Shown one piece after another: positions 1 to 64,000 of a DNA stretch of 64,000 nucleotides (its first letter is position 1; each line of letters begins with the position of its first letter). Made by a program: the position numbers and the translations under genes. The notes under the pieces are model-generated. The model saw only the letters and a program-made list of their open reading frames with translations, had not been told where the DNA came from and did not search any database. The stretch lies in NCBI RefSeq assembly GCF_027947535.2, contig NZ_JAAGKO020000007.1, forward strand, positions 1-64,000, given 5' to 3'. Source of the stretch: Streptantibioticus silvisoli. Lineage in GTDB: Bacteria; Actinomycetota; Actinomycetes; Streptomycetales; Streptomycetaceae.

Positions 1-98
1 CCGCAGCCGGAGAGCGCCAGCGCCAGCACACCGGCCAGCCCGGCCACGTTGAGCACGAGCGGCGTCCGCAACGGCGTCTTCACCAGGGGCGTCTTCAT
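1..98 (-). CDS. Lipoprotein, N-terminal part only
   Basis: The reading frame runs leftwards off the window, so only 32 codons plus two bases are visible. They encode a short basic start (MKTPLVKTPLRTPLVLN), a hydrophobic core (VAGLAGVLALAL) and then SGC, the pattern of a signal-peptidase II lipoprotein with the lipidated cysteine at residue 32. Upstream of the ATG there is only a weak CAGGTG ribosome-binding match. It follows the KAS II gene in the same direction after 65 bp, so it may be the next gene of the same operon. The mature protein is not visible, so its function cannot be called. The N-terminal signature is seen directly; lipidation is inferred. Confidence 0.6.
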   Translation of the reverse strand, partial: MKTPLVKTPLRTPLVLNVAGLAGVLALALSGC

Positions 99-163
99 CG
101 GGGTGCACCTGCCGGGGGTCCGGGGGCCGGGCCGGGACCGCGGGGGCGGCCGGGACGCGGAGC

Positions 164-1417
164 TCAGGGCGCGGCGATCGCGAGGACCGCGTTCTGGCCG
201 CCGAAGCCGCAGGAGGTGCTGACGGCCAGGTCGATCCGGGTCTCCGTCTCGTGGTCGGCGACCTTGATCTCCATCCGGGGGTCGAGCGTTTCCAGGTTCG
301 CGGTCGGCGGCACGACGCCCTGCTGCACCGCCAGGACGGTGAGGACGGCCTCCACCGCGCCGGCGGCGCCCAGCAGGTGACCGGTGACGCCCTTGGTCGA
401 GGTGACCAGCGGGCCGCCGCCGAAGACGCGGTGCAGCATGACCGCCTCGGCGAGGTCGTTGAGCTGGGTGCTGGTGCCGTGGGCGTTGACGTGCTGGACG
501 TCACCGGGACCGGCGCCGGCGTCCAGGAGCGCGGCACGGACGGCGGCCTCGGCGCCGGAGCCGTCGGGGGCGGGTGAGGTGACGTGGTGGGCGTCGGCGG
601 AGGCGCCGTGGCCGATGATCCGGCCGTGGACCCGGGCGCCCCTGGCCCGCGCGTCGGCGGCGCGTTCCAGCACCAGCACCCCGGCGCCCTCGCCGGCCAC
701 GAAGCCGTCGCGGTCGGCGTCGAAGGGGCGGGAGGCGGCCGCCGGGTCGTCCGCCCGGCGGGACAGGGCCCCCATCCGGGCGAAGCCGGCCATCACCAGC
801 GGGGTGATCATCGCCTCGCTGCCGCCGGCCAGCACGATGTCGCACCGGTCCAGGGCCAGCAGGTCCCGGGCGGTGCCGATGGCGGTGGCACCGGAGGCGC
901 AGGCCGTGGCGACCACCAGGTTGGGTCCGCGGGCGCCGAACTGGATGGCGGTCTGACCGGCCATCATGTTCGGCAGCTGCATCGGGAGCAGCAGCGGGGA
1001 GACCTGGTCGGGGCCGTGGTCGCGCAGCCGGTCGTGCTGGCCCTCCACGGTCGCCGGACCGCCGTCGGCGCAGCCCAGGACCACCCCGACCCGGGCGCCG
1101 TCCCAGGTCAGCGGGTCCAGGCCGGCGCCGGCGACCGCCTCGGCCGCCGCGACCAGGGCGAACTGCGTGAAGCGGTCGAGGCGCAGGGCGCGGCGTTCCC
1201 CGAGCAGGGCGCCGGCGTCGAAGCCCGGCACCCGGCAGGAGAACGCGACCGGGCCGCCGGCCAGCAGCGGGTCGGCCGCGGCCGGCGACCGGCCGGCGCG
1301 GACCGCCGCCCAGCTCGCCGCCACCCCGATGCCGCCGGGGGTGACCAGGCCGATGCCGGTGACCGCCACGTCGGTGCCCGCGCGGGCGGCTGCACGGTGA
1401 ACGACGTGAGCGTCCAT
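164..1417 (-). CDS. Beta-ketoacyl-ACP synthase II (FabF/KAS II-like)
   Basis: A 417-residue condensing enzyme that would extend acyl-ACP chains with malonyl-ACP by decarboxylative Claisen condensation. The Cys-His-His triad is visible: Cys in VATACASGA (about residue 170), His in NAHGTSTQLND (about 315) and His in GVTGHLLGAAG (about 345). The length is usual for FabF. No chain-length-factor partner is present, so this is not a classical aromatic type II PKS. The start ATG overlaps the ACP stop by one base (TGATG), which implies translational coupling. It is the last biosynthetic gene of a ten-gene leftward operon with ACP and KAS III. I infer that the three build or extend the alkyl chain of the cluster product. 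Confidence 0.93.
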   Translation of the reverse strand: MDAHVVHRAAARAGTDVAVTGIGLVTPGGIGVAASWAAVRAGRSPAAADPLLAGGPVAFSCRVPGFDAGALLGERRALRLDRFTQFALVAAAEAVAGAGLDPLTWDGARVGVVLGCADGGPATVEGQHDRLRDHGPDQVSPLLLPMQLPNMMAGQTAIQFGARGPNLVVATACASGATAIGTARDLLALDRCDIVLAGGSEAMITPLVMAGFARMGALSRRADDPAAASRPFDADRDGFVAGEGAGVLVLERAADARARGARVHGRIIGHGASADAHHVTSPAPDGSGAEAAVRAALLDAGAGPGDVQHVNAHGTSTQLNDLAEAVMLHRVFGGGPLVTSTKGVTGHLLGAAGAVEAVLTVLAVQQGVVPPTANLETLDPRMEIKVADHETETRIDLAVSTSCGFGGQNAVLAIAAP

Positions 1418-1647
1418 CAGATCTTCGCGCCCCGCTCTTCCATCATGCGGGCCATCTCGCCGACGTTCTCCGCGGCCAGCAGTTCGTCGTCGCTGATGAC
1501 GACGCCCAGTTCGGCCTGGAGGATCATCGACAGCTCGACGACGGCGAGCGAGTCCAGCTCGATGTCCTCCCGGGTGGCCTCGGGAACGATCGACTCGGGG
1601 GTGACCTTCAGCTTGGCCACCAGCAGGTCCTTCAGCTGCTCGAACAT
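1417..1647 (-). CDS. Acyl carrier protein
   Basis: A 76-residue type II ACP that carries growing acyl chains on a phosphopantetheine arm. The attachment serine is Ser33 in the motif ELDSLAVVE, and the flanking acidic helix is typical. The stop shares one base with the start of the downstream KAS II gene. A 166-bp gap separates it from KAS III upstream. Its pairing with KAS II and KAS III suggests a dedicated carrier for chain assembly; a second free-standing ACP lies at 15732 next to the PKS. The family is certain; the partner enzymes are inferred from position. Confidence 0.93.
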   Translation of the reverse strand: MFEQLKDLLVAKLKVTPESIVPEATREDIELDSLAVVELSMILQAELGVVISDDELLAAENVGEMARMMEERGAKI

Positions 1648-1680
1648 GTCCTGTTGCTCCTTCGGTGATGTCGGTCGGTC

Positions 1681-1755
1681 GGGTGCGCGGGACCGGCGGT
1701 GCGGTTTTGCGGTTCCACCGGTGCGCGCGTCGGGTGCGCGGGGCCGGCGGTGCGG
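1681..1755. repeat. 24-bp direct repeat in the ACP/KAS III gap
   Basis: Two near-identical 24-bp copies (1681-1704 and 1732-1755, one mismatch) lie 51 bp apart in the only sizeable gap of the operon. A second short direct repeat around GGTACCGGGCGTGGG follows near 1770-1800. No function is apparent; it may be slippage-generated spacer DNA. Confidence 0.6.
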
Positions 1756-1813
1756 GGGCCGGTCGTGGGGGGTACCGGGCGTGGGGGGGTACCGGGCGTG
1801 GGTGCGCCGGCGG

Positions 1814-2827
1814 TCAGGAGGTGGTGAGTTGCGGCCAGCTGAGCGTGGTGGCGCCCCAGGCCAGCCCGCCGCCGAACGCGGTGAGCAGCACCCGGTGGCC
1901 GGCCGACAGCCGGCCCCGCTGTGCCTCCTGGGCCAGCAGCAGCGGCAGGGAGGCGGCGCCGGTGTTGCCGTAGTTCTCGATGTTGGACAGCTGCCGCTCG
2001 GCGGGGATCTCCAGCCGTTCGGCGACCGCCGACAGGATGCGGGCGTTGGCCTGGTGGGCGGCGAAGCGGTCGACGGCCGCCATCGGCCAGCCGGCGAGTT
2101 CGGTGGCGCGCTGCGAGGCGCTGGTCATGTGCTCGACCGCGTGCCGGTAGGTCTCGCGTCCCGCCATCCGGAAGTACCGGCCGTACTCCTCGGCGGGCCG
2201 GCCGCCGGAGCGCTCGCGCGAACCGCCGCCGGGGACCTCGATCAGGTCGCTGAGCCCGCCGTCGCTGCCGAGCACCATCGGGCCGATGGCGCCGGGTTCG
2301 TCCGGCCGGCCGGCGCGCAGCACCACCGCGCCCGCGCCGTCGGCGAAGATCACCGCGGTGGTGCGGTCCTCGGGGTCGATGATGGTGGTGAAGGCGTCGG
2401 CGGCGATCAGCAGGACGGTGTCGGCGAGCCCGGCGGCGATCATCCCGGACGCGGTGGCCAGGCCGTAGAGGAAGCCGGAGCACACCGCCGCGACGTCGAA
2501 GGCCGCCACTCCGCGCAGGCCGAGCCGGGCCGCCACGTCCGGTGCGGTGGCCGGGCAGGGGCGGTCCGGGGTGGTGGTGGCCAGCACCACCGCGTCGGCG
2601 TGGTCGTCGCCCGCGGACTTCAGCGCCCGCAGCCCGGCCTCGACCGCCAGGTCGGACGTCGCGGTGCCGGGGCCGACGACGTGCCGGGCGGCGATGCCGG
2701 TCCGGGTGCGGATCCACTCGTCGGTGGTGTCCAGGCGGGTGGTCAGTTCCGCGTTGGTCACCCGGTTCGGCGGCACGTAGGCGCCGATGCCGGCCAGTAC
2801 GGCCGACCGCGGGGGTGCCGCGGTCAC
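1814..2827 (-). CDS. Beta-ketoacyl-ACP synthase III (FabH-like)
   Basis: A 337-residue KAS III that would start chain assembly from an acyl-CoA and malonyl-ACP, or make a related acyl transfer. The Cys-His-Asn triad is present: Cys116 in AAVCSGFLYGL, His258 in AAHQANARIL and Asn288 in NYGNTGAAS; the C-terminal GGGLAWGATTLSW is typical. The frame stays open far upstream, but the start is the GTG at 2827, which overlaps the diiron-enzyme stop as GTGA. The product is the likely primer-selecting enzyme of the cluster. Cerulenin-type or ester-forming KAS III variants exist, so initiation is inferred rather than shown. Confidence 0.92.
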   Translation of the reverse strand: MTAAPPRSAVLAGIGAYVPPNRVTNAELTTRLDTTDEWIRTRTGIAARHVVGPGTATSDLAVEAGLRALKSAGDDHADAVVLATTTPDRPCPATAPDVAARLGLRGVAAFDVAAVCSGFLYGLATASGMIAAGLADTVLLIAADAFTTIIDPEDRTTAVIFADGAGAVVLRAGRPDEPGAIGPMVLGSDGGLSDLIEVPGGGSRERSGGRPAEEYGRYFRMAGRETYRHAVEHMTSASQRATELAGWPMAAVDRFAAHQANARILSAVAERLEIPAERQLSNIENYGNTGAASLPLLLAQEAQRGRLSAGHRVLLTAFGGGLAWGATTLSWPQLTTS

Positions 2828-3807
2828 GCCGGGTCCTCGGCGGAGGCCAGGACCCCCAGCGGCAGGCCCATGTAGGCCATGCGGACCTCGGCCATCTCGT
2901 CGGTCCACTGCTCGGCCATGTCGTAGCGCTGGTCGGGGGTGGTGTCGAGCATCCGGACGCCGGGCCAGATCTCGTAGTCGCCGATGAGGTCGGCGTGTTC
3001 CTGCATGCCCTTCTGGAACAGCTCCTCGCGGTGGATGACGAACTCCCGGTCGGGCACCTCGTCCCAGAGTTTCACCCCGGCGCGCAGGATCTCCAGCAGC
3101 CGCGGCCGGTACTCGGGGTGGGCGGCCACGTGGTCGCGCAGGATGGTGCTGGCCACCGTCAGGTGGCGGATCTCGTCGATCGCGGTGCCGCGGGAGATCT
3201 CGCCGGTGGCCGGGGACAGCGGGGTCCACTTGCGTTCGCTCAGTTCGGCGGCGGGGGCCAGCACGCCTTCGATGACGATGGCGAAGACGGCGACGCCGCC
3301 GGCGAAGTCGGCCTGGTCGCGCACGATGTCCAAGGTGAAGTCGACCACCGGTTCCAGCACCCGGGCGCGGTAGTCGGCGGCCATCTCGTCGATGTCCCTG
3401 GCCAGCGAGGCGGCCGGCTGCCCGAGTTCGACCAGGTGGTTGCGGAAGACCCGGGCGTGCCGGGCCTCGTCGATGAGCTGGGTGGCGTAGAACTCCATCT
3501 CCGGCAGGCCGGGGGCGAGCGAGACGTAGTGGCCGAGCAGCCGGGTGGCGATCTCCTCCGACAGCCCGCGGAAGCCGAACTCCAGGATCAGCGCGTCGCG
3601 CAGCGGGCCGGGGGCCTTGAGGAAGCCGGGGACGGTGGCGTCGCGGTGGTGGCCGGTCTCGCCGCGGTCGCGCAGGGTGCCCTGGGCCACCGAGGTGAAC
3701 CAGTACGCCAGGTCGCACTCGGCCGGGCCGAGGGTGAGCTCCTTCGCACCGTCGAGCAGGCCGGGCGCCTTGTCCCAGTCCGCCTCGGGGGCAACGTGGT
3801 GGGTCAT
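2824..3807 (-). CDS. Ferritin-like nonheme diiron oxygenase (VlmB-like candidate)
   Basis: A 327-residue all-helical protein with two carboxylate/His metal motifs, DEARH (Glu114, His117) and DEIRH (Glu212, His215), and further candidate ligands such as Glu180. This is the ligand pattern of ribonucleotide-reductase-R2-like diiron proteins, which activate O2. In valanimycin biosynthesis the diiron enzyme VlmB oxidises a hydrazine to an azoxy group; the presence here of a VlmO-like membrane protein, a flavin reductase, and VlmJ-like and VlmK-like genes makes the same role plausible. It could instead be an N-oxygenase of the AurF type or a hydroxylase. The start ATG overlaps nothing upstream in frame but its stop forms GTGA with KAS III, and its ATG sits in an ATGA overlap with the flavin reductase stop. 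The metal motifs are seen; the azoxy role is inferred. Confidence 0.8.
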   Translation of the reverse strand: MTHHVAPEADWDKAPGLLDGAKELTLGPAECDLAYWFTSVAQGTLRDRGETGHHRDATVPGFLKAPGPLRDALILEFGFRGLSEEIATRLLGHYVSLAPGLPEMEFYATQLIDEARHARVFRNHLVELGQPAASLARDIDEMAADYRARVLEPVVDFTLDIVRDQADFAGGVAVFAIVIEGVLAPAAELSERKWTPLSPATGEISRGTAIDEIRHLTVASTILRDHVAAHPEYRPRLLEILRAGVKLWDEVPDREFVIHREELFQKGMQEHADLIGDYEIWPGVRMLDTTPDQRYDMAEQWTDEMAEVRMAYMGLPLGVLASAEDPA

Positions 3808-4403
3808 GGGGCCACCTTTTCCTTCCTGTTGCGGGGGCCGGGCCCGCTGACCGGGGCCGGGCTGAGGGAGCCGGCGAACAGGCCGCCGGTGTAGCTGAGC
3901 AGCGGGTCGCCCTCGCCCACCGAGGCGTGGGTGACCAGGCCGAGCAGCAGCTCGTGGTCGCCGACGGCCGACCGGCCGAAGACCTGGCAGCTGTACGTGG
4001 CGAGCGCGCCGTCCAGCAGCGGCGCGCCCGCGTACGGGTCGTCGTGCCCGGACAGTCCGGCGAACTGGGGCAGGCCGGCCGGCCGGGCCCGGTCGGCGAA
4101 CCAGCGGGCCACGTCCGCCTGCGAGGCGTTGAGCACGTTGACCACGAAGCGGCCCGCCGCGGCGGCCAGTTCGGCGAAGGAGGAGCCGCCGCGCAGCGAG
4201 GCGCCGAGCAGCAGCGGTTCGTGCGAGCAGGTGGTGACGGTACTGACCGTGGTGCCGTGCGGCCGTCCTTCGTGGCAGACGGTCAGGACCGATACCGGGA
4301 CGGCCAGCCGGCGCAGGGCCCGGCGGCGCTGCGCGTCGTCCTGGACGGTGGGTGGCGCGGCGGTCGCGCGGCGGGGCTCGCCGGACCGGTCCACGGCGGT
4401 CAC
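3804..4403 (-). CDS. Flavin reductase (VlmR-like)
   Basis: A 199-residue FMN-binding split-barrel flavin reductase that would supply reduced FMN/FAD to a two-component monooxygenase. Family hallmarks are the start RRRALRRLAVPVSVLTV, the segment HGTTVSTVTTCSHEP and GRFVVNVL followed by a GDHELLLGLV strand close to the C terminus. I chose the GTG at 4403, because it overlaps the stop of the upstream gene as GTGA and the longer upstream frame has no family similarity. The likely partner is the acyl-CoA-dehydrogenase-fold protein at 6838-7977, in the same way that VlmR serves the isobutylamine N-hydroxylase VlmH. The luciferase-like protein at 23603 is a second possible client. Confidence 0.87.
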   Translation of the reverse strand: MTAVDRSGEPRRATAAPPTVQDDAQRRRALRRLAVPVSVLTVCHEGRPHGTTVSTVTTCSHEPLLLGASLRGGSSFAELAAAAGRFVVNVLNASQADVARWFADRARPAGLPQFAGLSGHDDPYAGAPLLDGALATYSCQVFGRSAVGDHELLLGLVTHASVGEGDPLLSYTGGLFAGSLSPAPVSGPGPRNRKEKVAP

Positions 4404-4948
4404 CGCACCGCGTCCTGCTGCGGACGGGCGGTGGCGGCCGGCCGCTTCGCGGCGGGGACGTGGCCGACCGGGGCCGGGTCCGCGGCGTGGCCGACCGGCT
4501 TGGGGTGGGCCACGCCCAGGTCGTCGAGCAGCCGCAGGTAGCCGTGCTGCCGCACCGGTTCGAAGGGCAGCGAGAACGGCTTGAGGAAGTTGCCGAACAG
4601 GCCCCGGTCGCCGAAGAGGTGGAAGGCGATCAGCAGCAGCGCCCATTCCGGCTTCACCAGCCAGCACCACAGGGCGGCGACGGCCCCCTGGGTGAGCAGG
4701 CTGTGCATGACGTTGTACATGACGTAGTACGCCTTGGGGATCGGCGCTCCGCCGCTGCGCCGGAAGGCGATCGCGCCGGGGATGTAGCCGATCAGGTCGA
4801 TGTAGAAGAACAGCACGACGGCCACCCACCAGCGGATCTCGCCCAGGTGGGCGATGATCAGGCCGGTGGTGACGGCCAGCGCGACCAGGTACTCGGCGCG
4901 GTGCAGGGAGTACGTTCTCGGGGTCTCGAACGGGTTGGCCTGGTCCAT
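4400..4948 (-). CDS. Small integral membrane protein (DUF4260/VlmO-like candidate)
   Basis: A 182-residue protein with about four hydrophobic segments (roughly residues 19-34, 40-60, 84-97 and 100-112) and a basic, proline-rich tail. Two conserved-looking motifs stand out: YNVMHSL (78-84) and FHLFGDRGLFG (109-119). They resemble the His and HxxxDRxxGxG-type motifs I associate with DUF4260-type membrane proteins. VlmO, a membrane protein of valanimycin biosynthesis, forms the N-N bond with the help of its pathway partners, and I propose this gene as its counterpart. The start ATG has a good AGGAG site. The stop forms GTGA with the flavin reductase. Membrane topology is visible in the sequence; family membership and role are inferences that a profile search could settle. 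Confidence 0.62.
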   Translation of the reverse strand: MDQANPFETPRTYSLHRAEYLVALAVTTGLIIAHLGEIRWWVAVVLFFYIDLIGYIPGAIAFRRSGGAPIPKAYYVMYNVMHSLLTQGAVAALWCWLVKPEWALLLIAFHLFGDRGLFGNFLKPFSLPFEPVRQHGYLRLLDDLGVAHPKPVGHAADPAPVGHVPAAKRPAATARPQQDAVR

Positions 4949-4998
4949 GGGTGCTCCTGTGGGAGGACGCTTCGGTGAGGGCCGCCGGCCGGACGCGG

Positions 4999-5490
4999 TC
5001 AGCGGGCGACGGTGTCCGGGCGGGCGGGGGCGAACTCGTCGTCGGCCAGCCGGGTGGCGGGGAACTGACCGGTCACCGCCCAGGCGACGGTCTCGCGGAT
5101 GACGCGTTCGGCGATCGGGTCGAGGATGCCTTCGAGGCTGGGGATGCCGAAGTCGAAGTCGGCCTCGAAGCGGACCACGACGTCGTGGTCGTCCTGGCGC
5201 ATCGTCCAGCACCCGGTGAAGGTGTCGAAGTCGCCGTCGGTCTGCTCGAAGCCGATCTCCAGCGCCTGCGGGCGGAAGTCGTCGCGTTCGGTCCAGCGCA
5301 GCAGGCCGCTGCGGAAGTGCAGTTCCCAGCTGGAGCCGCACGTCGCGGCCGGCGGCGCGGCGTGCACGGTGGTGGCGTTGACGTGCGGTGCCAGTCGCGG
5401 GTAGCGCTCCCAGTGGCCCATCGCCTCGTAGACGGTCGCCGCCCGCTCGGCGGGGACCCGGGCTTCCAGTTCGACGTGTCGCATGATCAC
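4999..5490 (-). CDS. SRPBCC (START/Bet v1-like) protein
   Basis: A 163-residue protein of the polyketide cyclase/dehydrase-like SRPBCC superfamily, recognisable from the start RHVELEARVPAERAATVYEAM, the mid segment SSWELHFRSGLLRWTERDDF and the C-terminal helix with LDPIAERVIRETVAWA. Such proteins form a hydrophobic cavity that binds lipids or aromatic intermediates. I chose GTG 5490, which overlaps the aminotransferase stop as GTGA and is six bases from GGAAGG; an in-frame ATG at 5484 is the alternative. No ring-forming chemistry is expected in an alkyl pathway, so it may bind the lipid-like intermediate or stabilise a reactive N-containing species. That role is a guess from context. Confidence 0.8.
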   Translation of the reverse strand: MIMRHVELEARVPAERAATVYEAMGHWERYPRLAPHVNATTVHAAPPAATCGSSWELHFRSGLLRWTERDDFRPQALEIGFEQTDGDFDTFTGCWTMRQDDHDVVVRFEADFDFGIPSLEGILDPIAERVIRETVAWAVTGQFPATRLADDEFAPARPDTVAR

Positions 5491-6770
5491 TTGCCGCCTT
5501 CCGGCATCCGGGCCGAGCCGCGCACGAGGTCGCGGGTGGCCTTGTCGAAGGAGTCGCAGAGGTAGTCGGTCTCGGAGTCGGTCAGGATCGCGGGCGGGGT
5601 GAAGCGCACCACCGCGCTGCCGTTCATCGAGTGGTTGGCGACGACCCCGTGGTTGAACAGTTCGATCAGCAGCTCGCCGGCCAGGCCCGCCTCGGTCAGC
5701 TCGACGCCGATCAGCAGGCCCTGGCCGCGTACCTCCACCACCAGCTCGGGGATGTTGCGGTGGGCGATCTCGGTGATCCTCGGCAGCAGCCGGGCGCCCA
5801 GGTCCTTCGCCCGGGCGACCAGCTGTTCCTCCTTCATCGCGCGGATCGCGCCCTGCACGGCGGCCATCAGCAGCGGCTGGCCGGAGAAGGTCGAGGTGTG
5901 GATGTAGGGGTCCTTGTCGAACGGCCGGAAGGCGGTGCGGGTGGCGACCGCCGCCGAGACCGGCAGCACCCCGCCGCCCAGCGCCTTGCCGGTGAGCAGC
6001 ACGTCGGGCGTGACGCCCTCGGTGTCGACGCCCCACCACTCCCCCAGCCGGCCGAAGCCGGTCTGCACCTCGTCCATGATGAGGAAGCCGCCGTGCGCGC
6101 GGACCAGGGTCTCGACCTGCTTGAGGTAGCCGGGGGGCGGGATGATCACCCCGCCCTCGCCCTGCACCGGTTCGATGATCACGCAGACCTCGCCCGGGTG
6201 GGCGGCCAACTCCGCCTCCAGGGCGGCGGCGTCGCCGAACGGCAGGTGGAGGAAGTCGGGCACCAGCGGCCGGAACGGCTTCTGGTAGACCTCCTTGGCG
6301 GTGGCCGACAGCGCGCCCATCGTCTTGCCGTGGTAGCCGCCGCGCATCGACACGGTGCGCCGGAAGCCGCCCGCGCGGGCCAGTTTCAGCCCGGTCTCCA
6401 CCGCCTCGGCGCCGGACAGCGAGAAGTGCACCCGGTCCAGCGACGGGGGCAGTACCGACACCAGGGCCTCGGCGGCCCGGGCCACGGTCGGCTCCAGCAG
6501 GATGCGGGTGGCGGTGGGGTGGGTGCGCAGCTGCCGCTCCACCTCCTGCAGGACGATCGGGTGCCGGGCGCCCATGATGAACACGCCGTACCCGCCGGCG
6601 TTCAAGAAGCGCTCACCGTCGCCGGTGGTCAGCCAGGCGCCGCTGGAGTACACCTCCATGTGGCTGCCGAACAGCTCGGCCAGGGTGGCCCTTCCCTTGC
6701 TGAGATGGGCCCGGTACAGGCCGAGGATCTCCTGCTCGGTGTCCGCCCCGGCTTCCTCGATCACGGTCAC
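5487..6770 (-). CDS. Class III (omega-type) PLP aminotransferase
   Basis: A 427-residue fold-type I aminotransferase of the ornithine/putrescine aminotransferase class. Landmarks are the PLP lysine Lys262 in LLTGKALGGGVLP, the cofactor Asp in IMDEVQTGFGR (233-238), and SLSGAEAVETGLKLAR near residue 120. Enzymes of this class move an amino group onto aldehydes or ketones, and several acyl-aldehyde aminotransferases of natural-product pathways belong here. With the ALDH-family protein next to it, I infer that it turns a fatty aldehyde into a primary amine for later N-oxidation. The GTG start at 6770 follows GAGGAG by about ten bases. Confidence 0.9.
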   Translation of the reverse strand: MTVIEEAGADTEQEILGLYRAHLSKGRATLAELFGSHMEVYSSGAWLTTGDGERFLNAGGYGVFIMGARHPIVLQEVERQLRTHPTATRILLEPTVARAAEALVSVLPPSLDRVHFSLSGAEAVETGLKLARAGGFRRTVSMRGGYHGKTMGALSATAKEVYQKPFRPLVPDFLHLPFGDAAALEAELAAHPGEVCVIIEPVQGEGGVIIPPPGYLKQVETLVRAHGGFLIMDEVQTGFGRLGEWWGVDTEGVTPDVLLTGKALGGGVLPVSAAVATRTAFRPFDKDPYIHTSTFSGQPLLMAAVQGAIRAMKEEQLVARAKDLGARLLPRITEIAHRNIPELVVEVRGQGLLIGVELTEAGLAGELLIELFNHGVVANHSMNGSAVVRFTPPAILTDSETDYLCDSFDKATRDLVRGSARMPEGGK

Positions 6771-6837
6771 GGGTTAGTCACTCCTCACGGGTCGTCGGAT
6801 GTGCCGGCGGGTGGCCGGCGGTCAGCGGCCGGGCCGG

Positions 6838-7977
6838 TCAGGCCAGTTCCAGCGGGCAGCCGGCGAAGTAGCCCATCAGCGGTTCGGCGCAGGCGGCACG
6901 GGACGGCGGGTGGAAGGCGAGCGCGCGCAGGGCGGCCGCGAGCTGGGAGTGGTCCGGGGAGCTGACGAAGTCCAGTCCGCCGAGCAGTTCCAGCGCCCGG
7001 GAGGCGATCTGCGGGAGGGCGTCCTGCACCGCGAACCGGGCCACCAGCACGGCGGCCACCGCCTCGTCGCCGCGGACGCCGGCCTGCACGGCGCGGGCGG
7101 CGCCCTCCAGCAGCGCCAGCGCGGCCTGCGCCTGCTGGACCAGCGCGGCCCGTTCGGCCGGGATGCCGCGGCCGCCGTCGACGACCGCCTCGACCAGGGC
7201 GCCCGCGGCGCCGACGTAGCCGGCGCAGATCAGCGTCTCGAACCAGATGAACCCGGCCGTCTGCAGGTCGGCCAGCCGGTGCGGGTCCTCGGGGGAGGTG
7301 CGTACGACCATCTCGCGCGGCACGAACACGTCCGCGAGCCGCACCTCGTCGCTCTCCGCGGCGGCCAGCAGGGTGTTGCCCCAGAACGGGTGGACGGTCA
7401 GCCCGGCGGACGGCACCGGGATCAGCGCCAGCGCGAGTTCCGGCTCACCGTTCCGGCCGGGCACCGCGATGCTGGCGGTCAGCAGGTCCATCGAGCCCGA
7501 CAGGCTGCACGGCTTCTTGGTGCCGGTCAGCAGGTAGCCGCCCTCGGCCGCGCGGGCGGTCACCGTGGGCAGCAGGACGTTCTGCTGGGTGCGGCCCTCG
7601 GCCCAGCCGGAGGCCATCACCAGCCCGCCCGGGGCGATCGCGCCCAGCAGGTCGCGCTGCCGCGGGGTGAGCCGGTCGTGCTCGCCGGCCAGCGAGTAGA
7701 GCATCGCGGCGGTGAAGTGGTGCATGCACACGGCGGCGGCCAGCGAGGGCGACAGCGCGCCGATGGCCTGCTGGACCCGGAGCGCGTCCAGCGCGTCCGC
7801 CCCCTGGCCGCCGAACTCCCGCGGCACCAGCAGTCCCGCGCCGCCGTGCTTGCGGAACAGGTCGATCGCCGGGCTGCCGGGCGCCTCCCGCTCGGCGAAC
7901 GGGATCTCGGCGAGCGCTGGCAGCAGCCCCGGGTGGTACCGCTCGCACACGGTGCGGGCTTGGTCGAGGGAGCGCAC
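6838..7977 (-). CDS. Acyl-CoA-dehydrogenase-fold flavoprotein, possible amine N-hydroxylase (VlmH-like)
   Basis: A 379-residue member of the acyl-CoA dehydrogenase superfamily, seen in LVPREFGGQGAD, the FAD-region segment GYLLTGTKKPCSLSGSMD and the C-terminal helical domain ending RALELLGGLDF. The usual C-terminal catalytic-base motif (IYEGT) is absent; the region reads LRALAFHPPSRAACAEP. Loss of this Glu is typical of group D flavin monooxygenases that use this fold, including isobutylamine N-hydroxylase (VlmH), and these need a separate flavin reductase, which is encoded nearby. I infer N-hydroxylation of the alkyl amine. A true dehydrogenase acting on an acyl-ACP remains possible. The GTG start follows a perfect AGGAGG by six bases. 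Confidence 0.8.
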   Translation of the reverse strand: MRSLDQARTVCERYHPGLLPALAEIPFAEREAPGSPAIDLFRKHGGAGLLVPREFGGQGADALDALRVQQAIGALSPSLAAAVCMHHFTAAMLYSLAGEHDRLTPRQRDLLGAIAPGGLVMASGWAEGRTQQNVLLPTVTARAAEGGYLLTGTKKPCSLSGSMDLLTASIAVPGRNGEPELALALIPVPSAGLTVHPFWGNTLLAAAESDEVRLADVFVPREMVVRTSPEDPHRLADLQTAGFIWFETLICAGYVGAAGALVEAVVDGGRGIPAERAALVQQAQAALALLEGAARAVQAGVRGDEAVAAVLVARFAVQDALPQIASRALELLGGLDFVSSPDHSQLAAALRALAFHPPSRAACAEPLMGYFAGCPLELA

Positions 7978-8110
7978 GGGGAACCTCCTGGGGTGGTGGC
8001 GGGACGGGCGGGCCCGGTCGCGGACGCGCCGGGGCGGGACGGCGCGGGCGGCCCGGGGCGGGGGTGGATTCGCGGCGCCGGCGCGGTCGTCGACGCCGGC
8101 GCCGCGAGCT

Positions 8111-9784
8111 CTAGTCGCCGAAGACGGCGCGGTACGGGCTGATGTCGCGGCCGATGCTGACGCCCTGGACGTGCGAGGTGCGCAGCATCGGGTAGTTGGC
8201 CTCGCCGAACGCGCCGCCGGTCAGGCCGGTGCCGCCGTGGCTGGGCAGGTAGGGCAGGAAGCCGATGTGCGAGTCGTTGACCTTCAGCAGGCCGCCGTTG
8301 ACGACGCGGTCCACGAAGAAGTCGATGACGCCGTCCGACCGCGACCACAGCGAGTTGCGCAGGCCGTACTCGTTGCTGTTGACGAAGTCCAGGAAGGCGT
8401 CGAGCAGTTGCTCGTCGGGCGCCTCCTCGGGCACGATCACCGGGATGAGCGGGAAGAAGGTCTCCTCGCGCACCAGGTCGTAGGTGCGGGCCGCGGCCAG
8501 CCCCGTCACCTTGACCACGGTGGGCTCCAGGAAGACGCCGGTCTGCGAGGGCGTGCCGTCGATCTCGGTGCGCCGGCCGCCGGTCACCACCTGCGCCCCG
8601 GCGTCGGTGGCCTGCCGCAGCAGCCGGAAGAAGCGTTCGCTGCGGCGGACCGGGGACAGCAGTACGTCCTCGTCCTCCGGGTAGCCCGGGCGGATGCCGG
8701 CCACCCGCTCCTTGACGGCGGCGAGCAACTCGTCGGCGATCGCCGGGTGCGCCAGCACGTAGTTGGGGACCATGCAGATCTGCCCGGAGCCGTAGAACGC
8801 CTCGGTGACCGCCTCGGCGGCCAGCGGGATGTCGGCGTCGTGCCACACCACCATGCCGTCGTTGCCGGCCAGTTCCAGGATCGGCTTCTTGCCGTGCGCG
8901 ACGCACTCCTGCTCGAACCGCAGTCCCTCCGCGCTGCCGCCGATGTAGAAGATGTCGTCGATCAGCGGGCTGGCGACCCAGCGGTCCATGGTCTGCTTGG
9001 GGTTGCTGCACACCGCGTTGAGGGTGCCGGGCGGCGCCCCGAGTTCGTCCAGCAGCGGCGCGACCACGTCACGCATCAGCCACATGGTGCTCAGCGCGAT
9101 GCTGCGCGGGGCCCGCATGACGACGGCGTTGCCGGCCATCAGGCACAGGACGGCGAGGGCGGCGCTGGGCAGCGGGGCGTTCTGCGGGGGGTTGAAGGCG
9201 ACCACGCCGTCCGGCTGGCGGCGCACGATCAGCCGCCGGTCGCCGTGCCGGAACTCGGTGTGCATCTGCCGGCGGTACCAGCCCAGGCTCTCCTCGCTGT
9301 AGATCTGCAGCAGGCAGCTCAGCTCCCAGCGGGCCAGCTTGGCGGGGTGCGCCTCGTCGGTGAGCATCCGCAGGAACTCCGCCGACCGGCGGACCAGTTC
9401 CTGCCGGAACCGGGTGCCGAGCCGCATCCGGTGGTCCAGCGGCAGCGCCGCCCAGCCGGGCGCGGCGGCCGCCGCGGCCTCGGTGGCCAGGTCGATCATG
9501 CCGTCGCCGGCGACCGCGCAGCGCCCCACCACGTACGGGTGGCCGGCCTGCGGGGAGTCGGGGTCGCGTTCGAGCGAGCGCTTGAGGGAGACGCTGGTGA
9601 AGACGTCCTCCAGGAGCGCGCGGCCGCTGACGGTGTAGACCCAGCCGTCACCGTCGAGGTCCTTGCCGGCGATGTACAGCGGGTAGCTGCGGGTGGGTGC
9701 GGCATCGGGCCTGCCGTCCGGTGCCGCCGCACAGCGGCCGGGGCGCGGGGGCGTGCTCTCCCCGGTGGTTCCGTCGAGCAGCAT
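8111..9784 (-). CDS. Aldehyde dehydrogenase superfamily protein
   Basis: A 557-residue ALDH-superfamily enzyme with catalytic Cys337 in YGSGQICMVPN and the general-base position Glu304 in LELAGND. FNPPQNAPLPSAAL marks the cofactor-binding N-terminal domain. It is longer than a standard ALDH by about 60 residues at the N terminus. The frame is open to 11029, but the ATG at 9784 has AAGG six bases upstream and begins the family similarity. In this cluster it may reduce an acyl thioester to an aldehyde for the aminotransferase, or oxidise an aldehyde; both reactions are known in the superfamily and the sequence alone does not decide. It is the first gene of the leftward operon. Confidence 0.88.
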   Translation of the reverse strand: MLLDGTTGESTPPRPGRCAAAPDGRPDAAPTRSYPLYIAGKDLDGDGWVYTVSGRALLEDVFTSVSLKRSLERDPDSPQAGHPYVVGRCAVAGDGMIDLATEAAAAAAPGWAALPLDHRMRLGTRFRQELVRRSAEFLRMLTDEAHPAKLARWELSCLLQIYSEESLGWYRRQMHTEFRHGDRRLIVRRQPDGVVAFNPPQNAPLPSAALAVLCLMAGNAVVMRAPRSIALSTMWLMRDVVAPLLDELGAPPGTLNAVCSNPKQTMDRWVASPLIDDIFYIGGSAEGLRFEQECVAHGKKPILELAGNDGMVVWHDADIPLAAEAVTEAFYGSGQICMVPNYVLAHPAIADELLAAVKERVAGIRPGYPEDEDVLLSPVRRSERFFRLLRQATDAGAQVVTGGRRTEIDGTPSQTGVFLEPTVVKVTGLAAARTYDLVREETFFPLIPVIVPEEAPDEQLLDAFLDFVNSNEYGLRNSLWSRSDGVIDFFVDRVVNGGLLKVNDSHIGFLPYLPSHGGTGLTGGAFGEANYPMLRTSHVQGVSIGRDISPYRAVFGD

Positions 9785-10147
9785 GATGAGCCTTTCGAAG
9801 AGAATCCGGTGAGGTTCCGGCGAGCGGGGGAGGCCGGACCGGCGTGGACCGCGCCGGGGGCGCGCACACGGGTCGTGGCGTGGACGTTCACCGTCCGTTC
9901 GGCGGCAGCCGGGCTGTCCCGCCGTATCGCGCCGATCGTCGCAAGGGCGCCTGACCTGTCGCTGACGCCCAACTGATGCTCGCGGACCGCCGGTTGCCGC
10001 CCGCCGGCGGGCGTCGCGCCGGCCGGTGCCCCGCCGGTCCGCCCGGCGGGCGCGGCGGGTGTTTTCGGCGGTGATCGTCGTCTTCGGGGCGGCGATAGGG
10101 TTCCCCCGTCCTTCCCACCGGTGCGACCGCGCGAGAGGTGTTTCCCC
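9785..10147. promoter_or_regulatory. Divergent promoter region, cluster operon / hotdog gene
   Basis: This 363-bp stretch lies between the leftward ten-gene operon and a rightward thioesterase gene and must hold both promoters. I see no long palindrome and no copy of the ATTAC-N7-GTAAT element here. A GATAGGGTT near 10094 is a weak -10 candidate for the rightward gene. Confidence 0.45.
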
Positions 10148-10660
10148 ATGACCGAACCGACCGCCCCCGCCTCCTCCCCCGCTTCCCCCGCCGCCTCGCC
10201 CGATCCCGCCGCCGCCTCGCCCGGTGACGGGTCCGGCACCGGCCGGGACGACCTCGCGGACGGGCTGCTGGCGGCGATGCCGTACGCGGTGGCGCTGGGC
10301 GTGGAGCTGACCGAGGCCCGGCCGCAGGTCGCCCGCGGACGGCTGGAGTGGTCCGCCGAGCGCTGCACCGCCGGGGGCGTGCTGCACGGCGGGGCGCTGA
10401 TGGCGCTGGCCGACAGCGTCGGCGCGGTGTGCGCCTACCTCAATCTGCCGGCCGGCGCGGGCACCGCCACGGTGGAGTCCAAGACGAACTTCTTCCGCGC
10501 CGTCCGGCAGGGCGGTGTGCGGGCGGTGGCCAAACCGCTGCACGTCGGGGGGACGTTCATCGTCGTGCAGACCGATCTCTACGACGACCGCGACCGCCGG
10601 GTCGGGCAGACCACGCAGAGCCAGGCGGTCATCGCACCGCGTCCCGCTCCGGCGGGGTGA
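10148..10660 (+). CDS. Hotdog-fold thioesterase (PaaI-like)
   Basis: A 170-residue hotdog-fold acyl thioesterase that would hydrolyse acyl-CoA or acyl-ACP. After a 35-residue low-complexity Ala/Ser/Pro leader comes the typical domain with VLHGGALMALADSVG (His80-Gly-Gly, Asp89) and a terminal strand GTFIVVQTDLYDDRDRRVGQ. The start ATG at 10148 has AGAGG nine bases before it; an upstream in-frame ATG at 10121 would add an unlikely arginine-rich leader. It lies alone between two promoters. It may edit or release chains in the cluster, or be a generic thioesterase. Confidence 0.85.
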   Translation: MTEPTAPASSPASPAASPDPAAASPGDGSGTGRDDLADGLLAAMPYAVALGVELTEARPQVARGRLEWSAERCTAGGVLHGGALMALADSVGAVCAYLNLPAGAGTATVESKTNFFRAVRQGGVRAVAKPLHVGGTFIVVQTDLYDDRDRRVGQTTQSQAVIAPRPAPAG

Positions 10661-10843
10661 CGCTGCGGCGGGGTGAGCCGGCGGAGGCGCTCGGCGGAGG
10701 CGCGGCGGAGGCCGGGTGGAGGCGGGCGGTGGCACGGCGCCCCGGGGCCGGCCGCGGCCGGCGCCCGGCGTTGGGCGACGGTACGGCGACGGGGTTGGCG
10801 TGGCACCGCGTTCCGGGGCCGGCGGCGGCCCGGCTCCCCCGCT

Positions 10844-10862
10844 GATTACCTCAGCGGTAATC
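10844..10862. promoter_or_regulatory. Operator-like palindrome, copy 1 (ATTAC-N7-GTAAT)
   Basis: A perfect inverted repeat with 7-bp arms, GATTACC and GGTAATC, around a 5-bp spacer TCAGC. Twenty consecutive bases starting at 10846 are identical to those at 25399 upstream of the TetR gene. It sits about 180 bp before the NTF2-like gene in an otherwise gene-free 373-bp interval (10661-11033). I infer binding by the TetR regulator at 25449. Confidence 0.75.
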
Positions 10863-11033
10863 GACCGGCCGCGGCGCGTACGGCACGCTCGGTGCACATG
10901 GGGGCGACAGACGGTGCCCGGCACCGCCGTCGCCCGGCTCCCCGTCCCGGCCCGGCCGCAGCGCCGGGCGGGACGCGGGGCGCTGCCGTGAACGCGCCGT
11001 TCGGGCGCACCGTACTGACGAAAGGACACCGCC

Positions 11034-11402
11034 GTGACCGCTCACGAGGACGCTGTCGAGCGCTACTTCACCGCTTGGAACGCCGCCACGCCCGAGGAAC
11101 TGGCCAAGGCGGTCTCCTCGGCGTTCACCGAGGACGCCACCTACACCGACCCGATGGCCGAGGTGCAGGGGCACGACGGGATCACGGCCGCGATCGCCGG
11201 CGCGCAGCAGCAGTTCCCCGGCTTCGCGTTCAAGCCGACCGGCACCCCGGACGCGCACCACAACCTGGTGCGCTTCACCTGGGACCTGGTCAACAAGACC
11301 GACGGGTCGGCGCCCGCCGCCGGTTTCGACGTGATCACGCTCGCCGACGACGGCCGCATCACCACGGTCGCCGGTTTCCTGGACCGGCTGCCCGGGGCGT
11401 GA
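11034..11402 (+). CDS. NTF2-like/SnoaL-type small protein
   Basis: A 122-residue cone-shaped NTF2-like protein: the start EDAVERYFTAWNAATPEELA, the middle TYTDPMAEVQGHDGI and the end FDVITLADDGRITTVAGFLDRLPG are characteristic of the SnoaL/nuclear-transport-factor-2 superfamily. Members act as cyclases, isomerases or binding proteins. The GTG start follows AAAGGA by seven bases. It is preceded by operator copy 1, so it probably belongs to the TetR regulon together with the exporter. It converges with the MmyB-type regulator, with only four bases between the two stops. No substrate can be assigned. Confidence 0.78.
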   Translation: MTAHEDAVERYFTAWNAATPEELAKAVSSAFTEDATYTDPMAEVQGHDGITAAIAGAQQQFPGFAFKPTGTPDAHHNLVRFTWDLVNKTDGSAPAAGFDVITLADDGRITTVAGFLDRLPGA

Positions 11403-11406
11403 GCGT

Positions 11407-12240
11407 TCAGCGCGCCGCGTGAAGGACGGCGGCCGTCTCCGGGTCGGCGGGCAGGAAGGTCTCGACCGCCAGCTCGGAGACGGTCACGTCCATCGGCGTG
11501 TTGAACGTGGTGGCCGTCGAGATGAACGACAGCACCCGGCCGCCCAGTTCGATGCGCAGCGGCAGCGCGTACGGGTGTGCCGCCGTGCCGTCCGCGGCGG
11601 TGTGCCCGGGCGCGGCGGGCTGGGAGCCGTCGCCGCCCGGCACCGGGTAGCCGGCGACCTCCTCGTACAGGCTCTGCAACGTCTGCGAGGAGCGCATCGC
11701 GGCCTGCCGTTCCATCCGCTCCAGCAGGTGCGCGCGCCACTCGGGCAGGTTGCGGATGCGCGGGGCCAGGCCCTGCGGGTGCAGCGTCAGGCGCATGGCG
11801 TTCATCGGTGGCCGCAGCAGGTGGCCGGCCACCCCGTCCAGCAGCATCCGCACGCCACGGTTGGCGGCCACCACGTCGTACATCCCGTCCATCACCAGGG
11901 CGGGGTGCGGCTCGTAGGCGGTCAGCAGTTGCTCCAGGCCGGCCCGCAGCGGTGTCATCGCCGGGTCGGCCAGCGGCGTCTCCGGGTACGAGGGGGCGTA
12001 ACCGGCGGCCATCAGCAGGGAGTTGCGCTCCCGCACCGGTACGTCGAGCTGTTCGGCCAGGTGCAGCACCATGGTCCGGCTCGGCATGGACCGGCCGGTC
12101 TCGATGAAGCTGATGTGCCGTGCGGAACTGTCGGCCTTCAGGGCCAGTTCGAGCTGGGTGATGCGCCGCAGCTTGCGCCAGCTCCGTAACAGGCTCCCGA
12201 CGTTGACGTCGTCGACCGTCCTGGTCATGGCAGTCGTCAT
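11407..12240 (-). CDS. MmyB-type XRE transcriptional regulator with a TTA codon
   Basis: A 277-residue regulator with an N-terminal XRE helix-turn-helix (about residues 15-75, with RRITQLELALKADSSARHIS) and the C-terminal MmyB-type ligand-binding domain (EQLLTAYEPHPALVMDGMYDVVAANRGV and following). Leucine codon 18 (12187-12189) is TTA, so translation probably depends on the bldA tRNA and is developmentally delayed. The start is ATG 12240 or ATG 12228; both lie inside a 38-bp inverted repeat, so the frame upstream to 12384 is not used. No Shine-Dalgarno sequence is evident, so a leaderless transcript is likely. It is a good candidate for the pathway-specific regulator of the cluster. Confidence 0.9.
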   Translation of the reverse strand: MTTAMTRTVDDVNVGSLLRSWRKLRRITQLELALKADSSARHISFIETGRSMPSRTMVLHLAEQLDVPVRERNSLLMAAGYAPSYPETPLADPAMTPLRAGLEQLLTAYEPHPALVMDGMYDVVAANRGVRMLLDGVAGHLLRPPMNAMRLTLHPQGLAPRIRNLPEWRAHLLERMERQAAMRSSQTLQSLYEEVAGYPVPGGDGSQPAAPGHTAADGTAAHPYALPLRIELGGRVLSFISTATTFNTPMDVTVSELAVETFLPADPETAAVLHAAR

Positions 12241-12252
12241 GACCAGGACGGT
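12215..12252. promoter_or_regulatory. 38-bp inverted repeat over the MmyB-type gene start
   Basis: Two perfect 15-bp arms, ACCGTCCTGGTCATG (12215-12229) and CATGACCAGGACGGT (12238-12252), flank an 8-bp spacer. Both candidate start codons of the regulator are inside the arms. This looks like an autoregulatory operator at the transcription and translation start; it could also fold as an mRNA hairpin that hides the start. Confidence 0.75.
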
Positions 12253-12609
12253 ACCCGATCCGGCGGTCCGGATGATCTGCCGGAAGCGGACTTCGGCCAT
12301 CGCGTGGCCGAAGTCGCCCGCTCGCCCCCCGGGGCGCGGCGCGGACCGGCCGGCGTGCCGCGCGGGGCGCGGAGCCGGTCGCACGGGTGAACGCGGCAGC
12401 GCTCCAACGGGGCATGAGGGCCGGTCAGGGGCGGTTGCCGGGGCGGGGCGGGGCGCCGGGGCGGGGCTCGCCGGTGCGGGGGCTCGCGGGCACCGGGGGC
12501 GTGCCGGACGCCGGGAGGCGCGCCGCGTGACGCGGTGCGGGGGTGCGAGGGTGCGGCGGTGAGGGGGTGCGGTACTCTGCCGGCCGTCTTCGGCCCGCCG
12601 GGGCCGGCC
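12253..12609. other. Gene-free interval between regulator and PrpD-like gene
   Basis: About 360 bp without a supportable gene. It contains the upstream region of the MmyB-type gene and, near 12530-12575, a G-rich run of GGTGCG-like repeats. No clear terminator hairpin or further palindrome was found. Confidence 0.5.
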
Positions 12610-14091
12610 CTATCGCAGGCTCGCCTCCAGCCAGTCGGCCAGCGTGTCCGGGTCCATCGATCCGATGTCCGGCGCCGCCCGTGCCACGTCCTCGGCGCCG
12701 CCGAGCGAGACGAACTTCTCCCGGGTCAGTTCCGCGTGCCGGGCGCGGGTGTCGGGCCCGGCCGCGCCGATCGGCACCAGCCGCTCGCGGACCTCGGTAC
12801 GGCCGTCCCGCATCCGCACGGTGACCCGCGCCGGCGTCGCCTTCGTCGCGTCGCGGAAGTCGCCGGGCGCCGGGGCCGCGCCGGCGGCATCGTCCCGTCC
12901 CCGGGCGAGTTCCTCCGTACGCGGGCCGCCGAACGCCCGCAGCCACGGCCCCGCGGCGGCGCCGGCCTGCCGCACCGCCTCCCCGAACGGCGCCACCGAG
13001 CCGAACAGCGCCCGGGTGAAGTCCTCGTCGTGGCGCAGGACGACCCGCTCGGCGAGCTTCCAGCGGTCGGCGCGGTCGAGCAGCGGCGCGTCGAAGTCGT
13101 CCACCGTGAGGCCGCCGGTGAGCAGCGCGGTCGCCACCGGGTAGGGGGTGTGCAGGACCAGCGCGCCGAGGGGGGCGCCGGGTCCGGTGACGTACGGCTC
13201 GGCGGCACGGCCTGCGTACAGGGTGTAGAGCGACGCCTCCACGACCACGTCCGCCACGTCCTGCTCGCGCAACGGGCCCAGCGCGCCGTGCAGTTCGATG
13301 GCGCAGTCCACGGCGGCGTCGATGCCGGGGCCGCCCGGTCGGACCTTGAAGGAGAGCGTCCGGGTGTACCAGCGCGTTCCCAGCCCGTCGTCGACGGCGC
13401 CGGGCAGCGGGACGGAGGCGAAGCGGGACAGGAACCCGTCCGGGTGGTCGAGGATGTCGGGCGCCCCGCGCAGTCCGGCCGCCGCGGCGTCGCAGGCGTC
13501 CATGGCGGTACGCACCGGGGCGAAGGCGTTGAACAGCCGCGCGTCGCTGGCCAGGAAGGCCCGCATCAGCGGCCAGGCCGGCATCGCGAAGGCCAGCCCC
13601 AGCGCGTCCGTCCAGCGGGCGGCCGGCGCGCCCTGGCAGGCCAGCCGGCCCGCGACGCCGCCCGCCAGGTGGGTGTGCACCGCGCTCTGGCCGCGCAACG
13701 GGCCCAAGGTGGCCGCCGCGGTGATCCGGGCGGCGCACTCGTTGGCCGCCACCACGGCGGTGATCAGCGCGGCGCCGTCCAGCCCGCCGGCCCGGGCGTA
13801 GGCCAGCGGCACCGCCACCGTGGAGTTGGACAGGTGGCCCGCGTAAGCGGTGTCGTCCAGATTCAGCCAGGACCCGAGCCCGGCCAGCACGCAGGCGCCG
13901 ATGCGCGGGGCGGCCTGCCACGGTCCGCCGAACGCGGCCACCAGGCGCCGGCCGAGCGGATGGTGGACACCGGCCCGGATCGAACCGAGCTGGGAGAGCA
14001 CCTGGCTGGTGGCGAGCGCGCGCACCGGGTCGGGGATGTCACCGTGCTCCAGACCCGAGGCCCACTCGGCGAGTGCTTCCAGCGCGGTCAT
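12610..14091 (-). CDS. MmgE/PrpD-family protein (VlmK-like candidate)
   Basis: A 493-residue protein of the MmgE/PrpD (2-methylcitrate dehydratase) superfamily, recognisable from LNLDDTAYAGHLSNSTVAVPLA, the C-terminal domain with GTRWYTRTLSFKVRPGG and the closing MDPDTLADWLEASLR. In primary metabolism such enzymes dehydrate methylcitrate. In valanimycin biosynthesis the PrpD-like VlmK catalyses the last step, elimination of phosphate from the product of the kinase VlmJ. Here it lies one small frame downstream of a DAG-kinase-like gene, exactly the partner expected for VlmJ, which is my main reason for the call. The ATG start forms ATGA with the preceding frame and is served by GAGGAG. Confidence 0.88.
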   Translation of the reverse strand: MTALEALAEWASGLEHGDIPDPVRALATSQVLSQLGSIRAGVHHPLGRRLVAAFGGPWQAAPRIGACVLAGLGSWLNLDDTAYAGHLSNSTVAVPLAYARAGGLDGAALITAVVAANECAARITAAATLGPLRGQSAVHTHLAGGVAGRLACQGAPAARWTDALGLAFAMPAWPLMRAFLASDARLFNAFAPVRTAMDACDAAAAGLRGAPDILDHPDGFLSRFASVPLPGAVDDGLGTRWYTRTLSFKVRPGGPGIDAAVDCAIELHGALGPLREQDVADVVVEASLYTLYAGRAAEPYVTGPGAPLGALVLHTPYPVATALLTGGLTVDDFDAPLLDRADRWKLAERVVLRHDEDFTRALFGSVAPFGEAVRQAGAAAGPWLRAFGGPRTEELARGRDDAAGAAPAPGDFRDATKATPARVTVRMRDGRTEVRERLVPIGAAGPDTRARHAELTREKFVSLGGAEDVARAAPDIGSMDPDTLADWLEASLR

Positions 14092-14426
14092 CGCGGCTCC
14101 TCGGAGTTCACCGGGTGTACGGACGCGGCGGGGCGGGAGGGCGCCGGGCGGGACGGAGCCGGGCGGATGGCGGCCGGGCGGATTGCGGCCGGGCCGGGCG
14201 CGGCCTTGCGGGACGGCGCCGTTCGCGACGCGGCCGTACGAAACCGGTGGGACGCGGCCGTCCCGGACCCGGCCTTGCCGAACGCGACCTTGCCGGACCC
14301 GACCGTCCCGGACGCGACCGTTCGCGACCCGACCGTTCGCGACGCGACCGCGCCGGACGCCGACAGGCCTCGTTGCGCCCTCGCCGCGCGGACGTCCCCC
14401 AGCGGCGGTCCCTGCCGGGCGGTCAC
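14088..14426 (-). CDS. Possible low-complexity protein from a 15-bp repeat array
   Basis: A 112-codon frame that fits exactly between two genes: its GTG start follows the DAG-kinase-like stop after one base, and its stop forms ATGA with the PrpD-like start. The central part encodes degenerate five-residue repeats (for example ASRTV, GSRTV, ASGTV, GSGKV) because the DNA is a 15-bp tandem array. The final codons carry the GAGGAG ribosome-binding site of the PrpD-like gene. The tight fit suggests that it is translated, perhaps only to couple kinase and PrpD-like translation. It resembles no family I know, and it may equally be non-functional spacer, so confidence is low. Confidence 0.35.
   Translation of the reverse strand: MTARQGPPLGDVRAARAQRGLSASGAVASRTVGSRTVASGTVGSGKVAFGKAGSGTAASHRFRTAASRTAPSRKAAPGPAAIRPAAIRPAPSRPAPSRPAASVHPVNSEEPR
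14131..14355. repeat. 15-bp tandem repeat array, 15 units
   Basis: From 14131 to 14355 the sequence keeps a 15-bp period. Early units resemble GGGCGGATGGCGGCC and later ones GACGCGACCGTTCGC, so the array has drifted along its length. A period of 15 keeps any reading frame open and encodes pentapeptide repeats. It lies wholly between the kinase-like and PrpD-like genes. Confidence 0.85.
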
Positions 14427-14427
14427 C

Positions 14428-15396
14428 TCAGACCACCGCCTGGTCGAACACCGCCGCGCCCCAGGCGGTGAGCGCGCCGGGCAGTACCTCCAGCGTCATG
14501 CGGGGGCCCGTCAGCGGCTGGAGTTCGCCGTCGTGCTCGAAGCGGAGGGGTTCGCCGTCCAGCCGTTCGACGACGATCCGCCGGCCGCGCCCGTAGGCCA
14601 CGCCGGGCAGCGTCACGTGCTCGGCGTGCCGGGTCAGCTCCGGCACCCGGGTGGGCGCCACCTCGCCGCCCACCACGCAGACGTCGAGCAGGCCGTCGTC
14701 GGGTACGGAGTGCGGCAGCACCAGGAACTCGCCGCCCCGGTAGCGGCCGCCGCCGACGTTGGCCAGCACGGTCGGGCCCTCGTGCAGCACCTGGCCGTCG
14801 ACGGTGACCCGGCCCGGATAGGGCGTGAACGCCTCGGCGGTGCGCTGGAAGGCCGCCGCGTAGCGTTGCCGGCCGGTCAGCGGGATGCTCCGGGCGGTGA
14901 CCAGGGCCTCGGCGATGACGCCCGAGCAGGCCCCGAGGAAGACCTTCGCGCCGGTCTCCGCCAGCCGGGCCAGATCCAGCCCGCGCAGCCGTGCCGCGCC
15001 GGACGGCTCCCCCGCCGCGCCCAGCACCGCGAGCAGCGCCGCACGCCAGGGGCGCTCCCCCCACAGCATCCGGTACCCGGAGTTGCCGGTGCCGGCGGGC
15101 ACGATGAACAGCGCGGCGGTGCTGCCCGCCAGCCCCTCGACGACCTCGCGGACCGTGCCGTCGCCGCCGACGGCCACCACCAGATCGGGCGGCGCGGCCG
15201 GACCGGCCCCCGAGCACGCCTGCCGGACCTGGCGGACGGCGTCGCCCTGCCGGGTCGTCAGGTGCAGGCGCACCCCGGGCAGCCGGCTGCGGCACAGGGC
15301 GGCCACCTCCTCGATCAGCTGTGGACCGGTGGTGCCCGCCGTGGGGTTGGCGATGATCAGCGCGTGCTGCGGCGACGCGGTGCCCGGTTCGGCCAT
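14428..15396 (-). CDS. Diacylglycerol-kinase-like protein (VlmJ-like candidate)
   Basis: A 322-residue member of the diacylglycerol/sphingosine kinase superfamily: the phosphate-binding loop VVAVGGDGTVREV (GGDGT at 77-81), PAGTGNSGYRMLWG and the C-terminal DGELQPLTGP strand are visible. Most relatives phosphorylate lipid hydroxyl groups with ATP. VlmJ of the valanimycin pathway belongs to this superfamily and phosphorylates valanimycin hydrate before elimination by VlmK. Its position upstream of a PrpD-like gene, in a cluster with other valanimycin-type genes, supports the same job here. A lipid kinase role cannot be excluded from sequence alone. It is divergent from the ACP/PKS unit. Confidence 0.86.
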   Translation of the reverse strand: MAEPGTASPQHALIIANPTAGTTGPQLIEEVAALCRSRLPGVRLHLTTRQGDAVRQVRQACSGAGPAAPPDLVVAVGGDGTVREVVEGLAGSTAALFIVPAGTGNSGYRMLWGERPWRAALLAVLGAAGEPSGAARLRGLDLARLAETGAKVFLGACSGVIAEALVTARSIPLTGRQRYAAAFQRTAEAFTPYPGRVTVDGQVLHEGPTVLANVGGGRYRGGEFLVLPHSVPDDGLLDVCVVGGEVAPTRVPELTRHAEHVTLPGVAYGRGRRIVVERLDGEPLRFEHDGELQPLTGPRMTLEVLPGALTAWGAAVFDQAVV

Positions 15397-15487
15397 GGGG
15401 TGCCCAACTCCAGTTCAGGTCGGTGGCGGGGAGGGCGCCGGCCGGTCCGGCCGGTGCGCGCGGGAGCCCGTACGACCGCCGCTCACC

Positions 15488-15557
15488 CCCGGCGGACGTC
15501 AGCGACTGTGACCGCAGCGGATGACGCGGCGCTGACCCGGCGCTGACGTCCGCCGGG
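15488..15557. promoter_or_regulatory. 17-bp inverted repeat in the kinase/PKS divergent promoter
   Basis: Perfect 17-bp arms lie at 15488-15504 (CCCGGCGGACGTCAGCG) and 15541-15557, separated by 36 bp that contain two further GGCGCTGAC copies. This is the centre of the 335-bp region between the leftward kinase-like gene and the rightward ACP/PKS genes. It could be a two-site operator or form a long hairpin at the start of a transcript. Confidence 0.7.
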
Positions 15558-15731
15558 TGCCGCGCGGCGTACGGCGGCCGGCGTACGGCGTGCGGGTGCG
15601 GGGGGCGTGCGGGCCTCGGCCGGGCGGCACCGGGCGGCGGATCAGTGCCGTGTCAGGCGGTGCTGGTTGCATCGGTTTTCGCGGACATCCCGTGCCGCCG
15701 TCGGGAAGCGCGCAACGGAGAGGGGCCGACC

Positions 15732-16034
15732 GTGGATGTCGGAGCTGAGCTGCGCGGATTGCCGCGCCTCGAACTTCGCGAAGAGCTGGAGGAGTTGGTG
15801 GTGTCCCTGTTCCGGGAGCAACTCCTGATGGAGGACGAGGAGGAACTCGACCAGGAACTCAGCTACTTCGACCTGGGCCTGACCTCGTTGCGCCTGATGG
15901 AGCTGAAGAAGCGGCTGGAAGCGCGGCTCGGCGTCGAGATCGACGCGACGGTGCTGTTCAACCAGCCCACCGTCGAACGGCTGCTGGACCACCTGACGGA
16001 CACCATCGGCGCCGCCGCGCCCGCCGCCGGCTGA
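15732..16034 (+). CDS. Free-standing acyl/peptidyl carrier protein
   Basis: A 100-residue carrier protein with the phosphopantetheine serine at residue 52 in YFDLGLTSLRLMEL and the usual C-terminal LFNQPTVERLLDHL helix. This form (LGLTSL) resembles PKS/NRPS-associated carriers more than the fatty-acid-type ACP at 1417. The GTG at 15732 is chosen because GGAGAGG lies eight bases upstream and the longer upstream frame has no carrier similarity. It precedes the PKS by 134 bp and could carry the starter unit handed to it, or a unit activated by the ligase at 21948. Confidence 0.88.
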   Translation: MDVGAELRGLPRLELREELEELVVSLFREQLLMEDEEELDQELSYFDLGLTSLRLMELKKRLEARLGVEIDATVLFNQPTVERLLDHLTDTIGAAAPAAG

Positions 16035-16168
16035 CCACCGCCGCCCCGCGGGCCGTCCCGCGCCACCGCCGCCGCGCGCCACCGGCCGGCCCCGGCACCG
16101 GGCCCGGCCGCCCGCGGGGGTGCCGTGCGCCCCACCTCGACCAGACCCGAGCAGACAGGAGACGCGGG

Positions 16169-19100
16169 ATGCCGCGTGAGACCGTGGAACCGCTGGAGCG
16201 CGCCGAGGACGTGGGGAACGCCGAGGAGAGCGTCGAACGGCTGCTGCTGGAGAAGTACGAGCCGATAGCCGTCGTCGGCATGGGCCTGCGCTTCCCGGGG
16301 GGCTGCGACACCCCCGAGTCCTTCGAGGAGTTCCTGCGCGAGGGCCGGTCCGGCATCAGGCCGCTGCCGCAGGACCGCTGGGACGCACAGCGGTTCGTCC
16401 CGCAGGGGCCCGACGACAAGGGGCGTATCCGCACCTCGGGCGGCGGGTTCCTGGACCGGATCGACCTGTTCGACGCGCCGTTCTTCAACATCTCCCCCAA
16501 GGAGGCGCAGTACATCGACCCCCAGCAGCGGATGCTGCTGGAGACCGCGTGGCACGCGCTGGAGGACGCCAACATCGACCCGGCGCGGCTGCGGCGCGGC
16601 AACGGCGGTGTCTACGTCGGCGCCAGCTCCATCGACTACGCCCTGGAGCTGGACACCCTGCCGTACGAGGAGCTGGACGGGCACCTCGCCTCCGGCATCA
16701 CCCTCTTCCCGCTGTCGGGGCGGCTGTCGTACTTCCTGGGCTGGCGCGGTCCGAGCGTCAGTGTGGACACCGCCTGCTCCTCCTCGCTGTGCGCGCTGCA
16801 CATGGCGGTGCAGGGGCTGCGCCGCGGCGAGTGCGACATCGCGCTGGCCGGCGGCGTCAACGCGCTGCACAGCCCGCGGATCATGGTGATGTTCTCGCAC
16901 GGCCGGATGCTCGCCCCGGACGGGCTGTGCAAGACCTTCGACGACGCGGCCGACGGCTACGTTCGGGCCGAGGGCTGCGGGATGGTGGTGCTCAAGCGGC
17001 TGTCGGACGCCGAGCGGGACGGCGACACCGTGCTGGCCCTGGTGCGCGGCACCGCGATCGGGCAGGACGGCGACAGCGCGGGCCTGACGGTTCCCAACGG
17101 GCCGGCCCAGGAACTGACGATCCGCAGGGCGCTGGCCGCGAGCCGGCTGACGCCCGGCGACATCCAGTACGTGGAGGCGCACGGCACCGGTACGCCGCTG
17201 GGCGACCCGATCGAACTGGGCGCCATCAGCGACGTGTTCGCCCGGTCGCACACCCGGCAGCGTCCGGTGCTGGTCGGTTCGGTCAAGACCAACCTCGGGC
17301 ACATGGAGCCGGCCTCCGGGATCGTCGGGGTGATCAAGTCGGTGCTCCAGTTGCGCGGCGCCACCGTCTACCCGCACCTGAACCTCACCGTTCCCTCCAC
17401 CCGCATCCCCTGGGACAACCTGCCGGTCAGCGTGCCCACCCGGTGCGTGGCGTGGCCGGGCGAAGGGACGCGGCGGGCGGTGGTCAACAGCTTCGGCTTC
17501 GCCGGCACCATCGCGGCCGCCGTCCTGGAGCAGGCGCCGGACCGGCCGCTCGCCCCGGCGCCCGGCGAGGACCTGCCGGCGCTCGGCCTGTTCACCGTCT
17601 CCGGCAAGAACGAGCCGGCGCTGCGCGCGCAGATCGAGACCTACCGGCGTCATCTGGAGGAGCGTCCGAACGCCGACATCGCGCGGCTGTGCTACACCGC
17701 CAACGTCGGCCGCTCGCACTTCGCGCACCGGCTGGCCGGCCCGGTGACCGACCGCGCCTCGCTGCTGAGGCTGCTGGACGCCGGCCCGGCCGGGCTAAAG
17801 CCGGCCGCATCCCAGCCCCGCAAGACCGGTTTCCTCTTCAGCGGCCAGGGCAGCCAGTACGCCGGGATGGGCGCGGACCTCTACCGGGCGTTCCCGGTCT
17901 TCCGCGACCAGGTGGACGCGTGCGACCGGCTGTTCGCCGCGCACCTGCCGGTGTCGGTCAGGAGCCTGCTGCTGGCCGGCGACCGGCCGGGGGTCGCCGG
18001 CGGCGACCCGGTGGACCGCGCCCTGATCGACCGCACCGAGTACACCCAGCCCGCCCTGTTCACCCTGGAGTACGCCCTCGCGCGGCTGTGGATGTCGTGG
18101 GGGGTGCGGCCGAGCGTGCTGATCGGGCACAGCATCGGCGAGGTGACGGCGGCGGCGGTCGCCGGACTGTTCAGCCTGCAGGACGCGGTCACCCTGGTGG
18201 CGGTGCGCGGCCGGCTGATGCAGTCGGTGACCGAGCCCGGCGGCATGGTGGCGGTCGGCGCGCCGGCCGCCGAGGTGGAGCCGCTGATCGCGCGGTACCC
18301 GGGGCTGGCGCTGGCCGGGGTCAACGCGCCGGCGCAGTGCGTGGTCTCCGGAGCGCGCGAACCGCTGGAGAAGCTGGCCGCGCGGCTGCGGGAGGACGGT
18401 CTGCGGGCCGAACCGCTGGCCGTCTCGCACGCCTTCCACTCGCCGCTGATGGCGGAGGTGTTCGAGGAGTTCCGGGCGGCCATCGCGGACATCACGTTCC
18501 GGCAGCCGTCGATCGCGATGGTGTCGAACATCAGCGGCAAGGTGGCCCGGTTCGCGCAGATCGCCACCCCCGACTACTGGGTGCGGCACATCGGCGAACC
18601 GGTGCGGTTCCTCGACGGCATCCGGGCGGTCGCCCAGCGCGGCCGGCACGTCCTGGTCGAGGTGGGCCCCTCCAGCGCGCTGACCGCGCTGGCCCGCCAG
18701 TGCCTGCCGGTCGAGGACCACGTGTGGATCACCAGCCTGCGCCGCCGTGCCGCGGGCACGGGCGCCGGCACCGTGCTGCGCGGCCTCGCCGACCTGTACG
18801 GCGCCGGGCTCGCGGTGGACTGGCCGGGGGTGCACCGCGGCCGTGAGCTGCGCACCGTGCCGCTGCCCGGCTACGCCTTCCAGCGCCGCCGGCACTGGCT
18901 GCCGTCCACCGCGACGGCCGGCGGCGGCACCGGTTCCGGGCCGGCCGTCCACCCGCTGCTGGGCCGCGAGACGACCGCCGCCGCCGGGCCCGACGCGGGT
19001 ACGGCGCCCGCGTCGGCGACCCGCGAGTTCGTCACCGAGCTGACCTGCGGCTCGCCCGCCTGGCCGGCCGGGGTGACGGGCCCGGACGGCGTGCCGGTGC

Positions 19101-21931
19101 TGCCCGCCGCCGCGTACGTGGAACTGCTGCTGGCGCTGGCCGACGCGCTCGACGGCCACACCCGCGCCGGGCTGCGGGACCTGGCCCTGAAGGCGCCGCT
19201 GGCCGGCGCGGCGGGCACCGGTGCCGTGCTGCGCACCCGGGTCACCCCGGGCCCCGGCGGCACCGCGGCGGTGCAGGTGGTCAGCACCGACCCGGGCGAT
19301 CCGGCGACCGAACGGCTGCACGCCACCGCCGTGCTGGAGCGGGGCGTCCCGGCGCCGGGGCACGACGGGCCGGACACCGCCCCCGGTCTGCTCGCGCTCG
19401 CCATGTACCCGCCGGCCGCCGAGGACCGGGCCGACGGCGCCGACGTCCACACCGACCTGGCCTCGGTGGGCCGGGAGCCGGCGGCCCCGCGCGGCGTCAT
19501 CTGCGTCGTGCGGCACGCCGGGGACGCGGTGACGGCCGAGGTCACCTGCCGCCCGGCCTCCGCCGTCGAACTGCTGCCGCCGGACGTGCTGGACAGCGCG
19601 CTGCGGGCGGTCGCGGTGCTGGAACCCGGCGGCCCGGCGCTGACCGCGGTGCGGTTCGGGCGGGTGCGGCTGCTGAAGAAGCCGCGCGGCGCCGTGCTGC
19701 GGGTCGCCGCCCGCACCCGGCCCGCCGGGCGGGGCGGCCGGTACGCGGACGTGCTGCTGGTCGAGGACGGCGTGCCGGTGGCGGAGCTGACCGGCGTCGA
19801 GCTGGCGCCGCCGGCCTACGACGGGTCGGCGTTCCTGCACCGGGTCGGCTGGCTGCGGCGCGACCTGCCGGCCGGGCGGGACGAGCGCGAGCACGTGCTG
19901 CTGGCGGTGTCCGGCGGGGACCGGTTCGCCGGGGCGGCGGGCGAACGGCTGGCGGCCGACGGCGTCCGGGTCGTCGCGCTGGCCGGGCCGGACCTGCTGC
20001 CCGCCGCGCTGGCCGACACCGCGGCGACCGACGTGTGCTGGTGCTGGACCTGCCCCGACGGCCCGATGTCGGCCGCGGGACTGCGCGCGGAGTTCGAGCT
20101 CAACTTCCGTGAACTGCTCGCGGTGATCGCCGCGTTGACGGCCGCCGACGCGGCCCGGCCGCCCCGGTTGTGGGTGGTCTCCGAGGGCGCGCAGCAGGTG
20201 CCGGGCGACCGGTCGCGGGCCGGCGGGCGGATCGCCGCCGCCGCGCTGTCGGGCTTCGTGCACTCCCTGCTGAACGAACAGCCCACCGTACGGGCCACGC
20301 TGGTGGACCTGGCAGCCGGCACCGACGCCGCCGTGCTGGCCGCCGAGCTGCGGGCCCCGGACACCGGTGAGTACCAGATCGCCCACCGCGGCGGCCTGCG
20401 CTACGTCCGCCGGGTGCTGGCGGGCTCGGCCGTACCGCCCGGGCCCGGCGGCTTCGAGGTGCGCACCGGCGAGGACGTGCCCGTCGCGGCCGACGACGCG
20501 CCGCCCGCCGGCGGCCAGGTGCGCGTCCGGGTCGAGGTCGCGCGGCTCACGGCCGGCGAGCCGGGACCGGTGCGCGGCTCGCAGGCGCTCGGCACCGTCG
20601 AGGCCGCCGGCCCGGACCAGGCGTACCGGGTGGGCGAGCGCGTGCGGGTGACCGGGCCGGGCACGTTGCGCTCGACGGTCACCGTCGCGGCCTCGGCGCT
20701 GGCCCCGGCGGCGCCGCGAGAGTTCCTCGCGGCGGACCGCGACACCTACGGCCTCGACGAGCTGGACGAGGCGCTGGAACGGCTGGCCGACCGGCCGGCG
20801 GTGGCGGTGCGGCTGCCCGCCGGCCCCGCGCCCGCTCGGCCCGTGCCGGTACGTGCGGACCGCGCCTACCTGGTCAGCGGTGGGCTCGGCGGGCTGGGGC
20901 TGGTCACCGCCGGCAAGCTCGCCGACCTCGGCGCCCGGCACCTGGTGCTGCTGGGCCGCAGCGGCCGGCCGGCCGACGACGCCGCCGCGCAGGCGCTGGC
21001 CGCCTTGTCGCGGCGGGCGCGGGTGACCGTGCTGCGGGCCGACGTCGCCTCGGCCGACGACATGGCGCGGGTCGCCGATCGGCTGCGCGCGCAGCCGGTG
21101 CCCGTCGGCGGCATCGTGCACGCGGCGGGCACCGACGGCACCGGCCTGATCGCCGACCTGACGTGGCAGGACATCGACGCCCAGCTCGGCGCCCAGGCGT
21201 ACGGCGGCTGGCTGCTGCACGAACTGAGCCTGGACATGCCCGAGTTGGACTTCTTCGTGGTCCACTCCTCGTTGTCGGCGGTCATCGGCGGCGCCACCCA
21301 GGCGCACTACGCGGCCGCCTTCGCGTTCCTCGACGCGCTCATGGCCTGGCGCCGCGGTCTGGGCCTGCCGGGCCTGTCGGTGAACTGGGGCGCCTGGGGC
21401 CGGGTCGGGATGTCCGCGCGGCTGGGGGAGGACCTCGGCCGGGAGCTGCGGCGCAGCGGTATCCGGCTGTTCTCCCCGGTGCGGGCCCTGCGGGAGCTGA
21501 CCGCGCTGCTGTGCGCGCCGGGCGGCGAGCAGTGGATCGGCGGCGAGCTGGACTGGGCCGCGCTCGCGCCGAAGCTGCTGGACAACGCCCTGTACTCCCG
21601 CGTCGTGCGGCACCGCGACGAGGACGCCGGGCCCCGGTACGACGTGGTGGCCCTGCTGGCGAAGCCGGACGCCGAGCGGCTCGCCGAGATCGGCGCGCTG
21701 GTGCTGGCCGGGGTGGCGACCGCGCTGCACGAGGAGGACCCCGGGCGACTGGACCTCGACACCCCGTTCGTGGGCCTCGGCCTCGACTCGCTGATGGCCC
21801 TGGAACTCAGGTCCGGCCTGGAGGCGCTGCTGCGGGTGCCGCTGCCGGCCGGCCTCACCTTCGACCACCCCTCGCCGCAGCACGTGGCGGAATTCATCGA
21901 CGCGCGGCTCACCGCGGCGCGCGGCGCCTGA
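16169..21931 (+). CDS. Single-module type I PKS, KS-AT-(DH)-(ER)-(KR)-ACP with decayed reductive loop
   Basis: A 1920-residue PKS. The KS (about 33-455) has Cys203 in DTACSSSL, and His in EAHGTGTPLG and KTNLGHMEP, so it should be active. The AT (about 550-850) has GHSIGE and HAFHSPL, indicating malonyl-CoA. The DH region (from about 928) reads SPAWPAGVTGPDGVPVLP where the catalytic His should be, so it looks dead. Only short ER-like fragments remain (about 1470-1510) with no NADPH loop. The KR (from about 1560) keeps GGLGGLG, Ser and Tyr (AHYAAAF) but lacks the catalytic Lys and Asn positions. The ACP serine (GLDSL) is near 1873. No thioesterase domain is fused. I infer one malonyl extension that leaves a beta-keto group. 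AGGAG precedes the ATG. Confidence 0.93.
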   Translation: MPRETVEPLERAEDVGNAEESVERLLLEKYEPIAVVGMGLRFPGGCDTPESFEEFLREGRSGIRPLPQDRWDAQRFVPQGPDDKGRIRTSGGGFLDRIDLFDAPFFNISPKEAQYIDPQQRMLLETAWHALEDANIDPARLRRGNGGVYVGASSIDYALELDTLPYEELDGHLASGITLFPLSGRLSYFLGWRGPSVSVDTACSSSLCALHMAVQGLRRGECDIALAGGVNALHSPRIMVMFSHGRMLAPDGLCKTFDDAADGYVRAEGCGMVVLKRLSDAERDGDTVLALVRGTAIGQDGDSAGLTVPNGPAQELTIRRALAASRLTPGDIQYVEAHGTGTPLGDPIELGAISDVFARSHTRQRPVLVGSVKTNLGHMEPASGIVGVIKSVLQLRGATVYPHLNLTVPSTRIPWDNLPVSVPTRCVAWPGEGTRRAVVNSFGFAGTIAAAVLEQAPDRPLAPAPGEDLPALGLFTVSGKNEPALRAQIETYRRHLEERPNADIARLCYTANVGRSHFAHRLAGPVTDRASLLRLLDAGPAGLKPAASQPRKTGFLFSGQGSQYAGMGADLYRAFPVFRDQVDACDRLFAAHLPVSVRSLLLAGDRPGVAGGDPVDRALIDRTEYTQPALFTLEYALARLWMSWGVRPSVLIGHSIGEVTAAAVAGLFSLQDAVTLVAVRGRLMQSVTEPGGMVAVGAPAAEVEPLIARYPGLALAGVNAPAQCVVSGAREPLEKLAARLREDGLRAEPLAVSHAFHSPLMAEVFEEFRAAIADITFRQPSIAMVSNISGKVARFAQIATPDYWVRHIGEPVRFLDGIRAVAQRGRHVLVEVGPSSALTALARQCLPVEDHVWITSLRRRAAGTGAGTVLRGLADLYGAGLAVDWPGVHRGRELRTVPLPGYAFQRRRHWLPSTATAGGGTGSGPAVHPLLGRETTAAAGPDAGTAPASATREFVTELTCGSPAWPAGVTGPDGVPVLPAAAYVELLLALADALDGHTRAGLRDLALKAPLAGAAGTGAVLRTRVTPGPGGTAAVQVVSTDPGDPATERLHATAVLERGVPAPGHDGPDTAPGLLALAMYPPAAEDRADGADVHTDLASVGREPAAPRGVICVVRHAGDAVTAEVTCRPASAVELLPPDVLDSALRAVAVLEPGGPALTAVRFGRVRLLKKPRGAVLRVAARTRPAGRGGRYADVLLVEDGVPVAELTGVELAPPAYDGSAFLHRVGWLRRDLPAGRDEREHVLLAVSGGDRFAGAAGERLAADGVRVVALAGPDLLPAALADTAATDVCWCWTCPDGPMSAAGLRAEFELNFRELLAVIAALTAADAARPPRLWVVSEGAQQVPGDRSRAGGRIAAAALSGFVHSLLNEQPTVRATLVDLAAGTDAAVLAAELRAPDTGEYQIAHRGGLRYVRRVLAGSAVPPGPGGFEVRTGEDVPVAADDAPPAGGQVRVRVEVARLTAGEPGPVRGSQALGTVEAAGPDQAYRVGERVRVTGPGTLRSTVTVAASALAPAAPREFLAADRDTYGLDELDEALERLADRPAVAVRLPAGPAPARPVPVRADRAYLVSGGLGGLGLVTAGKLADLGARHLVLLGRSGRPADDAAAQALAALSRRARVTVLRADVASADDMARVADRLRAQPVPVGGIVHAAGTDGTGLIADLTWQDIDAQLGAQAYGGWLLHELSLDMPELDFFVVHSSLSAVIGGATQAHYAAAFAFLDALMAWRRGLGLPGLSVNWGAWGRVGMSARLGEDLGRELRRSGIRLFSPVRALRELTALLCAPGGEQWIGGELDWAALAPKLLDNALYSRVVRHRDEDAGPRYDVVALLAKPDAERLAEIGALVLAGVATALHEEDPGRLDLDTPFVGLGLDSLMALELRSGLEALLRVPLPAGLTFDHPSPQHVAEFIDARLTAARGA

Positions 21932-21947
21932 GACCCCGGGAGACATC

Positions 21948-23528
21948 GTGGAAGCACCCCGTCACTGGACGCTGCCGGCCACCTCGGCCGCCCGCGCCGC
22001 CGACCGTCCGGACCACACCGCGATCATCTGCGAGGACCGCCGCACGAGTTACGCGCGACTGCACCTCGACACCGACCGGGCCGCGCACGCCCTGCGCGCC
22101 GCGGGCGTGCGCCCGGGCGCCCGGGTGGCGTTCCTGGGCCGCGAGTCGGAGTACTTCTACCTGGCGATCCTGGCCTGCGCCAAGGCCGGCGCGGTGCTGA
22201 TCCCGGTCAACTGGCGGCTGACGGCCGCCGAGGTCGACCACATCCTGGGCGACTCCAACGCCGAACTCCTCTTCGTCGAGACCGAGTTCCGCCCGGTCGT
22301 CGAACGCGTCGCCCCGGGGCTGCCGGACCTGCGGCACGTGGTGACCGTCGACCGGCCCGGCGATCCGGACCCGGGTGCCGGGATGCGCGCGTGGTGGGCC
22401 GGTGCGCCCGACACCGAACCGCTCGGCCCGGCGGCCCGGCCGGACGACGCCGTGGTGCAGATCTACACCAGCGGTACGACCGGCCGGCCCAAGGGCGTGG
22501 TCCTGGCGCACCGCAGCTTCTTCACCCTGCCGGCCGCCTCCCGCGACAGCGGGGTGGACTGGATCGACTGGCGGCCCGACGACATCAGCCTGATCTCGCT
22601 GCCGGGGTTCGGCATCGCCGGGCTCGCCTGGTTCATGCACGGCATCAACGCCGGTGCCACCAACGTCGTCATGCGCACCTACATCGCCCAGGAGGCGGTC
22701 CGGCTGACCGCGCAGCTGGGGGTGACCACGACCTACGCGGCGCCCGCGCAGTTGCAGATGATGCTGGAGGAGCACGGCGTGACGAAGGCGACCTTCGCCT
22801 CGCTGCGCAAGGTCGCCTACGGCGGCGCGCCGATCTCCGAATCGCTGCTGGCCCGCTGCATCGAGGTGCTGGGCTGCGACCTGGCGCAGATCTACGCCAG
22901 CACCGAGACCGGCACGGTCGTGGTCTGCCTGCCGCCGGCCGACCACGTGGTGGGCGGTCCCCGGCTGCGGGCGGCCGGCAGGGCATGCCCCGGCACCGGG
23001 GTGAAGGTGGTCGACGAAGCCCGCCGGCCGGTGCCGGCGGGCACCATCGGCCAGGTCTGCGTGCGTACCCCGGCGCGGATGCTCGGCTACTGGCACCTTC
23101 CCGAGGCGACCGCGGGCGCTATCGACGGCGACTGGCTGCTGATGGGCGACGTCGGCTACCTGGACGACGACGGGTACCTCTACCTGTGCGACCGGATCAG
23201 CGACACCATCGTGGTGGCCGGGCAGAACGTCTACCCGGCGGAGGTGGAGCGGGTGCTCGCCGAGCACCCGGCCGTGGCGGACTCCGCCGTGGTGGGGCTG
23301 CCCCACCAGGACTGGGGCGAGGCGGTGCACGCCTGCGTCACCTTCCGCCCCGGCACCCGGGCCACCCCGCGCGAACTGCTGCTCTTCCTGCGCGGGCAGG
23401 TGGCCGGCTACAAGATCCCGGTCGCCTTCCACGCGGTGGACGAACTCGCCCGCAACCCCGCGGGAAAGATCCTGCGCCGCGAGGTGCGGCAGCGGCTGCG
23501 CGCGGCGACCGCCGACCCGGTCCGCTGA
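21948..23528 (+). CDS. Acyl-CoA/acyl-ACP synthetase (AMP-forming)
   Basis: A 526-residue ANL-superfamily ligase that activates a carboxylic acid as acyl-adenylate and transfers it to CoA or a carrier. Core motifs are IYTSGTTGRPKGVVLAH (about 178), IYASTETG (about 320), GDVGYLDDDGYLYLCDRISD (about 398) and the C-terminal catalytic Lys in RNPAGKILRRE. The insertion typical of FAAL-type ligases is not obvious, so CoA or an ACP is possible. It starts 16 bp after the PKS stop with GGGAGA before the GTG, so the two are co-transcribed. It may load a fatty or short branched acid onto the ACP at 15732 or the PKS. Confidence 0.9.
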   Translation: MEAPRHWTLPATSAARAADRPDHTAIICEDRRTSYARLHLDTDRAAHALRAAGVRPGARVAFLGRESEYFYLAILACAKAGAVLIPVNWRLTAAEVDHILGDSNAELLFVETEFRPVVERVAPGLPDLRHVVTVDRPGDPDPGAGMRAWWAGAPDTEPLGPAARPDDAVVQIYTSGTTGRPKGVVLAHRSFFTLPAASRDSGVDWIDWRPDDISLISLPGFGIAGLAWFMHGINAGATNVVMRTYIAQEAVRLTAQLGVTTTYAAPAQLQMMLEEHGVTKATFASLRKVAYGGAPISESLLARCIEVLGCDLAQIYASTETGTVVVCLPPADHVVGGPRLRAAGRACPGTGVKVVDEARRPVPAGTIGQVCVRTPARMLGYWHLPEATAGAIDGDWLLMGDVGYLDDDGYLYLCDRISDTIVVAGQNVYPAEVERVLAEHPAVADSAVVGLPHQDWGEAVHACVTFRPGTRATPRELLLFLRGQVAGYKIPVAFHAVDELARNPAGKILRREVRQRLRAATADPVR

Positions 23529-23602
23529 CCCCCGCTCCACCGCACGTCCGGCCCCCCGCAGGGCGTGCCCTCCCCTCCGCAGTCACACCCCACAGGACGA
23601 AG

Positions 23603-24580
23603 GTGAGCCCGGTGACCACCCGCGTCGGCGTTCTGCTGCCGACCAGAGAACAGGCCATGACCGGCGACTTCGGCGCCAGCCCGCTGCTGGAGTTCGCCCG
23701 GCGTGCCGAGGACCTCGGCTTCGACTCGCTGTGGACCGGTGATTCCCTCACCGCGCGTCCGCGGCTCGACCCCCTGGTGGTGCTGGCCGCGGCCGGCGCC
23801 GCCACCAGCCGGATCACGCTGGGCACCGCCGCGTTGACCCCGGCCCTGCGCCACCCGCTGATCGGCGCCAACATGGTCGCCGGCCTGGACCACGTGTGCG
23901 GCTCCCGGCTGGTCCTCGGCCTCGGTTCCGGCTTCCCGCTGCCGGAGACGCAGGAGGAGTTCGCCGCGGTCGGTGCCCCGTTCACCGCCCGCGCGGCCCG
24001 GCTGGACGAGAACGCCGCGCTGTGGCGCACCGCGTGGAACGCCGCACGGCCGGACCGGCCGACCGCCTTCAAGGGCCGCTACTGGCAGGCCGAGGGCCTG
24101 GACCGGCTGCCCCCGCCGCACCGGCCGGGCGGTCCGCCGCTGTGGCTGGCCGGCAGCGACACCCCCAGGGTGCTGGCCCGGGTCGCCCGGCACTACGACG
24201 GCTGGCTGCCGTTCCTGCCGACGGCCGAGGCGTACGGCACCGCCTGGCGCGAGATCGGCCGGCTCGCCGCACGGGAGGGCCGGCCGGCCGGCGCGATCAC
24301 CCCCGCGCTGTACGCGACCGTCACCCTCGGCGCCGACCGGGAGAGCGCCCGGCAGGAGCTGGAGCACTACATCGAGCACTACTACGGCCGGCCGCTGGAC
24401 TTCATGGCCACCATCCAGGCGTACGCCTGGGGGGACGCCGAGGAGGTCGCGCGGTGGCTGGCCGGGTACGTGCGGGCCGGTGCCCGGCACATCGTGCTGC
24501 GCGTCGGCTCGCTCACCCCGCTGCCGCACCTTCAGCAGATCGCCGAGGCCATCGTGCCGGCGCTGCGCCGACTGCCCTGA
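23603..24580 (+). CDS. Luciferase-like (LLM class) flavin/F420 oxidoreductase
   Basis: A 325-residue TIM-barrel protein of the luciferase-like monooxygenase superfamily, seen in VGVLLPTREQA, LEFARRAEDLGFDSLWTGDS, GSRLVLGLGSGFPLPETQEE and the PLWLAGSDTPRVLARVARHYDGW segment. Members use reduced FMN or F420 for hydroxylation, oxidation or reduction. The start GTG 23603 has AGGA five bases before it; GTG 23612 is the alternative. It follows the ligase by 74 bp. N-hydroxylation or a redox step on the chain are both possible and the sequence does not decide. The flavin reductase at 3804 could support it if it is FMN-dependent. Confidence 0.85.
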   Translation: MSPVTTRVGVLLPTREQAMTGDFGASPLLEFARRAEDLGFDSLWTGDSLTARPRLDPLVVLAAAGAATSRITLGTAALTPALRHPLIGANMVAGLDHVCGSRLVLGLGSGFPLPETQEEFAAVGAPFTARAARLDENAALWRTAWNAARPDRPTAFKGRYWQAEGLDRLPPPHRPGGPPLWLAGSDTPRVLARVARHYDGWLPFLPTAEAYGTAWREIGRLAAREGRPAGAITPALYATVTLGADRESARQELEHYIEHYYGRPLDFMATIQAYAWGDAEEVARWLAGYVRAGARHIVLRVGSLTPLPHLQQIAEAIVPALRRLP

Positions 24581-24600
24581 TCCCAACGGAGGTACACCCA

Positions 24601-25388
24601 TGAGCGAGACCGTCATCACCACGATGGCGACGGCCGGCCGGTGGTTCCAGCCCGCCGAGGTGGAACCGGAGGCGCGCATCCGGCTGTTCCTGTTCCCGCA
24701 CGCGGGCAGCGGCGCCATCATCTACCGCGACTGGGGCGGGCTGCTGCCGGCGGACGTCGGCATGCAGGCCCTCACCCTGCCGGGCCGTCAGGAGCGGTCG
24801 GCCGAGGCACCCTTCACCGACTGGGAGCCGCTGCTCGACGCGCTGTACGACGCGGTCTGCGCCGAACTGGACGACCGGCCGTTCGCGTTCTTCGGCCACT
24901 GCCTGGGCGCCCAGCTCGCCTACCACCTGACCGTCCGGCTGAAGGAGGAGGGCATCGCCGGCCCGGTGCTGCTCGGGGTCTCCGGCTGGGCCCCGGAGGG
25001 CTTCTTCAACCCCTCGGAGAAGGACGTGGACATGCCGGACGAGGAACTCATCGACTGGATGAAGCGGCTCGGCTCCTTCCCGGCGGAGATCTACGACAAC
25101 CCCGAGGTGCTGGCGATGGTGATCCCGGCGCTCCGCTCCGACCTGGCGGTCTGCTCCCGGCGTGTCGAGCGGACCAGCGCGGTGGACTGCCCGCTGGTCA
25201 GCTACGGCGGCCGCGACGACGCCCTGATGGAGGAGGCCGGCGCCTTCACCTCCTGGGAGCCGGTCAGCCCCCGCTACCTGGGCCACAGCGAATTCGCCGG
25301 CGGGCACTTCTACATCGACCATCACGCGCTGGCCGTGACCTCGGACTTCGCCCGCCACCTGGAGCGCGAGGCGCCGGCCGGCCGCTGA
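24601..25388 (+). CDS. Type II thioesterase with Cys nucleophile
   Basis: A 262-residue external thioesterase of the alpha/beta-hydrolase type that accompanies PKS and NRPS assembly lines and releases chains or edits mis-primed carriers. Family landmarks are LFLFPHAGSGAIIYRDW, LPGRQER and the C-terminal His in GGHFYID. The nucleophile elbow reads FFGHCLGAQ, so the usual serine is a cysteine (codon TGC). Cys thioesterases are uncommon and in some pathways are linked to product release with unusual chemistry. Since the PKS has no TE domain, this may be its release enzyme. The ATG follows GGAGG by seven bases. Confidence 0.9.
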
Positions 25389-25397
25389 GCGGCGCCG

Positions 25398-25414
25398 CTT
25401 ACCTCAGCGGTAAT
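25398..25414. promoter_or_regulatory. Operator-like palindrome, copy 2, at the TetR gene
   Basis: TTACC and GGTAA arms around TCAGC, identical over 20 bases (from 25399) to copy 1. One outer base of the left half (C25398) breaks the longer symmetry. It lies about 35 bp before the TetR start, the usual place for autorepression. Confidence 0.78.
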
Positions 25415-25448
25415 CGACGCGCGCCGCCCGCCCGGACATGCTGCCGCT

Positions 25449-26135
25449 ATGACAGACCAGCTGACCGACGACATCCGTACCCGCATCACCCGCCAGGCCG
25501 TCCGCCGGCTGGCCGGACGGCGTTCGGTCGACCTCGACCTCGCCGCCGTGTCGGCGGCGGCCGGCACCGACCCCGAGCGCGCCAGGGAGAGCTTCCCCGG
25601 CACGTGGGACCTGCTGACCGCACTCGTACTGGACGCCTACAACGCCATGAGCGACAGCGCCGAGGCGGCGGCCGCCCGGGCCCGCGCCGAGGACGCCTCC
25701 CCGGTCGGCCGCTGGACGGCGATCTGCCTGGGGGTGCGCGGCTGGGCGCTGGCGCACCCCGACGAGTACGCCCTGATCTGGGGGCAGCCGGTGCCCGGGT
25801 ACAGCGCGCCGCCGGAGACCATGGCGGCGGGCGCCCGGACCGTGCTCGCCCTGCTCGACGTCCTGCGGGACGCCCACGCGAGCGGCACGGCGGTACGACT
25901 CGACGACGCACCGCTGCCGGACGGCATGCGGGCCAACGTCTCGGCGCTGTCCGACGGCCTGCTCAAGGGGCTGCCGGATCCGGTCATCGCCCGGATGCTG
26001 GTCGCCTGGACCCAGTTGCACGGCATGGTCGCCTTCGAGGTCTACGGCCACATCGCGGGCGTCGCCGCCGACCCCGCCGCGTTCTTCTCCTACGCGGCGG
26101 CGGCGATGGGGACGTACGTGGGCCTGCCGGGCTGA
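25449..26135 (+). CDS. TetR/AcrR-family regulator with WHG-type C-terminal domain
   Basis: A 228-residue TetR-type repressor: a divergent N-terminal helix-turn-helix (ITRQAVRRLAGRRSVDLDLAAVSAAAGT) and a C-terminal domain ending VAWTQLHGMVAFEVYGHIAG, a form of the conserved WHG motif of one TetR subgroup. No ribosome-binding site is seen before the ATG, so a leaderless mRNA is likely. Copies of the same palindrome before this gene, before the NTF2-like gene and before the exporter suggest that it represses all three and is released by a cluster product or intermediate. The regulon is inferred from the shared sites. Confidence 0.85.
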   Translation: MTDQLTDDIRTRITRQAVRRLAGRRSVDLDLAAVSAAAGTDPERARESFPGTWDLLTALVLDAYNAMSDSAEAAAARARAEDASPVGRWTAICLGVRGWALAHPDEYALIWGQPVPGYSAPPETMAAGARTVLALLDVLRDAHASGTAVRLDDAPLPDGMRANVSALSDGLLKGLPDPVIARMLVAWTQLHGMVAFEVYGHIAGVAADPAAFFSYAAAAMGTYVGLPG

Positions 26136-26233
26136 CCGCCCGGGGGGGCCGCCGGCCGGGCCGGGCTTCGGGGCGTGAGCGGTACGTGATCCGCACGGTG
26201 CACCACCACCCGTCACCCGAAGGAGTGTTTCGC

Positions 26234-27442
26234 ATGCCGCTCGACACCGCCCCGGACGTCCTCGACTGGCCGTTCGCCCGCACCGAGGACGGCGAACCCC
26301 CCGCCATCCTCGCGCAGTTGCGCGCCCAGCCGCCCCGCGTGGTCCGGCTGCCGGCCGGCGCCGCGCCGGCCCGGCTCGCCTGGCTGGTGACCCGCTACCA
26401 CGACGTGAAGCAGGCCCTGTCGGACCCCCGGCTGAGCGCCGACGAGCGGCGGCCGGGGGCGCCGGTGCGCATCCAGGTGCCGCCCGGCGGCAACCCGAGT
26501 TCCTTCCTGCGCCTGGACGACCCCGACCACGCCCGGCTGCGGGGCATGATCCAGAACGAGTTCACCATGCGCCGGGTCCGCCGGCTGACCGAGCCGATCC
26601 AGCGGCTCACCGACGAACTGCTCGACCGGTTCGCCGAGTCGCCGCAGCCGTCCGACCTGCACGACGCGTTCTCCCGGAAGCTGCCCACGCTGGTCATCGG
26701 CCGGCTGCTGGGCGTCCCGCAGGAGGACTCCGGGTTCTTCGTGGAGAAGACCAGGACGACCATCAGCCAGGAGGACCCGGCCAAGTCCCAGGCGGCGTTC
26801 ATCGAGATGAGCGAGTACCTCGGCAAACTGGCCGAGTACAAGCGCGACCACCCCGGCGACGACCTGATCAGCACCCTGGCGGTGAAGTACCTCGCCCCCG
26901 GGGAGATCACCCTGGACGAACTGGTCGGCGTCGCCCGCCTGGTGCTGGTCGCCGGCCACGAGACCACCACCAACCAGATCGCCCTGAACATCCTGAGCCT
27001 GCTGCTGGACGACGAACTGCGGGAGCGGGTCGCGGCCGACGACGGCGCGGCCATCGCGAACTTCGTCGAGGAGTCCATGCGGTACTGGTCGATCTCCCAG
27101 GACGCGATGGTGCGGCAGGCGCTGGAGGACATGGAACTGGGCGGGGTGCGCATCGCCGCCGGCGACGCGGTGGTCATCTCGGTGCCCGCCGCCAACCACG
27201 ACGAGAAGGTGTTCGGCTGCCCGCGCCGGATCGACGTCGACCGCGACACCAGCGCCCACCTGCAATGGGGCCACGGCCCGCACTACTGCCAGGGCGCCCC
27301 GCTGGCCCGGCTGGAGATGGAACTGTCCCTGCGGTCCCTGCTGCGCCGCTTCCCCCGGCTGCGCCTCGCGGAGGACGCCCGCGCGGTCTTCCGCCGGGGC
27401 ACGGTCTTCCACGGGGTCACCCGCCTGCCGGTGACGTGGTGA
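26234..27442 (+). CDS. Cytochrome P450
   Basis: A 402-residue bacterial class I P450 (CYP). It has the I-helix AGHETTTNQ, the ExxR motif in EESMRYW and the heme loop WGHGPHYCQGAPLARLE with the thiolate Cys. The loop starts with Trp where Phe is usual. It would hydroxylate or further oxidise the polyketide or alkyl chain; ferredoxin partners must come from elsewhere (the nearest is at 50482). The ATG is preceded by AAGGAG. It lies between the TetR gene and the exporter and belongs to the cluster by position. Confidence 0.93.
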   Translation: MPLDTAPDVLDWPFARTEDGEPPAILAQLRAQPPRVVRLPAGAAPARLAWLVTRYHDVKQALSDPRLSADERRPGAPVRIQVPPGGNPSSFLRLDDPDHARLRGMIQNEFTMRRVRRLTEPIQRLTDELLDRFAESPQPSDLHDAFSRKLPTLVIGRLLGVPQEDSGFFVEKTRTTISQEDPAKSQAAFIEMSEYLGKLAEYKRDHPGDDLISTLAVKYLAPGEITLDELVGVARLVLVAGHETTTNQIALNILSLLLDDELRERVAADDGAAIANFVEESMRYWSISQDAMVRQALEDMELGGVRIAAGDAVVISVPAANHDEKVFGCPRRIDVDRDTSAHLQWGHGPHYCQGAPLARLEMELSLRSLLRRFPRLRLAEDARAVFRRGTVFHGVTRLPVTW

Positions 27443-27692
27443 CACCGACGCGCCGGTGACCCGCCGGTGGCGTGGTGACGCCGAGGCCGCGGTGACGTAC
27501 CGGTGGCCCGGCCGCGCCGACGCCCCGGTGCTCCGCCGCCGACCGCCCGGCACCGGGGCCTGCCGCCGCACGCCGATCACGGTGCCGCGGCGGGCCGCCG
27601 GCCGGGCGTGCGCGGGGGCCCGGCGGCGGCCCGTGCGACGTCGCGCGCGGTCGCCGGGCACCGCTCCCCCGGGGCCCGGCCGGCCTCCCGGC

Positions 27693-27709
27693 ATTACCTG
27701 GGACGTAAT
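27693..27709. promoter_or_regulatory. Operator-like palindrome, copy 3, before the MFS exporter
   Basis: ATTAC-N7-GTAAT with perfect 5-bp arms and the same spacing as copies 1 and 2, but a different centre (CTGGGAC). It is about 88 bp before the exporter start, within an otherwise gene-free 354-bp interval (27443-27796) that also has short CCGGTGACG-like repeats near 27445-27500. Confidence 0.72.
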
Positions 27710-27796
27710 TGCCACCCTCCGGGAGCGTTGCCAGGCTTGATGACGTGACCACTCCCGCGCCGCACGGCCGGGAACGATGACAGGAGCGCCAACCGT

Positions 27797-29230
27797 ATGA
27801 CCTCCGAAGCAACCCCACGCCTCGCTCTCGAGGACGACACCCGGCCGGCCGCGCCCTCGGCCACCGCGTTGATCGTGGTCCTGGTCGGCACGTTCATCAC
27901 GGTTCTCGACTACTTCATCGCCAACGTCGCGATCCCGTCCATCCAGAGCGACCTGCACGCCGGGTCGACGCAGGGCCAGATGGTGATCATCGGCTACGGC
28001 GTCGCCTTCACCGCCGGCCTGATCACCGGAGGCCGGGTCGGCGACCTCTACGGCCGCCGCCGGATGTTCGTGCTGGGCATGGTGTTCTTCGCGCTCAGCT
28101 CCGCCGCCTGCGGTCTGGCGCCCGACGCCGGAGCGCTGATCGCGGGACGGGTCGTGCAGGGCGTCGCCGCCGCGCTGATGGTCCCGCAGGTGCTGGGCAT
28201 CATCGGCACCGTCTACCAGGGCGCGCACCGCGCGCGGGCGTTCACCCTGTACGGCCTCGTCATCGGGATGGCCGGCGTCTTCGGCCAGCTGATCGGCGGC
28301 GCGCTGATCACCTGGAACGTGGCGGGCGCGAGCTGGCGGGCCATCTTCCTGATCAACATCCCGCTGTGCGTGGTGGCACTGGCCCTCGTCCGCCGCTCCG
28401 TCCCCGAGTCCAGGGCCGCCGCCGGCAGCCGGCTGGACATGATCGGCGCGGCTCTCGTCACCGCCGCCCTGGCCCTGCTGGTCTTCGCGCTCGTCGAGGG
28501 CCGCGCGCAGGGCTGGCCGGCCTGGAGCTGGGCGTGCCTGGCCGCCGCGGCCGTCCTGACCGCGGCCGCCGTACGGCACGTGCGCCGCACCGCCGCGGCC
28601 GGCCGGGGGCCGCTGGTCGCCCCCGCCCTGTTCCGCTCGCGCCCCTTCTCCCTCGGCCTGGCCGCCACCGGCGCCTACTTCCTCGCCATGGGATCGTTCT
28701 TCTTCGTCCTCGCCCTCTACCTCCAGTTCGGCCGGGGCATGTCCGCGCTCGGCTCGGGCACCGTCTTCCTCGCGGTGGGCGGCGGCTACTTCGCCGCCTC
28801 GGTCTTCTCCTCCCGCTTCACCGACGTGGTGGCCGGCCGGATCGCCGCCGGTCCGGTGACCCTCGCCGCCGGCTACGTCCTGCTCGGTCTGGCGATCGCC
28901 CACGTCGGCACCGGCGGCCAGGTGCTGTGGCTGGTGCTCCCGCTGGTGGTGGCCGGCCTGGGCATGGGCCTGACCACCGGTCCGCTGACCAACCTGGTGC
29001 TCGCCTCGGCGGACCCCGAACACGCCGCGTCGGCCTCCGGGCTGCTCAACACCGCGCAGGAGGGCTGCGCCGCGATCGGCGTCGCCATCGCCGGCACCTT
29101 CTTCTTCCCCGCCCTGGGACACCACGGCGACTACGCCCACGCGCTCGACGTCACCCTGGCACCGCTCGTCGTCTTCTGCGCCGTGGCCGCCGTCCTCGTC
29201 CTGCTGACCCGCTCCCGCGCCAAGGTCTAG
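27797..29230 (+). CDS. MFS drug exporter, DHA2 (14-helix) type
   Basis: A 477-residue major-facilitator transporter with the DHA2 signature LDYFIANVAIPSIQSDL in helix 1, GGRVGDLYGRRRMFVLG in the helix 2-3 loop and about 14 hydrophobic segments. It would export the cluster product by proton antiport and give self-resistance, as VlmF does for valanimycin. Operator copy 3 upstream suggests control by the TetR protein at 25449, a classical repressor/exporter pair. The ATG has CAGGAG ten bases upstream. A strong hairpin follows the stop. Confidence 0.92.
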   Translation: MTSEATPRLALEDDTRPAAPSATALIVVLVGTFITVLDYFIANVAIPSIQSDLHAGSTQGQMVIIGYGVAFTAGLITGGRVGDLYGRRRMFVLGMVFFALSSAACGLAPDAGALIAGRVVQGVAAALMVPQVLGIIGTVYQGAHRARAFTLYGLVIGMAGVFGQLIGGALITWNVAGASWRAIFLINIPLCVVALALVRRSVPESRAAAGSRLDMIGAALVTAALALLVFALVEGRAQGWPAWSWACLAAAAVLTAAAVRHVRRTAAAGRGPLVAPALFRSRPFSLGLAATGAYFLAMGSFFFVLALYLQFGRGMSALGSGTVFLAVGGGYFAASVFSSRFTDVVAGRIAAGPVTLAAGYVLLGLAIAHVGTGGQVLWLVLPLVVAGLGMGLTTGPLTNLVLASADPEHAASASGLLNTAQEGCAAIGVAIAGTFFFPALGHHGDYAHALDVTLAPLVVFCAVAAVLVLLTRSRAKV

Positions 29231-29254
29231 TCCGAGCCGGCGCGGGAGGTTCTG

Positions 29255-29292
29255 CGGGCGGGCGGCGCGTCATCGGGCGCGCCGCCCGCCCG
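29255..29292 (+). terminator. Strong GC hairpin after the exporter
   Basis: Perfect 15-bp stem (CGGGCGGGCGGCGCG at 29255-29269 and its complement at 29278-29292) with an 8-base loop, 24 bp after the MFS stop. There is no U-tract, which is usual for actinomycete terminators. Confidence 0.8.
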
Positions 29293-29345
29293 GCAAGCGC
29301 TCCACCGCCCCCATCACTTCCAGGAGTTCCAGGAGGTCCATCACC

Positions 29346-30179
29346 ATGCCCTACACCACGACCAGGGACGGTACGCGGCTGCGCTACGACGACTGGGGCG
29401 ACGGCCGTCCGGTCGTCCTGCTCGGCACGGCGATGATGGACCACCGGATGTGGGAGTTCCAGGCCGGCTTCCTGGCCGAGCACGGCCTGCGCTGCGTCAG
29501 CTACGACCGGCGCGGCTGCGGTGCCTCCGACACCCCGTGGCAGGGCTACGACTACGACACCCTCGCCGACGACCTGGCCGACCTGCTGGACCACCTCGAC
29601 CTGCGGGACGTGCTGCTGGTCGGCTACGCGGTCGGCGGCGGCGAAGCGGTGCGCTACCTGTCCCGGCACGGGGGCGAGGGCCGGGTCGGCAAGCTCGCGC
29701 TCGTCGCCTCCACCACCCCGTTCCTGCTGCGGACCGAGGACAACCCCGACGGCCTCGACATCGCCCTGTTCGACGAGATGGCCCAGGCCATCCGGCACGA
29801 CCGCGCGCAGTGGCTCGGGCAGCTCAGCGGCCCGTTCTTCGGCGGTCCCGGGGGCGACCCGGCCCAGCTGCCGATCTCCGCCGAACTCGCCGACTGGCTG
29901 GTCCGCACCGCGCTGGACACCTCCCCCCGGGCCGGCGTCGAGATCTACCGCACCCTGTTCACCACCGACCAGCGTGCCGAGACGGCGGCGGTGACCGTGC
30001 CCACCTTGATCATCCACGGCGCCGCCGACCTGGGCGCGCCCTACGCGCTGTGCGCGCCCAGGACGCACGACCTGATCAAGGGCAGCGAGCTGATCACCTA
30101 CGAGGGCGCCGCGCACGGCCTGTTCGCCACCCACGCCGACCGGCTCAACGAGGACCTGCTGACGTTCGCGAAGAGCTGA
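29346..30179 (+). CDS. Alpha/beta-hydrolase-fold protein lacking the nucleophilic Ser
   Basis: A 277-residue alpha/beta-hydrolase of the haloperoxidase/esterase type by sequence: RRGCGASDTPWQGYDYDTLADDLADLLDHL and the C-terminal TYEGAAHGLFATH are typical. The nucleophile elbow, normally GHSMGG, reads LVGYAVGGGE, so Ser is replaced by Ala (GCG), while the C-terminal His remains. The loop after the first strand is also atypical (GTAMMDHRMW). It is unlikely to be an ordinary hydrolase; it may be a binding protein, or use another chemistry such as cofactor-free oxygenation or lyase activity. AGGAGG precedes the ATG. It is the last gene I assign to the cluster. Confidence 0.82.
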   Translation: MPYTTTRDGTRLRYDDWGDGRPVVLLGTAMMDHRMWEFQAGFLAEHGLRCVSYDRRGCGASDTPWQGYDYDTLADDLADLLDHLDLRDVLLVGYAVGGGEAVRYLSRHGGEGRVGKLALVASTTPFLLRTEDNPDGLDIALFDEMAQAIRHDRAQWLGQLSGPFFGGPGGDPAQLPISAELADWLVRTALDTSPRAGVEIYRTLFTTDQRAETAAVTVPTLIIHGAADLGAPYALCAPRTHDLIKGSELITYEGAAHGLFATHADRLNEDLLTFAKS

Positions 30180-30363
30180 CGGAGCCGGTCCCTGCGGGGC
30201 GTGCGGCGGCGTGCCGTGCGCTCCGCAGGCAACGGTGCCCGGCCGGTCCCCTGCGGCTCGACGCCGGTGATCGCCGGGGTGCGCTTGCCGGGGTCGCCGG
30301 CGTCGTCCGCTGCGGGTGGGCGTGGGCGTGGGTGGGGGTTCAGGGGCAGGGTCAGGGTCAGGG

Positions 30364-31131
30364 TCAGGGCAGGGTGAGGATGCGGGGGCCGTCGTTAGTG
30401 ATGGCGACGGTGTGTTCGATGTGGGCGGCGCGGCTGCCGTCGGTGGTGCGCAGGGTCCAGCCGTCCGGGTCGGTGTGGTACTCGTTGTGCCCGCCGGCCA
30501 TGAGCATGGGTTCGATGGCGAGGGTGAGGCCGTGGCGCAGGGGGAAGCCGCGGCCGGGGCGTCCGTGGTTGGGGACGTGGGGGTCCTCGTGCATCCGGCG
30601 GCCGATGCCGTGGCCGCCGAAGTCGGTCGGCATGCCGCACTTGGCGGTACGGGCGACGGTGCTGACGGCGTGGGCGATGTCGCCGATGCGGTGGCCGACG
30701 GTGGCGGCGGCGATGCCGGCGTCCAGGGCCCGCTGGGTGGCGGCGATGAGTTCGAGGTCGGCGGGGCGGGGGGTGCCGGTGGTGAAGCTGATCGCGGCGT
30801 CGCCAGTCCAGCCGTCGAGTTCGGCTCCGCAGTCGAGGCTGACCAGGTCGCCGTCGCGCAGGCGGTAGTCGCCGGGGATGCCGTGCACCACCGCGTCGTT
30901 GACGGAGGCGCAGATCACCGCGGGAAAGGGGCTGGGGGCGAACGAGGGCTGGTAGCCCAGGAACGGCGAACGTGCTCCGGCCCTGGTCAGCACGGCTCGG
31001 GCGGCTTCGTCGAGCTCGCGCAGGCGCACCCCCACGCCTGCCGCCTCGCGGGCGGCCGCGAGGGCGTTGGCCACGACCCGTCCGGCCTCGCGCATCAACT
31101 CCAGTGCCGTGTCGGTCTTGATCTCCACCAT
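30364..31131 (-). CDS. map: Methionine aminopeptidase, type I
   Basis: A 255-residue metalloenzyme that removes the N-terminal methionine of new proteins. All five metal ligands are recognisable: Asp in SLDCGAELDGW and GDAAISF, His in GGHGIGRRMHEDP, Glu in LAIEPML and Glu in AAHIEHTVAI. The length is normal for the short type I form. Streptomycetes often have several map paralogues; this one is divergent from a small XRE regulator with a shared palindrome, so it seems to be a regulated extra copy. A short run of GGTCAG repeats lies just after the stop (about 30340-30370). Confidence 0.95.
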   Translation of the reverse strand: MVEIKTDTALELMREAGRVVANALAAAREAAGVGVRLRELDEAARAVLTRAGARSPFLGYQPSFAPSPFPAVICASVNDAVVHGIPGDYRLRDGDLVSLDCGAELDGWTGDAAISFTTGTPRPADLELIAATQRALDAGIAAATVGHRIGDIAHAVSTVARTAKCGMPTDFGGHGIGRRMHEDPHVPNHGRPGRGFPLRHGLTLAIEPMLMAGGHNEYHTDPDGWTLRTTDGSRAAHIEHTVAITNDGPRILTLP

Positions 31132-31164
31132 GTGCCGTGACTCCCTGCCATGCGACGCTACCCA

Positions 31165-31186
31165 ATACTTATACCGGTATTAGTAT
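31165..31186. promoter_or_regulatory. 22-bp AT-rich palindrome between map and XRE genes
   Basis: The sequence ATACTTATACCGGTATTAGT plus AT is a 22-bp palindrome with one mismatched pair, in a strongly AT-rich island. TAGTAT (31181-31186) is a good -10 element about seven bases before the XRE ATG at 31194, so the XRE mRNA is probably leaderless. The other strand offers a -10-like element for map. Binding by the XRE protein would control both promoters. Confidence 0.82.
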
Positions 31187-31193
31187 CACGGGC

Positions 31194-31481
31194 ATGGTGA
31201 GAGTTCCTTTGAGCCCGCAAGAGCGCCGACGCGGAGAGCGCTTCGGCGCCCTGCTGCGCCAGGCCCGTGGCGAGCGCAGCATGGTGGACGTGGCGGCGGC
31301 GGCCGGAGTGTCCGCGGAGACACTCCGCAAGATCGAGACCGGCCGGGCCCCGACCCCCGCCTTCTTCACCATCGCCGCCCTGGCCCACGCGCTCGACCTG
31401 TCCCTGGACGACCTGGCCACCGCCTGCGCGCAGGACACCGACGCCGACGCCGGAGCCGGAGGGCAGGCCATGTCGGCGTGA
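31194..31481 (+). CDS. Small XRE-family regulator
   Basis: A 95-residue protein consisting of one XRE/Cro-C1 helix-turn-helix domain: FGALLRQARGERSMVDVAAAAGVSAETLRKIETGRAPTP-like residues occupy about 15-55. I use ATG 31194, because the upstream frame crosses the AT-rich palindrome and the -10 box. With no effector domain, it is likely a simple autoregulated repressor or activator of itself and the divergent map gene. A pairing of map with a small XRE gene recurs in streptomycetes. Confidence 0.88.
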   Translation: MVRVPLSPQERRRGERFGALLRQARGERSMVDVAAAAGVSAETLRKIETGRAPTPAFFTIAALAHALDLSLDDLATACAQDTDADAGAGGQAMSA

Positions 31482-31815
31482 CCATCGACCGGCATGTCGG
31501 CCGACCGGAAGGCGGAGGTCCCTGACGCGGCACGGGAGCGGTGGCCCTCGCCGTACGGCAACGTGTCCGGCAGCGGGGCGGGGCGCGCCGGGCCGGGTTG
31601 AGCCGGGGCCGGGCCGCGCCGGCGGAACGCCGGCCTGGCGTCGGCCACGTCGTCCAACGAGGGCTGCGTGGGCGCCAACGCCACATCGGTCGGCGCATCA
31701 GTCGTCGCCTCGTCCGCCTCCGGTGTCGCGAACCGCGTTGCCCGGCGGCGTACTTCACCACGTCCGCCGCCGGCGTCCTCTGACCGGTGCAGTCCCCAGG
31801 GACGTGGTGGCGGGT
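31482..31815. other. Gene-free interval after the XRE gene
   Basis: About 330 bp between convergent genes. Short frames exist but none resembles a family, and no hairpin, repeat or RNA gene could be recognised. Confidence 0.5.
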
Positions 31816-33048
31816 TCAGTCGACGAGCGCCTGGTGGACCAGCGCGCGCAGTTGGGCGCGCAGCGGATGGGTGCCGGAGGGCAGCAGCTGGGTGAAGAAC
31901 GACACCGTGATCTCCTCGGCGGGGTCGACCCAGAACAGCGTGCTGGCGGCGCCGCCCCAGCCGTACTCGCCGACCGAGGCGATGCCGCGCAGGGCCACCG
32001 GGTCACCGACCACGAAGAACCCCAGGCCGAAGCCGGTGCCGTCGAACGGCGTCTCGCTGAAGAGGGGACGGCCGAAGGCGGCCAGGTCCGCGCCGTGCGG
32101 CAGGTGGTTGCGGGTCATGTAGTCCACCGTGCGGCTGCCCATCAGCCGCACGCCGTCGTACGTTCCGCGGCCCAGCAGCATCTGGGTGAAGCGGTGGTAG
32201 TCGCGGGCGGTGCCCAGCAGTCCGCCGCCGCCGGACAGCGTGCGCGGCGGCCGGGAGCCGACCTTGCCGAGCTCACCGCCCGGGACGGCCGTACCGTCCG
32301 GTCCCGGCAAGTAGAGCGACGCGAGGCGGTCACGGCGTTCGGCGGGAACGTGGAAGGCGGCTTCGGTCATGCCGAGCGGTTCGAAGATCCGGGTGCGGAA
32401 GAACTCCTCCAGGCTGACGCCGGAGGCCACTTCGACGACGCGGCCGAGCACGTCGGTGGCCACGGAGTAGTTCCACCCGGTGCCCGGTTGGAACAGCAGC
32501 GGTATCCCGGACCACGCCTCGCAGCAGTCGGCCAGGTCGAAGCCGGCCGGCCGGCTCCACTCGAAACCCCGGGCCCGGTGGATGGCGTCGGCCGGGTGGG
32601 CGCGCATGAAGCCGTAGGTCAGCCCGGCGGTGTGGGTCAACAGGTGCCAGACGGTGGGCGGTTCGGCCACCGGAACGGTCGACGGGCGCAGGTCGCTGCC
32701 ACCGGTGTACACCCGCAGGTCCGCGAAGGGCGGGATGAAGTCGCTGACCGGATCGGTGAGTTGGAGCGCGCCCTCCTCGTAGAGCATCATCGCGGCCACC
32801 GAGGTGACCGGCTTGGACATCGAGTACCAGCGCCACACGGTGTCGTCGGTGACCGGCGCGCCGGACTCCAGGTCGCGGCTGCCGTACGTGGACAGGTGCG
32901 CCACCCGGCCGGCCCGGCTGATCGACAGCAGCCATCCGGGCAGCCGGCCGTCGTCGACGTAGGCGCGCAGGCGCCGGTCCACCCGCTCCAGCCGCCGCGC
33001 GTCGAAGCCGAGTTCCCCGGCCTCCGCCTCCACACCGAAGTCGCCCAT
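31816..33048 (-). CDS. Serine beta-lactamase-fold hydrolase (class C/EstB-like)
   Basis: A 410-residue penicillin-binding-protein/beta-lactamase-fold enzyme. The catalytic SxxK is SMSK in WRWYSMSKPVTS (about residue 80), the tyrosine motif is WNYSVATDVLG and the third motif is replaced by YGWGGAAS, as in EstB-type esterases. It probably cleaves esters or D-amino-acid peptides rather than antibiotics. No signal peptide is seen, so it should be cytosolic. ATG 33048 has GGAGG eight bases upstream; ATG 33063 would lie inside an upstream palindrome and is less likely. Confidence 0.88.
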   Translation of the reverse strand: MGDFGVEAEAGELGFDARRLERVDRRLRAYVDDGRLPGWLLSISRAGRVAHLSTYGSRDLESGAPVTDDTVWRWYSMSKPVTSVAAMMLYEEGALQLTDPVSDFIPPFADLRVYTGGSDLRPSTVPVAEPPTVWHLLTHTAGLTYGFMRAHPADAIHRARGFEWSRPAGFDLADCCEAWSGIPLLFQPGTGWNYSVATDVLGRVVEVASGVSLEEFFRTRIFEPLGMTEAAFHVPAERRDRLASLYLPGPDGTAVPGGELGKVGSRPPRTLSGGGGLLGTARDYHRFTQMLLGRGTYDGVRLMGSRTVDYMTRNHLPHGADLAAFGRPLFSETPFDGTGFGLGFFVVGDPVALRGIASVGEYGWGGAASTLFWVDPAEEITVSFFTQLLPSGTHPLRAQLRALVHQALVD

Positions 33049-33061
33049 CGCACATCCCTCC

Positions 33062-33079
33062 ATACCGCCCGAACGGTAT
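33062..33079. promoter_or_regulatory. Inverted repeat upstream of the beta-lactamase-fold gene
   Basis: ATACCG and CGGTAT arms flank a 6-bp spacer, 14 bp before the start codon at 33048. This is the usual place for a repressor site. No regulator gene is adjacent, so the binding protein is unknown. Confidence 0.6.
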
Positions 33080-33759
33080 CCGTACTATCAGATGACCGGC
33101 AGCCTGTCAGGAGGGCGAACGGGCCGCCCGGGGGGCGCTCCGTCGGGTTCGCGAAGGCGGAGGCCGGTTCCGCCGGAGGCCGATTCCGCCGGAGGTCGGT
33201 TCCGCCGGAGGTCGGGGGTGCGGGCCGGTTCCGCCGGAGGCCGGGTGGAGGCCGGGGGTGGAGACCGGTTCCGGATGCCGCCGCACCGGGCCGTGTCCGA
33301 GCCGTGGACGCGGAGGCGGGGTCGGGACAACGGACGGGCCGCTGCCGGGGTGCCGGTGATCAGACGCGGAACGTTGTCGAATCCGGTGCCGACGCGGGCC
33401 TCACCGTGGCCCTGCGCGTGGACGACGGGTGGTGCACCGGCCGCAACCCCGGGCCGCCAGCGAGCGCGGAACGGCTCGGGGCCGCGGGCGGGGGCGGCGG
33501 CGAGGCGCGTTCCGCGGAGATGCCCACCGCCGTCCGCCTCGCGAGCCCGCCAGGTCAGCGGCGAAGCCCCGCACACGGACCACGACACCGTCCGCGACGT
33601 ACGGCGAGTCGTGCGCCGACCGATGCCGTACGGCGACCCGCCCGCCACCCGCGGTGACGCGGCACCCGCCCTCCCGCCAGCCGCTGTCCTGCTGCGCCTC
33701 GCGCGCCACCCCGTGTGGGAGGGTCGGGGCCGGACGGCCGACACGATGGCGGAGGGCGG
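33080..33759. other. Gene-free interval with 16-bp repeats
   Basis: About 680 bp without a supportable gene between divergent transcription units. Three 16-bp units resembling GCCGGTTCCGCCGGAG run from 33163 to 33210, and a fourth partial copy follows near 33227. The frames that cross the region show no family features on either strand. Confidence 0.55.
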
Positions 33760-34590
33760 GTGGCGCGGGTGCGGGAGCGCTGGACGCGGTCGGGGGTGCG
33801 GCTGCGCGAGGCCGCCGTGCGGCCGGGCCGGTGGAACTGGCTGTTCGTGCCCGGCGGTCCCGGGCTGGGCTCGGAGTCGCTGGCCGATCTGGTGCGGGCG
33901 GTCGACGTCCCGGGCCGCTCCTGGCTGGTGGACCTGCCGGGCGACGGCTCCAACCGCGCTCTGCCCGGCGTCCCTCCCGACCCGTACCGGCGGTGGCCGC
34001 ACGTGCTGGCCGAGGCGGCGGAGAAGCTGGACCACGTCGTCCTGGCGGGCCACTCGACCGGTGCGATGTTCATCCTGTCGGTGCCGGCGCTGGCGGAACG
34101 GGCCGCCGGGCTCGCCCTGATCAGCGGGGCACCGCACTCCGGCTGGCGGGACGCCTTCGCCGCCTACGCCGCCGGCCACCCGCTCCCGGCCGTCGAAGCG
34201 GCGGCGGCCCAGTACGACCGCACCCCGGACGACCGGACCCTGCGCGCCCTGACCCTGGCCGCCGCCCCCTGGAACTTCGGCGCCGGCGCACTGCCCGCCG
34301 GACGCGAACTGCTCCAGGGCCTGCCGTACTGCCACGCCGCCGTGGCCTGGGCGGACGCCGGTTTCGACGCCGGCTACCGCGCGCGCTGGGTGCCGTCGAC
34401 GATCCCGGCGCTGATCGTCAGCGGCGAACACGACCACGTCGTCGACCAGCGCCTGTGGGACGCCGAGCCCGGCTTCGCCCGTCCCCCGGTGACCCGCCAC
34501 GTGATCCCCGGCGCCGGCCACTGGCCGTGGCTCGACGACCCGGCGGCCGTCCGTACGGCCTTCGCGGAGCTGACGGACCGCTTGGCGTAG
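33760..34590 (+). CDS. Alpha/beta hydrolase
   Basis: A 276-residue alpha/beta hydrolase with a complete catalytic set: nucleophile Ser in VLAGHSTGAMF, acid in VSGEHDHVVD and His in VIPGAGHWPWLDD. The oxyanion strand reads WLFVPGGPGLGSES. Such enzymes cleave esters, lactones or peptides (the GGPGLG form recalls prolyl aminopeptidases). The GTG start has GGAGG four bases upstream; longer starts would run into spacer DNA. It stands alone and its substrate is unknown. Confidence 0.85.
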   Translation: MARVRERWTRSGVRLREAAVRPGRWNWLFVPGGPGLGSESLADLVRAVDVPGRSWLVDLPGDGSNRALPGVPPDPYRRWPHVLAEAAEKLDHVVLAGHSTGAMFILSVPALAERAAGLALISGAPHSGWRDAFAAYAAGHPLPAVEAAAAQYDRTPDDRTLRALTLAAAPWNFGAGALPAGRELLQGLPYCHAAVAWADAGFDAGYRARWVPSTIPALIVSGEHDHVVDQRLWDAEPGFARPPVTRHVIPGAGHWPWLDDPAAVRTAFAELTDRLA

Positions 34591-34792
34591 CGGTACGTCG
34601 GGTACGCCGCGGTGACGTGCCCCCGCGGTGACGTGGCGATGCCGTCCGTTGCCGCGGTGCGTCGGGGTGACGTGGTGCCGTCGCGGTCCCGTCAGGTTGT
34701 CGCGGAGACGTCGCGTTGCCGGGCCGCGTGGTGAACGGGCCCCGGGCCGCCGGGCGTTGGAGCTCGGCGGCCCGGCCCGGTGCGGCGGTGGC

Positions 34793-35308
34793 TCAGGGGG
34801 CGGGCGGTTCGGGGCGCAGCAGGGCCAGCAGATCGGTGAGCCGTGCCAGGTCGGCGGGGGAGAGCGCGGCGACCGCCGGCGGCGGGTCGGTCATGACGCG
34901 GTGCCCGGCGCGGGCCGCGACACGGCCGGCCGGGGTGAGGTGCACCAGCTTGCGCCGGTTGTCGTCGGGGTGCGGGGTGCGTTCGACGAATCCGCGGGCC
35001 TGCATCTTGTCGACCGCGAGGGTGGCGGACGGCGGGTCGGCGCCGATCAGCACGGCGACCTCCCGCAGGGTCATCGGCCCGTCGGCCAGCCGCAGGAGCA
35101 GTTCCAGCCTGAGCGGGCCCAGGTCGAGTTCGTCCCGCAGCCGGCCCCGGCGGTCCTGGGCGGTGACGAAGGCCTGCATGGCCGTCCAGGCCAGGGTGGC
35201 CGCATCGGCCGGACCGCCGGTGCTGTCGGCCGGCCCATCGGTGCTGCCGGCCGGACCGCCGGCGGTGTCCCGGCCGCGGTCAGCGGACGGTGTTTCCGCT
35301 GTCGGCAT
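34793..35308 (-). CDS. MarR-family regulator
   Basis: A 171-residue MarR-type winged-helix protein after a 35-residue Gly/Ser/Ala-rich leader: LGPLRLELLLRLADGPMTLREVAVLIGADPPSATL is the DNA-binding region and FVERTPHPDDNRRKLVHLT the wing. Its start lies 29 bp inside the end of the MFS gene, so it is translated from the same mRNA. MarR proteins next to efflux pumps usually repress the pump until a toxic ligand binds. Its likely site is the AT-rich repeat region at 36758-36815. Confidence 0.9.
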   Translation of the reverse strand: MPTAETPSADRGRDTAGGPAGSTDGPADSTGGPADAATLAWTAMQAFVTAQDRRGRLRDELDLGPLRLELLLRLADGPMTLREVAVLIGADPPSATLAVDKMQARGFVERTPHPDDNRRKLVHLTPAGRVAARAGHRVMTDPPPAVAALSPADLARLTDLLALLRPEPPAP

Positions 35309-36731
35309 GCGTCACCTCCCGCGTCCGGGCTGCGGCGAGCCGTTCGCCGTTGCGCCGTGCGGTCTGCCGCGCCCAGCGGCTGGTCGACGCGAGGCCGCCC
35401 AGCAGTACGGCGACGCCGCAGCCGGCGATGACGGCCCAGGCGGCGTGGGAGGCGGTCACGAACCCGGCGCCGGTGCCGGCGGCGATGATCGCACCGGTCA
35501 CGGCGACGCCGACCGCCGAGCCGAACTGGCGGCTGGTCGAGGCCAGTGCCCCGGCCACGCCCGCCTGGTCGGCCGGCATCCCCGACACCGCGGTGTTGGT
35601 GATCGGCGCGGTCACCAGTCCGGATCCGGCGCCGAAGACGACGTAGGCGACGACGAGGTACCACAGCGGGGTACGGGCGTCGAGCCGCAGGAACAGCAGC
35701 GCTCCGACCGCCAGCAGCGGTCCGGCCAGCACGAGCGGGAGCCGCGGCCCCCTCGCCGCGACCAGCCGGCCGGAGACCGTGGCGAACACCGCCATCACGA
35801 CCGCCATCGGGATCGTCCGCACCCCCGCCCCCAACGCGCTCTCACCGCGGACGTCCTGGAGATAGAGGGTGTTCAGGAAGAGGAATCCGCCGAGGGTCGC
35901 GAAGGCGGCCACCGCGATGAGCATGGCTCCGGAGAACGGCGCACTGCGGAAGAACCGCATGTCGATCAACGGGTCACGGCGGCGCGTCTCCACCACGACC
36001 AACGCTCCGGCGCCCAGCGCGGCGACCACGAACAGGGTGACGATCGACGCCGACCCCCAGCCGCGCCGCGGTCCCTCGATGATCGCGGCCGTGATCGAGG
36101 CGAGCAGCACGACGACCAGCACCTGGCCGAAGGGGTCCAGCCTGCGGGCGCGCGCCGCCTTCGACTCCGGTACGAAGCGCTGGGTGAGCACGATCGCGGC
36201 GATCCCGATGGGCACGTTGATCCAGAAGATCGACCGCCAGCCGAGCCCGCTGACCAGCAGCCCGCCCAGCACCGGCCCGGCCGCCAGACTCAGCCCGGCC
36301 ACCGACCCCCACACGCCCACCGCGCGGGCCCGCTCCCGGCGGTCGGTGAAGGTGTTGACGATGATCGACATCGCCACCGGGTTCAGCAGCGACCCGCCCA
36401 CGGCCTGCACGGCGCGGAAGCCGACCAGCCAGCCCAGGCCGGGCGCCACCGAGCACAGCAGCGAGCCGATCGAGAACAGCGCCAGCCCGGTCCGGAACGC
36501 CCGGCGCCGGCCGAACCGGTCCGCCAGCGACCCGGACAGCATCAGCAGGCAGGCGATCACCAGCGTGTAGGCGTCGATGGTCCACTGAAGCCCGCTGACC
36601 GACGCGTGCATGCCGCGCTGGATCGCCGGCAGGGCCACGTTGATGATCGTCGCGTCGACGCCCGCGATGAAGACACTCATGCAGCAGATCGCCAGTACCA
36701 GCGGACGCCGGGTCGGTCCTCGGTTCGGCAA
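35280..36731 (-). CDS. MFS multidrug transporter, DHA2 type
   Basis: A 483-residue 14-helix MFS pump: helix 1 reads FIAGVDATIINVALPAIQR, followed by LADRFGRRRAFRTG in the helix 2-3 loop. It would expel drugs or toxic metabolites. The frame can be read from ATG 36776, but that adds MVCINYCLVSGGRS from the AT-rich operator; TTG 36731, seven bases after GGGAGG, is the better start. It forms an operon with the MarR gene downstream, overlapping by 29 bp. Confidence 0.9.
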   Translation of the reverse strand: MPNRGPTRRPLVLAICCMSVFIAGVDATIINVALPAIQRGMHASVSGLQWTIDAYTLVIACLLMLSGSLADRFGRRRAFRTGLALFSIGSLLCSVAPGLGWLVGFRAVQAVGGSLLNPVAMSIIVNTFTDRRERARAVGVWGSVAGLSLAAGPVLGGLLVSGLGWRSIFWINVPIGIAAIVLTQRFVPESKAARARRLDPFGQVLVVVLLASITAAIIEGPRRGWGSASIVTLFVVAALGAGALVVVETRRRDPLIDMRFFRSAPFSGAMLIAVAAFATLGGFLFLNTLYLQDVRGESALGAGVRTIPMAVVMAVFATVSGRLVAARGPRLPLVLAGPLLAVGALLFLRLDARTPLWYLVVAYVVFGAGSGLVTAPITNTAVSGMPADQAGVAGALASTSRQFGSAVGVAVTGAIIAAGTGAGFVTASHAAWAVIAGCGVAVLLGGLASTSRWARQTARRNGERLAAARTREVTHADSGNTVR

Positions 36732-36757
36732 CGTCGACCTCCCTCCCGAGACGAGAC

Positions 36758-36815
36758 AATAGTTAATACACACCAATGGTTAAGGTACGCCAATGGTTGG
36801 TGAGGCATAACTATT
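36758..36815. promoter_or_regulatory. AT-rich operator region of the MFS/MarR operon
   Basis: Outer inverted repeats AATAGTTA (36758-36765) and TAACTATT (36808-36815) enclose two direct copies of CCAATGGTT 17 bp apart (36773 and 36790). It is an AT-rich island in GC-rich DNA just upstream of the TTG start, so it probably holds the promoter and MarR-binding sites. Confidence 0.7.
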
Positions 36816-36898
36816 TTCAGGCACGGGGGCGGGCGGGCGCGCGCTGGAGGTGGGCTCGTCGGGGGCGGACTCGTCGGAGGCGGGCGCCCTGGGCCTGC

Positions 36899-37104
36899 GG
36901 GCGCCTTGGGCCTGCGAGCGCCGTGGGCCTGCGAGCGCCTCGGGCGGGCAAGCGCCGTGAGCGAGCGGGCGCCTTGGGCCTGCGAGCGCCGTGGGCCTGC
37001 GAGCGCCTCGGGCGGGCAAGCGCCGTGAGCGAGCGGGCGCCTTGGGGCGGGCGCCTTGGGGCGGGCGCCTTGGGGCGGGCGCCTTGGGGCGGGCGCCTTG
37101 GGGG
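36899..37104. repeat. Composite minisatellite: 68-bp x2 then 14-bp x5
   Basis: Two identical-looking 68-bp units occupy 36899-36966 and 36967-37034. They are followed by five 14-bp units (GGGCGCCTTGGGGC type) to 37104. The whole stretch is gene-free, and frames through it give only low-complexity peptides. It fills most of the interval between the MFS operon and a lipoprotein gene. Confidence 0.85.
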
Positions 37105-37253
37105 TGAGTCGGCACTTCGGGGGTCACGCGGCCGGAATCGTGCTCCCCCGGCCCCGGGACGGCCGACCGGATTGCGCACCCTCGACCGGCCGCCGGCCGC
37201 CGCCTTCACCCACGAACACCGTTACGGCGCCGGCGGCTTGCCCCGTGCCCGGC

Positions 37254-37676
37254 TCAACCGCCCAGCGCGGCCCGGCAGATGGCGTCCCACGAGGCCGGGA
37301 TGCGGCGCGTGCGCACCCCCTGGCCGCACAGGGCGGCGGCGTTGGCCGGCACCGGGGCCGCCCGGCGGACGGCGTCGCGCGGCCGGGAACGCGGATGCCG
37401 TGCCGGGCGGATCGCGACCTGACGTCGCGTCACATGCCGTACCGCGGGCGGCGGGTTGTGGTGCGCCGACGGACGCGGGCCGGGGGCCGGGCCGGTCATC
37501 ACCAGGCTCGGCGTGGCGGACGGCGGCGCGCTCTCCGGCGGCGCACTCTCGGGCGGCGCGGCGCGTACGGAGCCGGCGGGCGGAGCGACGTGCCGGGCGG
37601 GCGCGGGGTGCACGACGGTACAGCCCGCCAACAGGACCGCGCCGATGAGCAGCAGGGACGACCGGATCATGGTCAA
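37254..37676 (-). CDS. Small secreted lipoprotein
   Basis: A 140-residue protein with a classic lipoprotein signal: MIRSSLLLIGAVLLAGC, lipobox LAGC with the cysteine at about residue 19. The mature part begins with a Pro/Ala-rich linker (APPESAPPESAPPSATPS) and ends with a basic region and a small Cys-containing tail (AALCGQGVRTRRIPASWDAICRAAL). It should be anchored outside the membrane. I do not recognise a family; the C-terminal segment occurs in several streptomycete lipoproteins of unknown function as far as I recall. Confidence 0.75.
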   Translation of the reverse strand: MTMIRSSLLLIGAVLLAGCTVVHPAPARHVAPPAGSVRAAPPESAPPESAPPSATPSLVMTGPAPGPRPSAHHNPPPAVRHVTRRQVAIRPARHPRSRPRDAVRRAAPVPANAAALCGQGVRTRRIPASWDAICRAALGG

Positions 37677-37740
37677 GGTCTACGGCACGGCGACCCGTTC
37701 GCGACCACGCCACAGGCCGGAGTCACCGGTACGAGGGACG

Positions 37741-37850
37741 CGCCACGGCAGTACGGGGACGGCCCACGGCGGTACGGGGGCGGCCCACGGCGGTACGGGG
37801 GCGGCCCACGGCGGTAAAGGGGACGCCCCACGGCGGTACGGGGGACGCGC
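37741..37850. repeat. 21-bp tandem repeat, about 5 units
   Basis: Units of the type CGGCCCACGGCGGTACGGGG repeat with a 21-bp period from about 37741 to 37850, with drift at both ends. They lie in the 421-bp gap (37677-38097) between the lipoprotein gene and a divergent patatin gene, so they flank or include promoters. No reading frame is credible. Confidence 0.75.
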
Positions 37851-38097
37851 CCCACGGCGCGGGGCTTCGCGACCCGGACACCTGCGCCGTCCCGCCACCG
37901 GCACCGTTCCCCCCGCTCCCACCCCGCGCACGGCCCCGGGGCGTACCCCGACGTCTGCGGACAGCTGGTGGACGGCCTCCCGCCCCGGGTGACGACACCC
38001 CGATCGAAGACTCCCCTGCCGAAGGCCCACCCCGCCCAAGACCCGGCCCGCCGAGCCCCTCGCGCATGCGGCGGGCCGCTCGGGGCACGCTACGGCC

Positions 38098-38976
38098 ATG
38101 GGCGACGACGGGCAGGCGGCGGAATCGCGCCGGTGCGCGTTCGTACTCGGCGGCGGCGGAGCGCTGGGCGCACACGAAGTGGGCATGCTGCGGGCGCTGT
38201 TGGAGCACGACGTACGTCCCGACCTGGTGGTGGGCACGTCGGTCGGGGCGATCAACGGTGCCGCCGTGGCCGCCGATCCGTCGCCGGCCGCGGTGGACCG
38301 GCTGACCGGCCTGTGGACCGGGCTCGGCCGGGCGGGCGTCTTCTCGGGCTCGCTGCTGAGCCGGCTGCGTACCGTGGTGAGCAGCGGAACGCACCTGTAC
38401 ACGGCCGAACCGCTCCGGGCGTTGCTGGCCGAGCACCTGCCGGTCGGGCGGATGGAGGACCTCGCCCTGCCGTTCCAGTGCGTGGCGGCCGGCATCGAAC
38501 AGGCCGCCGAGCACTGGTTCCGCGACGGACCACTGGTGGAGGCGGTGCTCGCGTCGTGCGCGGTGCCCGGCCTGCTGCCGCCGGTACGCGTCGGCGGGCA
38601 GACCTACGTCGACGGCGGCCTGGTCAACAGCATCCCGGTCGGCCGGGCGGTCGCGCTCGGCGCCGACACCGTCTACGTCCTGCAAGTAGGCCGGATCGAG
38701 ACGCCGTTGCGCCCGCCGAGGTACCCGTGGCAGGTGGCGATGGTCGCCTTCGAGATCGCCCGGCGGCACCGGTTCGCCCGGGACATGGCCGACCTGCCGC
38801 CGTCGGTGACCGTGCACGTACTGCCCTCCGGAGCACCGGAGAGCGAGGGAACCGTGGCCCGCCTCGCGCACCGGGACTTCGACCGGACCGGCGAGCGGAT
38901 CGAGCGGGCGTACGAAGCGTCCTGCCGCTACCTGGAACAGTCACCGCGGGCCGGCGACGGCCCCCCGCCGTGCTGA
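38098..38976 (+). CDS. Patatin-like phospholipase
   Basis: A 292-residue patatin-type lipid acyl hydrolase with a Ser-Asp dyad: the oxyanion loop FVLGGGGALGAHEVG, the nucleophile in GTSVGAING and the Asp in TYVDGGLVNSIPVGRA. It would deacylate phospholipids or acyl-CoA. No ribosome-binding site is obvious before the ATG. The stop overlaps the start of an acyltransferase gene by seven bases, which suggests a deacylation/reacylation pair for membrane lipid remodelling; that coupling is inferred. Confidence 0.92.
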   Translation: MGDDGQAAESRRCAFVLGGGGALGAHEVGMLRALLEHDVRPDLVVGTSVGAINGAAVAADPSPAAVDRLTGLWTGLGRAGVFSGSLLSRLRTVVSSGTHLYTAEPLRALLAEHLPVGRMEDLALPFQCVAAGIEQAAEHWFRDGPLVEAVLASCAVPGLLPPVRVGGQTYVDGGLVNSIPVGRAVALGADTVYVLQVGRIETPLRPPRYPWQVAMVAFEIARRHRFARDMADLPPSVTVHVLPSGAPESEGTVARLAHRDFDRTGERIERAYEASCRYLEQSPRAGDGPPPC

Positions 38977-40040
38977 CCGCCCCGCTCCTCGCGACAGGCC
39001 GCGGCCGGGCCGTGCTGGGCGGCACCCTCAGCGCGATCCGCCGACCGACCGCCGTCGCACTGCTGCTCGCCCTGCTGCCGGTGGTCGCCGCGCTGCTGGT
39101 GTGCGCGGCCCTCTGCACCGCGCCGGTGTCGCTGCTGCGCGGCAACGCGAGATGGCGGGCGGTCCGGCTGCTGTCGGCCGCGCTGGCCTACGTGGTGGCG
39201 GACCTCACCGGGGTGGCCGCCGCGGTGGTGACCTGGCTGCGCTGGCCACCGTATTCGGCGGCCCACCGCGCCCGGCTCACGGCGGTCACCTGGGTACTGC
39301 TGGAACGCCTGCTGGGGACGGTGCGCCGGGTGGCGTCGCGCGCCTTCGGCGTCGTCGTGGACGTCACGCCCGCCATCCCGTTCGACGGCGGGCCGGACGC
39401 GGGCGGTCCCGTGGTGCTGTTCGTGCGGCACGCCGGGCCGGGCGACTCGTTCCTGCTGGTGCACGCCCTGCTGGCGCAGGCGGGGTTGCGGCCGCACGTG
39501 GTGCTGAAGCGGATGCTGCGCTTCGACCCCTGCCTGGACCTGCTGCTCAGCCGGGTGCCGCACTGCTTCGTGCCGGCGCCGCGCGGCGTGCCGGTGACCC
39601 GGGACATGACGGCACTGGCCGCCGGACTGGGCGACGGCGACGCGCTGGTGCTGTTCCCCGAGGGCGGCAACTTCACCGAACGGCGCCACCGGCTGGCCAT
39701 CGCGAGCCTCCGCCGGCACGGCCTGCGGCGGACGGCCCGCCAGGCGGAACACATGCCGCACGTCCTGCCGCCGCGCACCTCCGGCCCGCTGGCCGTCCTC
39801 AACGCGGCGCCCACCGCCGACGTGGTCTTCGTCGCCCACACCGGACTCGACGCGATCGACTCCGCACGGCACGGCTGGGCAGCGCTGCCACTGCGGGAAC
39901 GGGTCCGGGCGCACTGGTGGCGAATACCGGCCGCCGCCGTCCCGCCGGGCGACGCGGCACGGGCCGAGTGGCTGATGGAGCAGTGGGCGCTGGTCGACGC
40001 GTGGATAGGACAGCAGGCGGAGCGCCCGGCGACGGGGTGA
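38970..40040 (+). CDS. Membrane-associated glycerolipid acyltransferase (PlsC-like)
   Basis: A 356-residue protein with an N-terminal hydrophobic region (LLLALLPVVAALLVCAALC and a second segment LSAALAYVVADLTGVAAAVV) and a PlsC-type domain. The catalytic HX4D is RHAGPGD, and the phosphate-binding motif is FPEGGNFTERR. It should transfer an acyl chain to lysophospholipid at the inner membrane face. GTG 38970 is chosen because it overlaps the patatin stop; the frame upstream is only an artefact. Confidence 0.85.
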   Translation: MLTAPLLATGRGRAVLGGTLSAIRRPTAVALLLALLPVVAALLVCAALCTAPVSLLRGNARWRAVRLLSAALAYVVADLTGVAAAVVTWLRWPPYSAAHRARLTAVTWVLLERLLGTVRRVASRAFGVVVDVTPAIPFDGGPDAGGPVVLFVRHAGPGDSFLLVHALLAQAGLRPHVVLKRMLRFDPCLDLLLSRVPHCFVPAPRGVPVTRDMTALAAGLGDGDALVLFPEGGNFTERRHRLAIASLRRHGLRRTARQAEHMPHVLPPRTSGPLAVLNAAPTADVVFVAHTGLDAIDSARHGWAALPLRERVRAHWWRIPAAAVPPGDAARAEWLMEQWALVDAWIGQQAERPATG

Positions 40041-40186
40041 CCCCTCCCCCACTCCCCCGTGTCGTCCCTTGATCGTCGTGACAACTCCCGCTGCCCGTCG
40101 CTCAGTTCGCATCTCGTGCGGTGAGGGCGCACCATCTGGGTACGTAGGTCACGACAAGCGGGTCGAACGGTACGGAGGAGCTGGGC

Positions 40187-40852
40187 GTGATGGCTGACAG
40201 GGCCGGGGAGGGCGGGCGGCGGCGCGTGCCGTGGTACGTGGGGCTGCCGGTGACGCTGGCGGTGATCGCGGCGGTCTTCGTTGCGGTGGGCCACTTCGGC
40301 TGGCTGCCGGGGCTGCCGGACCCGTTCGGCGAACGGACGGTGGACCGCAGCGGACCGGTACTGCTGAAGTCGGTCGACAACCTGAGCCGTTACGAGGGCG
40401 CGGAGGGCAACTTCCAGGTCGTGGTGGACCTCGACAAGGAGGCGAAGTTCCTGCCCTCGGCGGTCCTGGGCAACCGCACGCTGTACGTGGGCGCCGGTTC
40501 GGTCGACGCCTACGTCGACTTCGGGCACCTGAGCGGCAAGGCGGTGACCGTCTCCGCCGACCGGACCACCGCGACGCTGCGCCTGCCGCACGCCCAACTG
40601 GCCCAGGCGGCGCTGGATCCCAAGCGTTCCTACGTCTTCGCCCAGCAGCGCGGCATCTTCGACCGCATCGGATCGTTCTTCTCCGACAACCCCAACACGC
40701 AGCAGCAACTGGAAGTACTGGCGACCAAGAAGATCCAGGACGCCGCCGAGCAGAGCCAGTTGAAGCAGCGGGCCGAGACCAACACCAAGGGGATGCTCCA
40801 GGGCATGCTGCACTCCCTCGGCTACACCACCGTGAAGATCACGTTCGGCTGA
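40187..40852 (+). CDS. DUF4230 membrane-anchored protein
   Basis: A 221-residue protein with a single N-terminal membrane segment (WYVGLPVTLAVIAAVFVAVGHF) followed by an extracytoplasmic DUF4230-type domain, recognisable from the VDRSGPVLLKSVDNLSRYEGAEG start and the beta-rich middle. Function of the family is unknown. GTG 40187 and ATG 40190 are both possible starts; GGAGG lies upstream. It is a stand-alone gene beside the mobile-element zone. Confidence 0.85.
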   Translation: MMADRAGEGGRRRVPWYVGLPVTLAVIAAVFVAVGHFGWLPGLPDPFGERTVDRSGPVLLKSVDNLSRYEGAEGNFQVVVDLDKEAKFLPSAVLGNRTLYVGAGSVDAYVDFGHLSGKAVTVSADRTTATLRLPHAQLAQAALDPKRSYVFAQQRGIFDRIGSFFSDNPNTQQQLEVLATKKIQDAAEQSQLKQRAETNTKGMLQGMLHSLGYTTVKITFG

Positions 40853-41199
40853 AGTCCCCCGACGGCCCGCCACGACGCCGAAGCGGCCGTTCCGGAACGC
40901 GACGGCCGGGCGGGAGCACGGCGGTCGTGAGGTTCGCGACTGCGACCGCGCGGACCCGTGCTGCGGCATAATCCCCCTCCTCGGCGGGACAGCGGCATGC
41001 GTGCTGCCACCGACCGCGACGGACTCACCGCGCTCAGGAACCGGAATACGGAGGCCGGACGCTCCGTGGCCGGTGACGGCAACAACGTGCTGGGGGCGGT
41101 GGTGCTGCCCGAGCAAAGGCCGGGACACGAGCGGCCGGCGCCTCGTTCACCATGCCGGAGGGCAACCCTGATCCGCCGCCCCGGCGCGTCGGCCCGCAT
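40853..41199. other. Gene-free interval before the transposase remnants
   Basis: About 350 bp in which I see no supportable gene. GC content starts to fall here, and the right part may still belong to the decayed insertion sequence. Confidence 0.45.
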
Positions 41200-42568
41200 C
41201 CTCACGGACAACCCCGCCACCAGCAGGCCTTGCAGCCTGACCGCTGCGGAGGAACGCAATCCTGGTGCCGGGTGGTCGTCCAGGTCCCGGCCGGTGGTGT
41301 TTCGGTGACCTGGCGGGGCAGGGCAGGTGCTGGCGGAGGTTGCGAAACGTCCGGCGGACCCGGGCAGGCGCTCGGTGCTGCTGGCTCCTCCCACGGATAC
41401 CGCGGGCCAGCGGGCCAGCGGGCCAGCCGGAGCCGGGTGTATGCGGAGATGATCGGCCAGGTCCATCGGTCGGCCGCCGCCGGCTCCCGCAGTCGGGGCT
41501 TCGTTCAGCCCAGGAACTGCTGGAACAGCCGAAACGCATGTTCCAGGTCGAAGCGTCGCAGGAACGCCTGCCGTGCCCGGTCGACGTCTGCGTCGCCGGC
41601 GCCCGTCCTCGAGGACCGCAGCCGCACCGCCGGCGCCTCACGGTCCTTCGACAGGTGCTCGACCTCCAGCCGGATCAACGTCCCCCCGATCAGGGGAAGT
41701 TCTCCTTCGTGGGCCGGCCGTGCGGCCCGGTGGGTCGGCCATGGGTGGGTCCGGTCCCATGCCTGTGTGACGGCCCTGGCCGTGGTTCGCGGTTGCCGTG
41801 TGGGTGATGACCGCCGGGTCGGGCCGGGGCTCCGGATTGGCGAAGCGGAACTGCGGACCGTGCTTGGGCGGTCGGCCGCCCTTGGGGTCGTGGACCCGCG
41901 GCGGCTTCGATAACCGCGTCACGCGGTCGCCGCGGATCCGCCCGATCGACTCGACCGGCAGATCCCGCAGGACCCGGGCCGGGCGGGTCACGTCGTAACC
42001 GGCGTCCGTGACGATGACGGTGTCCGGCTCGCCGGGCTGCCGCTGCCCCGCGGAGCTGGGCCGTTCGACGACGTCGCGGAGCTGAGCGGCAGTGACCGCC
42101 GTGGCGTCGTCGGCCGGGCCGGACCACATCCAGGACCTGTGTCCAGGACACGGCGCCCATCTCCAGTACCGCGACGAACGAGTACGGCCGGCCCGGGATG
42201 AACTGCGAGGCCGCCTTCGCCCGGCCATGGACGTGGCAGAACAGCCGGTCGGTTGAACACGGCGCGTCCGACCGGAGCAACGGCGAGACGTCCACCGCTA
42301 TTACCGGGCGGCCGTCCGGGAACCGGGGCGGCGGCGGGCCGGCCAGCAACGACCGCAGCCGCCCGGTGTCGATCCGGCCGCGGTTCAGGGCGTCGTACAT
42401 CGCGCCGTGCTCGGGCAGCAGCGTCAGCTCCACCGCCGAGGCCACCGCACCGGGTGCACACAACACCGCATCCGACAGCTCGAACAGCTCGTCGCCCCGC
42501 ACGGTCGGACACGCGTAGAACTCGTCCCGAAAGCGTGACGCTTCCTCGAACGCCTCACCCACCCTCAC
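41200..42568 (-). pseudogene. DDE-type transposase, frameshifted
   Basis: The start (ATG 42568) encodes a transposase N terminus with DELFELSDAVLCAPGAVAS, LTLLPEHGAMYDALNRGRID and IAVDVSPLLRSD. Near 42120 the match jumps to another frame with VIVTDAGYDVTR and HDPKGGRPPKHGPQFRFA, and further shifts follow (C-terminal traces such as FRNLRQHLPCPAR to about 41280). At least three frame changes show that the element is dead. It resembles a transposase family common in streptomycetes. The left boundary is approximate and no terminal repeats were identified. Confidence 0.8.
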
Positions 42569-42690
42569 CGCCTTCGTCGTTCACCTGCACGTTGGCCGGA
42601 GCACATGATCGGGCGGAGGCCGCCTCGGCGTCCGGCACATGACCAGGCCGACGCAGCAGTTCCAGACGCCGTACGAGGCGTGAGGACCGC

Positions 42691-43101
42691 TCAGTCGGGC
42701 AGCGCGACAGTCAGGTCCACCTCGACCAACTGCCCTGCGAAGCCCAGCTGCGCGACACCCAGGAGCGTGCTGGCGGACGTGAACGCCGGCCCGAGGGCGG
42801 AAGCGGTAAGCCGGTGCCAGGCAAGGCCCAGGTCCTGCTGGTCATCGCTGCGCACGTAGATCACCGAACGCACCACGTGCTGCGGCTGAGCATGCACCGC
42901 CGCAAGGGCAGCGAGTGCGTTCACGACGACCTGATCGACCTGCACGTCGAGGGAACCCGCTCCGACGAGAGAGCCACCCTGGTCAAGGGGACACTGCCCC
43001 GCCAGATAAGCCGTTCGGCCAGCCTCCACCACGGTGATGTGGTGATAGCCCGGCGTGTCGTGCAACTGATCGGGGTTGATGCGGCTGATCTTCGCTGTCA
43101 T
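42691..43101 (-). CDS. RidA/YjgF-family protein
   Basis: A 136-residue member of the RidA (YjgF/YER057c) family, which hydrolyses reactive enamine/imine intermediates: GYHHITVVEAGRTAYLAGQCPLD and the C-terminal LGVAQLGFAGQLVEVDLTVAL are typical. The usual arginine of the active site may correspond to the R in HVVRSVIYVRSDD. The start ATG 43101 is preferred to one 45 bases upstream because similarity begins there. It appears intact although it is enclosed by decayed transposons. Confidence 0.85.
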   Translation of the reverse strand: MTAKISRINPDQLHDTPGYHHITVVEAGRTAYLAGQCPLDQGGSLVGAGSLDVQVDQVVVNALAALAAVHAQPQHVVRSVIYVRSDDQQDLGLAWHRLTASALGPAFTSASTLLGVAQLGFAGQLVEVDLTVALPD

Positions 43102-43360
43102 GCCACGAGTCTGACCACTCCGCCCCCGGCACGCACTGACATTCACCCCACCGCGCGACCCTCCGACGCGACGCGGGGTTGCAGAACAAGCTCAGGCCCG
43201 GGGCTTGGGCCACCGCCGAAGTGCACCCACTGCGGGCGGCGCAGTTGCACAGGCGTTCGTCGGCCAGACACCCCGCGACCACGATCAGGCCGTGAACGAA
43301 CCGGGCCGGTGGTGGTCGTTCCGGCGTGTCGAGCCGGAGCGGCGGTGCCAGTTTGCAAAT

Positions 43361-43435
43361 TCGTTGACTGGTCGTTGTGGGGGTCAACGAATTAGCGGCG
43401 CCAAACCGTTGTCGCTGTCAACAACCAGTCAACGA
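43361..43435. repeat. 17-bp imperfect inverted repeat
   Basis: TCGTTGACTGGTCGTTG (43361-43377) is repeated inverted at 43419-43435 with one mismatch, 41 bp apart. It lies in the 563-bp gene-free stretch between the RidA gene and the IS256-type remnant and could be a mobile-element end or a recombinase binding region. Confidence 0.7.
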
Positions 43436-43480
43436 TTCCAACGGACAGGACCGCGCTTCCGGACCGACACACCGCCGTCC
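43408..43480. repeat. 73-bp direct repeat, copy A
   Basis: Ungapped 73-bp match, 10 mismatches by my count, to 45632-45704 in the same orientation. The best-conserved part is CGCGCTTCCGGACCGACAC. The two copies enclose the IS256-type and IS5-type remnants, which suggests an insertion or recombination history. Confidence 0.75.
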
Positions 43481-43664
43481 CCAGAGGCTTCCGGGACGGC
43501 GTCGGCTTTCGGCCTCTCCCGAGCGGCACAGAACTGACGCCCTTCACTGATCGTTTCAGAATGAGATCGGTGTGTCTGCTCGCGTCGGGCGATTCTCGTC
43601 GGCAGGCGGTCGCGTCCTCGGAACGGTGTAAAAGCTCAACGAGGTGAGTGCCGTGATGGGCATC

Positions 43665-44991
43665 TTATGCCGCGTTGGTGAGTGTCTCGGCGATCTCGTT
43701 GGTGTTCTCGCGGATCATGGTCGGGGGTTCGAGGAGAGCTCGGCGGAGGTCGTGCAGGCAGCGGAGGCCGGCGGGGGTCATGGTGAAGCCGCGCCAGCCG
43801 CGGGAGGCCCGGTCGAGCACGGCCCGGACGAGACTGGTGCAGGTTTTCTCGCTGGGAAAGCGGCCGATGACCTTGGCCCGGCGGCGGGTTTCGCCGAAGG
43901 TCCTCTCGATGAAGTTGCTGTGCCGGATCCGCTTGTGGTGCTCGACGGGGAACCGCAGGTGGGTCGTGCGCGAGGCCCGGTCGGTGGCCATGGCCTTCAT
44001 CGCGGCCGGGTATTTCGCCTCCCAGGTCGCGACGAACGAGTCGATGCGCCGCTGCACGGTGCCGACGAGCTCCTGTCCGGGCCGGATGTCCGGGTCAGCG
44101 ATGTCGAAGATCCGCCAGAACTCGGCCCGGACGGTCTCCTGGTCGTCCTTGGAGACCTTGGCCGGCACGTTGCACATCTTGTGGATGGTGCACCGCTGTC
44201 GCAGCGCGTGGGAGAAGACGTATTCGACGGCGCCGATCAGGCCCTTCGCGCCGTCGGAGACGATCGGCAGCGGGGGCCGCAGACCCCGGTCGCGCAGGTC
44301 GGTGAGGAAGTCGTGCCAGGCGTCGTGAACTCGCAGGCCGCGGCGTCCGGGCCGACGAAGACCGGCTTGCCTTCGGTGGTGATGCCCCAGGCGGCGAGCA
44401 CCGGTTCGGCCGACGCGCCGTCGTGCATCTAGAAGTGCGAGGCGTCCAGGAACAAGTAGTCCAGCGTCAGGCCGGACAGGTCGCGGCAGGTTCACCGCTC
44501 GAACTCGCCCTGGATCGCGGTGCATACGGTTGCCACCGTCGACTTGCTCAGGGCCGCTTCGGGGCCGTGGGCGTCGCCGAGGGCGGCCTCCACGTCGCGG
44601 ACCGACATCCCCCGAACGAAGGACGCGATGACGAGCGTTTCCTGGGCGTTGGTCCGGGTGACGTGGGTGCCGAACAGGCGGGAGGCGAACTTCTCAGTGG
44701 TACCGCGCAGCTTCGGCCGGGCTACCCTGATCGGGCCGGCGGTGGTCTTGACGGTGGTATCGCAGTGGCCGTTGCGGTGACCTGCCCCTCGGCACCGGCG
44801 GTGGTGGCGGCGCGCTGATAGTGGGAGCGACCCAGGAAGGCGTCGACCTCGGCTTCCACGGCGGTTTGGATGATCAGGCGGGCACCGAGGCGGGCGACGT
44901 CCTCAAGGACCTCGACCAGGTCACGGTCGCCGGCGAACAGGGCGTCGATCTCGGAGCGGATGGCATCGGTGGGTGATACTCGACGGGACAC
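43665..44991 (-). pseudogene. IS256-type (mutator-like) transposase, disrupted
   Basis: The N terminus (from ATG 44991) has DVARLGARLIIQTAVEAEVDAFLGR and HYQRAATTAGAEGQ, typical of IS256 transposases. The match then shifts frame (RNGHCDTTVKTTAGP trace), later meets an in-frame TAG in the SHF/MHDGA region near 44430, and shifts again before the well-preserved C-terminal half with IVSDGAKGLIGAVEYVF, HALRQRCTIHK and RHSNFIERTFGETRRR. At least two frameshifts and one stop make it inactive. The DDE residues of the C-terminal part can still be traced. Confidence 0.88.
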
Positions 44992-45093
44992 GGGCGTGGG
45001 TTCCGATCGTGCGAACTGGCAGGTTCTGCACGGAACTTACGCTCGTCGTCATTTACACCGCAGATCGGACGCGACCTCGGCAGGCTCTACGGG

Positions 45094-45440
45094 GTGCCTG
45101 CCGACCTCGTGTCGGATGAACTGTGCGAGCGCATAACGCCGTTGTTGCCGCCGTCCCGGCGCGCAGGCATCGATATCCGAGGCGGATCCGGGTGGCACCG
45201 GCCAGCATCATCCACATGTTGCGCAAGGTCGCAGCCCGGCGTGATGTCCCGGTCCAGGTGCTGGGCTGTTCGGGAGTAACCAGCCGGCGCCGGCCGCGTG
45301 AGTGGACCGAAACGGGCATGTGGCCGGCTTTGCACCGGACACCGCTGGCCGAACTGCGCGGTGCGGGCCTGCTGGCATGGACGCCTGCATGATCGACGAC
45401 TCCCACGCCCGGGCCCGCAAAGGAAGACCACGGCGGCCAG
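45094..45440 (+). pseudogene. IS5-family transposase, N-terminal remnant
   Basis: A decayed N-terminal half. It starts at GTG 45094 with VPADLVSDELCERITPLLPP, then shifts frame near 45150 to MLRKVAARRDVPVQVLGCSGV and TGMWPALHRTPLAELRGAGLL, and shifts again to the trace DACMIDDSHARARKG near 45390. These blocks are in the order found in IS5-type transposases. The C-terminal DDE part is missing here; a fragment that may belong to the same family occurs near 46490. Confidence 0.75.
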
Positions 45441-45631
45441 GCCCGCCAGCCGCAGCCACTGACCTGCACGTAGAGACGATCGCGACAAAGAGCGTCTCAT
45501 CAGACCGTGCCCTGCGTCCCGCCACCTCGTGACCGGGCTTTGGACGGCGGGCCCAGCAGCCTCGCCGTCTCCCCCAGCCCGTCCGGAACGATCCGGCTCC
45601 ACGCACCTCGCGCCGTGTCCCATTCAGCGAA

Positions 45632-45704
45632 GTTGTCGAAGTCAACGTCCAGTCAACGGTTCCAGCGAACAGCAACGCGCTTCCGGACCGACACGCCGCC
45701 GTCC
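45632..45704. repeat. 73-bp direct repeat, copy B
   Basis: Partner of 43408-43480, same orientation, about 86% identical without gaps. It lies within a 565-bp gene-free interval (45441-46005) of lower GC in which no other feature was recognised. Confidence 0.75.
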
Positions 45705-46005
45705 AGCGTGGCAGGACCATGGGGAAAGGCCGGAGTCGTCTCAGCCCCGCGGACCTGCGAGCTGTCGTGACACGGGCTTCGCCTTCTTGTCGGACGACGT
45801 CCGGGGCACCGGGACGCCGCCTCCAAAGAACGCCCGGCCTTCGGCCAGTCAACGAGGTTCGGGCACCTGTTTCACCGCCCTCGTCATCCACCGCACCCCC
45901 AGTGCCGCCCGGCGGCGTGCCTGGTCCACCTGGCGACGCCGCCACCAGGCCCAAAATCCCGGGCAGGTCACTACCGGAGCCGTCCGCTTGTTATTCCTTC
46001 GGATC

Positions 46006-46413
46006 GTGCGAGCCCTCTTCCCAGGTTCCTTCGATCCGGTCACTCAAGGGCATCAGGACGTTCTCCGCCGCGCCGCGCTCCTGTTCGACGAGGTCGTCGT
46101 CTGCGTGATGTTCAATGCGAACAAGACCGGCCGCTTTCCCATCACCGAACGGCTGGACCGGCTCCGCGCGGCGGCAACCGACCTGAGCAACGTCAGGGTC
46201 GACTCGCACACCGGTGGTCTGCTGGTCGACTACTGCCGCCGAGCCGAAATCGATGTGGTCATCCGCGGAGTCCGTGACAGTCACGACGTGGACTACGAAA
46301 TGCCGATGGCCCGCATGAACCGCGAACTGGCCGGGGTCGAAACGTTTTTCATCGCCGCAGACCCCGCCCTGGCCCACATCTCCTCCAGCCTCGTCACCAC
46401 GACGAGTCCGTAG
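46006..46413 (+). pseudogene. coaD: Phosphopantetheine adenylyltransferase-like, C-terminally truncated
   Basis: A 135-codon frame that clearly matches CoaD, which makes dephospho-CoA from phosphopantetheine and ATP: ALFPGSFDPVTQGHQDVL with the TxGH motif, LLVDYCRRAEIDVVIRGVRD, DYEMPMARMNRELAGVETFF and the SSSLV near the end. After SSSLV the frame ends in TTTSP, so about 25 C-terminal residues of the usual 160 are missing; the junction is next to transposase-like DNA. It has no ribosome-binding site. It is most likely a dead acquired copy, although a shortened, active paralogue cannot be ruled out. Confidence 0.72.
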
Positions 46414-46456
46414 GGCCGTCTTCTGCTTGATGACTTGAGCAAGCTTCTTCCAGCAG

Positions 46457-46739
46457 GTGCACGCGGCAGCGAAGGCGAGGAGGCCGGTGTGGCGCCGGTT
46501 GTACGAGGTCCTCCCGGCCGAGCTGAACTCCGCGGCGAGACTCGGCCCGAGGTACCGGGGGGACTCTTCGCCCGTCCGGGGCCGAAGACCTTCGATGCCC
46601 GCGACGGGGAAGTCGCGGCCGGCTCCTACCGTTCGTCCGCCGCCGGATCAACGTGCTCGGCGGGTGTTCCGACCGGCTTCCCGACCGGCCCGGCAGGCTG
46701 CGGCGTGCGCGCGCCGAGCGCCGTCCGCGGTGACGGACA
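46457..46739 (+). pseudogene. Possible IS5-type transposase fragment
   Basis: The peptide ARRPVWRRLYEVLPAELNSA (46478-46540 region) resembles a segment of IS5-family transposases around VWPRLHEVLLAELRAAG. Nothing else in the interval is recognisable. Given two other transposase wrecks nearby, a small fragment is plausible, but the evidence is one short block. Confidence 0.35.
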
Positions 46740-48044
46740 TCATCCGTGAGTCGCGAATCCGTTCGGGGACACCGGCCCCGCGATGATCCGGGCCCAGTCC
46801 AGCAGCCGCTCATCGCTTCCAGCGCGGCCGACACACTGAAGGCCGAGCGGCAAGCCGTTCGCGGCTCGTCCGGCCGGAATGGTCAGAGAGGGCCATCCCG
46901 CGTTGCTCCAGGGCAGACACATGATGGAGTCGCCCGTACTGGCGAGCCCGCGTGGTGCCGGGCCCGTGGCGGCGGGGCAGATCCACACGTCCACCCCTGC
47001 CTCTTCGGTCGCCGCCGACACGTCGGTGCGGAAGGATTGCCGCCGTCGCAGTCCCTGCGTGTACTGCTCCCGGCTGATCGCCTGACCCTGGCGGATCGTG
47101 GCGATGGACTGTTCCCGGTAGATCGCGCCGTACCGGGGGAACCACTCGGCATGGCTTTGTGCGGCCTCATAGCGGTTCACCGTGAACAGGTCGCCGATGT
47201 TCCGCTCGAAGTCCGGGAACAGGGAGACTCTGTGCACGGGGAGCCCCGCGCTTGTCAGCGCCGCCACCTGTCGTTCGAACATGGCCAGCGCCGCCGCCCC
47301 GGCTCGTTCCAGGTAGGGCCCGTCGGGTACGCCGAGCACCGGGGGTCTCCGCTCGGGGGCGCGTACGGTCCGCCAGTGGTCGCACAGGGCGGCTGCCGCC
47401 ACCGAAACGTCGGAGAGCGTCCTGGCGAAGATCCCCAGGGTGTCGAAGGACGGTGCGTTGGCGATCACGCCGTCGATCGGGATCCGACGGGCGGTCGGCT
47501 TGAACCCGACGACACCGCAGTACGCCGCGGGACGGATCACCGACCCGACCGTCTGCGTTCCGATGGCCAGCGGCACCATTCCTGCTGCGACGGCCGCTGC
47601 CGACCCGCTGCTGGAGCCGCCGGGCGTGTGATCGAGCGCGTGCGGATTACGTGTCGGGCCGGGGGCGCTCATGGCGAACTCCGCCGTCACGGTCTTGCCC
47701 GCGATCAGGGCCCCGGCCTCGCGAAGGCGGTCGACGACCGCTGCCTGTCCGCCGGTGAACACCTCCGCAGGCAGCAGCGAGCCGGCGCGGGTGGGCAGTC
47801 CGTCCACACGGACGATGTCCTTCACCGCGACGGGGACGCCGAACAACGGTGGTCGCGAGCCGGCAACGGGCCACCGGGCGTGCACTGATCGCAGCTCCTG
47901 ACGAACCCGTTCACGGCGTTCCGCGTTCGTCTCGGACTCGGTGACGAAGGCGTGGATCGCGGAGTCCGACTCATCGATCCGGTCGCACATCGTGTCGGAC
48001 GTCGCAGACAGTGAACCGTCCGCCGCATGGGCATGCGTTTCCAT
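46740..48044 (-). CDS. Amidase-signature-family amidohydrolase
   Basis: A 434-residue amidase-signature enzyme with a Ser-cisSer-Lys triad: Lys in VPVAVKDIVRVDGLPT, and serines in HTPGGSSSGSAAAVAAG and in GTQTVGSVIRPAAYCGVVGFKPT. The length and C-terminal end (PLGLQCVGRAGSDERLLDWA) are complete. It hydrolyses an amide bond of unknown identity. It is not part of GatCAB, since no gatB or gatC gene is near. The region has somewhat lower GC than the biosynthetic cluster, so acquisition with the mobile DNA is possible. Confidence 0.9.
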   Translation of the reverse strand: METHAHAADGSLSATSDTMCDRIDESDSAIHAFVTESETNAERRERVRQELRSVHARWPVAGSRPPLFGVPVAVKDIVRVDGLPTRAGSLLPAEVFTGGQAAVVDRLREAGALIAGKTVTAEFAMSAPGPTRNPHALDHTPGGSSSGSAAAVAAGMVPLAIGTQTVGSVIRPAAYCGVVGFKPTARRIPIDGVIANAPSFDTLGIFARTLSDVSVAAAALCDHWRTVRAPERRPPVLGVPDGPYLERAGAAALAMFERQVAALTSAGLPVHRVSLFPDFERNIGDLFTVNRYEAAQSHAEWFPRYGAIYREQSIATIRQGQAISREQYTQGLRRRQSFRTDVSAATEEAGVDVWICPAATGPAPRGLASTGDSIMCLPWSNAGWPSLTIPAGRAANGLPLGLQCVGRAGSDERLLDWARIIAGPVSPNGFATHG

Positions 48045-48374
48045 GCGGACCAGCGTGCCAGACCCGCCTCGCAGCCGCCGCCCTGTCGGCCACCGCCCTG
48101 TCAGCCATCGCCCTGTCAGCCGCCTCGCCCGCCGGCCGCAACGGGCGGCTGAGCGTACGAGCTGAGCGCACGAGCTGGTCGCACGATCGGACGGAGATGT
48201 CTTTCGGACCCCGTGTCCTACCGGGGTGCGGGTGGGGCGCTTCCGGGCCTTCCGCGCGGCCCGGCCACGGACCGGATGTGACCGTTGCCACCGCGTTCAC
48301 CACGTTCGGCCCCTCCGCCGCGATCGCCGTCGGCGGCGTAGGCTCGGCGCGGTCGTTGGGGAGGGGTGAGGGCG
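48045..48374. other. Gene-free interval with short repeats
   Basis: This divergent promoter region of 330 bp carries three 15-bp units around GCCCTGTCAGCCATC near 48078-48124. No operator-like palindrome was recognised. Confidence 0.5.
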
Positions 48375-49073
48375 TTGCGCCGGGTACTGGTGGTGCAGAA
48401 CACCGTGGCGGGCGGGCCGGACCGGCTCGGGCGGTGGATGGCGGCGGACGGGCTCGTGCTCGACGTGGTGGCCGCCCACGCGGGCGAGCCGTTGCCGCGA
48501 CGGCCGGCGCACGACGCGCTCGTGGTGCTCGGCGGCGGTTTCCTGCCCGACGACGACGTCCGCGCCCCCTGGCTGCCGGCCACCCGGCAGCTGGTGCGGT
48601 GGGCGCTGGACGCCGCCACGCCGATGCTCGGGGTGTGCCTGGGCGGGCAGATGCTGGCCCGGCTGGCCGGCGGTGAGGTGCGCGGTGCCCACGGCCGGCC
48701 GGAGTGCGGCAGCACGGAGTTGACGTTGCGTCCCGAGGCGGCCGGGGATCCGCTGCTGCACGGGCTGCCGGCCCGCGTGACCGCCGTCGAGCACCACGTC
48801 GACCAGGTCACCGTCCTGCCGCCGGGCGCGACCTGGCTGGCGAGCAGTGAACGCTGTCCGCATCAGGCGTTCCGGGTCGGCGACCGGGCCTGGGGCGTGC
48901 AGTTCCACCCGGAGGTCCCGGCCGGCCGCATCCGCGGCTGGGACGCCGACCGGCTCACCGCCCAGGGCTTCGACCGCGAGGAGCTGTACGCCGCCGCGCT
49001 GCGCGACGAACCGGCGTCGGAGCCGGTATGGCGCGAGGTGTCGCGGCGGTTCGCCGCCGTGGTGAACGGCTGA
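48375..49073 (+). CDS. Class I glutamine amidotransferase-like protein
   Basis: A 232-residue class I glutamine amidotransferase domain protein. The Cys of the triad is in MLGVCLGGQMLARLAG and the His-Glu in WGVQFHPEVPAGRI. Such stand-alone proteins transfer ammonia from glutamine or hydrolyse gamma-glutamyl bonds. I prefer TTG 48375, which has a GAGGGG site eight bases upstream; GTG 48366 lies inside that site. No synthase partner is encoded nearby, so its acceptor is unknown. Confidence 0.88.
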   Translation: MRRVLVVQNTVAGGPDRLGRWMAADGLVLDVVAAHAGEPLPRRPAHDALVVLGGGFLPDDDVRAPWLPATRQLVRWALDAATPMLGVCLGGQMLARLAGGEVRGAHGRPECGSTELTLRPEAAGDPLLHGLPARVTAVEHHVDQVTVLPPGATWLASSERCPHQAFRVGDRAWGVQFHPEVPAGRIRGWDADRLTAQGFDREELYAAALRDEPASEPVWREVSRRFAAVVNG

Positions 49074-49190
49074 TGGACGACTGATGGACGGCGGTTCGCC
49101 GGCTCCGCCCCGGTGAACACCGGACCGGCGCCGACTCCACGCCCGCCCCGCCCCGGCCGCGAAGCACCCGCCGGACCCGCGACCGGATCC

Positions 49191-50276
49191 CTACCCCTTG
49201 GGCCGCCGGTCCATCGGGGTGCGTGGCGCGTCGATGGCGAGGGCCGTGCGGCGCGGGCCGGACCAGGGGGCGGGGACCGCGTCGATGTCGTGGGCGAGCC
49301 GGTAGGCGAGGGACTCGTAGTTGACCCGCCAGCCGCGAAAGTCCGGCCAGGCCTGCTCGGGGGTGCGTTCCATCGGGTAGCCCTGTTCGCGCATGCGCTG
49401 GACACCGTTGAGGAAGTCGGCGTAATCCAGTCGGATCGGGCCGTCGGGGTCGGGGTCCTGGTCGTAGGTGATACCGCGGATGTCGGCCAGTTGGCGCAGG
49501 CAGACGAAGCCGGCCCGCAGGGCGAGGCGGATCTCGGCCCTGGGCATAGCGGGGTTGAACGCGAGGCGCAGGGCCGCGGCGTCCATGACGGCCAGCAGGG
49601 CGATCAGCCAGTTGCGGTCGGCCCGGGGCGAACGGAACTGGATGAGCACCGGATAGGTGGTGTGGCTCTCGCTGACCGCGGCGCTCCAGCGCTCCCAGTT
49701 GCGGAAGAGGTCGGTCAGGCTGTCGAGCAGTTCGACCTGGGCGTAGCGGGCGAGGATCTCCGGTCCCCACGGCGGGCTGCCGGCCCGGACCTGGAGCAGC
49801 GTGACCTCGGTCTCGCGGCTCTGGTAGGCGGCGTAGAGGGCGGGCAGGTAGCCGATCTGGAGGCCGATGACGATCGGGCCGGTGGCGGCGGCGCAGAAGT
49901 CGATGGCGTTGAGCGTGACGCGGTTGCCGCTGGCGAAGCCGAGGGTGAACAGCGACGAGCCGGCCTCGACCAGCGCCTCCCGGGGGCCGAGCGCGCTGGC
50001 GGCGGCCTCCAGCAGCGCGTAGCCCAGCAGCAGGGAGACCAGCCAGCCGATCAGGGTGATGACCACCGACAGCGGTGCCACCGGCGCGAGTACCCGGTCC
50101 TTGCCCGCGGCGCCGGGCACCCGGTCGGCGAGCAGCTGGAACGGGCGGTGGACCAGGCGCTGCACGACCTGGGTGAAGCCGGAACTGGACGGCCGGGGAA
50201 TGACCAGGGTGCGCAGCACCGAGGAGAAGATGCCGAGCACGACGACGGCCCCCGCGAGGCCCAGCAGGACGCGCAC
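49191..50276 (-). CDS. Channel-like integral membrane protein
   Basis: A 361-residue protein with about four membrane segments in the N-terminal half (residues 2-21, about 68-95 and 125-150, with a re-entrant-like SSLFTLGFASGNRVTLNA between them) and a cytosolic, acidic C-terminal half. The SLFTLGF block recalls the pore loop of two-helix cation channels, but I do not recognise a named family. The ATG 50276 start fits. It is convergent with the amidotransferase gene. Ion conduction is a guess; only topology is supported. Confidence 0.75.
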   Translation of the reverse strand: MRVLLGLAGAVVVLGIFSSVLRTLVIPRPSSSGFTQVVQRLVHRPFQLLADRVPGAAGKDRVLAPVAPLSVVITLIGWLVSLLLGYALLEAAASALGPREALVEAGSSLFTLGFASGNRVTLNAIDFCAAATGPIVIGLQIGYLPALYAAYQSRETEVTLLQVRAGSPPWGPEILARYAQVELLDSLTDLFRNWERWSAAVSESHTTYPVLIQFRSPRADRNWLIALLAVMDAAALRLAFNPAMPRAEIRLALRAGFVCLRQLADIRGITYDQDPDPDGPIRLDYADFLNGVQRMREQGYPMERTPEQAWPDFRGWRVNYESLAYRLAHDIDAVPAPWSGPRRTALAIDAPRTPMDRRPKG

Positions 50277-50481
50277 TGTGGTTCACCTCGCGTGGGGCGG
50301 CGGACGGACAGGTCGAGTATGCCCGTACGGTGCCCGATTCGCGGGACGGCGGAAGGCCGGGGCGAGTTGGCGGCGGGCCCCGGTGGCCGACCGTGCGGTG
50401 GCGGGCCCGGTGGCCGACCGTGTGGCGGCGGGCCGGTCGCGAGGTGGCGTCCGGCTCGCCGCCGTGGTGGTGCGCGGGCGG

Positions 50482-50670
50482 TCAGCCCGCGGCGAACTCG
50501 ATCGCGGCGGCCGGGCAGACCGCGGCCGCCTCGCGCAACTCCGGTGTGTCCTGCGGGTCTTCGCGCAGGACGACCACGATGCCGTTGTCGTCCTGGTCGA
50601 AGACGTCGGGCGCGATCAGCGCGCACTGGCCGGAGCCGATGCACTTGGGGATGTCCACCAGCATTTTCAC
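50482..50670 (-). CDS. [3Fe-4S]-type ferredoxin
   Basis: A 62-residue ferredoxin with three conserved cysteines in the pattern CIGSGQC ... CPAAAI, typical of the small [3Fe-4S] ferredoxins that serve actinobacterial P450s. It would pass electrons from a ferredoxin reductase to the P450 encoded 151 bp upstream on the same strand. The ATG has an AGGAG-like site (CAGGAGCG) upstream. No reductase gene is present in the window. Confidence 0.93.
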   Translation of the reverse strand: MKMLVDIPKCIGSGQCALIAPDVFDQDDNGIVVVLREDPQDTPELREAAAVCPAAAIEFAAG

Positions 50671-50821
50671 CGCAACGCTCCTGTGCTCGTCGGGACGGAT
50701 GCGAGGGGAGGGACTCCACCGGGGCCGACTCCATGGGGACGGACTTCACCGGGGGCCGATCCCACTTCAGCGGACAAAAACACACCGGTGCGGCGGACAC
50801 CGGTGTGGCGGAGTCCGCGGG

Positions 50822-52027
50822 TCACCAGGTGACGGGCAGTTCGTGCGCGCCGTAGATGATCATGTCGCTGCGCATCGGCACGTCCTCGGGGGCGACGGCC
50901 AGCCGCAGGTCCGGGAAGCGCTTGAGCAACCCCCGGTATCCGGCGGCCAGTTCGGTCCGGGCGAGGTGCTGGCCCAGGCACTGGTGGATGCCGTAGCCGA
51001 ACGCGAGGTGGCTGCTGCGCGAGCGGCCGACGTCGAGCCGGGCGGGGTCCTCGACGAGTTCGGGGTCGCGGTTGGCGGCCGGGACCGAGACCGCGACGCA
51101 GGTGCCGGCCGTGATGAGGATCCCGCCGACCTCGACGTCCTCCAGGGCGACGCGGACCGGGAAGGCGTTGACGATGCTGAGGTAGCGCAGGAGTTCCTCG
51201 ACGGCGAGCGGGACCAGCGTGTCGTCCTCGCGCAGCCGGGCCATCTGGTCGGGGTGGCGCAGCAGGGTGAACGTGCCGAGGCTGAGCATGTTCATGGTGG
51301 TCTCGTGCCCGGCGACCAGCAGCAGCCGGGCTATGCCGTTGATCTCGGTGTCGGTCAGCTCACCGGAGGCGACGAGGGCGGAGATCAGGTCGTCGCCCGG
51401 TTCGGCGTGCTTGGCGCGGATGGTGTCGTCGACGAAGGCGATGAGCGCACTGAAGTTCTCCTCGAACTCCGCCTCGGTGACGTTCTGCCGCAGCAGCCGG
51501 GCGCTGGCGCGCTGGAAGCCGGCGCGCTGCTCGTAGGGGACGCCGAGCATCTCGCAGATGACCAGGGAGGGCACCGGCAGGGCGAAGTGCCGCACGAGGT
51601 CCGCGGGCCGGCCGGCGTTCTCCAGGTCGTCCAGGCAGGATTCGACGATCTCGGCGATGCGCGGTTCGAGGGCGCGCATGCGGCGCACGGTGAAGAACTT
51701 GGTGAGCAGGCCGCGGTAGCGGTCGTGCTCGGGGGCGTCCATGGACAGGAAGGAGCCGGGGCCGAGGCCGCGGTTCTCGCGTATGCGGCGCGGTATCGGC
51801 CGGACGGTGTCGTCGCCGCGCCAGCGTTCGGCGCTGAAGCGCGGGTCGTACAGGACCGAGCGGGCCTCGTGGAAGCCGGTGACCAGCCAGCCGACGCTGC
51901 CGCCGGCGAACGTCAGCGGGCTGATGGCCGGCAGGTCGAGCAGGACGCGGGCCGGGTCGACGTAGTCGTCCCGCACCCGCGGGTAGCCCGGCACGGTCTC
52001 GTGGACAGTGGTTAAGGGTGTGCTCAC
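50822..52027 (-). CDS. Cytochrome P450 with a TTA codon
   Basis: A 401-residue bacterial P450: I-helix VAGHETTMN, ExxR in EELLRYLS and heme loop FGYGIHQCLGQHLAR. It pairs with the ferredoxin downstream. Codon 5 (52013-52015) is TTA, the rare bldA-dependent leucine codon, so its production is probably linked to development. The GTG start is preceded by GGAGG. It is divergent from a TetR gene with a perfect 30-bp palindrome between them, so it is likely repressed by that TetR protein. The substrate is not evident. Confidence 0.94.
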   Translation of the reverse strand: MSTPLTTVHETVPGYPRVRDDYVDPARVLLDLPAISPLTFAGGSVGWLVTGFHEARSVLYDPRFSAERWRGDDTVRPIPRRIRENRGLGPGSFLSMDAPEHDRYRGLLTKFFTVRRMRALEPRIAEIVESCLDDLENAGRPADLVRHFALPVPSLVICEMLGVPYEQRAGFQRASARLLRQNVTEAEFEENFSALIAFVDDTIRAKHAEPGDDLISALVASGELTDTEINGIARLLLVAGHETTMNMLSLGTFTLLRHPDQMARLREDDTLVPLAVEELLRYLSIVNAFPVRVALEDVEVGGILITAGTCVAVSVPAANRDPELVEDPARLDVGRSRSSHLAFGYGIHQCLGQHLARTELAAGYRGLLKRFPDLRLAVAPEDVPMRSDMIIYGAHELPVTW

Positions 52028-52167
52028 GGGAGCCTCCTGGCGGATCCGGCCGGTCCCCGGCGGGTCGGCGCGCGAACGGCGGTGCGGCGGGCGCGCGTCC
52101 CCGCGGCGGTCGGGGACCGGGGACGCGCGTGCGGGCCCCGGAGTGGTTCCCCGGTTCCGCAGCTTGT

Positions 52168-52197
52168 GTAGGGAACCCTACCGGTAGGGTTCCCTAC
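52168..52197. promoter_or_regulatory. Perfect 30-bp palindrome between P450 and TetR genes
   Basis: Two 14-bp palindromes, GTAGGGAACCCTAC and GTAGGGTTCCCTAC, are joined by CG and together form a perfect 30-bp palindrome. This is a double operator for a TetR dimer pair, placed between divergent genes about 85 bp before the TetR start and 140 bp before the P450 start. Confidence 0.9.
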
Positions 52198-52280
52198 GCA
52201 AAAGAGGGCCCGGGGAAACCGGCCGCCCTGCCGTAAGCTGGCGCACCGCGCCAAGGGCGCGCCGGGAGAGGATGTGAGGG

Positions 52281-52886
52281 ATGCCGCCGCAACGGTCGAA
52301 GACGGTGGAAGCCCTGCTCGCCGGGGCCGAACGGGCTTTCGTGGAACGGGGTTTCCACGGGGCGTCGATCGGCTACATCTGCCAGTGTGCGGGCCGCACG
52401 ACCGGTGCGTTCTACTCCAACTACGACAGCAAGCTCCAGCTCTTCCTGGCCGTCTTCCGGCGGCAGAGCGACCGGACGGTCGAGCGGGTGGAACAGGGTC
52501 TGGCGGCGGTGGACACCGGCCGCGACCCGGCGCCGCAACTCGCCCGGCTCTTCACGGAGATCGCCGACCGGGCGCTGGACGACCGCTGGCTGTTCCTCAA
52601 CATCGAGTTCCGCCTGATGGCGATCCGCGACAAGGAGGCGGCCGCCGCGCTGACCGAGCACGAGGAGCAGTTCAACCGCCGGGTCGGCACCCCACTGGAG
52701 GCACTGCTGCGCCGCTCCGGCCGGCCGCCGGCGCTCAGCGGCGAGGAACTCGCCGCGTTCCTCGGCGCGACGATCCGCGGCATCCGGCTCGACCGCGGTT
52801 TCCGCGCCAACACCGGCGGCCGCGATCCGCTGCCGTTCGCCACGATGGAACGGGCGCTGGAAGGGCTGTTCACGGCCCGGGAGTGA
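52281..52886 (+). CDS. TetR-family repressor
   Basis: A 201-residue TetR protein: helix-turn-helix VEALLAGAERAFVERGFHGASIGYICQCAGRTTGAFYSNY-type residues at about 9-50, followed by an all-helical ligand-binding domain. It is divergent from the P450/ferredoxin genes and probably binds the 30-bp palindrome between them. The ATG is preceded by GAGAGG about ten bases upstream. The inducer is unknown. Confidence 0.93.
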   Translation: MPPQRSKTVEALLAGAERAFVERGFHGASIGYICQCAGRTTGAFYSNYDSKLQLFLAVFRRQSDRTVERVEQGLAAVDTGRDPAPQLARLFTEIADRALDDRWLFLNIEFRLMAIRDKEAAAALTEHEEQFNRRVGTPLEALLRRSGRPPALSGEELAAFLGATIRGIRLDRGFRANTGGRDPLPFATMERALEGLFTARE

Positions 52887-53156
52887 CCGGGTCGCCGCCG
52901 CGCGGGCGGGTGCGGCAGCCCGCCACGGGGTGCCCGCGGGCGGTACGGACCCGAGCGGAGAGGACCGGGCGCGGCCCGCGGTCTTCCGCCACACGGAACA
53001 GGGTGAGCGGCGGGCGGCGCGGACCGGGACGGGCACGCCGGGTCCCGGGCCGGCGCAGGCAGGGACGACACGGGGCGGACCGGAGCGGGCCCGACGGAGC
53101 ACCGACCGGAGCAAAACGACAGGGCACCGACCGGAACGGGAACGACGGGAGGGCAC

Positions 53157-54821
53157 ATGGCGGCGGAGGACGCGGCGCACACGGCGAACGCGGCGGAGAC
53201 AGCGGAGACGGCGGACACAGCGGCGTCGGCGAACGCGGCCGGGGCGACGTTGCGTACGGTGCTCGCGCTCGGCGCGGGTGAGGCGCTCGACGTGGTGAGC
53301 GCGCCGCGCGGTCTGGACGTGCCGTTGCGCGACGTCGTCATGCTCGACGAACGCGACCTGCCGCGGGCCCGGGACTGCGTGGTCCTCGCGGTGGGCGTCG
53401 ATCCGCTCACGCCGCGCGCGGTGGAGGCGATGCGGGCCGCCGCGGACGCCGGGGCCGCGGCCGTGGTCTACCGGCCGGCCCCCGACGGGCGGGTGCGGCC
53501 GGCGGTACGGGCCGCGGCCGACGCCGCCGGGGTCGCGGTGCTGACCCGGGCGTCCGGCGTCGACTGGGCGGACGCGGCGGGCGTGCTGCGCACCGCCGTC
53601 GCCTACGCCACCACCGACCCCGCCGAGGGGCCCGGCGCGCGGCTGGGCGACCTGGCCGCGCTGGCCGACGTCATCGCCGAACTCACCGGCGGCTCGGTCA
53701 CCGTCGAGGACAACGCCTCCCGGGTGCTGGCCCATTCGAGCACCGGGATGGAGGCGGACCCGTTGCGCCGCCAGACCATCCTGGGCGGCCGGGTGCCCGG
53801 CTGGCGGGTCGACGAACTGCGGCGCAGCGGACTGTTCCGGGCGGTGCTGGCCTCCCACGAGGTGGTGCACCGCGAGGCGGACGCCGGCAACCCCGAGCGG
53901 ATGGTGATCGCCGTCCGGGCCGGCACCGAGATCCTGGGATCGCTCTGGCTGGCGCCCGACGGCGGACCGTTGCCGCCCCGGGCCCGGCGCGCGCTGACCG
54001 ACGCGGCCCGGATGGCGGTCCCGCACCTGATGTACCACCGGGTACGCGACCAGGCGGCGGCCGGCCGCCGCGACGAGGCGATCCGCTCGCTGCTGCACGG
54101 CCGCGGCGACCTGCCGGCGCACGCGGTGTCGCTGGGTCTGGCCACCGACCAGCCGTGCGCGGTCCTGGTCGCCGAACCGCTGCGGCCCGGCGGCGACATG
54201 GCGCGCACCCTCAACGCGCTGGTCGTGCGCGCGGGCGCGGCGCGGGACCGGGTGCAGGTGCTGCGCGAGGTGGACCGGATGCTGGTGCTGCTGCCCGAAC
54301 CGCCGGGCGGCGGGCAGGCCGCCGAGTTGGGACGCCAACTGGCCGCGCTCGCCGACTCGTTGACGCCCCGGCGACCGGTCCTGGTCGGCGTCGGCCCGGT
54401 CGTCGCCGGCGCGCTGGAGGCGGACACCTCGCGGGCCGGTGCCGAGCGCGTCCTGCGGGTGCTGCGCACGCGGCACGGCGACGACCGGTCCCGCAGCGCC
54501 CGGTTGGAGGAGGTCGCCGTGCCGGCGACCCTGTTGCGGATGCTCGACGCGGCACGCCCCGCCTGGCAGGAGGGCGTCGGGCCGCTGCACCTGCTCGCGG
54601 AGCACGAACGCGAGCACGGCGGTGAGCTGCTGGAGTCGCTGGCGGTCTATCTCGACGAGTTCGGGGACGTCGCGGCCGCCGCCGCCCGGCTGACCGTGCA
54701 CACCAACACCCTGCGCTACCGGCTGCGCCGGATGCGGGAGCGGTTCGGCGTCGACCTCGACGACCCGGACACCCGGCTGCTGGCGATGCTGGCGGTGCGG
54801 TTGCTGCGCGAGGACGGCTGA
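53157..54821 (+). CDS. PucR/CdaR-family transcriptional regulator
   Basis: A 554-residue PucR-type regulator. After an Ala/Thr/Glu repeat-rich leader (residues 1-28) comes the N-terminal purine-catabolism PucR domain (LRTVLALGAGEALDVVSAPRGLDVPLRDV), a middle GGDEF-like region and the C-terminal helix-turn-helix with LAVYLDEFGDVAAAAARLTVHTNTLRYRLRRM. Such proteins activate catabolic or amine-related genes in response to metabolites. It lies 320 bp upstream of a decarboxylase gene; the iterons between them are its probable target. Confidence 0.92.
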   Translation: MAAEDAAHTANAAETAETADTAASANAAGATLRTVLALGAGEALDVVSAPRGLDVPLRDVVMLDERDLPRARDCVVLAVGVDPLTPRAVEAMRAAADAGAAAVVYRPAPDGRVRPAVRAAADAAGVAVLTRASGVDWADAAGVLRTAVAYATTDPAEGPGARLGDLAALADVIAELTGGSVTVEDNASRVLAHSSTGMEADPLRRQTILGGRVPGWRVDELRRSGLFRAVLASHEVVHREADAGNPERMVIAVRAGTEILGSLWLAPDGGPLPPRARRALTDAARMAVPHLMYHRVRDQAAAGRRDEAIRSLLHGRGDLPAHAVSLGLATDQPCAVLVAEPLRPGGDMARTLNALVVRAGAARDRVQVLREVDRMLVLLPEPPGGGQAAELGRQLAALADSLTPRRPVLVGVGPVVAGALEADTSRAGAERVLRVLRTRHGDDRSRSARLEEVAVPATLLRMLDAARPAWQEGVGPLHLLAEHEREHGGELLESLAVYLDEFGDVAAAAARLTVHTNTLRYRLRRMRERFGVDLDDPDTRLLAMLAVRLLREDG

Positions 54822-54960
54822 GGGGGCCGTCGGGCGGGGGTAGCGGGCGCGGGGGTTACGGGGGCGGGGTGGGCGGACGCCCGGTGGCGGGCGGGGCGGG
54901 TGGCCGGGGCGGCGCACCGTGGAGGCCGGGCGTTGGAGCCGGGCCGGCGGTCGGCACGCG

Positions 54961-55020
54961 CCGCTGTCCCGTACGACAAGCCGCTGTCCGGTGCGACGCG
55001 ACGCTGTCCGGTTGGACAAC
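54961..55020. promoter_or_regulatory. Three 20-bp iterons upstream of the decarboxylase gene
   Basis: Three exact-period 20-bp units (54961, 54981, 55001) of the type CGCTGTCCGGTGCGACG. Each contains an inverted TGTCC-N4-GGACA-like core, perfect in the third. A 20-bp phasing places the cores on one face of the helix, as expected for cooperative binding, probably by the PucR protein. They lie in the 320-bp interval 54822-55141, about 120 bp before the start codon. Confidence 0.8.
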
Positions 55021-55141
55021 AGGAGGCGCCGGAGTCTGTCCCAGGGGCCGAAGACCGGGCGGGGGCGGCGCGTCCATGCTGGTGGAACGCTCGTGGGGAG
55101 TCGCGCGGGCTGACGAGGAGCAAGCGAAGGGGTGTCGCGTG

Positions 55142-56653
55142 ATGTCCACCGCCACCGGTTCCACCAGCACGACGAACACGACGGGTTCGACCCGTTCGAA
55201 CGGGTCGACCGGGTCGACCAACTCACCGAATCCCGCAGGTGCACCGAGCCTCGCAGGTGCACCGCGTTCGGCCGGTTCGCCGCGGCCGGGCGGCGGGCCC
55301 GTCGACGGCGGCCGGGCGGCGCGGGTGGCCGCGGACCGTGAGCGCGTGGTGCGCGAGGCGGTCGGCGCCGGGCTGGTGGGGCAGGGGGTTCCGCTGGCCG
55401 GTTTCATCGACACCGACGGCGTGCGCCGCTCGGTCGCCGAGCTGCGGGCCGCCTTCGGCACCGCGCCGGTCCTGCACACGTTCGCCGCCAAGGCCGCTTC
55501 GCTGGTGCCGGTGCTGCGGCTGCTGGCCGCCTGCGGCATGGGGTGCGAGGTGGCCAGCCCCGGTGAGCTGGCGCAGGCGCTGGCCGCCGGGTTCGCCGCG
55601 GACCGCATCGTCTTCGACTCCCCCGCCAAGACGTGGGGGGAACTGCGTGCGTCACTCTCGCGCGGGATCGCGGTCAACGCCGACAACTTCCAGGAACTGG
55701 AGCGCATCGACACCCTGCTGGGCGAGGTGCCGTCGCTGTCGGTGGTCGGGCTGCGCGTCAACCCGCAGGTCGGGTCCGGCTCGATCGGGGCGATGAGCAC
55801 CGCGACGGACACCTCCAAGTTCGGGGTGGCGCTGCGCGATCCGGGCAACCGCGACGCCGTGGTGCTGGCGTTCGCCCGGCGGCCGTGGCTGACCCGGCTG
55901 CACGCGCACGTCGGATCGCAGGGCTGCCCGCTGGAGCTGATCGCGGCGGGCGTGCGGGCGGCGTACGAACTGGCCGAGGAGATCAACGCGTTCGTCGGAC
56001 GGCGGCAGATCACCAGCCTGGACATCGGCGGCGGGCTGCCCGTCAACTTCGCGGACGACGACGTCACTCCGTCGTTCGACGGCTACGTCGAGGCGCTGAC
56101 GGCGGCGGTGCCGGGGCTGCTGTCCGGGCGGTACTCGCTGGTGACGGAGTTCGGGCGGTCGCTGCTGGCGAAGAACGGCTTCGTGGCGTCGGTGGTGGAG
56201 TACACCAAGGAGTCCGGCGGCCGGCCGATCGCGGTGACCCACGCGGGCGCGCAGGTGGCCACCCGCACGGTGTGGAAGCCGGAGGCGTGGCCGCTGCGGG
56301 TGGCCGCGTTCACCTCCGACGGCCTGCCGAAGACCGGGCCGGTCACGGCGCAGGACGTCGCCGGGCCCTGCTGCTTCGCCGGCGACCTGGTGGCCCGCGA
56401 CCGCCGGCTCCCCCTGCTGGAACCGGGGGACGTGGTCGCGCTGCTGGACACCGGGGCGTACTACTTCTCCACCCACTGGACGTACAACAGCCTGGCCCGG
56501 CCGGCCGTTCACGGGTTCAGCACGGGCCCGGACGGCCGGACGCGGTTCGTCACCGTACGGGACGAGCAGACGATCGAGGAGGTCGTCGCCGAGAGCGGGC
56601 TGGCCCACGCCGACGCGCTGCTCGACCCGGCGGAACGGCTCGCGGGCCGCTGA
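55142..56653 (+). CDS. PLP fold-type III decarboxylase (DAP decarboxylase-like)
   Basis: A 503-residue alanine-racemase-fold decarboxylase. The PLP lysine is in LHTFAAKAASLVPV, followed by CEVASPGELAQAL, HAHVGSQGCPLEL, SLDIGGGLPVNFADD and, at the C terminus, CCFAGDLVA ... LLDTGAYYFSTHW. It lacks clear signs of a diaminopimelate-specific enzyme, and an extra copy outside the lysine operon suggests another amino acid substrate. The first 50 residues are Ser/Thr/Gly-rich and may be non-essential, so the true start may be downstream. The PucR gene and iterons upstream suggest induction by the substrate. Confidence 0.88.
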   Translation: MSTATGSTSTTNTTGSTRSNGSTGSTNSPNPAGAPSLAGAPRSAGSPRPGGGPVDGGRAARVAADRERVVREAVGAGLVGQGVPLAGFIDTDGVRRSVAELRAAFGTAPVLHTFAAKAASLVPVLRLLAACGMGCEVASPGELAQALAAGFAADRIVFDSPAKTWGELRASLSRGIAVNADNFQELERIDTLLGEVPSLSVVGLRVNPQVGSGSIGAMSTATDTSKFGVALRDPGNRDAVVLAFARRPWLTRLHAHVGSQGCPLELIAAGVRAAYELAEEINAFVGRRQITSLDIGGGLPVNFADDDVTPSFDGYVEALTAAVPGLLSGRYSLVTEFGRSLLAKNGFVASVVEYTKESGGRPIAVTHAGAQVATRTVWKPEAWPLRVAAFTSDGLPKTGPVTAQDVAGPCCFAGDLVARDRRLPLLEPGDVVALLDTGAYYFSTHWTYNSLARPAVHGFSTGPDGRTRFVTVRDEQTIEEVVAESGLAHADALLDPAERLAGR

Positions 56654-56945
56654 CGGACGGCCTCCGGCGGTGCGGTGGGCGGGGTGTTCGGGGGGCCGGG
56701 CGGTGTTCGGGGGTGCCGGGCGGTGTTCGGCGGTGCCGCATGGTGCTCGGGGCGCGGCGCCGATCGCGGAGCCGGAGCCGTCGGGGCTGCGGCGGCGAGC
56801 CCGCGGCGGCGAACCTGGCGTGGGGTTCGAGGTCTCGGGCCCGAGGAACTGCGCGACGTCGGACCCGCGGCGGCGAGGCCGGGGCGGCGGACGCGCGGCG
56901 GAGAAGCTGCGGCGCCGAACCCGCCGTGGCGGGCGGTTCGGCGGG

Positions 56946-57116
56946 TCAGCGGCCGGTCCAGCGGCCGGCGACGGGCGGGGTGGTGAAGCCGCGCAGCGCC
57001 TCGTCGGCCTCGCGCAGGACCTCCTGGGCCACCCGCCGGGTGTCGGCAGGGATGTTGCCGCGCTCGGCGATCAGGCTGTCGTAGATCGGCGCGTCGCTGG
57101 AGGAAGCGGTCTTCAC
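56946..57116 (-). CDS. 56-residue protein of unknown function
   Basis: A short gene. GTG 57116 is preceded by AAGGA nine bases upstream, and codons 1-56 run to TGA at 56946. The protein reads VKTASSSDAPIYDSLIAERG at the start, then NIPADTRRVAQEVLREADEA, and ends in LRGFTTPPVAGRWTGR; a single amphipathic acidic helix is likely in the middle. Codon third positions are almost all G/C. It has no signal peptide, no cysteine and no known fold. It resembles small streptomycete proteins near amino acid decarboxylases only as far as I remember, so treat the family as unknown. It is convergent with the decarboxylase gene. Confidence 0.68.
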   Translation of the reverse strand: MKTASSSDAPIYDSLIAERGNIPADTRRVAQEVLREADEALRGFTTPPVAGRWTGR

Positions 57117-57324
57117 GGGGGTCGTCCTTCGATGGGGGAATCGGCGGCCGGGTCCGGTCGTACCGGTCCGCGGCGTCGCTCGGCATTACGGGCCGACGCC
57201 CGCCCGGCTGCCCCCGGCCGGTACGACCATACCCACATTGATCAACTCGCCGCCGAACGTGCACTGTTCCGCCACGACACCGCCCCGGAGCGTCCCAGGT
57301 CGGGCAGCCCGTTGCCCGGCACGG

Positions 57325-57360
57325 CGGTGCCCCGCGGCCGACGTCGACCGCGGGGCACCG
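57325..57360 (-). terminator. Hairpin after the chitinase gene
   Basis: Perfect 13-bp stem (left arm 57325-57337, right arm 57348-57360, GGTGCCCCGCGG core) with a 10-base loop that can itself pair. It lies 30 bp after the chitinase stop and fits a transcription terminator. Confidence 0.82.
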
Positions 57361-57389
57361 GGTGGGACCGCGCGAGGCGGCCGGGTGGA

Positions 57390-58427
57390 TCAGAAGGCGG
57401 CGAAGGCGTCGCTGAAGGCCAGCTGGTTCTGCGAGACGCCGCTGCACGTCGAGGAGGCGTCCGGGTGGATGCCCGTGGCGCCCGACGAGGAGGAGCAGGA
57501 GGTGTCGCGGTTGATCGACCAGAACGACAGCCGGCCGATGCCGTTGGAGGCCGCCCAGCTCTCCACCGTGGAGGCGTCGGCGAGGGTGAAGGTCGAGCCG
57601 TCGTCGTTCGTGCCGATCATCGGCGTGATGCCGACGTTGGCGTAGGTGTAGGAGGAGTCGACGGCCTGCATCTGCGCCAGGGTGGCCTGCGCGGCGCTGA
57701 TGGCGGCCTGGCCCATCTCCGGCGAACCGGAGTAGTAGTCCATGGCCATGATGTTGACGACGCCGATCTTGACGCCCGCGGTCTTGGCCGCCTGGATGAT
57801 GTTGACGCCGTCGCTGGTCAGACCGGTGGGCAGCACCGGCAGCGTGACGGAGAAGGTGAAGCCGGGGTTGGCGTCCTGGATCGACTTCATCGCCTGCATC
57901 TGCCGGGCGACCGAGGCGGTGTCGGCGATGGCGGCGCCCTCGATGTCGAAGTCGAGGGAGTTGACGCCGTAGGAGTCCAGGATCTTCTGGTACCCGGCGT
58001 TGATCGACGCCTGGTCGGTACAGGTCCAGGCCAGCGGCTCACCGGCCGCGCCGCCGGAGGAGATGATGACGTTCGCGCCCTCGGACTTGGCCTTGGCGAT
58101 CAGCGGGTCGGTGTAGGAGTCGGCGCCGACCGGGAGCGTGTCGCCCCAGATGTCGTTGCAGCCGCTGCCGATCACGAAGGCGGCGGTGTAGTTCTTCACA
58201 CCGTGCGAGGTGATGGCGGTGTCGAGCAGCGATTCCTGCGAGTTCGACATGTCGGTGTAGGGCGCGAAGACCCCGGCCGTGGCCGGCTTGGCCGTCGTGG
58301 CGGCGGTGGCCGGCGCGGTGGCCGCGGCGGCGGCACCGAGGGCCAGCGCGGCCACGGTCAGGGCCAGCGTGGCGCGGGCGGGCGGGTTCGCGGTGCGAAG
58401 CGTACCGAGCAGACGGCGGCGCATCAT
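57390..58427 (-). CDS. Secreted GH18 chitinase
   Basis: A 345-residue secreted protein: basic start (MMRRRLLGTLR), hydrophobic core (ATLALTVAALALGAAAAATA) and a signal-peptidase I-type ATA site near residue 42. The catalytic domain has the family 18 motif LDFDIEGAAI (DxDxE, catalytic Glu last) and the subsequent MAMDYYSG. It would hydrolyse chitin outside the cell. There is no chitin-binding domain. Upstream lie TGGTCTAGTCCA-like repeats, as in other streptomycete chitinase promoters, and downstream a strong hairpin. Confidence 0.93.
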   Translation of the reverse strand: MMRRRLLGTLRTANPPARATLALTVAALALGAAAAATAPATAATTAKPATAGVFAPYTDMSNSQESLLDTAITSHGVKNYTAAFVIGSGCNDIWGDTLPVGADSYTDPLIAKAKSEGANVIISSGGAAGEPLAWTCTDQASINAGYQKILDSYGVNSLDFDIEGAAIADTASVARQMQAMKSIQDANPGFTFSVTLPVLPTGLTSDGVNIIQAAKTAGVKIGVVNIMAMDYYSGSPEMGQAAISAAQATLAQMQAVDSSYTYANVGITPMIGTNDDGSTFTLADASTVESWAASNGIGRLSFWSINRDTSCSSSSGATGIHPDASSTCSGVSQNQLAFSDAFAAF

Positions 58428-58514
58428 CGTGTCCTTCCGATGACAGAAGTGGGGGGACCGTCGGCGCCGCCCGGGACGTTGTGCTGACCCGGGTGGGGTG
58501 CGGCGCTTGTGGTG

Positions 58515-58538
58515 TGGACCATAGTTGGACTAGACCAA
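58515..58538. promoter_or_regulatory. Chitinase promoter repeats
   Basis: Read on the minus strand, TTGGTCTAGTCCAA (58525-58538) is a palindrome with one mismatched pair, followed by a second GGTCCA (58515-58520). Direct repeats of this type control chitinase genes in streptomycetes and overlap DasR-type sites. The rest of the 353-bp interval 58428-58780 shows no gene. Confidence 0.75.
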
Positions 58539-58780
58539 AGGTCCCGTCAAGACCACTGCACGAAAGCGTTCTTGGACGTCCTGAAACCGATCGGGCGCCG
58601 CCTGCCGCCCGGAAGGGGGAGGCGTCGGACGCGGCGCGGAGGGCGTGACGGCGGGCGCACGGCGTCAGCGATGGTTGACGTTTGAAGCGCTCCGGCGGTA
58701 CTGCGTCGCAGGTCAGCGGCGTGCTCAGCGGGTCGGGCCCCGGGCATCCCGCCGTCAGCCCGTGTTGACATACTTCGAGC

Positions 58781-59302
58781 ATGAACGCGAAGAACGGCAT
58801 CGCCAGGGTCGGGCGCGTCGCGGCGGTCGTCGCCGCTGTCGCGCTGGTGGCCACGGCGTGCGACCGGGAACCGACGTCGCCGCCCCCCAGCCACGTCGCG
58901 ACCGGAGCCGGCGTGGGCACGACCCCGGGGCAGGTCACGGTCAAGCTCGCCGACATGAACCTGCGGATCACCGACGCGGTCGCCCGGCTGGACGCCTCGG
59001 GCAACGGCGAGCTCAGCATGCGGATCGCCAACGGCGGCGGCGTGCCGGAGCACGTCGACATGATCGGCCTGCCGGACTCCGCCCGGGCCGGGCTGACCGG
59101 CGGCAGCGTCACCGACGGCCCGCTGACGTCGGCCGGCGTCCTGATCCCGTCGGGCGGCTCGGTCGTCTTCGGCTCCCACGGCGGCCCGCGCGCCACCCTG
59201 CGCGGCGTGCACGGGGTGACCGCCCAGCACACCGTGCCGGTGATCATCGAGTTCGGCGTGGCCGGGCTGGTGCGGTTGCAGGCCAAGGTCACCGGCGGCT
59301 GA
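58781..59302 (+). CDS. Lipoprotein, possible PCuAC-type copper chaperone
   Basis: A 173-residue protein with a lipoprotein signal: hydrophobic VAAVVAAVALVATAC, lipobox TAC with Cys at about residue 27. The mature part is an Ig-like beta domain with MNLRITDAVARL, GELSMRIANGGGVPEHVDM and IPSGGSVVFGSHG, a layout seen in PCuAC-like (DUF461) proteins. The Met/His-rich copper motif H-x10-M is not evident, so the copper role is uncertain. It would be anchored on the outer face of the membrane. ATG 58781 lacks a good ribosome-binding site. Confidence 0.72.
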   Translation: MNAKNGIARVGRVAAVVAAVALVATACDREPTSPPPSHVATGAGVGTTPGQVTVKLADMNLRITDAVARLDASGNGELSMRIANGGGVPEHVDMIGLPDSARAGLTGGSVTDGPLTSAGVLIPSGGSVVFGSHGGPRATLRGVHGVTAQHTVPVIIEFGVAGLVRLQAKVTGG

Positions 59303-59491
59303 CCACACCGGTGTTCAACGCGGCGGAGCCCGGGCCGGGTTACGGTGCCGGGCGCGACGGCGCGACGCCGGCGCGCGGCGCCGGGGCCGGCGCCGCGAAG
59401 GTCCACCGGGGCGAAGGCCCGACAGGGCGACGGGAGCGTGCGGTGCAGCGCGGTGCCGAGGCCCACGGAAGCCGCGTCAGGGTGAGCCGTA

Positions 59492-60042
59492 TCAATCGGC
59501 GGCGGTGACGAGCGCTTCCCACGCGGCGCGGTCCGGGCCGTCGTGCGCGGGTGCGAAGCCGGGGCGCGCGGCCAGCCGGCTGCCGACGCCGCGCCGGACG
59601 TCCTCGGCGCCGTAGGCCCGGTCGGCGCCGCACAGCAGGTGGCGGACCGGGGCGCGGGCCCGCATGACGACGGGATCGTCCCAGGCGGCGGCCTGTTCGG
59701 CGGCCCGGCGGCCCGCGGTGGCCGACGGGCCGGACAGCCCACGTTCACCGGCTCGGTCGCCCGCGACCTGGGCGTCGAACCACGGGCGCCGCGGGCCAGC
59801 AACTCCTCCTACACGTCGGGGAGTTCGGCTCGCAGTACGGTGCGTACCGGCGCGAGCAGCGAGTGCGGCTGCACCGCCTGCGGCACCCGGGGGCGCCGCC
59901 AGCGGAGGAAGTCGGCGTCGAGGTCGTCGCCGGCCCACCGGGAACCCCGCTCGACCAGCGTCACCGGATGACCGCGGCGCGCCGCCATCAGCGCCGTCGC
60001 CATACCGCTGATCCCCGCACCCATCACCACGATCCCGGCCAA
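59492..60042 (-). pseudogene. FAD-dependent oxidoreductase, internally deleted
   Basis: The first 77 codons (ATG 60042 to 59809) encode a dinucleotide-binding N terminus, IVVMGAGISGMATALMAARR and VTLVERGSRW, ending at TAG after LRAELPDV. The match continues in frame past the stop for a few residues (EELLARGAR), and then a different frame carries the C-terminal end (DDPVVMRARAPVRHLL, LAARPGFAPAHDGPDR) to the stop at 59492. Most of the middle of this roughly 450-residue family is missing. The gene has a nonsense codon, a frameshift and a deletion. Confidence 0.8.
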
Positions 60043-60680
60043 CGGGCCCCTCTCCGCGTCGTGTTGGCGAACGAGCGTATCGCCGCAACCGCGGTGGGCA
60101 CCGCAGGCGGTCCGGGAGCCGGGCCACGGCGCCGTTCAGCAGCGCGAACCACCGCGCCACGACGCCGAGTTGGACGGCTGGGCGGTCGGCGGGGGTCGCA
60201 CGGGAGCGCGGGGGCGCGCTCTCTCAACTTGATGACGATGCGTCAGCCAGCGCCGTCAGCTTCCATCCGGCCCATGACGAACCCGACTTCGGCGGCGACG
60301 CCACGTGCGTACTGGGGCACGAGTGCCGGCGGCAGAGGTTCGGCCATCCGGAAGGCGCTCCCCAGTCGGGATTGCCGCACCCGTTCGGCTGCGGCGTGGG
60401 AGGTACGGTGCCGGTGACCGCACGCTCTCGGCGACGACGCCTGCGTCCCCTTCAAGGGTTCCGCCCCGCCGACCCCCGTGACCGCCATCCGTCACCACAC
60501 CGCACCGCACCGACTACCCCGGCCCACCCTGCGACCCGGCGGAACGGTGGACGTGGCCCGCGCGGTCCGCGCCTTCCCGGGCCGCGCAGACGAACAGCGC
60601 CGCCGATCATGCCCGGCGAGCCGGTCCGCGAGGTCGCGCGGGCGGACCGTTGCTGACGGGGCATCAGACCTGATAAGGCG
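60043..60680. other. Gene-poor interval
   Basis: About 640 bp. The only frame of interest is 60243-60488 on the minus strand (81 codons, ending VAAEVGFVMGRMEADGAG), which I cannot match to any family. No operator or hairpin was recognised. Confidence 0.5.
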
Positions 60681-62042
60681 TCAGGAAGCAACCTCCGCGG
60701 GCGACTCGGCCCGTGCCGTCCCCGTGGCGGGTTCGCCGCCGGTGAGGGTGAAGCCGGTGAGTCGCAACAGGGGTGCGGTCAGCAGGAACAGTACGCAGGC
60801 CAGGGCCGCGTCGGCGACCATCGCGCCGCGCAGACCGGCCGCACCGGCCCAGGTGCCGATGTAGACCGGGCCGAGCAGGAAGCCCAGGTAGGACACGGTG
60901 CCGACGATCGAGGTGGCGCGGCCGCGGCGGGACTCGGCGACGTTGCGCGAGACGACGCCGATCAGGGTGGGGAAGAGCACCGCGGTCCCGGCGCCGGACA
61001 GCACCAGGCCGCAGGCGGCGACCGGCAGGTTCGGCGCCGAGGCGATGGTCAGCGAGCCGGCCGCCGCGATCAGCGCCCCGGCCAGTACCACAGTGCGGGC
61101 CGGAACCCGCTTCAGGCCGCCGAGACCGAAGCGGGTGACCGAGACGGTCGCGGCGAAGACGGCGGGCGCGACCGCGGCGAGTCCGGTGCCGGAGTGCAGC
61201 TGATCGCGGGCGTAGACGGCGCTCCAGCTCTGCTGGGCGTTCTCGTTGGCGAACGCGATCGCCCCGAGCACCCCGATCAGCAGCAGCGGACGCAGCGGCG
61301 ACCGCCGGACCCCGGCGCCCCGCGCACCCCCCGAACCGCCGGAGGCATCACCGTCAGCGCCCTCCGAACCGCCGGCGGCACCCCCGCCCGAACCACCGAA
61401 GGCGTCACCCTCCGAACCGCCGGCGGCACCCCCGCCCGGACCGCCGGCGGCATCACCCTCGGGCGGCGCCGGCGTGTGCGGCGGGAGCGTGCGGAGCATC
61501 GCGGCGCCGGCCGCCAGGGCGATCAGCGCGACCACGGCGAACGGCACCGCTAGCGGCAGCGCGCGGGCGGCGCCGAAGCCGGTCGCCAGGCCGGAGACCA
61601 CGACGAGGGCGGAGAAGGTGCCGTGGGCACGGGCGATGACCGGCCGCCCGGCCAGCTGTTCGGCGCGGCCGGCGACCGCGTTCATCGCCACGTCCGCCGC
61701 GCCGCTGGCCGCCCCGGCGACGGCCAGTCCCACGCACAGGTCCGGCAGGCTCCGCGCGGTCAGCGCCAGCGCGGTGCCGACGAGCCCCAGCAGCGCGATG
61801 ACGCCGGCCGCGACCCGTAGCCCGAATCGGTCCAGCGCCCGGCCGGCCAGCAGCATCGCCGGCAGTGCCCCCGCCCCGACGAACAGCAGCGCCAGCCCCA
61901 ACTGCCCGTCGCTGACGCCCGCCTGGTCACGCACCCGCGGCACCGAGGCGCCCCACACCCCCCAGAACGCGCCGAAGGCGGCGAACGCCACGTACGCCGA
62001 GGCGGCCAGCCCTCCCGGTGGCCCGCCAGGTTTCGCCGACAT
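60681..62042 (-). CDS. MFS transporter with Gly-rich central loop
   Basis: A 453-residue MFS transporter with about 12 hydrophobic segments, starting SAYVAFAAFGAFWGVWGASVPRV and with LAGRALDRFGLRV in the helix 2-3 loop. The central cytosolic loop (about residues 210-260) is expanded into Gly/Ala/Ser repeats such as GGSEGDAFGGSGGGAAGG, encoded by short tandem DNA repeats. It may export or import a small metabolite. ATG 62042 follows GGAGG by nine bases. It is divergent from a LacI-type gene and probably controlled by it. Confidence 0.9.
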   Translation of the reverse strand: MSAKPGGPPGGLAASAYVAFAAFGAFWGVWGASVPRVRDQAGVSDGQLGLALLFVGAGALPAMLLAGRALDRFGLRVAAGVIALLGLVGTALALTARSLPDLCVGLAVAGAASGAADVAMNAVAGRAEQLAGRPVIARAHGTFSALVVVSGLATGFGAARALPLAVPFAVVALIALAAGAAMLRTLPPHTPAPPEGDAAGGPGGGAAGGSEGDAFGGSGGGAAGGSEGADGDASGGSGGARGAGVRRSPLRPLLLIGVLGAIAFANENAQQSWSAVYARDQLHSGTGLAAVAPAVFAATVSVTRFGLGGLKRVPARTVVLAGALIAAAGSLTIASAPNLPVAACGLVLSGAGTAVLFPTLIGVVSRNVAESRRGRATSIVGTVSYLGFLLGPVYIGTWAGAAGLRGAMVADAALACVLFLLTAPLLRLTGFTLTGGEPATGTARAESPAEVAS

Positions 62043-62109
62043 CGCTTCCGCCCTCCGCCGTTCCGACTCCGCCGGTGTCCCCGTCGGCGTCCCTGTTGGT
62101 GTCTCCGTT

Positions 62110-62129
62110 GGTGTGTAACGATACACACC
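62110..62129. promoter_or_regulatory. Palindrome between MFS and LacI genes
   Basis: Perfect 8-bp arms GGTGTGTA and TACACACC around ACGA, centred 22 bp before the LacI ATG and 77 bp before the MFS ATG. This is the expected form and place of a LacI-family operator controlling both genes. Confidence 0.85.
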
Positions 62130-62141
62130 TAGACTGGCGGC

Positions 62142-63215
62142 ATGACGACGTCTGGCGGCGCCCGGCGCTCCTCCCCCGGTGCGAAACGGGCGACCCTGGC
62201 CGAAGTGGCCGCCCTGGCGGAGGTGTCGGTGATGACCGCGTCGTACACGTACAGCCGGCCGGCCCGGGTCTCCGACGAGGCCCGCGCGAAGGTGCTGGCG
62301 GCCGCGGAACGCCTGGGCTACGCCGGTCCCGACCCGCGGGCGCGGTCGCTGCGGCGCGGGAGCACCCAGACGCTCGGGGTGGTGCTGGGCGAGCACCTGA
62401 CGTACGCGTTCGAGGATCCGCAGGCGGCCCGTTTCCTGGCCGGTATCGCGCAGGTGTGCACGGAACGCGGCTACGGCATGACGATCCTGCCGGTCACCGG
62501 CGCCCCGCAGGACGCGGCGCGGGTGCGGGCCGCGGCCGTCGACGGGTTCGTGGTGTGGACGACGGCCGAGGACGACCCGGTGCTGGACGCGGTGCGGGCG
62601 GTGCGGCGGCCGGCCGTGGTGCACGGCGGGCCCGCGGTGCCGGGGCTCGGCCTGGTCGGCGTCGACAACCGGGCCGCGGCCCGCGCGGTGGGCGCCGCCG
62701 CGTTCGCCGGCGCCGCGCGGCCCGCGGTGATCAGCTTCCCGTTGTCCCGGAGCCGGGAGACCACCGTCGGCCCCGGCGCGGCGACCGACGGCGTGCTGTT
62801 CCCGGTGACCCGGGACCGCCTGGAGGGCTACCGGCTCGCCGCCGCCGACGCCGGGTTCCGCTGGGACCGGGTGACGGTGGCGGTCTGCGCCCGCAACGAC
62901 GCCGCCGAGGCCGAGGCGGTCGCCGCCCGGTTGCTGGCGCTGCCCGAGCCGCCGGACGCGATCGCCGCGATGAGCGACGAGCAGGCGGCCGGCGTCGTAC
63001 GGGCGGCCCGCACGGCCGGCCGGTCCGTACCGCGCGAGCTGTCCGTCACCGGTTGGGACGACGCCGACGTGGCCGTCGAACTCGGCCTGACCTCGGTCGC
63101 CCAGTCCCTGCGCGACCAGGGCGCCGCGTGCGCCCGCGCGGCACTCGACGGCGGCCCGGCGGTGACGGTGGCGGCCCCCTGGACCGTGGTGCGGCGCGCG
63201 AGCACGCGGGGGTGA
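62142..63215 (+). CDS. LacI-family regulator
   Basis: A 357-residue LacI/GalR protein: the N-terminal helix-turn-helix ATLAEVAALAEVSVMTASYT and hinge helix region, followed by a periplasmic-binding-like effector domain (TLGVVLGEHLTYAFEDP, GVDNRAAARAVG, SVTGWDDADVAVELGLTSV). It probably represses itself and the divergent MFS gene through the palindrome at 62110. The start ATG has no strong ribosome-binding site, so a leaderless mRNA is possible. The effector is unknown. Confidence 0.93.
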   Translation: MTTSGGARRSSPGAKRATLAEVAALAEVSVMTASYTYSRPARVSDEARAKVLAAAERLGYAGPDPRARSLRRGSTQTLGVVLGEHLTYAFEDPQAARFLAGIAQVCTERGYGMTILPVTGAPQDAARVRAAAVDGFVVWTTAEDDPVLDAVRAVRRPAVVHGGPAVPGLGLVGVDNRAAARAVGAAAFAGAARPAVISFPLSRSRETTVGPGAATDGVLFPVTRDRLEGYRLAAADAGFRWDRVTVAVCARNDAAEAEAVAARLLALPEPPDAIAAMSDEQAAGVVRAARTAGRSVPRELSVTGWDDADVAVELGLTSVAQSLRDQGAACARAALDGGPAVTVAAPWTVVRRASTRG

Positions 63216-63439
63216 GGCGGGGGGTCCGGACGGGCCGGGGCTCCGCACGGGGGTTCCGAACGGGCCGGGGCAGGGTTCCGGACGGGCCGGGCCGGCGCTC
63301 CGGACGGGCGGAGGAGGCAGTCGGGTGGCCGGAGGGATGGGGCTTCCGGAGCGACGAAGCCGCCCCGACGCACCCCGGCCGTTGACGGCGCGGAGCCTCA
63401 GTCGGGCGTACCCCGGCCGCAGGCCGCGCGGACAGAGCG

Positions 63440-64000
63440 TCAGCCGGCCGGCTCGGGTGCGGGCGACGGCTCGCCGGCCCATCGGCGCAGAGCGGCCTCC
63501 AGGCCGGTGGCGTCGGTGGTGTCGGAGGCCCAGGCGACCACGCCGTCGGGGCGTACCAGCACCCCGGTCGGGGTCGCGTGGTCGTCGGTCACGCCGGTCA
63601 CCCGGCCGGTCCAGGGCGCGGCGAGGCGGGCGAACGCGCCGTCCGCGGTGCGGTCGAGCAGCAGGAAGCCGCCGTGGTGACCGTGGTCGACCAGGCGGGA
63701 GCCGTCCGTCAGCCACAGGTCGGGCACGAACCGGCCGATCAGCGGATGGTCGCCGGGCAGGTCGATGCGCTGGGCGACGCCGGAGATCTTCTTGACCGCG
63801 TAGGTCGTGCCCGCCCGCGTGCTCAGCAGGTCGGCGACCACCTCCCGGAGCGCGGCCGACTTGGCGTCCCCGCGCATGACCCCGATCTGGGCCCGCGTCC
63901 AGTCCAGTACCCAGGCGCCGAGGGGGCGGCGCTCGGCGTCGTAGGTGTCGAGCAGCCCTTCGGCGGCCCACCCGGCGACCACCGCGCCGAGCTTCCAGCC
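63440..64000 (-). CDS. FAD-dependent aromatic hydroxylase, C-terminal part
   Basis: The frame enters from beyond the right edge, so about 187 C-terminal residues are visible. They show the end of the FAD/substrate domain (LLDTYDAERRPLGAWVLDWTRAQ) and the thioredoxin-like C-terminal domain (HPLIGRFVPDLWL, GFLLLDRT, VLVRPDGVVAWASD) of the PheA/TfdB-type flavin monooxygenases that hydroxylate phenols, polyketides or rifamycins. Catalytic FAD motifs lie outside the window. It ends 224 bp after the LacI gene, converging with it, with G-rich repeats between. Confidence 0.9.
   Translation of the reverse strand, partial: GWKLGAVVAGWAAEGLLDTYDAERRPLGAWVLDWTRAQIGVMRGDAKSAALREVVADLLSTRAGTTYAVKKISGVAQRIDLPGDHPLIGRFVPDLWLTDGSRLVDHGHHGGFLLLDRTADGAFARLAAPWTGRVTGVTDDHATPTGVLVRPDGVVAWASDTTDATGLEAALRRWAGEPSPAPEPAG

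Follow-up and report, generated by a model that had tools for sequence, protein, structure and literature searches.

The 182-residue protein encoded at positions 4400–4948 of the window (the whole stretch of 64,000 nt of Streptantibioticus silvisoli DNA that was analysed) is very probably an orthologue of VlmO. As judged from characterised homologues, it would be a small, membrane-bound enzyme that probably depends on iron and acts in the biosynthesis of an azoxy natural product. VlmO was characterised in vitro and is reported in PMC11705231 as the membrane-bound enzyme that makes the hydrazine intermediate of valanimycin. The same source describes its residues D51, H82, H110, and D114 as essential by site-directed mutagenesis and as probably iron-binding. 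The window protein has these residues at the same positions, as compared by the residue numbers given for characterised VlmO in PMC11705231. The assignment was made because of this identical numbering, the gene context, and the match of the partner protein to a "Putative VlmB homolog". An earlier note on this DNA had proposed an N-N bond-forming function. Considering the gene context and the invariant residues, this proposal is very likely correct, with the activity deduced from homologues.

The VlmO-type gene and its neighbourhood

The open reading frame is real and intact, with the coordinates that had been noted before. It starts with ATG at 4948, ends with TGA at 4402–4400 on the minus strand (182 codons), and has a strong codon score, with a GC3 of 0.97. 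A comparison of its first 165 codons with the orthologue at locus L021 showed 19, 10, and 40 mismatches at codon positions 1, 2, and 3, respectively, which indicates purifying selection. An antisense ORF (4352–4978, plus strand) was dismissed as a gene, because the opposite, strongly coding frame was chosen by the gene model.

The stop codon of the VlmO-type gene overlaps the start of the flavin reductase gene in the motif GTGA (4400–4403), and the stop codon of the reductase gene overlaps the start of the diiron gene in the motif ATGA (3804–3807). The translational coupling to both genes, as claimed earlier, was confirmed by these overlaps. The first of them is a recurrent feature: among 62 homologous loci with a reductase gene, the VlmO stop is part of a 4-nt ATGA or GTGA in 60.

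From 9784 to 164, the minus strand encodes the aldehyde dehydrogenase, VlmH, aminotransferase, SRPBCC, VlmO, VlmR, VlmB, KAS III, ACP, and KAS II types in this order (Table 1), so that VlmO, VlmB, VlmR, and VlmH types belong to one operon-like run. The diiron protein, which is the partner of VlmO, had the "Putative VlmB homolog" (6d9f/8wvr) as its sole PDB match and is a close relative of it over 314 residues. The SRPBCC gene is usually located directly upstream of the VlmO gene in VlmB-type loci, and it occurs in the FAD-oxidoreductase branch described below as well. A role of the SRPBCC protein in azoxy biosynthesis was not found in the literature excerpts consulted.

Table 1. Features of the azoxy gene set in the window and on contig C77.
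Feature	Position	Strand	Basis and remarks
VlmO-type membrane N-N bond-forming enzyme (putative)	4400..4948	-	182 aa; D51, H82, H110, D114, R115
VlmR-type flavin reductase	3804..4403	-	Pfam Flavin_Reduct E 1.5e-32; start overlaps VlmO stop
VlmB-type diiron oxygenase	2824..3807	-	phmmer PDB 6d9f/8wvr "Putative VlmB homolog" E 1.1e-121; weak AurF
SRPBCC / polyketide cyclase-like protein	4999..5490	-	PF03364 E 7e-17
Class III aminotransferase (amine supply)	5487..6770	-	PF00202 E 4.9e-82
VlmH-type flavin N-hydroxylase (acyl-CoA dehydrogenase-like)	6838..7977	-	PF02771; DszC-like PDB matches
Aldehyde dehydrogenase-family protein, probably aldehyde supply	8111..9784	-	PF00171 E 3.7e-57
Ketoacyl-ACP synthase III-like	1814..2827	-	PF08541/PF08545
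Acyl carrier protein	1417..1647	-	PF00550
Ketoacyl-ACP synthase II-like	164..1417	-	PF00109/PF02801; contig end just beyond
VlmK-type MmgE/PrpD-family lyase	12610..14091	-	PF03972/PF19305; Vlm role as given in PMC9379638
VlmJ-type kinase (diacylglycerol kinase-like/YegS_C)	14428..15396	-	PF00781/PF19279; Vlm role as given in PMC9379638
VlmA-type tRNA-dependent transferase	C77:55816-56712		PF09924; 74% identical to VlmA type of intact G335 cluster
VlmL (SerRS) type	C77:60557-61858		Contig of 63483 bases

The azoxy gene set is divided between contigs C98 and C77. The window starts with the first base of C98, and the VlmA and VlmL types, a desaturase, and transporters are encoded on C77. Together, both contigs encode every gene of the pathway order proposed below. 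An amino-acid permease gene is present at the end of C77 by the VlmA/VlmL orthologues, and MFS transporters are encoded both in the window and on C77. In genome G335, the whole orthologous set is found unbroken in one place, with SerRS directly beside KAS II. Plasmid pSA3239 of S. lavendulae also harbors an unbroken set (VlmA, VlmH, VlmO, VlmR, "VlmB-like protein", APC permease, and SerRS). Based on the unbroken order in these two cases, C77 and C98 very probably abut; we infer a single unbroken cluster for this genome, in which VlmA and VlmL were assembled apart from VlmO. C98 and C77 also carry one each of two similar type I PKS genes (16169–21931 on the plus strand of the window, and L020:1-3955 on C77), which are 58% identical over 1336 aligned positions.

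Conserved residues and the relation to DUF4260

D51, H82, H110, D114, and also R115 were invariant in 84 of 84 relatives. All five residues lie outside of the peptide patterns used in our scan, with H82 adjacent to one of them. His82, His110, and Asp114-Arg115 were thus found at the positions named in the earlier note and conserved across homologues, while the fourth key residue besides His82, His110, and Asp114, namely Asp51, had been missed. AlphaFold predicted five helices within residues 10–118 and another one at 135–144, with pLDDT values of 77–97 in ten-residue blocks for residues 11–120 and an overall mean of 73.9. Comparison of this AlphaFold model to solved structures gave no match at E ≤ 0.001. 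A search for sequence relatives of VlmO in the PDB resulted only in chance matches (E 0.5 or more).

A comparison to the DUF4260 profile had been suggested as a check. The window protein scored 18.9 bits against Pfam DUF4260 (PF14079), under the gathering cut-off of 27; a weak DUF4260 similarity was likewise published for the VlmO relative Ady6 (PMC9379638). In the profile-profile comparison by hhalign, the VlmO family and DUF4260 were homologous (prob 93.7, E 2e-7) with the D, YN..H, and H...DR motifs aligned, and DUF4260 served as homologous outgroup. The two differ by an insertion between the D and YN..H motifs, and the tree split the VlmO clade, including the window protein, from the sampled DUF4260 proteins with a support of 100/100. 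The D, H, H, D, and R residues were retained in all of the sampled ordinary DUF4260 proteins (6/6). As these proteins have no known link to N-N bonds, the motif alone is no proof of N-N chemistry, and the earlier reading needs the correction that the motifs are not specific to such chemistry. The tetrad marks a shared site, and functional specificity comes from the gene context. Kinship to the YdjM/DUF457 (PF04307) membrane hydrolases, considered by motif resemblance, was rejected (hhalign prob 0.2, E 0.31, motifs unaligned).

Other functions of the window protein were weighed against these data. A small, membrane-bound protein that is nearly always encoded beside the enzymes of the cascade might be a non-catalytic anchor or scaffold keeping VlmR, VlmB, and VlmA near lipid-like substrates, with the N-N bond being formed elsewhere or spontaneously. 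The invariance of D51, H82, H110, D114, and R115 argues against such a role, as does the VlmO mutagenesis, for which PMC11705231 reports that all four residues were essential, and we consider it very improbable. It is still less probable that a general DUF4260-type membrane metalloprotein with another reaction, e.g., a hydrolase or oxidase, was recruited to the cluster: the weak profile match and the common tetrad would fit, but the protein falls inside the VlmO clade, apart from the sampled DUF4260 proteins, and its score remains below the 27-bit cut-off. An integral membrane protein within a biosynthetic cluster may also function in export or self-resistance. Transporters of ordinary families (MFS) are, however, present as well, and the conserved polar tetrad together with the published role of VlmO points elsewhere, so that we give hardly any weight to this explanation.

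Proposed pathway

For the VlmO orthologue, the characterised homologues, as presented in PMC11705231, suggest the order amine, hydroxylamine, O-seryl hydroxylamine, hydrazine, azoxy group, and dehydration. The aldehyde dehydrogenase and the aminotransferase would provide an aliphatic amine, which would be converted to a hydroxylamine through N-hydroxylation by the VlmH/VlmR-type enzymes. The hydroxylamine would be esterified with serine from seryl-tRNA by the VlmA-type transferase, with participation of the VlmL type (both encoded on C77). VlmO would then rearrange the O-aminoacyl hydroxylamine to an N,N'-disubstituted hydrazine: the amino-acid nitrogen would attack the hydroxylamine nitrogen and the carboxylate would be displaced, the details of the attack following the usual reading of such rearrangements. 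A four-electron oxidation by VlmB would convert the hydrazine to the azoxy group, and the serine side chain may be dehydrated by VlmJ and VlmK.

The window protein shares D51, H82, H110, and D114 at the same positions and its nature as a membrane protein with VlmO of the valanimycin system (Q84F35, E4N6B1) and the relatives KaO, ElaO, AzdO, and Ady6. The genes also cluster with VlmA, VlmB, VlmH, and VlmR types, here additionally with VlmJ, VlmK, and VlmL types. In contrast to the valanimycin system, the cluster of the window comprises aminotransferase, aldehyde dehydrogenase, KAS II/III, ACP, and SRPBCC genes, which suggests that the amine side chain is probably not the isobutyl group of valanimycin. 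Jietacin-, elaiomycin-, or maniwamycin-like products were considered as candidates. An analogous rearrangement of O-aminoacyl hydroxylamines to hydrazines is described in PMC11705231 for the Cupin/MetRS hydrazine synthetases ForJ and PyrN, while these are soluble zinc cupins and reported there to lack homology to VlmO.

Distribution of VlmO-type genes and loci without VlmB

The scan with peptide patterns, including one genome per species, revealed 181 related stretches in named genomes, and the best 80 of these were read. VlmB and VlmH types were each present nearby, within the fetched flanks, in 77 of these 80 loci, and the SRPBCC gene in 73. In two of the three loci without nearby VlmB, the protein is encoded elsewhere in the genome; the third locus is located at a contig end, in a genome without VlmB match. 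The commonest gene orders among the best 80 comprised aldehyde dehydrogenase, VlmH, aminotransferase, SRPBCC, VlmO, VlmR, VlmB, KAS III, KAS II, and SerRS. Thus, the close homologues belong to N-N (azoxy-type) gene sets and keep the motif residues invariant, which is the opposite of the pattern that the earlier note had named as refuting its proposal.

A profile search, which was independent of the peptide patterns, found the VlmO family in 40 of 249 sampled Streptomycetaceae genomes (~16%). Other actinobacteria gave single-protein matches with E-values between 1e-3 and 1e-2, which were short, weak, or stop-containing and not counted. With this frequency, and with VlmO already characterised in vitro (PMC11705231), the family is not rare, unlike what had been assumed, and the window protein is an ordinary VlmO-type protein rather than a divergent member.

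VlmB was present in 29 and absent in 10 of the 39 other VlmO-bearing Streptomycetaceae genomes. Of 20 listed genomes without VlmO, 1 had a VlmB-like match. All nine VlmB-less loci not truncated at a contig end harbor a DAO-type FAD oxidoreductase gene, as does the second VlmO locus of G335. In the tree, the label VlmB-less/FAD oxidoreductase required two changes, with L186 grouping apart from the others. A CAR-like reductase is encoded in all complete VlmB-less Streptomycetaceae loci except L186, and a WS/DGAT-like gene was found in six of the VlmB-less Streptomycetaceae loci. VlmO loci without VlmB are predicted to give N-N products of another oxidation state, and they possibly represent a second pathway of VlmO that leads to a distinct N-N product.

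The VlmB-less loci, which retain VlmA and VlmH, are L023, L024, L178, and L180-L186 from Streptomycetaceae and L191 (12001-15956) from a plasmid of Paraburkholderia phymatum, which also has the DAO-type FAD oxidoreductase. A VlmO relative with 35% identity and the full tetrad is encoded on plasmid p1 of Pseudoalteromonas rhizosphaerae (L192:12001-12438), adjoining genes for an MMPL transporter and an outer-membrane lipoprotein-sorting protein. No VlmA, VlmB, VlmH, or VlmR types were found around it in the fetched 22 kb.

VlmO could represent a specialised branch of a far wider DUF4260 family of small membrane metalloenzymes, which would all use the same Asp-His-His-Asp site for branch-specific chemistries, with the VlmB-less FAD oxidoreductase branch leading to a non-azoxy N-N product. 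We consider this conceivable, if slightly on the unlikely side. The window protein is already explained by the described VlmO family. The catalytic residues of VlmO are common to DUF4260, a family without assigned function, which is a caution of wider value. With the window, a further azoxy biosynthetic cluster is well supported for the Streptomycetaceae, and the strong conservation of the VlmO residues and of the gene coupling is confirmed.
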